Source of the DNA: Oscillibacter sp.
Lineage (GTDB): Bacteria; Bacillota; Clostridia; Oscillospirales; Oscillospiraceae
DNA length: 20,795 nt
NCBI GenBank assembly: GCA_017380995.1
Contig: JAFOCY010000168.1
Location: 1 to 20,795, forward strand
Reading direction: 5' to 3'
Position 1 is the stretch's first letter; each line of letters opens with the position of its first letter. Shown one piece after another: positions 1-20,795 of this stretch. Under the pieces are notes generated by a model. That model was not told the DNA's origin, searched no databases, and saw only the letters and a program-made list of their open reading frames with translations. The translations under genes were made by a program, and so were the position numbers.

Positions 1-602
1 AAGAACTGCCGCCCGCTCAGCTTCATTGGCTCATTGCGGACCGGGAGGAGGCGATTGTGGTGGAAGCGGTGAAGGAGGGCCTCAGGGTTTACGAAGATCC
101 TGTTGGGGTTCTGACCAACAATCCTCCCTTTGATGAGCAGGTATTCAACCTCAATAACTTCATGCACCTGTCTTCCAAGGACCCGGAGAATCGTTTTTCC
201 CCCCGGCTTTCTCTGGAGGTCTACAGCCGGGGAATGGGAGCATTGGGCCTTCCGGGAGATCTTTCTTCCCAATCCCGGTTTGTGCGGGCATCATTTGTGA
301 AGCTGAACTCTGTTTCCGGGGAAGGAGAAAAGGAGAGCGTAAACCAGTTTTTCCACATTTTGGGGTCTGTGGAGCAGCAGCGGGGCTGTTGCGATGTGGG
401 GAATGGAGCCCATGAGATCACCATTTATACGTCCTGCTGCAATGCGGACCGGGGGATCTATTACTATACGACCTATGAAAACCATCAGATCACCGGTGTG
501 GATATGCACGGGGAGGATCTGGATGGGAGAAGGCTGGTGAGCTATCCCTTGGCTGCGGAAGAACAGATCCGAATGCAAAACAGGATGCATCTTGAGCCTT
601 GA
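1..602 (+). CDS. bsh: Choloylglycine hydrolase family protein, probable bile salt hydrolase (5' partial)
   Basis: This is the C-terminal ~200 residues of an Ntn-hydrolase that cleaves the amide bond of glycine- or taurine-conjugated bile salts, or of penicillin V in related family members. The open frame runs in from the left edge (first full codon at position 3), so the GTG at 57 is internal and the catalytic N-terminal Cys lies outside the window. Family landmarks seen are LTNNPPF (the asparagine used in substrate binding), FNLNNFMHLSS, SRGMGALGLPGDLSS followed by SRFVRASF (the conserved active-site arginine), QFFHILGSVEQQRGCCDVG, and a C-terminal YYYTTYENHQITGVDMH block. These match bile salt hydrolases of gut Clostridia better than penicillin acylases. 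The stop is TGA at 600-602. The family call is firm; substrate preference cannot be read from this part. Confidence 0.93.
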   Translation, partial: ELPPAQLHWLIADREEAIVVEAVKEGLRVYEDPVGVLTNNPPFDEQVFNLNNFMHLSSKDPENRFSPRLSLEVYSRGMGALGLPGDLSSQSRFVRASFVKLNSVSGEGEKESVNQFFHILGSVEQQRGCCDVGNGAHEITIYTSCCNADRGIYYYTTYENHQITGVDMHGEDLDGRRLVSYPLAAEEQIRMQNRMHLEP

Positions 603-630
603 AACCCGGATATTCACGCTGTTGCCGCTA

Positions 631-642
631 CCCGGCGCCGGG
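631..642. other. 12-bp GC-only palindrome downstream of the hydrolase gene
   Basis: The sequence CCCGGCGCCGGG is perfectly self-complementary and lies 28 bases after the hydrolase stop codon. It has no room for a normal RNA loop and no following T-run, so it is not a standard intrinsic terminator. It could weakly contribute to transcript ending or be chance in GC-rich DNA. Confidence 0.3.
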
Positions 643-654
643 ACGAAGAAGCTC

Positions 655-682
655 TTGACTTTGTATTAAAAATTGGTAAAAT
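655..682 (+). promoter_or_regulatory. Predicted sigma-A promoter for tRNA-Pro
   Basis: A -35 box TTGACT (655-660) and a -10 box TAAAAT (677-682) are separated by 16 bases. Transcription would start near 689, giving a leader of about 60 bases before the tRNA. The surrounding DNA is AT-rich compared with the hydrolase gene, as expected for a promoter. Confidence 0.7.
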
Positions 683-748
683 GATAAAAGCGTAATTAGG
701 TTGGATTTACTTTGGGAGCACCGACGAAACAGCCTGAAAAGTAAATGA

Positions 749-824
749 CCGGGATTAGCGCAGTTGGTAGCGCGCCTGCTTTGGGAGCAGGATGTCGGGA
801 GTTCGAGTCTCCCATCTCGGACCA
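749..824 (+). tRNA. tRNA-Pro (anticodon UGG)
   Basis: A complete cloverleaf can be folded. The acceptor stem is CCGGGAT/ATCTCGG (one G-U pair), the D arm is GCGC/GCGC, the anticodon stem is CCTGC/GCAGG around the loop TTTGGGA, and the T arm is GGGAG-TTCGAGT-CTCCC. The loop places TGG at the anticodon, reading the proline codon CCA (and by wobble other CCN codons). The discriminator base A is followed by an encoded CCA at 822-824. The gene has its own promoter upstream and a hairpin immediately after it, so it looks like a single-gene transcription unit. Confidence 0.97.
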
Positions 825-874
825 TCTCCGTATGCAATCATGGATACAATGATTGCATACGGAGATTATCTTTT
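825..874 (+). terminator. Intrinsic terminator of the tRNA-Pro unit
   Basis: A perfect 16-bp inverted repeat (arms 825-840 and 850-865) with a 9-base loop begins at the base after the tRNA CCA. It is followed by a T-rich tail, TTATCTTTT. The strength and position fit a rho-independent terminator for the tRNA. The arms are AT-richer than most terminators of the window. Confidence 0.8.
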
Positions 875-944
875 GTTCCTGTGAGTTGCTATTATTTCGA
901 TGTTACAATAACGAGGTCTACTAGTTTTTTGCTGTATCGTCGAC

Positions 945-950
945 TATAAT
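945..950 (+). promoter_or_regulatory. Candidate -10 element upstream of the HsdR-N-like gene
   Basis: A perfect TATAAT lies 45 bases before the TTG start of the next gene. No good -35 hexamer is visible at 16-18 bases upstream (the region reads TAGTTT), so promoter strength or use of an activator cannot be judged. Confidence 0.4.
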
Positions 951-994
951 AGCAAAGAGTAGGCATTCATAGAAATAATACAGAGGTGGTATAA

Positions 995-1459
995 TTGTAT
1001 ATCAACCATATTCTTAAGCGATATAAGTTGCAGATTGATGGCAATCGTATTTATGATCCGATTCGCAAGAAATATGTCGCGCTCACTCCGGAAGAAAGAG
1101 TTCGGCAGCAAACATTGAAGTTCATGCTGCAGCGGCTAAAGGTCCCTGCTGGAAAAATCGGAGTGGAGCGGTCCTTAGGTTCCTTAGGCGACATTGGAAA
1201 TCGAAAGAGAATTGATATCTGCGTTTTCGGGCTCAACGATGAGATCCTTGCCGTTATTGAATGCAAGGCAGATTACATCGGCAGCGGTGAGTCACCGTAT
1301 TTCCAAGCGTTGGATTATGTAGAGAGCCTAAAGGTGCAGAACTACTTTGTTGTGGATGGCTGGGATATGAATGGCTATCATTACAACTATAGCAGAGGTC
1401 AGTTTGATCCAATTGAAGGTGTTCCGACATACGAAGAACTACTGGCATTAACAGATTAA
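995..1459 (+). CDS. HsdR N-terminal-like PD-(D/E)XK nuclease-domain protein (stand-alone)
   Basis: This 154-residue protein resembles the N-terminal nuclease domain of type I restriction enzyme R subunits (HSDR_N_2-like) without the helicase motor. The putative nuclease core is visible as RIDICVF (Asp74), AVIECKAD (Glu89-x-Lys91) and a downstream QALDYV (Gln104), the usual D...ExK...Q layout of PD-(D/E)XK enzymes. The TTG start is chosen because GAGGTGG (983-989) sits 5 bases upstream. No modification or specificity subunit is nearby, so it is not a working type I system by itself. It lies next to a tRNA in DNA visibly AT-richer than its neighbours, which suggests acquisition. It may act in DNA repair or defence or be a domestic orphan; the biological role is unknown. 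Confidence 0.8.
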   Translation: MYINHILKRYKLQIDGNRIYDPIRKKYVALTPEERVRQQTLKFMLQRLKVPAGKIGVERSLGSLGDIGNRKRIDICVFGLNDEILAVIECKADYIGSGESPYFQALDYVESLKVQNYFVVDGWDMNGYHYNYSRGQFDPIEGVPTYEELLALTD

Positions 1460-1505
1460 CCATTCCTGATTCCAAGAAGGGGGAACCAAAACCCTTTGAC
1501 TTTCG

Positions 1506-1643
1506 ATGAAGCTTCAAGTAGAATGTGATCTTGGTGATTGCATGGAAGAATACTTGATTCAAGTTGAAGACGAACAGGATCCTATGACGGTAGATAATGA
1601 GCCGCTCTTGGGACAGATTTCGTTTGACGAATTACTCGCTTAG
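1506..1643 (+). CDS. Possible 45-residue acidic micro-protein (doubtful)
   Basis: A short frame starts at ATG 1506 and ends at TAG 1641-1643, 46 bases after the HsdR-N-like gene. The product is acidic (many Asp and Glu), begins MKLQVECDLGDCMEEYL and ends FDELLA; it matches nothing I recognise. The nearest purine-rich stretch (AAGAAGGGGGAA, about 1475-1486) is some 20 bases from the ATG, too far for a normal ribosome site. It may be a small co-transcribed protein, a remnant of a longer gene, or chance. Confidence 0.3.
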   Translation: MKLQVECDLGDCMEEYLIQVEDEQDPMTVDNEPLLGQISFDELLA

Positions 1644-1708
1644 TTGCGGCTCAACTGAAATACAATCTGTCCGGCCTTCACGCCCCAAACAATCTATAAG
1701 CAATTATG

Positions 1709-1739
1709 CCTCTGGAAACGTATGTTTTCAGAGGTTTTT
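1709..1739 (+). terminator. Intrinsic terminator after the HsdR-N-like region
   Basis: An 11-bp stem (CCTCTGGAAAC with GTTTTCAGAGG, one G-U pair) and a GTAT loop are followed by TTTTTG. This would end transcripts coming from the HsdR-N-like gene. Confidence 0.8.
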
Positions 1740-1766
1740 GCTTTGTCTCTAAAGAGCTGAAACGAG

Positions 1767-1793
1767 AAAAACCGCCATTTCTGGCGGTTTTTC
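1767..1793. terminator. Bidirectional intrinsic terminator
   Basis: The hairpin ACCGCCA-TTTC-TGGCGGT (1771-1788) is preceded by an A-run and followed by a T-run, so it can work in both directions. It lies between the forward HsdR-N-like unit and the convergent DUF4298 gene, and probably terminates both. Confidence 0.8.
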
Positions 1794-1842
1794 TTCGTTT
1801 TTGGTTCTTACTTTGAATGGCTGCGCGTGGAGAGCGGATTTA

Positions 1843-2130
1843 CTATATCGCCAGTTCCTTCATGCGCTCTTTTAAGTCCGTGTTGTCCGCCAGAAGATGA
1901 TAGACCGCATCTTCTGACAGGACCCCTCGTTTGAGATTGCTGGGGATCTTACCGGCGTCGTCATCATCGAAATCCTGACGCCACTGCTCGCTGGTGTAAT
2001 AAGCAATCAGTTCCTGCAGCTTGTCCTGAACGGTGCTGTATTTTTCCAGAGCTTCAGACAGAGAAGAGACTGCTTCTGTTGCCTCGTCCAGAATTTGCTC
2101 CATATAAGTGATTCGTTCGATTTGTTTCAT
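1843..2130 (-). CDS. DUF4298 domain-containing protein
   Basis: This small cytosolic protein of 95 residues belongs to the DUF4298 family of uncharacterised Firmicutes proteins. The N-terminal two thirds is a predicted coiled coil (from KQIERITYMEQILDEA to KLQELIAYY). It is followed by the family's typical EQWRQDFDDDDAGKIP and LKRGVLSEDAVYHLL blocks. The start at 2130 is preferred over an upstream in-frame ATG at 2187 because GGAGGT lies 7 bases before it and family members begin MKQIERI. The gene stands alone, with its own promoter and a shared terminator downstream. No function is known for the family; the coiled coil suggests a protein-binding role, which is inference. Confidence 0.85.
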   Translation of the reverse strand: MKQIERITYMEQILDEATEAVSSLSEALEKYSTVQDKLQELIAYYTSEQWRQDFDDDDAGKIPSNLKRGVLSEDAVYHLLADNTDLKERMKELAI

Positions 2131-2138
2131 CTCAGTAC

Positions 2139-2193
2139 CTCCGGCTGCGCTTTTCACCATTGTAATCCTCGGATACAAAAAGCGCAACCGGAG
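2139..2193. repeat. Near-perfect 16-bp inverted repeat spanning the DUF4298 promoter
   Basis: The arms CTCCGGCTGCGCTTTT (2139-2154) and AAAAGCGCAACCGGAG (2178-2193) match at 15 of 16 positions and are separated by 23 bases. One arm covers the -35 box and the other lies at the predicted transcript start, touching the GGAGGT ribosome site. This geometry fits a repressor operator. If transcription starts further upstream, it could instead be an RNA hairpin that hides the ribosome site. Confidence 0.5.
2159..2187 (-). promoter_or_regulatory. Predicted promoter of the DUF4298 gene
   Basis: On the reverse strand, TTGCGC (2182-2187) and TACAAT (2159-2164) are separated by exactly 17 bases. Transcription would start near 2152, about 22 bases before the ATG. 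The -35 box is weak and lies inside one arm of an inverted repeat. Confidence 0.55.
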
Positions 2194-2274
2194 CTATTTT
2201 GCTGATTTTTCCCAGATTTAGTCTGGATTGTTTGAAAAAAGTATGGTTTTTAGAAAGAAAAACCGCATAATCTG

Positions 2275-2303
2275 TTGACAAAACGGTGATTGAACGGTAT
2301 AGT
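2275..2303 (+). promoter_or_regulatory. Strong sigma-A promoter of the lipoprotein-apbE-rnf operon
   Basis: A consensus -35 TTGACA (2275-2280) is followed 17 bases later by TATAGT (2298-2303). The predicted start near 2310 leaves a long leader of about 230 bases before the first gene. No other convincing promoter is visible within the operon. Confidence 0.8.
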
Positions 2304-2369
2304 AAAAAGGCCTATGCAAAGGAATGCGTTCAGCCGTTCCAAGCTGGATTTTTATATCAGAACACATTT

Positions 2370-2403
2370 ACGGTAGCCTTATGATAGACTGCCGTACTTT
2401 TTT
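2370..2403 (+). terminator. Possible attenuator hairpin in the leader of the rnf operon
   Basis: In the 230-base leader, ACGGTAG (2370-2376) can pair with CTGCCGT (2389-2395; one G-U pair) around a 12-base loop. A run of six T (2398-2403) follows after AC. This has the form of a weak intrinsic terminator about 60 bases after the predicted transcript start and 135 bases before the first gene. It could allow regulated read-through. No known riboswitch fold was recognised around it. Confidence 0.4.
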
Positions 2404-2539
2404 GCCAAGTCGTAGGGAAGACAGGGTGTGTTTTGGTGACACATGGATCGTGTATTTTTTGTTTTGAACGGTGTGCGGACCCGGGCAGAACATGAAAATA
2501 AAAAGAAGAAAAACAAAAACCAATGGAGGACAGAAACAA

Positions 2540-3613
2540 ATGAAGAACATCAAGAGACTCATCGCATCTGCTCTGGTGGCTTGCTCTATGCTGGCCCTGG
2601 TCGGCTGCGGTGCCAAGGAAGAGGCTCCCGCCGCTTCTGCCGCCCCTGTTGAGACCCCCGCCGCTACTGAGGCCGAGTACAAGCTGGGCATGGGCGTTGT
2701 GCTGAGCACCGCCAGCTCCAAGGAGAACAACGCTCAGGTCGATGCTACCGTCGCTGCCGTTGTGCTGGATGACGCCGGCAAGATCGTTCTGTGCCGTGTC
2801 GATGTGGCTCAGAACAAGATGGATGTCACCGGCGGCGCCGTTGACACTGCCAAGACCTTCAAGACCAAGATGGAGCTGGGCGCTGATTACGGCATGGCCG
2901 GTATCGTTGATAACAACGGCGACGGCGTGATGCTGGAGTGGGATGCTCAGGCCAAGGCTTTCGAGGAGTACGCTGTTGGCAAGACCGGTGCTGAGATCGC
3001 CGCCATGGAGACCCAGGAGGCCAACGGTCACCTGATCGCTGTGGATGAGGCCCTGCTGGCTGCCGGCTGCTCCATGCAGATCACCGACTTTGTTGAGGCT
3101 GTTTCCAAGGCTTGCGAGGATGCCAACGCCGTTTCCTTCAAGACTGCCGACGCTTTCACCCTGGGTGTTGCCGCCGTCTCCGAGGCTTCCGAGTCCACTG
3201 CCGCTTCCGCTGAGGCTGATGCTTCTGTGAAGATGTATTCTGAGTTCGGCGCTGCTGTTGTTGCTGCCGACGGCAAGATCCTGGCTGCTCTGAACGACGC
3301 TACCCAGCCCAAGATCACCGTTTCTGTGGACGGCGCTATCGTCGAGGCCAGCTACAAGGGCACCAAGCGCGAGCTGGGTCCTGACTATGGCATGGTTGCT
3401 TACGGCGCCGCTATTGCTGAGTGGGATGCTCAGTCCGCCGCCTTCTCTGCCTACACGGTTGGCAAGACCGCTGCCGAGGTCCGCGCCATCGAGACCAAGG
3501 AGAACGACCACGGCTATATCGTTCCCGCAGACGAGACCCTGTATGCCAGCTGCACCATGCAGATCACCGGCATGATGGAAGTCATCGCCCGCGCTGCTGA
3601 CTACGCCCGCTAA
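2540..3613 (+). CDS. Surface lipoprotein with two tandem copies of an uncharacterised domain
   Basis: This 357-residue lipoprotein opens the rnf operon. It has a signal peptide with lipobox LVGC (lipidated Cys23) and an Ala/Pro/Thr-rich spacer to about residue 46. Two related domains of about 150 residues follow (about 47-195 and 206-355). Each copy carries the marks ELGxDYGM (112-119; 278-285), EWDAQ followed by YxVGKTxAE (133-152; 294-313) and CxMQIT (177-182; 338-343). The domains recall FMN-binding lipoproteins in layout, but I see no [S/T]GAT flavin attachment motif. ATG 2540 has GGAGG 10 bases upstream; an upstream in-frame start at 2471 lacks support and would spoil the signal peptide. 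The codons are strongly biased to GCC/GGC/CTG/AAG, suggesting high expression. Its position implies a role in or beside Rnf electron transfer, which is inference. Confidence 0.85.
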   Translation: MKNIKRLIASALVACSMLALVGCGAKEEAPAASAAPVETPAATEAEYKLGMGVVLSTASSKENNAQVDATVAAVVLDDAGKIVLCRVDVAQNKMDVTGGAVDTAKTFKTKMELGADYGMAGIVDNNGDGVMLEWDAQAKAFEEYAVGKTGAEIAAMETQEANGHLIAVDEALLAAGCSMQITDFVEAVSKACEDANAVSFKTADAFTLGVAAVSEASESTAASAEADASVKMYSEFGAAVVAADGKILAALNDATQPKITVSVDGAIVEASYKGTKRELGPDYGMVAYGAAIAEWDAQSAAFSAYTVGKTAAEVRAIETKENDHGYIVPADETLYASCTMQITGMMEVIARAADYAR

Positions 3614-3647
3614 AAAGACTTTTTGACCGGACATAGGAGATGAGTGT

Positions 3648-4706
3648 TTGAAAAGGCTGAAGAAAGAACTGGCTTTATGCTGCGTGCTGACCATGCTGGT
3701 CGTTATGACCGGCTGCACTCAGGCGGCAGAGCCTGCCGCAGACCCCATGGGTATGGCATATTTCAACTATTTCGACACCGTCTCCTATGTCTATAATTAT
3801 GCCGGAGACTCGGCGGAGACGTTTGAAGTTCGCTCCGCCGAGGTTTCTGATATTCTCTCGGAATATCACCAGCTTTTTGATATTTATCATGAGTATTCGG
3901 GCATCAACAATTTGTGCACCATCAACCGTCTGGCCGGCGGAGAGCCTCTCCGGGTGGATGAGAAACTGATCAATTTTCTGCTCTACGCAGAAGAATTATA
4001 TCAGCGCACAGACGGCGAGATGAACATTTTGATGGGTGCAGTCTTGCGCATTTGGCACGATTACCGGACAGCGGCAGGGGAAGATCCTTCCACAGCTGCT
4101 GTTCCGCCCATGGAGGATCTTCTGGAAGCTGCGCAGCACATTGATTTTTCGCTGCTGGAGATCGATGCGCAGGCCGGTACGGTTCGCTTGACCGATCCGG
4201 AAGCCTCCATTGATGTGGGCGCCCTGGGAAAAGGATATGCCGCCGAACAGGCCGCCGAACATTTGAGAAAACAGGGAATATCCGGTTACGTCCTGAATGT
4301 GGGCGGCAATCTTCGTATGATCGGAAGCAAGCCTGACGGCAGCGGATGGGTCACCGGCGTTAAGGACCCCGCCCGGCCCGGAGAGGGGTTTGCCGCGAAA
4401 GTAACACTGGAAGATACCTCTTGTGTGACCTCCGGTAATTACGAGCGGTTTTATGCCGTGAACGGCACACGGTATCATCACATCATCGACCAGGACACGC
4501 TGTTCCCAGCAGAGTATTGTGATTCCATTACGGTAGTCACCGAGGACAGCGGTTTGGCAGACGCCCTCTCCACGGCGCTGTTCTGTATGTCCTATGAAGA
4601 TGGCATAGAGCTGCTGGCGTCTTTTGAAGATGTGGAGGCGCTGTGGATCTTTGCAGATGGTACCCTTCGTTATACCGACGGCTTTGGCCAGCTTCTTACA
4701 AATTGA
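3648..4706 (+). CDS. apbE: FAD:protein FMN transferase (ApbE), lipoprotein
   Basis: ApbE cleaves FAD and attaches FMN through a phosphoester bond to a threonine of target proteins, here most likely RnfG and RnfD. The protein has 352 residues, the normal family length, with a signal peptide and lipobox VMTGC (Cys23), placing it on the outer face of the membrane. Family motifs are IDVGALGKGYA (188-198), LNVGGN (216-221), TSGNYERF (261-268), YHHIID (276-281) and ADALSTALF (304-312). The usual D-P-x-T-G-x-P after HHIID reads DQDTLFP, a minor deviation. The TTG start at 3648 is supported by GGAG 8 bases upstream. The weak start codon and less biased codons than its neighbours fit a catalyst needed in low amounts. 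It lies 34 bases after the lipoprotein gene and 53 bases before rnfC. Confidence 0.95.
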   Translation: MKRLKKELALCCVLTMLVVMTGCTQAAEPAADPMGMAYFNYFDTVSYVYNYAGDSAETFEVRSAEVSDILSEYHQLFDIYHEYSGINNLCTINRLAGGEPLRVDEKLINFLLYAEELYQRTDGEMNILMGAVLRIWHDYRTAAGEDPSTAAVPPMEDLLEAAQHIDFSLLEIDAQAGTVRLTDPEASIDVGALGKGYAAEQAAEHLRKQGISGYVLNVGGNLRMIGSKPDGSGWVTGVKDPARPGEGFAAKVTLEDTSCVTSGNYERFYAVNGTRYHHIIDQDTLFPAEYCDSITVVTEDSGLADALSTALFCMSYEDGIELLASFEDVEALWIFADGTLRYTDGFGQLLTN

Positions 4707-4759
4707 TGTGGCCCGAGTATTCATCATTCAGAAAAATAATAAGAGGAGGAAGGAAACTG

Positions 4760-6103
4760 ATGCGACCCAAGAAAAACATCTCCACTTTGAAATTGCATCA
4801 TCATAAGCATACTGCGGCCAGCCAGTCTGTCCGTATTGCTCCCCCCAAGGAAGTTCTGCTTCCCATGACCATGCACGCCGGCGCTCCCGCTGAACCCATT
4901 GTTGCAGTGGGCGATTACGTCCGCGTGGGCCAGAAGATCGCTGAGCGCGGCGAAAAAGGCTTCTCTTCTCCCGTTCATGCCACCGTGTCCGGCACGGTCA
5001 CTGCTATCGAGCCTTACACCCAGGCCGATGGCCGTTCCGTGCAGATCATCCGCATTGAGAGCGACGGCAAAATGGAGAAGGACCCTGCCATCAAGCCCCC
5101 TGTTGCCAACGACGTCGAGGAGTTCCTGGAAGTTGTGGCGGAAAGCGGCATCGTCGGCCTGGGCGGCGCTGCATTCCCTCTGTGGGGCAAGCTTGCCGCC
5201 GTGCGTAGAAATCAGATCGACACCGTGCTCATCAACGGCGCCGAGTGCGAGCCCTACATCACTTCCGACCACCGCATGATGGTGGAGCACAGCGACCTTA
5301 TCGTCAAGGGCGTTGAGATTCTGCGCAAGTGGATGAAGTCCAAGCGCTTTGTCATCGGCATCGAGGATAACAAGCCCGATGCCATCGTCAAGCTGCGGGA
5401 GGCTTTCGCCGGCGATACTTCTGTGGAAGTGCTGCCCCTGCCCAGCATCTACCCCCAGGGCGCCAAGCAGGTTCTGCTGTACAATGTTACCGGTCAGGTG
5501 GTCAAGGGCGGCCAGCGTCTGGCATCCCTGGGCGTTATCATCATCAACGTTTCCTCTTTGGCCAAGCTGGCCCAGTACATGGAAGATGGTATGCCCCTGA
5601 TCGACCGTATCGTCACCGTGGACGGCTCTGCCGTGAAGGAAGCCAAGAATCTGGTGGCCCCCATCGGCACCCCCATTGAGCATCTGTTTGAGCAGGCCGG
5701 CGGTCTGAACTGCGAGCCCGGCAAGGTGCTCATCGGCGGCCCCATGCTGGGTATTGCCGTCAAGTCCATGAGTGAGCCTACCCAGAAGGCCACCAACGCC
5801 ATCCTGGCCATGACGGAGAAGGAGGCAAAGACCTTCGAGCCTACTGCCTGCATCCGCTGCGGACGTTGCGTTGCCAACTGCCCCGTGAGCCTGAACCCCG
5901 CGGCTCTGGCCCGCGCTGCCGAACTGGAGGACGAAGACCAGCGCTTCATCCGCCTGCAGGAGTATTCCATCGGCCAGTGCATCGAGTGCGCCTGCTGCTC
6001 CTATGTCTGCCCCGCCCACAAGCCCCTCATGGCCCAGAATTTGCAGGCCAAGCGCTTTGTTAAAAAGTACAAAGCCGAACATACTACGGAAGGGAGGAAC
6101 TAA
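4760..6103 (+). CDS. rnfC: Rnf electron transport complex subunit RnfC
   Basis: RnfC is the cytosolic, membrane-associated subunit that exchanges electrons with NAD(H) through FMN and two [4Fe-4S] clusters. The 447-residue product has the N-terminal sandwich domain (PPKEVLLPMTMHAGAPAEP, then a lipoyl-like hairpin), the nucleotide/FMN-binding motif GLGGAAFP (133-140) and INGAECEPYITSDH. An SLBB-type region follows, and then two ferredoxin motifs with cysteines 364/367/370/374 and 407/410/413/417. In the glycine-rich loop the usual FPT is FPL. ATG 4760 has GGAGG 10 bases upstream; the frame stays open upstream but overlaps apbE without a ribosome site. rnfD starts 4 bases after the stop. All cofactor motifs look intact, so NADH oxidation or NAD reduction should be possible. 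Confidence 0.96.
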   Translation: MRPKKNISTLKLHHHKHTAASQSVRIAPPKEVLLPMTMHAGAPAEPIVAVGDYVRVGQKIAERGEKGFSSPVHATVSGTVTAIEPYTQADGRSVQIIRIESDGKMEKDPAIKPPVANDVEEFLEVVAESGIVGLGGAAFPLWGKLAAVRRNQIDTVLINGAECEPYITSDHRMMVEHSDLIVKGVEILRKWMKSKRFVIGIEDNKPDAIVKLREAFAGDTSVEVLPLPSIYPQGAKQVLLYNVTGQVVKGGQRLASLGVIIINVSSLAKLAQYMEDGMPLIDRIVTVDGSAVKEAKNLVAPIGTPIEHLFEQAGGLNCEPGKVLIGGPMLGIAVKSMSEPTQKATNAILAMTEKEAKTFEPTACIRCGRCVANCPVSLNPAALARAAELEDEDQRFIRLQEYSIGQCIECACCSYVCPAHKPLMAQNLQAKRFVKKYKAEHTTEGRN

Positions 6104-6106
6104 ACT

Positions 6107-7027
6107 GTGGCAAATCTGAAAATCTCTGCCGCTCCCCATATTCACAGCGGCGCTTCCTCCAATCGGATCATGCTGGATGTGATTATCGCGCTGCTGCCTG
6201 CAACTGCCGCGGCGGTTGTGATCTTCGGCATGAAGTCCCTGAGCGTGCTGTTGTCCTGCGTGCTCACGGCTGTGATCGGTGAGGCTCTGTTCAACATCGT
6301 CTGCAAGAAAAAGCAGACCGTGGGTGATTTCAGCGCGGTTGTCACCGGCCTTCTGCTGGCCCTGAACCTCAGCACCAACGTTCCTGTCTGGCAGTGTGTG
6401 GTGGGTACCCTCTTTGCCATCATCTGCGTCAAGTGCATCTTCGGCGGTCTTGGCCGTAACTTCGCCAACCCCGCCATCACCGGCCGTGTCTTCATGCTGG
6501 TGGCCTTCTCCGCCGTTGCCGGCGGCGCCAACCCCACCATCGTGGATGTGGCCACCTCTGCAACTCCTCTGGAGCAGCTGGGTAAGGGTGAGACCGTGGA
6601 GCTGATGGACCTGTTCCTGGGCCTCCATGGCGGCGCCATCGGCGAGACCTGCATCCTTGCGCTGGTGATCGGTTTTGTGTACCTGCTGGTGCGTAAGGTC
6701 ATCACCTGGCATACTCCCGTGGTGTTTATTTCCACTGTGTTTGTGCTGTACATGGTCTTTACCGGTGATGTCCATATGGCTTTGAGCCAGATCCTGGCGG
6801 GCGGTCTTTTCATCGGCGCCATCTTCATGGCCACCGACTATGTGACCACCCCCATCACCACCCGCGGCCGCGTCGTCTTTGCCCTGGGCTGCGGCGTCAT
6901 CACCTTCATCATCCGTTATTTCTGTGCTTATCCCGAAGGCGTCTCCTTCTCCATCCTTATCATGAACATCCTGACCCCCTTCATTGAGAAGCTGACTGCC
7001 AAAGAACCCCTGGGAGGTGTGAAGTAA
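6107..7027 (+). CDS. rnfD: Rnf electron transport complex subunit RnfD
   Basis: RnfD (306 residues) is a polytopic membrane protein carrying a covalently attached FMN and, in known complexes, part of the ion-translocating path. Hydrophobic helices are visible throughout, with the family signature NLSTNVPVWQ, then GGLGRNFANPAI and the C-terminal FMATDYVTTPIT. The flavin attachment motif reads TSATPL with Thr153 as the acceptor expected to be modified by ApbE. The GTG start is supported by GGAGG (6092-6096). The stop codon overlaps the ATG of rnfG in TAATG, indicating translational coupling. Length and motifs are typical of the family, in contrast with RnfA and RnfE of this operon. Confidence 0.95.
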   Translation: MANLKISAAPHIHSGASSNRIMLDVIIALLPATAAAVVIFGMKSLSVLLSCVLTAVIGEALFNIVCKKKQTVGDFSAVVTGLLLALNLSTNVPVWQCVVGTLFAIICVKCIFGGLGRNFANPAITGRVFMLVAFSAVAGGANPTIVDVATSATPLEQLGKGETVELMDLFLGLHGGAIGETCILALVIGFVYLLVRKVITWHTPVVFISTVFVLYMVFTGDVHMALSQILAGGLFIGAIFMATDYVTTPITTRGRVVFALGCGVITFIIRYFCAYPEGVSFSILIMNILTPFIEKLTAKEPLGGVK

Positions 7028-8304
7028 TGAAAGATACCGGAAAGACGCTGGCCGTTCTGGCCGCGCTGTTCGCCGTGTTTACTGCGGCAATGTTCGGCCT
7101 GAATACTGTCACCGGCCCCATCATTGAGAGCAACAACTCCTCTGAGGCCTATGCGCCTTTGTTTGCCGTTATGCCCGAGGCTGAGGACTTCCAGGTCCTC
7201 TACATGGCTGATGGCAGCGTGGAGACCGCTCTTGTGGATGTCCCTGAGACCGTTCAGGCCATCTATCAGGAGACCTCCGGCCTGGGCTACGCCCTGAAGA
7301 TGTCCACCACCAAGGGCTATACCGGCGAGGCCATCGAACTGACCTTCGCCGTGGACGCAGAGGGCAAGATCTCCGGCATCCAGCTGGACGCCTATCCTGA
7401 GAGCAAGGACTTTGGTGCAGAATATCCCGGCACCTTCATTGGCCAGGACTCCACTCTGGCTGATATCCAGCTGGTGGCCGGCTGTACCTATTCTTCCGTT
7501 GCCTTCCGCGACGCTGTCGCCGACGGCATGGCTGCTCTGATCGCAAACAGCCTGATGGCTGAGGGCGTCAAGAGCAATGACCAGCTGCTGCTGGAGCTGG
7601 TACCCACTGCCCACACCGGCCTTGTCAATGATAAGGGTATCGCCCAGTACGAGGAGCTGGAGGGCGACGGTGCATCCATCCTCAAGATTCTGAAGGCTCC
7701 CAACAACTCCGGCTTCGGCTATCTGGTGCAGGAGGGCGACAGCGCCCTGCTGGCCGTGACCAATGCCAGCGGCAGCGTGAAGATCGTCAATGTTGACGGT
7801 GCAGATGTGACTGCCGATTTCGCCGGCGTTGCCGATACCGTCAAGGCCCATACCGAGGCCAACATTTCCGGCAACGTGGACAAGGACATGCAGAGAATGA
7901 ACATGCTGATGGCTGACGCCGTCATCACCCAGATCCCCGTGGGCGATGTGTTCAACTCCGTGACCAGCGCCTACAAGCTGGAAAAGGACGGCGCTGTTTA
8001 CTACGGCCTGGTTTCCAGAAGCTACGGCTATGGCAACGAAGTCATGGGCGTGTACTATGTGCTGGATGAGGCCGGTGCCATCGTGGCGATCCACGTGGAC
8101 GAGCTGATCTTCCATGCAGAGTACTTCTCTGACTATACCCTGGATCCCGCATCCTACAAGGATGGCTTCAAGGGCATGACCGCCGGTACCTGGAGCGACG
8201 ATGTGGCCCAGATCTCCGGCGCTACCATGACCAGCGACGCCATGAGAGTGGCTACCAAGGATATCTTTGATGCATTTGAAACCGTGAAGGGAGGCGCACA
8301 GTAA
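7027..8304 (+). CDS. rnfG: RnfG with two FMN-binding domains
   Basis: RnfG carries covalent FMN on the outer face of the membrane and relays electrons within Rnf. One N-terminal transmembrane helix (about residues 8-28) is followed by two FMN-binding domains. The product is 425 residues, about twice the usual ~200. The second domain has the standard attachment motif ISGATMTS with Thr400. The first has AGCTYSS, where the S-G-A-T motif has become A-G-C-T but the acceptor threonine (Thr154) and the following YSS remain. Whether ApbE modifies the first site is uncertain. The start and stop overlap the neighbours in TAATG, so synthesis is coupled to rnfD and rnfE. The enlarged form could hold two flavins in series; this is inference. 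Confidence 0.92.
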   Translation: MKDTGKTLAVLAALFAVFTAAMFGLNTVTGPIIESNNSSEAYAPLFAVMPEAEDFQVLYMADGSVETALVDVPETVQAIYQETSGLGYALKMSTTKGYTGEAIELTFAVDAEGKISGIQLDAYPESKDFGAEYPGTFIGQDSTLADIQLVAGCTYSSVAFRDAVADGMAALIANSLMAEGVKSNDQLLLELVPTAHTGLVNDKGIAQYEELEGDGASILKILKAPNNSGFGYLVQEGDSALLAVTNASGSVKIVNVDGADVTADFAGVADTVKAHTEANISGNVDKDMQRMNMLMADAVITQIPVGDVFNSVTSAYKLEKDGAVYYGLVSRSYGYGNEVMGVYYVLDEAGAIVAIHVDELIFHAEYFSDYTLDPASYKDGFKGMTAGTWSDDVAQISGATMTSDAMRVATKDIFDAFETVKGGAQ

Positions 8305-8948
8305 TGAAAAATCTGCGTAACGCAGTTACCGAGAATCCGATGATGGTTCTCTTCCTGGGCGCCTGCCCCGCCATGGGCGCCACGGCCACCGTGCTGGGCG
8401 CCGCAGGCATGGGCGTTGCCGTTCTTGTGGTGATGCTGCTGTCCGGCATGGTGATGACCGCTTTGAAGAAGGTCCTCCCCGCCAGCGGCCGCGTTCCCGC
8501 CTATGTTCTCACCATCGCCGGATTTGTCTCTATGACCCAGATGCTGATGAATGCATTCCTCCCCGATGTTTACAAGATGCTGGGCATCTATATCGCCGTG
8601 GCCGCAGTGGATCTGCTGATCTTCGGCACGGAGGAGTCCGCCGTGGAAGGCGGTGTGGGCACTGTGGTGTCTGCCAGCCTGAAAAACGGCCTGCGCTTCC
8701 TGATCATTCTGGTGGTCATGGGCGTTGTTCGTGAGGCGCTGGGCAGTGCCAGCATCGCCGGTAAGGACATCGCCTTCCTCACCGCTTACCGCATCCCCGT
8801 GCTGGCCATGGCTCCCGGCGGTTTCCTGGTCTACAGCTTTACGGCTGCGGTTTGCAGCAAGCTCTGGGCCGCGGAAAAGCTGGAGGGCGAAGGCGCTGCC
8901 TGCGCTGCCACCGGCATCGCTGAATACAATGAGGAGGCTGCACAGTAA
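8304..8948 (+). CDS. rnfE: RnfE-like membrane subunit lacking one cluster cysteine
   Basis: This 214-residue polytopic protein is the RnfE/NqrD homologue. In characterised Rnf and Nqr, RnfE and RnfA each give two cysteines to a [2Fe-2S] cluster in the middle of the membrane. Here the first is kept (LGACPAMG, Cys21). The second, normally in an N-C-x-x-x-G-R-A-E-A motif after LGIFIPL, is lost: the matching stretch is LGIYIAVAAVDLLIFGTEES, so Asn-Cys reads Asp103-Leu104. Other landmarks (MTQMLMNAFLPDVYK, APGGFLV) are conserved. The C-terminus is extended and Glu/Ala-rich. It is coupled to rnfG and rnfA by TAATG overlaps. The family call is firm; its electron-carrying role is doubtful given the missing ligand. 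Confidence 0.9.
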   Translation: MKNLRNAVTENPMMVLFLGACPAMGATATVLGAAGMGVAVLVVMLLSGMVMTALKKVLPASGRVPAYVLTIAGFVSMTQMLMNAFLPDVYKMLGIYIAVAAVDLLIFGTEESAVEGGVGTVVSASLKNGLRFLIILVVMGVVREALGSASIAGKDIAFLTAYRIPVLAMAPGGFLVYSFTAAVCSKLWAAEKLEGEGAACAATGIAEYNEEAAQ

Positions 8949-9505
8949 TGGAAAACACGATCTTTGCGATCCTGCTCAGCGGTATCCTGCTGAATAACTG
9001 CACGCTGCAGAGCTATCTGGGCATTACTACCCTTCTGGGCTATTCTGAGAGCACCAAAAAGGCTGCTGTGATGGGCGGTGCCGTCACCCTGGTGACCACC
9101 CTCTCCGCCGCTGCAGCCTGGGCCGTGGATCACTTTGTCCTGGCACCTTTTGGCCTGGAGTACCTGCAGACTCTGGTGTTTGTCACCATCATTCTGGCTG
9201 TTTCCTACCTCGCCGGTGCTGCTGCCAAGTCTTCCGCACAGAAGGCTCTGGGCGTCTGGTTCCCCCTGATTGTCCTCAACAGCGCCGTTCTGGGTGTTGC
9301 TGTGAACAATGCCGCTGCCGGCTACAGCTTCCTTGAGGCTGTGGTTTCCGCCCTGGCTTCCGGCCTGGGCTTCCTGCTGGCCGTGGTGGTGTTCTCCGGC
9401 GTGTGCACCAGAATTGAAAACCAGTATGTGCCCCGTGCGTTCCGGGGCCTGCCCGTACAGCTGATGGTCGCCTGCATCATCGCCCTGGCCCTGTACGCAT
9501 TCTGA
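8948..9505 (+). CDS. rnfA: RnfA-like membrane subunit lacking both cluster cysteines
   Basis: This 185-residue polytopic protein is the RnfA/NqrE homologue (FGLEYLQTLVFV, ALGVWFPLIVLNSAVLGVA, ASGLGFLLAVVVFSGV and AFRGLPVQL are typical). Canonical RnfA has L-G-x-C-P-F near residue 25 and N-C-A-V-L-G-V-A near 110. Here these are LGITTLLG (Thr27) and NSAVLGVA (Ser112), so both ligands of the intramembrane [2Fe-2S] cluster are gone. A cysteine at position 18 (LLNNCTLQ) is new and could be a partial substitute, but the second site has none. The gene starts in the stop codon of rnfE. No rnfB follows: the next gene is a NusG-II domain protein one base after the stop. Confidence 0.9.
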   Translation: MENTIFAILLSGILLNNCTLQSYLGITTLLGYSESTKKAAVMGGAVTLVTTLSAAAAWAVDHFVLAPFGLEYLQTLVFVTIILAVSYLAGAAAKSSAQKALGVWFPLIVLNSAVLGVAVNNAAAGYSFLEAVVSALASGLGFLLAVVVFSGVCTRIENQYVPRAFRGLPVQLMVACIIALALYAF

Positions 9506-9506
9506 T

Positions 9507-9875
9507 ATGGAGCGGGACAGGAAAAAGCACTGGGACCTGCTGCTGATCGGAGGATGCCTCCTCCTCTCTGCCATTCTCTTTACCTTCTCTTATCTTACCA
9601 GCGGGGAAGGCGCCGGCGTGATCGTCCGGGTGAATGGGGAAGAGGTGGAGCGGTACAGCCTGTATGATAACGGCACCTACGAACTCAACGGCGGGACCAA
9701 CACACTGGTCATTGAAAACGGCGCTGCCTGGCTCAGCCACGCGGACTGCCCGGATTCCCTCTGTGTCAAGCAGGGTAAGATCCGCTCCAATGGACAGGTC
9801 ATCACGTGCCTGCCCAATAAACTCACCGTCACCGTCTACGGAAGCGAAGAGAGCGAAGTAGATCTGATTAGCTGA
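9507..9875 (+). CDS. NusG domain II-containing membrane-anchored protein
   Basis: This 122-residue protein has a single N-terminal transmembrane helix (about 10-30) and an extracytoplasmic NusG_II-type beta domain. The family signature is clear: SHADCPDSLCVKQGKI (Cys81, Cys86) and VITCLPNKLTV (Cys101). Proteins of this family are often encoded beside Gx-transporter, ApbE and polyprenyl-synthase genes linked to flavin-based or quinone-based electron transfer; the molecular role is unknown. The gene begins one base after rnfA and its product is followed 18 bases later by the Gx-transporter gene. Codons are less biased than in the rnf genes. The cysteines could bind a metal or form a disulphide; this is not shown by the sequence. 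Confidence 0.9.
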   Translation: MERDRKKHWDLLLIGGCLLLSAILFTFSYLTSGEGAGVIVRVNGEEVERYSLYDNGTYELNGGTNTLVIENGAAWLSHADCPDSLCVKQGKIRSNGQVITCLPNKLTVTVYGSEESEVDLIS

Positions 9876-9893
9876 ATAAACGGAGAAAAACGC

Positions 9894-10385
9894 ATGAAAG
9901 CATCCAAACTGAGCATTTTATCCCTGAGTGTGAGCCTTGCGATGATCCTTTCCTTTGTGGAAAGCCAGATCCCTCCCCTGGTGGCCATTCCGGGCGTGAA
10001 GATGGGTCTTGCCAACATCGCGGTTGTGTTCGCGCTGTATAAAATGGGGTGGAAATACGCTGCGGTGATTTCCGGTGTGCGTGTGTTTCTGGTGGGATTG
10101 CTGTTTGGCAGTGCTGTGAGCCTGCTTTACAGTACGGCGGGCGCCGTGGTCAGCTTCTTGTGCATGGTGCTTTTGAAAAAGACAGGGCGCTTTTCCTACA
10201 CTGCGGTCTCTGTTGCCGGCGGTGTGATGCACAACATGGGGCAGATCGCCATGGCCTGCATCCTCATGAGCACCAATATTCTCAAGTACTATGCGCCCTT
10301 CCTGATCCTCAGCGGCACTTTGGCGGGAATCGTCATTGGCTTGCTGTCCGCTGTCCTGGTCAAGCGCATCAACGTGAAAGTATGA
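9894..10385 (+). CDS. Gx transporter / heptaprenyl diphosphate synthase component I-like membrane protein
   Basis: This 163-residue very hydrophobic protein has about five transmembrane helices and matches the Hpre_diP_synt_I / Gx transporter family (ESQIPPLVAIPGVKMGLANI, FGSAVSLLYSTAG, GGVMHNMGQIAMA). Members are distantly like ECF transporter S components and often sit beside NusG_II proteins and prenyl synthases. A real prenyl synthase activity is unlikely, since no aspartate-rich catalytic motif is present. It may transport a small precursor needed for flavin- or quinone-linked electron transfer (inference). GGAG lies 9 bases before ATG 9894. It is the last gene before a strong terminator, and it closes the rnf operon where rnfB would be expected. 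Confidence 0.88.
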   Translation: MKASKLSILSLSVSLAMILSFVESQIPPLVAIPGVKMGLANIAVVFALYKMGWKYAAVISGVRVFLVGLLFGSAVSLLYSTAGAVVSFLCMVLLKKTGRFSYTAVSVAGGVMHNMGQIAMACILMSTNILKYYAPFLILSGTLAGIVIGLLSAVLVKRINVKV

Positions 10386-10389
10386 TACG

Positions 10390-10432
10390 ATACCCCCGGT
10401 TTTTCATCATCGAAAAACCGGGGGTATTTGTT
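10390..10432 (+). terminator. Strong terminator of the rnf operon
   Basis: A perfect 16-bp stem (arms 10390-10405 and 10412-10427, ATACCCCCGGTTTTTC on the left) with a 6-base loop begins 4 bases after the Gx-transporter stop and leads into TTTGTTT. The A/T-run ends of the stem also allow function in the opposite direction. Confidence 0.9.
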
Positions 10433-10440
10433 TGGCAGCG

Positions 10441-10487
10441 GAAAAGTCCCTGCTGTGCAGCATTTCGCTGCGCAGCAGGGACTTTTC
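10441..10487. terminator. Second hairpin between the convergent operons
   Basis: The arms 10441-10461 and 10467-10487 form a 21-bp stem with one G-U pair and a 5-base loop ATTTC. Each arm ends in GAAAAG/CTTTTC, so U-rich ends arise on both strands. It lies 16 bases beyond the stop codon of the phosphopantetheinyl transferase and probably terminates the reverse-strand NRPS operon, backing up the terminator next to it. Confidence 0.8.
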
Positions 10488-10502
10488 ATATTCAGCATAT
10501 TT

Positions 10503-11060
10503 TCAGGGGGAAAGGGAAGAAAACCGGACCTCTCCCATGGTTTTTGTGCACAGGCAAAGGCTGTACTCCGGGGCAAAGGGGAGCAGTTGCAGCTGCGCCC
10601 CTTCCATCACCGGAAATTCCCCGGTGGGGGAGACCAGGGAAAAAGAGGCGGGATCATCATAAAAACCGCGGCCGGTGTACTTGACCCAGCTTTCCTTGGC
10701 GCACCAGAGCTCAAAAAAGCGGCGGTAATCCTCCCGGGATAAAAACGCATCCTCCCATGGGTGGAAAAAGCGGCGGGAGAGAACTGCCGGTGCGGCGTGG
10801 GAGCGGTGGATCTGCAGGTCCAGCCCCAGGGGAGCGGAGGAAAAACCGCAGAGCCACCAGTCTTGGCTGTGGGAAATGGAAAAATGAAGATCCGGGCGGA
10901 GGGAAAAGGAGGGTTTTCCCCAGGGATTGGTCTCCAGAGGGCCCAGTTCCTCGGCCGAGAGGCCGGAGAAGACCCCGGCGGAGCGGTACAGCAGGGCGTG
11001 AGACTGCCTGTCCTCTTCCGGGGACAGGCAGTAAAAGATGGTCACAGCGGGACCCGCCAT
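10503..11060 (-). CDS. Sfp-type 4'-phosphopantetheinyl transferase
   Basis: The enzyme moves the phosphopantetheine arm of CoA to a serine of carrier proteins, here presumably the free ACP and the NRPS carrier domain. The 185-residue protein shows GKPSF followed by HFSISHS (59-65), then LGLDLQI (79-84) and LWCAKESWVKYTGRG (118-132), the three family motifs. The metal-binding D-x-E is D81-x-Q83, a variant also found in other family members, with Glu123 of KES kept. I place the start at ATG 11060 because GGAG lies 8 bases upstream. A GTG at 11066 overlapping the ACP stop is possible but only 2 bases from that site. It is the last gene of the reverse operon, a usual place for a cluster-dedicated PPTase. 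Confidence 0.93.
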   Translation of the reverse strand: MAGPAVTIFYCLSPEEDRQSHALLYRSAGVFSGLSAEELGPLETNPWGKPSFSLRPDLHFSISHSQDWWLCGFSSAPLGLDLQIHRSHAAPAVLSRRFFHPWEDAFLSREDYRRFFELWCAKESWVKYTGRGFYDDPASFSLVSPTGEFPVMEGAQLQLLPFAPEYSLCLCTKTMGEVRFSSLSP

Positions 11061-11062
11061 GG

Positions 11063-11293
11063 TCACGGCTCCGTAAAGCCCTTCTGGGCAAGGTAGGCGA
11101 TCACGTCTTTTACCTGGTGGAGCTGCCAGACTTCGCGGGTGGGGATGCTGGTATCAAAATGCTCTTCAAAAGCGCTGATGATGTTCATCACATCAAAGGA
11201 ATTGAGGGCCAGATCCTGCACAAAGTCGGTTTCATAGGTGATGCCGGATTTTCCGGTCACATCGTAGATGATATCTTGGATCAGTTGCAGCAT
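11063..11293 (-). CDS. Free-standing acyl carrier protein
   Basis: This 76-residue acidic, helical protein has the carrier motif DLALNSFDVMNI, with Ser32 as the phosphopantetheine site; the usual D-S-L is N-S-F. It follows the acyl-AMP ligase gene by 17 bases and directly precedes the PPTase, so it probably receives the acyl group activated by the ligase and hands it to the NRPS. AGGAG lies 8 bases before the ATG. It is unlikely to be the fatty-acid ACP of the cell, given the variant motif and its location. Confidence 0.93.
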   Translation of the reverse strand: MLQLIQDIIYDVTGKSGITYETDFVQDLALNSFDVMNIISAFEEHFDTSIPTREVWQLHQVKDVIAYLAQKGFTEP

Positions 11294-11310
11294 GATGGAT
11301 TCTCCTTTTG

Positions 11311-12975
11311 TCAGTTGCCGTGGCGCTTGATCTTCTTCGTGCCGGTCTTGTTGAATTCTTTCTCCCGGATGTTCACCAGCTGGATCTGCTGGTAAGTGGG
11401 GAGGGTGTTGTTGATCTTATCCACCTCGTGCTGGAGGTGCTCCAGGATCTCGTAGGAGGAAAGACCTTCCGTGCGCTGGGGGTCGGGATAGATGCTGGCG
11501 GTGAGCTTCACATCGTCTGCAAACACGCCGTTGGCGGTGCCGGTGACCAGGACTTCCTTGACCATGGGGATGGAGGAGATCAGTTCCTCCAGCTTTTCGG
11601 GGGAGACCTTTTTGCCGTTTTTGAAGACGATCAGGTTCTTCTTGCGGCCGGTGAGGAAGAGGAAACCGTCCTTATCCAGATACCCCAGGTCACCGGTTTT
11701 GAACCAGCCGTCCGAGGTCAGGGCCTGGGCGGTCTCTTCCGGATTGTTGTAGTATCCCTGCATTACAGAGGGGCCACGGGCCCAGACTTCGCCCTCCTCG
11801 ATGCGCAGCTCCACAGTGGGCAGGGGGCGGCCTACGGAGCCCAGCTTGTTGTCGTAGTTGCAGTTGACGGAGATCAGCGGGCAGCACTCGGTGATGCCAT
11901 AGCCCTGGAGCACCTGGATGCCCAGAAGCTCAAACTCCTCGGCAATTTCCTTGCTCAGGTGGGCGCCGCCGCAGATGATGAGCCGCAAAGAGCCGCAGAT
12001 CTTTTCCCGCAGGGCGTCAAAGGTTTTGAAGTTGGCGGGAAGGTGGAATTTCTTGCATACGGAGGCAGCCTGGATCAGCTTTTTCAGAGACTCGGCCTTT
12101 CCTGCCTTTTCCACCCCCAGCCACAGCTGGTTGTGGATGGCCTCCAGCATCAGGGGGACCGTCAGCATGGAATCCGGGGAAGAGAGCTGCAGGTCCCGCA
12201 TGGTGGTCTTCAGGTCGCCGTTGATATACAGGTGGCAGCCTCGCAGGAAGCTGTTGAGCACGGCGGTATTGAAGCCGTAGGCGTGGTAGAAGGGGAGGGA
12301 GCAGAAGACCCGCTCGTAAAGACGGACATAGGTGCCGGTATCGCAGATGTTCTGCATGATGGCGCCTTGGCTGAGCAGGACCATTTTAGACTGGCTGGTG
12401 GTGCCGGAGGTGAAGACGATCTCGGCAGTCTGGCTGGGGTCGGTCTGGGGGAAGGCAGAGACTTCCTTCTGTGCACCGGCTGCGTAGAGATCCTCCAGCA
12501 TTTCTACGCCTGCTTCCGTGGTTTTGGATCCCATCAGGATCATGCCGGATACCTGTCCGTCCTGAAGCAGGGGCAGGCAGATAGGAAGGAAGGTGCCGGA
12601 GAGGAACAGCAGACGGCAATCGCTGCGCCGGACCATATCCCGGATGCTTTCATCGGACTGCTCGGTATCTACATACACGGCCACGTATCCGCAGGAGATA
12701 ACGGCAAGGGCGGTGATGATCCAGTCAGCCGTATTCTCACCGATCAGCGCAATGTGGGAGCCGGTGGGGAGTTTCTTTTCCAGAAGCATATTGCGCAGGG
12801 CGCTGACCTTGTCTGTCAGCTCCTTGTAGCTCAGCGTTTTTTCCTCCTTGCGGCGGGTGAACCAGGAAAGGGCCGGACGGGGACCGTAAAGACGGGCGAT
12901 ACCTTCCAGGAATTCCGGAAAGGTGTGGAAAATGGGAACGGAAAAATCTTCTTTTCGATCAAGTGTTTTTCTCAT
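11311..12975 (-). CDS. AMP-dependent acyl-CoA synthetase/ligase, probable acyl-ACP loading enzyme
   Basis: The 554-residue ANL-superfamily enzyme activates a carboxylic acid as acyl-AMP and transfers it to a thiol, here probably that of the adjacent ACP. Core motifs are all present: the phosphate loop IVFTSGTTSQSKMVLLS, QGYGITECCPL, the FKTGDLGYLD aspartate, GRKKNLIVFKNGKKVSPE (hinge), and the C-terminal lysine in FNKTGTKKIK. It resembles long-chain acyl-CoA synthetases (FadD-like) rather than amino-acid adenylation domains. The substrate cannot be read; a fatty or aryl acid is plausible. AGGAGGT lies 6 bases before the ATG. The phosphate loop has SQSK where most family members have T-G-x-P-K. 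Its place between a response regulator and the ACP gene points to a role in starting the NRPS product with an acyl cap. Confidence 0.92.
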   Translation of the reverse strand: MRKTLDRKEDFSVPIFHTFPEFLEGIARLYGPRPALSWFTRRKEEKTLSYKELTDKVSALRNMLLEKKLPTGSHIALIGENTADWIITALAVISCGYVAVYVDTEQSDESIRDMVRRSDCRLLFLSGTFLPICLPLLQDGQVSGMILMGSKTTEAGVEMLEDLYAAGAQKEVSAFPQTDPSQTAEIVFTSGTTSQSKMVLLSQGAIMQNICDTGTYVRLYERVFCSLPFYHAYGFNTAVLNSFLRGCHLYINGDLKTTMRDLQLSSPDSMLTVPLMLEAIHNQLWLGVEKAGKAESLKKLIQAASVCKKFHLPANFKTFDALREKICGSLRLIICGGAHLSKEIAEEFELLGIQVLQGYGITECCPLISVNCNYDNKLGSVGRPLPTVELRIEEGEVWARGPSVMQGYYNNPEETAQALTSDGWFKTGDLGYLDKDGFLFLTGRKKNLIVFKNGKKVSPEKLEELISSIPMVKEVLVTGTANGVFADDVKLTASIYPDPQRTEGLSSYEILEHLQHEVDKINNTLPTYQQIQLVNIREKEFNKTGTKKIKRHGN

Positions 12976-12991
12976 CTTAGACCTCCTGCGC

Positions 12992-14524
12992 TCAGTGTGT
13001 GCCGCCGGTGATGGGGGGAGGGCACTCGGTCAGCTCTTTTTGCATGGTGTTCCAAAAGTCTTGATTTTGAATCATGTCCAGGAACGCATCCACTACCTGG
13101 GCGTCCAGCTGGGTACCCTTGTAACGGTTCAGTTCCTCCATGGCGCGCTGGACCGTCAGCGCTTTGCGGTACTGGCGGTCGGAGGTCATGGCGTCAAAGG
13201 TGTCCACAACGGCTACGATGCGGGCTTCCTCCGGGATCTGCTCTCCCCGCAGGCCATTGGGATAGCCGGAGCCGTCAATGCGCTCATGGTGGTTCAAAAT
13301 GGCGGGGAGAACGGGGCGGAAATGGCTGATGACAGACAGCAGCTCCACGCCGTTTTTGGGATGGGATTTGATGACCTGGTATTCCTCGTCGGTGAGCCGC
13401 TCCGGTTTGAGCAGGATCTCATCGGGAATGGAAAGCTTTCCCACATCATGGAAAAGACCGGCAAGGCGCACCTGCTCACAGTACTCCTCGCCCTTGCCCA
13501 TGCGGCGGGCCAGCTGGGCGGCATAATAGGAGACGCGGTCGGAGTGGCCTCTGGTATAGGTATCCTTGGCGTCTACGATCCGGCGCATGGTGCTGATCAT
13601 CTCCATGTAGCTGGTTTGGAGCTGATGATAGGCATCGTTGAGCTGGTGGTTTTTGACCTGGATCAGGTTGTGGAGGGCGCAGTTGGAAATAGCGGAAGAG
13701 GTCTGACGGGCAAATACCTCCAGCAGCTGCACCTGGTCATAGTGAGGCTCCTCCTTCAGCGTGATGGAAAGGAGGCCCAGAGACTGGCTGGCGTCCATAA
13801 TGGGAAGAAGGATCTGTTTTTCCCGGACAAGAGAGCTTTTTCCCTCCAGGGCAAGGAGCAGCTCCTCCACTTCCTGGGGCGTGGGGGCGGAACAGTCCTC
13901 ACCTACGGTACGGAAGGTGAACTGGCGGCCTTCAGCCTGAGGCACATAGGTTTGGTAATGGGAGCTGTCCAGGGCCAGCACCACGTTCAAACAGGGAAGG
14001 AGGGACGCGGCAGTATGAAGGATACTGTCGGTGATACGCTCCATGGAAGCCAGATGATAGATCTGGGGAAGGGAATCCACGATGGCGGAAAGGCCATCCT
14101 TGTAGCTGCGGATGGTGCGCATCTGGCGAATGGACTTGACGCAGGATTCCACCAGCAGCTCCAGCTGGTCGAAACGGTCACTTTTTTCGTAGTAACCCTG
14201 GATATCCAGCGCCCGGATGGTCTTGATGGGGGGCGCCATGCTTTTGTGGCCGGTGAGCAGAATGATGAACAGCTCTTTGTTGAACTGCCGGATCTGCTCC
14301 ACCACCTGGTCGCCGCAGATGGGGGACATCAAAAAGTCCAGCAGCAGGATGTCATAGTGTCCGTTTCGGATGCGCTCAATGGCGGCGTAGGGGTCGTTTT
14401 CCGTGTCCACCCGGTAACCGGAGCGCTGGAAATAGGCCTGAACGGTGGAAGTCATGATGGGGTCATCGTCCAGGGTGAGGATGGAGAACGCATTCTCATT
14501 TAGATTTTTTTTGTGCTGTCTCAT
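12992..14524 (-). CDS. Response regulator with REC, GAF-like and HD-GYP domains
   Basis: The 510-residue protein is a predicted cyclic-di-GMP phosphodiesterase controlled by phosphorylation. The REC domain (about 12-130) has the acidic pair D19-D21, phosphoacceptor D63 (ILLLDFLM), T91 and K114. A central region (about 140-285) looks GAF-like. The HD-GYP domain (about 312-490) has GHSDRVS, FHDVGKLSIP (H359-D360), HHERIDGSGYP (412-422) and VDTFDAMTSDRQYR; all catalytic and GYP residues are present. The gene starts 16 bases after the histidine kinase stop with GAGGT 9 bases upstream, so the two form a cognate pair. There is no DNA-binding domain: output is through c-di-GMP turnover or protein contact, not direct promoter control. 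Confidence 0.93.
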   Translation of the reverse strand: MRQHKKNLNENAFSILTLDDDPIMTSTVQAYFQRSGYRVDTENDPYAAIERIRNGHYDILLLDFLMSPICGDQVVEQIRQFNKELFIILLTGHKSMAPPIKTIRALDIQGYYEKSDRFDQLELLVESCVKSIRQMRTIRSYKDGLSAIVDSLPQIYHLASMERITDSILHTAASLLPCLNVVLALDSSHYQTYVPQAEGRQFTFRTVGEDCSAPTPQEVEELLLALEGKSSLVREKQILLPIMDASQSLGLLSITLKEEPHYDQVQLLEVFARQTSSAISNCALHNLIQVKNHQLNDAYHQLQTSYMEMISTMRRIVDAKDTYTRGHSDRVSYYAAQLARRMGKGEEYCEQVRLAGLFHDVGKLSIPDEILLKPERLTDEEYQVIKSHPKNGVELLSVISHFRPVLPAILNHHERIDGSGYPNGLRGEQIPEEARIVAVVDTFDAMTSDRQYRKALTVQRAMEELNRYKGTQLDAQVVDAFLDMIQNQDFWNTMQKELTECPPPITGGTH

Positions 14525-14540
14525 GGGCGATTACCTCAAT

Positions 14541-16424
14541 TCATAGATCGATTGACTGGGGGGCGTCGGAAAGGGTGGTTTCGGCGGAAGGGGGGAGGGG
14601 GATGGTCATGCCGAAGATGGCGCCGCCGCCGGGATTATCCTCGCACCACATGGTGCCGTTGAACTTACCGTGGACCACGGCGTTGGAGATATACAGGCCC
14701 AGGCCGGTGCCCTGGGCGCCCTTGCTGGTGGCCATCTCCCGGAACAGGCGGTGGCGGACCGAGGGGGGAATGCCGGGGCCGGTGTCCCGCACATAGATCT
14801 TGATGGATCCGTCTTCCTGCTCCACACCGATGGTGATGCAGCCGCCGCCCACCTGCTTTTGGGCGTAGATGGCGTTGGTCACAAGGTTGCCCAGCACCTG
14901 GACCAGGTTGTTGATATCGCCGTGGAGGGTGACGTTGGCGGGGTTTTTGTACTCGGTGGTCAGGGTGCAGCCGCTGCTGAGCAGCTCGTGGCGCATGAGG
15001 AGTGTAGTTCGTTTGATGAGCTCATCCACCGTGAAAAGGGAGGTGTTGGAGGCACTGACTGTAGTGGCCTGGCCCTTGATGGCGGTAATGATGTCCGACA
15101 TATAGGCGGTGGATTCCATGATCTTCTGGAACCAGTCCCGCATTTCTCCGTAGATCTCCCGGTAGTCATCCTGGTTCACATTGGGGTCATCCAGGCTATC
15201 CAGGCACTCATCGATCAGCGTATCCGCGGCGGAGATGCAGCCGGAAATGCCCATGATGGGGGTCTTCAGGTTGTGGGCAAGGCCGCCGATCATCTGGCCC
15301 AGGAAGGCGAAGCGTTCCTGCTCCATCATGCGGCTCTGGCTGTCCTGGAGCTGCTGCATACTCTTTTTCAGCTGGGTGATGTCCTTGAAGATGACCACAA
15401 AGCCGGCGGGCTTATCGTTGATGATGAGCTGGGAGACGTCCGTGACATAGTAGCTCTTCTGCACGGCGCCGTCGTGGTTGAGGACCACGCTCTGCTCATA
15501 GGAAATGGTGGCCTGGGCCTCGCGGCAGGCGTCCACAGCGGTCATAATGTTGTAGATGGCGGTCTTCTTGGAGATATCTTCCTCTTTCACGCAGTCCTTC
15601 AGATAGCGGTTTTCCATAATGCCGTACCGGGAGGCAAAGACCGCGGCGAAGGGCTTATTGTAGCTGATGATCAGACCGCTGGGGCTGAGGATGAGATAGC
15701 AGTCCGAGATCCAGTCCAGCACGTGCTGGGTAGCCACGGGAGTGATATCCAGAAGGTTCAGCCGGTAGATGGCGATGCCGTTGAAAAGAACCAGGAAGGA
15801 AAAACTCAGGGGGGTGGCGGCGATGGAGAAATTCAGCCCCGAGAAGGTGGAGAGAATGCTCACTAGGAAGGGGCAAAGGCCGCCGATGGCCAGCATACTG
15901 CACTGGCCGATATACAGCCGGCTGGGGTTGCGCCGTGCAAAGGTCACCAGCAGGATCATGCTGGCCACCACGCAGATATAGCCATTTGCGCCGCTGATGA
16001 AAACATAGGGACCAAACACGATCTCACTTCGGATCACGGAGAAGACCTGGTACTGCAAATGGTGCCAGTCGTTGGTGAGGCAGATGAGAAAGGCGAGGAC
16101 CGGGACGATAAACGGCAGGAAAAACCACTTGGGCGGCTTATCCGCGCTTTTGGTAAACGTGTAACAGATGAGCAGATAAAAGGGCGAGATGGCGGTGCCC
16201 AGGTAGGACAAGCTGTCCAGAAACTGCAGGATGTCCACGCGCTCGGGCGGCGTGATGAACATAAGCAGCATGATCACGGCCCAGAGGGAATAGTCCCACA
16301 TCAGGAACAGATACAGCCGGTGGAGAAGATAGCGGTGCTTGCGGCTGTAGAGGCTCCAGACGGAGAACATGACCACCACGATCAGGGAGAGCACAAAAAC
16401 GGCGGCGGAGAAAGCGGAGATCAT
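14541..16424 (-). CDS. Sensor histidine kinase with 7TM input region and PAS domain
   Basis: This 627-residue membrane kinase senses a signal and phosphorylates the downstream REC/HD-GYP protein. Seven hydrophobic helices fill residues 1 to about 222 (HisKA_7TM type). A PAS domain follows (about 231-350), ending in GFVVIFKDIT. The dimerisation/phosphoacceptor segment has GGLAHNLKTPI with His384. The ATP-binding domain has N517 (LVTNAIYAQ), DTGPGIP (547-553) and GTGLGLYIS (572-580). Its ATG overlaps the NRPS stop as ATGA, so the kinase is translationally coupled to the NRPS. This is an unusual place for a kinase and suggests that it senses the peptide product, its target, or a state tied to its synthesis (inference). 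Confidence 0.93.
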   Translation of the reverse strand: MISAFSAAVFVLSLIVVVMFSVWSLYSRKHRYLLHRLYLFLMWDYSLWAVIMLLMFITPPERVDILQFLDSLSYLGTAISPFYLLICYTFTKSADKPPKWFFLPFIVPVLAFLICLTNDWHHLQYQVFSVIRSEIVFGPYVFISGANGYICVVASMILLVTFARRNPSRLYIGQCSMLAIGGLCPFLVSILSTFSGLNFSIAATPLSFSFLVLFNGIAIYRLNLLDITPVATQHVLDWISDCYLILSPSGLIISYNKPFAAVFASRYGIMENRYLKDCVKEEDISKKTAIYNIMTAVDACREAQATISYEQSVVLNHDGAVQKSYYVTDVSQLIINDKPAGFVVIFKDITQLKKSMQQLQDSQSRMMEQERFAFLGQMIGGLAHNLKTPIMGISGCISAADTLIDECLDSLDDPNVNQDDYREIYGEMRDWFQKIMESTAYMSDIITAIKGQATTVSASNTSLFTVDELIKRTTLLMRHELLSSGCTLTTEYKNPANVTLHGDINNLVQVLGNLVTNAIYAQKQVGGGCITIGVEQEDGSIKIYVRDTGPGIPPSVRHRLFREMATSKGAQGTGLGLYISNAVVHGKFNGTMWCEDNPGGGAIFGMTIPLPPSAETTLSDAPQSIDL

Positions 16425-19400
16425 GCGTCATTTCCCACCTTTCTGATGCATTCGTCATCGGAGAAACGGAACATCCGCAGCAGCCGCTCCGGTCCCGGGA
16501 TGGGAGAAGAGAAGCCGGCGCGCTCCAGCTGCGCCATGGTAAGGGCATTGTCCACCGTTATGGTGGAGGGGGCGGTCTTGAGCTGCGTCCAGTAGTCCAG
16601 CAGGGGCGCGATGACCTGGCCGCTGAGGTCCGCCGGGACCTGGGAGATCAGGCGCTCGAACTCCCCGTCGGGAAGGACCTGCAGGTCGGGCGCAACGGTC
16701 CGGGCGCACTCCTCCGCGGTGGGAGGCGTGGGGCCTTGGAGATGATAGACAGTCAGGGGGCTGTTGCGCAGGGCAACGGCGGCTTCGGCGCACCAGTCCA
16801 CAGGGGTGAGCTCCGTGGGAGCCGCCGCCATAGAGGCGGGGATGGCGCCCAGGGCGTGGATGCCCCGCAGGGTAAGGTAGAAGGCGTTGGTCTGGGGGTT
16901 TTTCTGGAAGGTACCGTCCTGGGCCCGGCCCACCAGGCGGCCCAAACGGAAGACGCGGGCGGTCAGACCGTCCTGTACGGCCCGGAAGACTTCCTGCTCT
17001 GCCAGGAACTTGCTGCGCACGTACAGGTTCTGCTGCCAGTTCTGGCCGATATGGAAATCTTCCTCCGTGAAGACGGCGGCAGCGCCCGAATCCTCCAGGC
17101 GGCTGCCGGAGACGCTGGTGGTGGACATATGGTACAGCGGCGCGTTGGCGGCCCGGGCCAGCTTGATGAGCTCCCGGGTGCCGTCCAGATTGGCCCGCAG
17201 CAGCATGGTGCTGTCGGCGGCATAGTGGCGCACGTCGGCGGCGCAGTTCCAGATGCCGCTGATTTTGCCGGAAAGGGCCTGATACTCCAGGGGAGAAAGG
17301 CCAAGGCCGGGCTTACAGATATCGGCCTGAAGGACCTCCACCTGGCGGCCAAGACCCGCGGCCCAGCCGCTGCCAAAGTACCAGGAAAGGGTCTCCATCA
17401 GCCGCTCCCGGCTGCCGTCCCGCATGGTGCAGAGGACCTTCACCGCGCCGGAGTCCAGCAGGGCGCGGAGAATGTGGGAGCCCAGGAAGCCGGTGGCGCC
17501 GGTGAGAAGGACGGTCTTGATGGCCCGTTTCCTTCCAGGGGAGATGGCCAGCGCCGGGACAGTTCGGAGGTACTCGCTCAGGGGAGTGATGGCGGTGGGG
17601 AGTTCCACAGGCGCCGCGGGGGCGGGAGATGCGGAGGGCTTCCCGCCAAAGAGCTCCGCCTGGGCGGCGGCGGTGGGGGAATTATAGAACTGCGCCAGGG
17701 ACAGGGTAAGGCCGCTGTTATTGTAAAAGCTCAGAACGCTGAGGGCGCCAAGGGAGGTTCCGCCCTGCTCAAAGAAGGAGCGGTCCGCCGCCACATCCTG
17801 ACGGTTCAGAATCCTGCGCCACAGCTCCAGGATCCACTCCAAGGACCCGGCATCCTCCACAGGGGCGGCAGGAGCCGCTTCACAGGCGGGAGCGGCAGCT
17901 TTGTTCTCGCTGGTGGGGGCGGGCGGATCTCCTGCCTGGGCCATTTCCCGCAGCTCCCGCAGGGCGATCTTGCCGGTGGGGGTGCTGGGCAGGCTCTCCA
18001 TGGGGATCATCCGGGAGGGGATCATATAGGCGGGCAGCACCTCGCCGAGCTTGCGGCGGATCTCCTGCTCCTCCATCCCGCCGGGGGCGGGGACATAGTA
18101 AGTAAAGAGGGCCTTGGAGCCGTCCTCCCGGCCCACGCTTACCGTGGCGGCCTGGAGGGCGCAGCCCTGAGAGACAAACGCGCCGTTGATCTCGTCCAGC
18201 TCCACACGCTGGCCGTTCAGCTTCACCTGGGCGTCACGGCGGCCCAGGAAATCGTAGGAGCCGTCCAGACGCAGCCGGCCTACATCGCCGGTGCGGTACA
18301 TCCGCTCGCCGGGGAAGAAGGGGTCGGGAAGGAACGCGGACTCGGTGAGGTCGCTGCGGGAGATATAACCGTCGCTCAGGCATTCGCCGGCCAGATACAG
18401 CTCGCCCACAGCCGTGGGCAGGACGCTCTGGAGCTGCTCGTCCAGAACGTAGACGCGGTTATTGCGCATGGGCCAGCCAATGTTGATATGCTCGCGGTAA
18501 TCCGCCCGGCGGGCGGTATTGTAAACGGTGCCCTCAGTGGGGCCGTACAGGTTGATTTGGATGGCTTCGCCGGAAGCGGTCTGGGCCTGACGCAGCAGCG
18601 TCTCGGTCAGGACCTCGCCGGCGTAGATCATCAGCTCCAGCTTGGCGGAGGCGCGGCGGAAGGCCTCGTTGGAAAGCCACATCTGCACCCGGGAAGGGGT
18701 GGATTGGGTGATCTTCACGCCGTCACGCTCGATGAGCTCCGCCAGCTTCCAGGGGAGCATCATCTCATCCTCATCCGCCATCACGATGGGCTTGCCCATG
18801 CACAGGGGGATGTGGGCCTCGCTGTTATAGGTATCAAAGACCACGTTGGTGGAGCAGAGGATGGGACCTTCGGCCTGCTCCAAAATCTCCCGGAGACCGG
18901 AGGTGAGGTTGGCCAGGGAGCGCCAGTGCAGCATAACGCCCTTGGGCTGTCCGGTGGAGCCGGAGGTAAAGAGCACCTCGGCAAGGTCCGTATCCTTCAG
19001 CGGCACGGCCTGGAAGGTATCCGGGGCCTCACCGGAGACAGGGACGAGCTTGCAGGAAAGGTCCCCGGGCAGTTTGGGCTGGGTAGTCTCATCGCAGAGG
19101 ATGTGGGTGATGCCGGCAGTCTGGGCCATGTAGGAAAGACGCTGGGCGGGGAAATGCGCCAGCAGGGGAACGTAAGCCGCGCCCACCTTCCAGATGGCAA
19201 GAGCGGCCGCGATGAGGTCCGGGCTTCGGCGCAGGGCGATGCCCACACGGCAGCCGGCTTCGGCTCCGCTTTCCGCCAGGAGGTTTGCGAGCTGGCAGGC
19301 GCGCCGGTCCAGCTCCTGGCGGGTGGTAGTCTCCCCATGGAAGATGACGGCAGGGGCGCTGGGGTCCAGGGCCAGCTGCCGGGCAAACTGGGCGGGGATG

Positions 19401-20795
19401 GGCAGGTCCAGGAAGGGATAGACGGTGTTGTTGGGAATGTCGATGAGCTCCATCCGGTCCCGGACGGACAGGGCTTCCAGCCGGGAAAGGGGAACATCGG
19501 CGGAGCGGAGCATGGAAGCAACGATCGTCTCCAGGCACCGGCCGTAATAGGAGACCGTTTCCTCCAGGAACAGCCCCGTGGCGTATTCCAGCTGGAAGGC
19601 ATAGCAGCCTTCCTCCTTGAAAAGCTCCGCCCAAAGGTCCATCCGGGCGGTGTGGGTGGGCAGAGGAAGATACTCTACAGGCTTGCCGTCCAAGGTAAAC
19701 CCGGCGGCATCCACAGGCCGCTGGGAGAACAGCACCTGGAACAGGGGGCTTTGAGAAAGGGTCCGCTTCACCCCCAGGGCGGAGACGATCTCCTCCTGGC
19801 CGGTGTGCTGGTGGTCCAGCATCCCGTTGACCTCGGCGCGGACAGCGTCCAGATAAGCCTCCACCGTCACATCACGGCCGGGGCGCAGGCGCAGAGGCAG
19901 GGTATTGATGAAGGGACCGCACATCTCCCGGGTCTCCGGCAGGGTCCGGCCGGCGGCGGCAGCGCCCACAAGAAGGTCTTCCTTGCCGGAAAGGCGGGAC
20001 ATCAGCACGCCAAAGGCGGCCAGGAAGAACATGTAGGCGGAGACGCCCTTTTTGGCGCAGAACTCATCGCACTGGGCGCTGAGAGCGGCGGAAAGGGAGA
20101 AGGAAACGGTGTTTCCATGGAAGTCAAAGGCATTGTGAAAGTCTCCGGGAAGCTCCAAGGGCTCGGGCAGGTCGGCAAGATGCTGTTTCCAATACTCCAG
20201 AGAACCGGACTCCCCGACGCTCTGGGCGGTGTACCAGGCATAGTCCAGATAGGTCAGGGCCTGGGGGGCGGGGGCTTCCCCGCGGTAGAGGGCATCCAGC
20301 CGGGAGAGGAGGATGGGGGTGGTCAGGCCGTCACCGATGATATGGTGGACGTTCAGAAGCAGCACCCAGCGGTCCGCCTCCTCTTCCCAGAGGGCGGCGC
20401 GCAGCAGCGGCGCACGGTCCAGCTGGAAGGGGGCCAGGAGGTCTGCCGCTGCCTCCTCCAGCGTTACGTTCCTGAAAACAGGCAGCGCAAAGTCCGCCTC
20501 AGGCCGCACCCGGGCAAAAATGCCGTCGGACTCAGGGACGAAGGCGGTGCGAAGGAGGGGCTCCTGGGCAATCAGATCCCGGAAAGCCTGCTCCAAACGG
20601 TCAATATCAGGGATAAAGGACAGTCGGAAACCCCCGGCCATATGATAAGTCTTTCCGGTGGGGTCCAGGTGGGACTGGACGTAGATGCCCTGCTGAATGG
20701 GCGTGAGGGGCCAGCGCTCCTGAGCGGGAGCGCGCTGAAGACGCTGAATGGGGGCAAGAGACGCGCCGCCATCCTGGTCCAGCAGGGAGGCGAGG
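16421..20795 (-). CDS. Nonribosomal peptide synthetase, C-A-PCP-reductase module (5' partial)
   Basis: About 1,457 residues are in the window and the frame continues past the right edge; the ATG at 20641 is internal. In order: the end of a probable preceding carrier domain and linker (LASLLDQDGG); a condensation domain starting WPLTPIQQGIYVQ with HHIIGDG (20327-20347); an adenylation domain with LFTSGSTGQPKGVML, NLYGPTEGTV, YRTGDVG, GRRDAQVKLNGQRVELDE and PTGKIALREL; a carrier domain with FEQGGTSLGALS; and a thioester reductase with LLTGATGFLGSH, STTSVSG and YVRSKFLAEQ (NADPH loop and Tyr-Lys pair). The reductase releases the peptide as an aldehyde or alcohol instead of an acid. No thioesterase is present. 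My reading of the adenylation pocket (D, T, S, Q, I, A, L, V, Y) matches no amino acid I can assign. Acyl ligase, ACP and PPTase genes follow in the operon. Confidence 0.95.
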   Translation of the reverse strand, partial: LASLLDQDGGASLAPIQRLQRAPAQERWPLTPIQQGIYVQSHLDPTGKTYHMAGGFRLSFIPDIDRLEQAFRDLIAQEPLLRTAFVPESDGIFARVRPEADFALPVFRNVTLEEAAADLLAPFQLDRAPLLRAALWEEEADRWVLLLNVHHIIGDGLTTPILLSRLDALYRGEAPAPQALTYLDYAWYTAQSVGESGSLEYWKQHLADLPEPLELPGDFHNAFDFHGNTVSFSLSAALSAQCDEFCAKKGVSAYMFFLAAFGVLMSRLSGKEDLLVGAAAAGRTLPETREMCGPFINTLPLRLRPGRDVTVEAYLDAVRAEVNGMLDHQHTGQEEIVSALGVKRTLSQSPLFQVLFSQRPVDAAGFTLDGKPVEYLPLPTHTARMDLWAELFKEEGCYAFQLEYATGLFLEETVSYYGRCLETIVASMLRSADVPLSRLEALSVRDRMELIDIPNNTVYPFLDLPIPAQFARQLALDPSAPAVIFHGETTTRQELDRRACQLANLLAESGAEAGCRVGIALRRSPDLIAAALAIWKVGAAYVPLLAHFPAQRLSYMAQTAGITHILCDETTQPKLPGDLSCKLVPVSGEAPDTFQAVPLKDTDLAEVLFTSGSTGQPKGVMLHWRSLANLTSGLREILEQAEGPILCSTNVVFDTYNSEAHIPLCMGKPIVMADEDEMMLPWKLAELIERDGVKITQSTPSRVQMWLSNEAFRRASAKLELMIYAGEVLTETLLRQAQTASGEAIQINLYGPTEGTVYNTARRADYREHINIGWPMRNNRVYVLDEQLQSVLPTAVGELYLAGECLSDGYISRSDLTESAFLPDPFFPGERMYRTGDVGRLRLDGSYDFLGRRDAQVKLNGQRVELDEINGAFVSQGCALQAATVSVGREDGSKALFTYYVPAPGGMEEQEIRRKLGEVLPAYMIPSRMIPMESLPSTPTGKIALRELREMAQAGDPPAPTSENKAAAPACEAAPAAPVEDAGSLEWILELWRRILNRQDVAADRSFFEQGGTSLGALSVLSFYNNSGLTLSLAQFYNSPTAAAQAELFGGKPSASPAPAAPVELPTAITPLSEYLRTVPALAISPGRKRAIKTVLLTGATGFLGSHILRALLDSGAVKVLCTMRDGSRERLMETLSWYFGSGWAAGLGRQVEVLQADICKPGLGLSPLEYQALSGKISGIWNCAADVRHYAADSTMLLRANLDGTRELIKLARAANAPLYHMSTTSVSGSRLEDSGAAAVFTEEDFHIGQNWQQNLYVRSKFLAEQEVFRAVQDGLTARVFRLGRLVGRAQDGTFQKNPQTNAFYLTLRGIHALGAIPASMAAAPTELTPVDWCAEAAVALRNSPLTVYHLQGPTPPTAEECARTVAPDLQVLPDGEFERLISQVPADLSGQVIAPLLDYWTQLKTAPSTITVDNALTMAQLERAGFSSPIPGPERLLRMFRFSDDECIRKVGNDA

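Follow-up and report, generated by a model that had tools for sequence, protein, structure and literature searches.

A cut-down second Rnf operon in gut bacteria lacking RnfB and most ligands of the intramembrane [2Fe-2S] cluster

A cut-down second Rnf occurs in some gut bacteria; its operon lacks rnfB, and its RnfA and RnfE subunits have lost most or all of the cysteines that hold the intramembrane [2Fe-2S] cluster. It is not a one-off, and it probably serves to carry electrons from NADH to extracellular flavoproteins. We found no published description of such a cysteine-less, rnfB-less Rnf in the literature searched. The window, i.e., the whole 20,795-nucleotide stretch of Oscillibacter sp. 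DNA that was analyzed (contig JAFOCY010000168.1), holds the full operon at 2540-10385 in the order lipoprotein-apbE-rnfC-D-G-E-A-nusG_II-eetB:

2275..2303, + strand: promoter-like sequence ahead of the first gene, TTGACA-17-TATAGT (11/12 consensus matches; consensus only)
2540..3613, + strand: lipoprotein with two tandem FMN_bind-like domains, a putative flavinylated electron acceptor
3648..4706, + strand: ApbE, extracytosolic FMN transferase (PF02424, 215.7 bits)
4760..6103, + strand: RnfC, the NADH/FMN subunit, which retains two [4Fe-4S] sites (TIGR01945, 430.7 bits; cut-off 245.95)
6107..7027, + strand: RnfD, membrane flavin subunit (TIGR01946, 286.8 bits; cut-off 207.05)
7027..8304, + strand: RnfG in a long form that carries two FMN_bind domains (PF04205, two stretches)
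8304..8948, + strand: RnfE, with Cys21 kept and Leu104 at the second ligand position (alignment to solved chains)
8364..8366, + strand: codon of RnfE Cys21, the sole remaining ligand
8613..8615, + strand: codon of RnfE Leu104, which replaces a ligand cysteine
8948..9505, + strand: RnfA without cluster cysteines (alignment to solved chains)
9026..9028, + strand: codon of RnfA Thr27, which replaces a ligand cysteine
9281..9283, + strand: codon of RnfA Ser112, which replaces a ligand cysteine
9507..9875, + strand: NusG domain II protein (PF07009), which we take to be EetA-like
9894..10385, + strand: EetB-type ECF-S protein (PF07456, "Gx transporter"), a putative FAD exporter feeding ApbE

Promoter-like sites of the above grade number 8 in the region against 3.6 expected in the consensus scan. 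The order rnfC-D-G-E-A followed by the NusG domain II protein and the Gx transporter, proposed earlier in a sequence-only reading of this DNA, holds along with its coordinates, as does the absence of rnfB from the operon, with rnfA ending at 9505 and the next gene starting at 9507. The apbE and lipoprotein genes had no name in that reading.

Alignment to solved Rnf/Nqr chains bore out the earlier assignment of Thr27 and Ser112 to the ligand places of RnfA and, in RnfE, the retention of Cys21 with Leu104 at the second place, so that three of the four ligand cysteines are replaced in the window. Among the matches listed, both cysteines are absent in 87 of 120 RnfA clusters and present in 31; the other two are fragments without the single readable cysteine, and mixed clusters do not occur (0/120). 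The RnfA cluster that is 99% identical to the protein of the window has 37 member sequences, and the dN/dS of RnfA and RnfE lies between 0.03 and 0.38 in four pairs. This 37-member cluster, the 87 plus 2 clusters of 120, and these dN/dS values argue that the ligand loss is neither chance nor sequencing error. The RnfE ligand pair in the 120 clusters listed is Cys/Leu in 117, Thr/Leu in two, and Gly/Leu in one, and at locus L051 it is Ala/Leu. In a divergent branch of seven loci (L160-L162 and L193-L196), hereafter group 2, all four ligand cysteines are gone. Judging from these variants and from group 2, the last RnfE cysteine is dispensable too. RnfG, RnfE, and RnfA miss the NCBIfam cut-offs (34.5 of 102, 119.6 of 213.4, and 144.1 of 229.3 bits, respectively), and all three lie above the broader Pfam cut-offs.

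The loss of the ligands coincides with that of rnfB. In a sample of 80 loci from named genomes scored for both characters, the RnfA cysteines are absent in eight, all of which (8/8) lack rnfB, and are kept in 72, all of which (72/72) possess it. The genome of the window also encodes a canonical rnf set, including rnfB, on other contigs. The sequence-only reading had offered an rnfB elsewhere in the genome as a potential refutation; such a gene does exist, as the single RnfB-type (PF04060) match in the assembly, but it sits in the canonical operon on contig C202 with its own RnfA and RnfE. Of 16 genomes that carry the cysteine-less operon, three (G200, G487, and G498, all drafts) showed no second Rnf. 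The cysteine-less operon is spread over three families (f1, f19, and f20) within the order, and none of the 16 loci read has an interrupted RnfA or RnfE frame.

The conservation of the subunits is reversed relative to the canonical operon. Within the same eight genomes (28 pairs), the mean identities in the cysteine-less operon are 75.0% for RnfD, 67.6% for RnfC, 62.0% for RnfA, and 56.6% for RnfE, whereas those in the canonical operon are 78.2% for RnfA, 73.9% for RnfE, 62.1% for RnfD, and 61.2% for RnfC. Both RnfC and RnfD exceed both RnfA and RnfE in 27 of the 28 cysteine-less pairs; the converse holds in 24 of the 28 canonical ones. RnfD is thus more conserved in the cysteine-less operon than in its canonical copy. 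As gauged by these identities, constraint on RnfA and RnfE is relaxed in the cysteine-less complex and that on RnfC and RnfD is retained. Abandonment of ferredoxin:NAD oxidoreduction, as suggested earlier, predicts precisely such a joint loss of RnfB and ligands and a relaxation of RnfA and RnfE while RnfC and RnfD are kept, and the 80 loci and the conservation pattern support it.

The cofactor motifs of RnfC, RnfD, and RnfG are retained, and here too alignment agrees with the earlier reading. RnfC keeps the cysteines of two [4Fe-4S] clusters (aligned to 7zc6_C and 9eri_C), and RnfD retains the residues aligned with T156 (FMN) and N123/D249 (riboflavin) of Acetobacterium woodii, whose roles are those given in PMC11889175. 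The putative FMN attachment sites of RnfG are Thr154 (AGCTYSS) and Thr400 (SGATMTS), with threonine at both in 8/8 aligned rows. The lipoprotein has no match to PF04205 at the Pfam cut-off; it is related to 2kzx, a fragment of which itself passes that cut-off. It lies upstream in seven of the eight named loci, the eighth (L036) ending at a contig end, and in all seven group 2 loci.

On balance, we consider it likely that the complex is a derived Rnf in which the U-shaped electron path has lost one of its arms and the NADH-RnfC-RnfD-RnfG half exports electrons to the flavoprotein lipoprotein. Electrons from NADH would enter at the FMN of RnfC, pass through its two [4Fe-4S] clusters to the riboflavin and FMN of RnfD, and so reach the outer face, where the two-domain flavoprotein RnfG would hand them to the co-encoded flavin-bearing lipoprotein and the latter to an extracytosolic acceptor. 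ApbE would attach the FMN, drawing on FAD exported by EetB, a role described for EetB in PMC9973259. RnfA and RnfE, without a [2Fe-2S] cluster, would remain as a membrane scaffold and a dock for RnfG, and the benefit might be NAD+ regeneration alongside the canonical Rnf. In solved structures, the NADH-RnfC-RnfD-RnfG path is independent of RnfB and of the RnfA/RnfE cluster, the closest distance between RnfC and RnfB clusters being >30 Å (PMC11889175 and PMC9588780). Of the two functions floated by the sequence-only reading, the NADH-driven electron exporter appears the best; a flavin-only relay is rejected because RnfC keeps its [4Fe-4S] cysteines.

An unlikely alternative is that the cluster-free RnfA and RnfE still carry Na+ or H+, their inward/outward switch being driven by RnfG docking or membrane potential, so that electron export remains coupled to ion movement. 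PMC11889175 places the Na+ path in RnfA/RnfE, and in the cysteine-less complex the dN/dS of both subunits is <0.4. Counts over distinct group 1 rows (98 RnfA and 129 RnfE) reveal that RnfE R67 is kept in 112/129 and E115 as E or D in 129/129, RnfA N112 in 98/98, and the gate residue L22 in 86/98 RnfA and 129/129 RnfE rows, and that the cluster site turns polar (RnfA 113 is Ser in 96/98; RnfE N107 is replaced by Asp in 107/129). However, the Na+ contact T111 of RnfA is Leu or Val in 98/98, L103 of RnfE, where a change to Gly lowers activity, is Val in 129/129, and Asp107 is absent from group 2. Moreover, cluster reduction precedes Na+ binding in the account of PMC11889175, and RnfA and RnfE are less conserved relative to RnfC and RnfD. 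Slightly more doubtful is its evolutionary formulation, namely, that rnf duplication and rnfB loss had a second outcome in a redox-center-free RnfA/RnfE ion carrier mechanically coupled to RnfG. If true, NADH-driven export to surface flavoproteins would still move ions, and ion transport would be separable from the [2Fe-2S] switch.

The remaining alternatives are weaker. Inward flow from a reduced outside donor via the lipoprotein, RnfG, RnfD, and RnfC to NAD+ is improbable: a flavin chain is presumably reversible, but a donor below the NADH potential is hardly to be expected outside a fermenting gut cell, and the operon holds no pointer to one. It is more improbable still that RnfB is borrowed in trans from the canonical operon, with ferredoxin transfer via a non-[2Fe-2S] cofactor or new ligands. 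A canonical rnfB does occur in the same genome, most group 1 members retain one RnfE ligand cysteine, and extra cysteines are frequent in group 1 RnfE (the commonest in 96/129 distinct rows); against this, group 2 lacks all four ligands, the window has Ser at the place of the most frequent new cysteine, three draft genomes yielded no second Rnf, and changing the ligand cysteines abolished activity in A. woodii (PMC11889175). Least probable of all is a decaying paralogue without function, to which the fast divergence of RnfA and RnfE and the canonical copy in most of the genomes might point; the open frames, the spread over three families, the low dN/dS, and an RnfD conserved beyond its canonical copy speak against it.

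The exporter favored here would be a candidate route of extracytosolic electron transfer in this order of gut bacteria. Further, the ion-moving part of Rnf/Nqr is disputed between an RnfA/RnfE dimer with a [2Fe-2S] switch (PMC11889175) and RnfD/NqrB (PMC9588780), and a complex with conserved RnfC and RnfD and ligand-free RnfA and RnfE could serve as a natural test of whether ions are moved when the cluster-bearing arm is missing. By the working definitions used in the 2021 survey (Meheust 2021), with RnfB as the key gene of one system and a PF03116-PF00175 fusion for the "NQR/RNF-like" one, the operon belongs to neither; the fusion is absent, RnfD matching PF03116 alone.

Compared with canonical Rnf (Clostridium tetanomorphum 7zc6, A. 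woodii 9eri, and Azotobacter vinelandii 8ahx), RnfC, D, G, E, and A are homologous and in the same order, and the RnfC clusters, RnfD flavin residues, and RnfG FMN site are shared; RnfB is absent, the [2Fe-2S] ligands are replaced (three of four, or all four in group 2), and RnfA, RnfE, and RnfG fall below the NCBIfam cut-offs. The two-subunit "NQR/RNF-like" systems, which combine an RnfD-NqrF fusion lacking the covalent-FMN Thr with an RnfG-like protein and no further subunits, resemble it in that electrons are proposed to flow one way, from NAD(P)H to an FMN-binding subunit outside the cytosol (PMC8238504 and PMC11334425). Unlike in those systems, RnfC is separate here, the RnfD Thr is retained, and RnfA and RnfE are still present. 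The extracellular electron transfer (EET) system of Gram-positive Listeria consists of Ndh2, EetA/EetB, FmnB, and PplA, the last with FMN_bind-like domains. With it, the operon has in common an ApbE-type transferase, a PF07456 EetB-type FAD exporter, and an FMN_bind-like lipoprotein (PMC9973259), but the NADH-oxidizing module is the Rnf core rather than Ndh2, which was not found among the operon's families, and the operon shows no sign of a quinone step. Like Na+-NQR, the complex is without RnfB, and no NqrF input subunit (FAD and [2Fe-2S]) occurs among the operon's families. PMC4014512 traces Na+-NQR back to an rnf duplication followed by loss of rnfB, and the operon described here would be a living case of that proposed step with the opposite result, in which RnfC keeps its NADH, FMN, and [4Fe-4S] residues and RnfA and RnfE drop the cluster ligands.

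In the window, which belongs to an assembly of 1.54 Mb in 231 contigs that is 93.09% complete, the following features were recognized.

3-602, + strand: C-terminal portion of a protein of the choloylglycine hydrolase family (PF02275), truncated by the window edge
995-1459, + strand: short stand-alone protein with an HSDR_N_2 domain (type I restriction)
2275-2303: promoter-like site, based on consensus only
2540-10385, + strand: operon coding for a lipoprotein (2540-3613), ApbE, RnfC, RnfD, RnfG, RnfE (8304-8948), RnfA, a NusG_II protein and a PF07456 protein
10503-20794, - strand: phosphopantetheinyl transferase, AMP-binding ligase, response regulator with an HD domain, 7TM histidine kinase and an NRPS of one module with condensation, AMP-binding and PP-binding domains and an NAD_binding_4 reductase-like end; together these may be a small peptide cluster that includes its own regulators

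PF07456 is EetB, which PMC9973259 shows in Listeria to be the FAD-binding subunit of an exporter supplying ApbE; the same paper reports eetB next to Rnf genes in 572 Clostridia genomes. It is therefore an ordinary Rnf companion, and the unusual part of the operon is the Rnf core. No rnfB gene is present in the operon at 2540-10385. Alignment to solved chains places RnfA Thr27 and Ser112 at the positions of A. woodii C25 and C113, and RnfE Cys21 and Leu104 at those of C25 and C108, the roles of these A. woodii residues being as given in PMC11889175. By alignment, the cysteines of the two [4Fe-4S] clusters are retained in RnfC and the equivalents of T156, N123 and D249 in RnfD; RnfG has two FMN_bind domains, with Thr154 and Thr400 kept in all eight aligned relatives.

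Such cysteine-less operons are a family, not an accident. Among the 120 listed of 354 RnfA relatives, 87 lack both ligand cysteines, 31 have both and none is mixed, while two fragments lack the single readable cysteine. The RnfE ligand positions, read in 120 listed of 295 relatives, are Cys/Leu in 117, Thr/Leu in two and Gly/Leu in one. A scan of named genomes, in which the best 80 loci were kept so that the counts are not prevalence figures, gave eight cysteine-less loci (L034-L040 and L051), all without rnfB, and 72 with both RnfA cysteines, all with rnfB (in three of these, gaps left the RnfE ligands not all readable). The eight are all metagenome-assembled, with ruminant gut in at least four titles; by best hit, lipoprotein and ApbE accompany seven of them (L036 is cut by a contig end), NusG_II six and EetB five.

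A second branch, in which all four cysteines are gone, emerged from genomes G213, G218 and G219, which have a low-scoring second pair in addition to the canonical loci through which they were reached; its sequences revealed the same operon, again without rnfB. Searching 394 genomes of the order contributed 30 loci, of which the window and second-branch loci in G498, G487, G052 and G555 were cysteine-less and the remaining 25 have rnfB. Among 30 loci taken from 391 genomes of the class, the window was the only cysteine-less one; rnfB was not seen in the stretch read of one of the other 29 (L220), which lies near a contig end.

In the RnfD tree, nine first-branch operons, i.e., those like the window's, form one clade (SH-aLRT 97) nested in a 21-row group (SH-aLRT 99) whose other members are canonical Rnf; the second Rnf carried by these genomes forms a separate clade. 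Five canonical loci of the group (L041, L053, L059, L077 and L079) share the window's synteny with rnfB in place, lipoprotein-apbE-CDGEA-B-nusG_II-eetB (letters denoting rnf genes), an order also found in one canonical locus outside it (L098). The simplest history is a single loss of rnfB and the ligands in an operon of this type. When the second branch was added (omitting the long row L088), all 16 cysteine-less rows grouped together with a support of 85, which is below the tool's star, and again lay within that canonical group (98), while the first branch by itself was not resolved (36); two separate losses are possible.

Conservation was compared over 28 pairs, not independent of one another, from eight genomes with both operons. 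Mean identities in the cysteine-less operon are 75.0 (RnfD), 67.6 (RnfC; a 216-residue fragment in G202), 62.0 (RnfA), 58.2 (RnfG) and 56.6 (RnfE), and in the canonical operon 78.2 (RnfA), 73.9 (RnfE), 62.1 (RnfD), 61.2 (RnfC) and 60.1 (RnfB), with RnfG at 75.2 in the only three genomes where it was found. Both RnfC and RnfD exceed RnfA and RnfE in 27 of the 28 cysteine-less pairs, and the reverse holds in 24 of the 28 canonical ones. Conservation is lower in the cysteine-less set in 27 pairs for RnfA, 26 for RnfE, seven for RnfC and five for RnfD; the close pairs G203-G205 (for RnfE) and G201-G202 (for RnfA) do not follow this trend. The dN/dS of RnfA and RnfE is 0.03-0.38 in four pairs.

The window's genome also has a second, canonical Rnf set: rnfC-rnfD lie at the end of contig C175 and rnfE-rnfA-rnfB at that of contig C202, and the ligand cysteines are present. 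The genome's sole PF04060 (RnfB-type) match is on C202. A canonical pair, each time beside rnfB, occurs in seven of the eight named first-branch relatives, and none was found in the draft genome of the eighth, G200. Of the seven second-branch genomes, four (G213, G218, G219 and G052) also contain a canonical copy, G555 has a further RnfA match, and the drafts G487 and G498 have a single RnfA match each. Therefore, as far as draft genomes can tell, some genomes (G200, G487 and G498) carry the cysteine-less complex with no partner Rnf. Among 12 genomes taken from the neighboring canonical group, nine have a single Rnf pair and three a second-branch operon as well.

Pfam found no domain in the lipoprotein at its threshold. 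Its AlphaFold2 model is confident, and a profile of 17 members matches 2kzx (E=1.5e-8), a fragment exceeding the FMN_bind cut-off, with AGC[S/T] aligned to SGAT; [S/T] stands at both sites in 17 of 17 rows. We infer that the lipoprotein is flavinylated. Its relatives (1,676 among 7,999 candidates scored) make up a large family of lipoproteins in which two FMN_bind-like domains have AGC[S/T] instead of SGA[S/T], and members adjoin canonical Rnf operons too; none of the 120 listed of the 1,676 bears an FMN_bind label, and PF04205-based surveys have probably overlooked the family.

In published structures, electrons pass from ferredoxin through RnfB, the RnfA/RnfE cluster, RnfG, RnfD and RnfC to NAD+, direct RnfB-RnfC transfer being unlikely (PMC11889175). 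Without RnfB and the cluster, an unbroken NADH-RnfC-RnfD-RnfG path with an outer-side end would remain, and it would terminate on the flavoprotein lipoprotein; a similar one-way flow has been proposed for two-subunit NQR/RNF-like systems (PMC8238504, PMC11334425). The residues give a mixed picture of whether RnfA and RnfE may still move ions: of 129 distinct RnfE rows, 112 retain R67 and all have E or D at position 115, but T111 of RnfA has been replaced in every one of 98 rows. As a separate observation, the RnfE C-terminal tail is Cys-rich, with at least three cysteines in 115 of 129 distinct first-branch rows and also in 69 of the 77 canonical ones (two in the window), and a new core cysteine, Ser in the window, occurs in 96 of the 129; these could possibly form a metal site.

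The cysteine-less complex is made of Rnf parts, yet we do not classify it as a true Rnf complex because two defining features, RnfB and the [2Fe-2S] ligands, are missing and the window's RnfA, RnfE and RnfG fall below the NCBIfam cut-offs. Nor is it Nqr. In the proposal for the origin of Na+-NQR set out in PMC4014512, a duplicated rnf operon lost rnfB, after which the RnfC cofactor sites were lost and NqrF was recruited. The cysteine-less family shares that loss of rnfB, but the fates of RnfC and of the RnfA/RnfE pair are the opposite.
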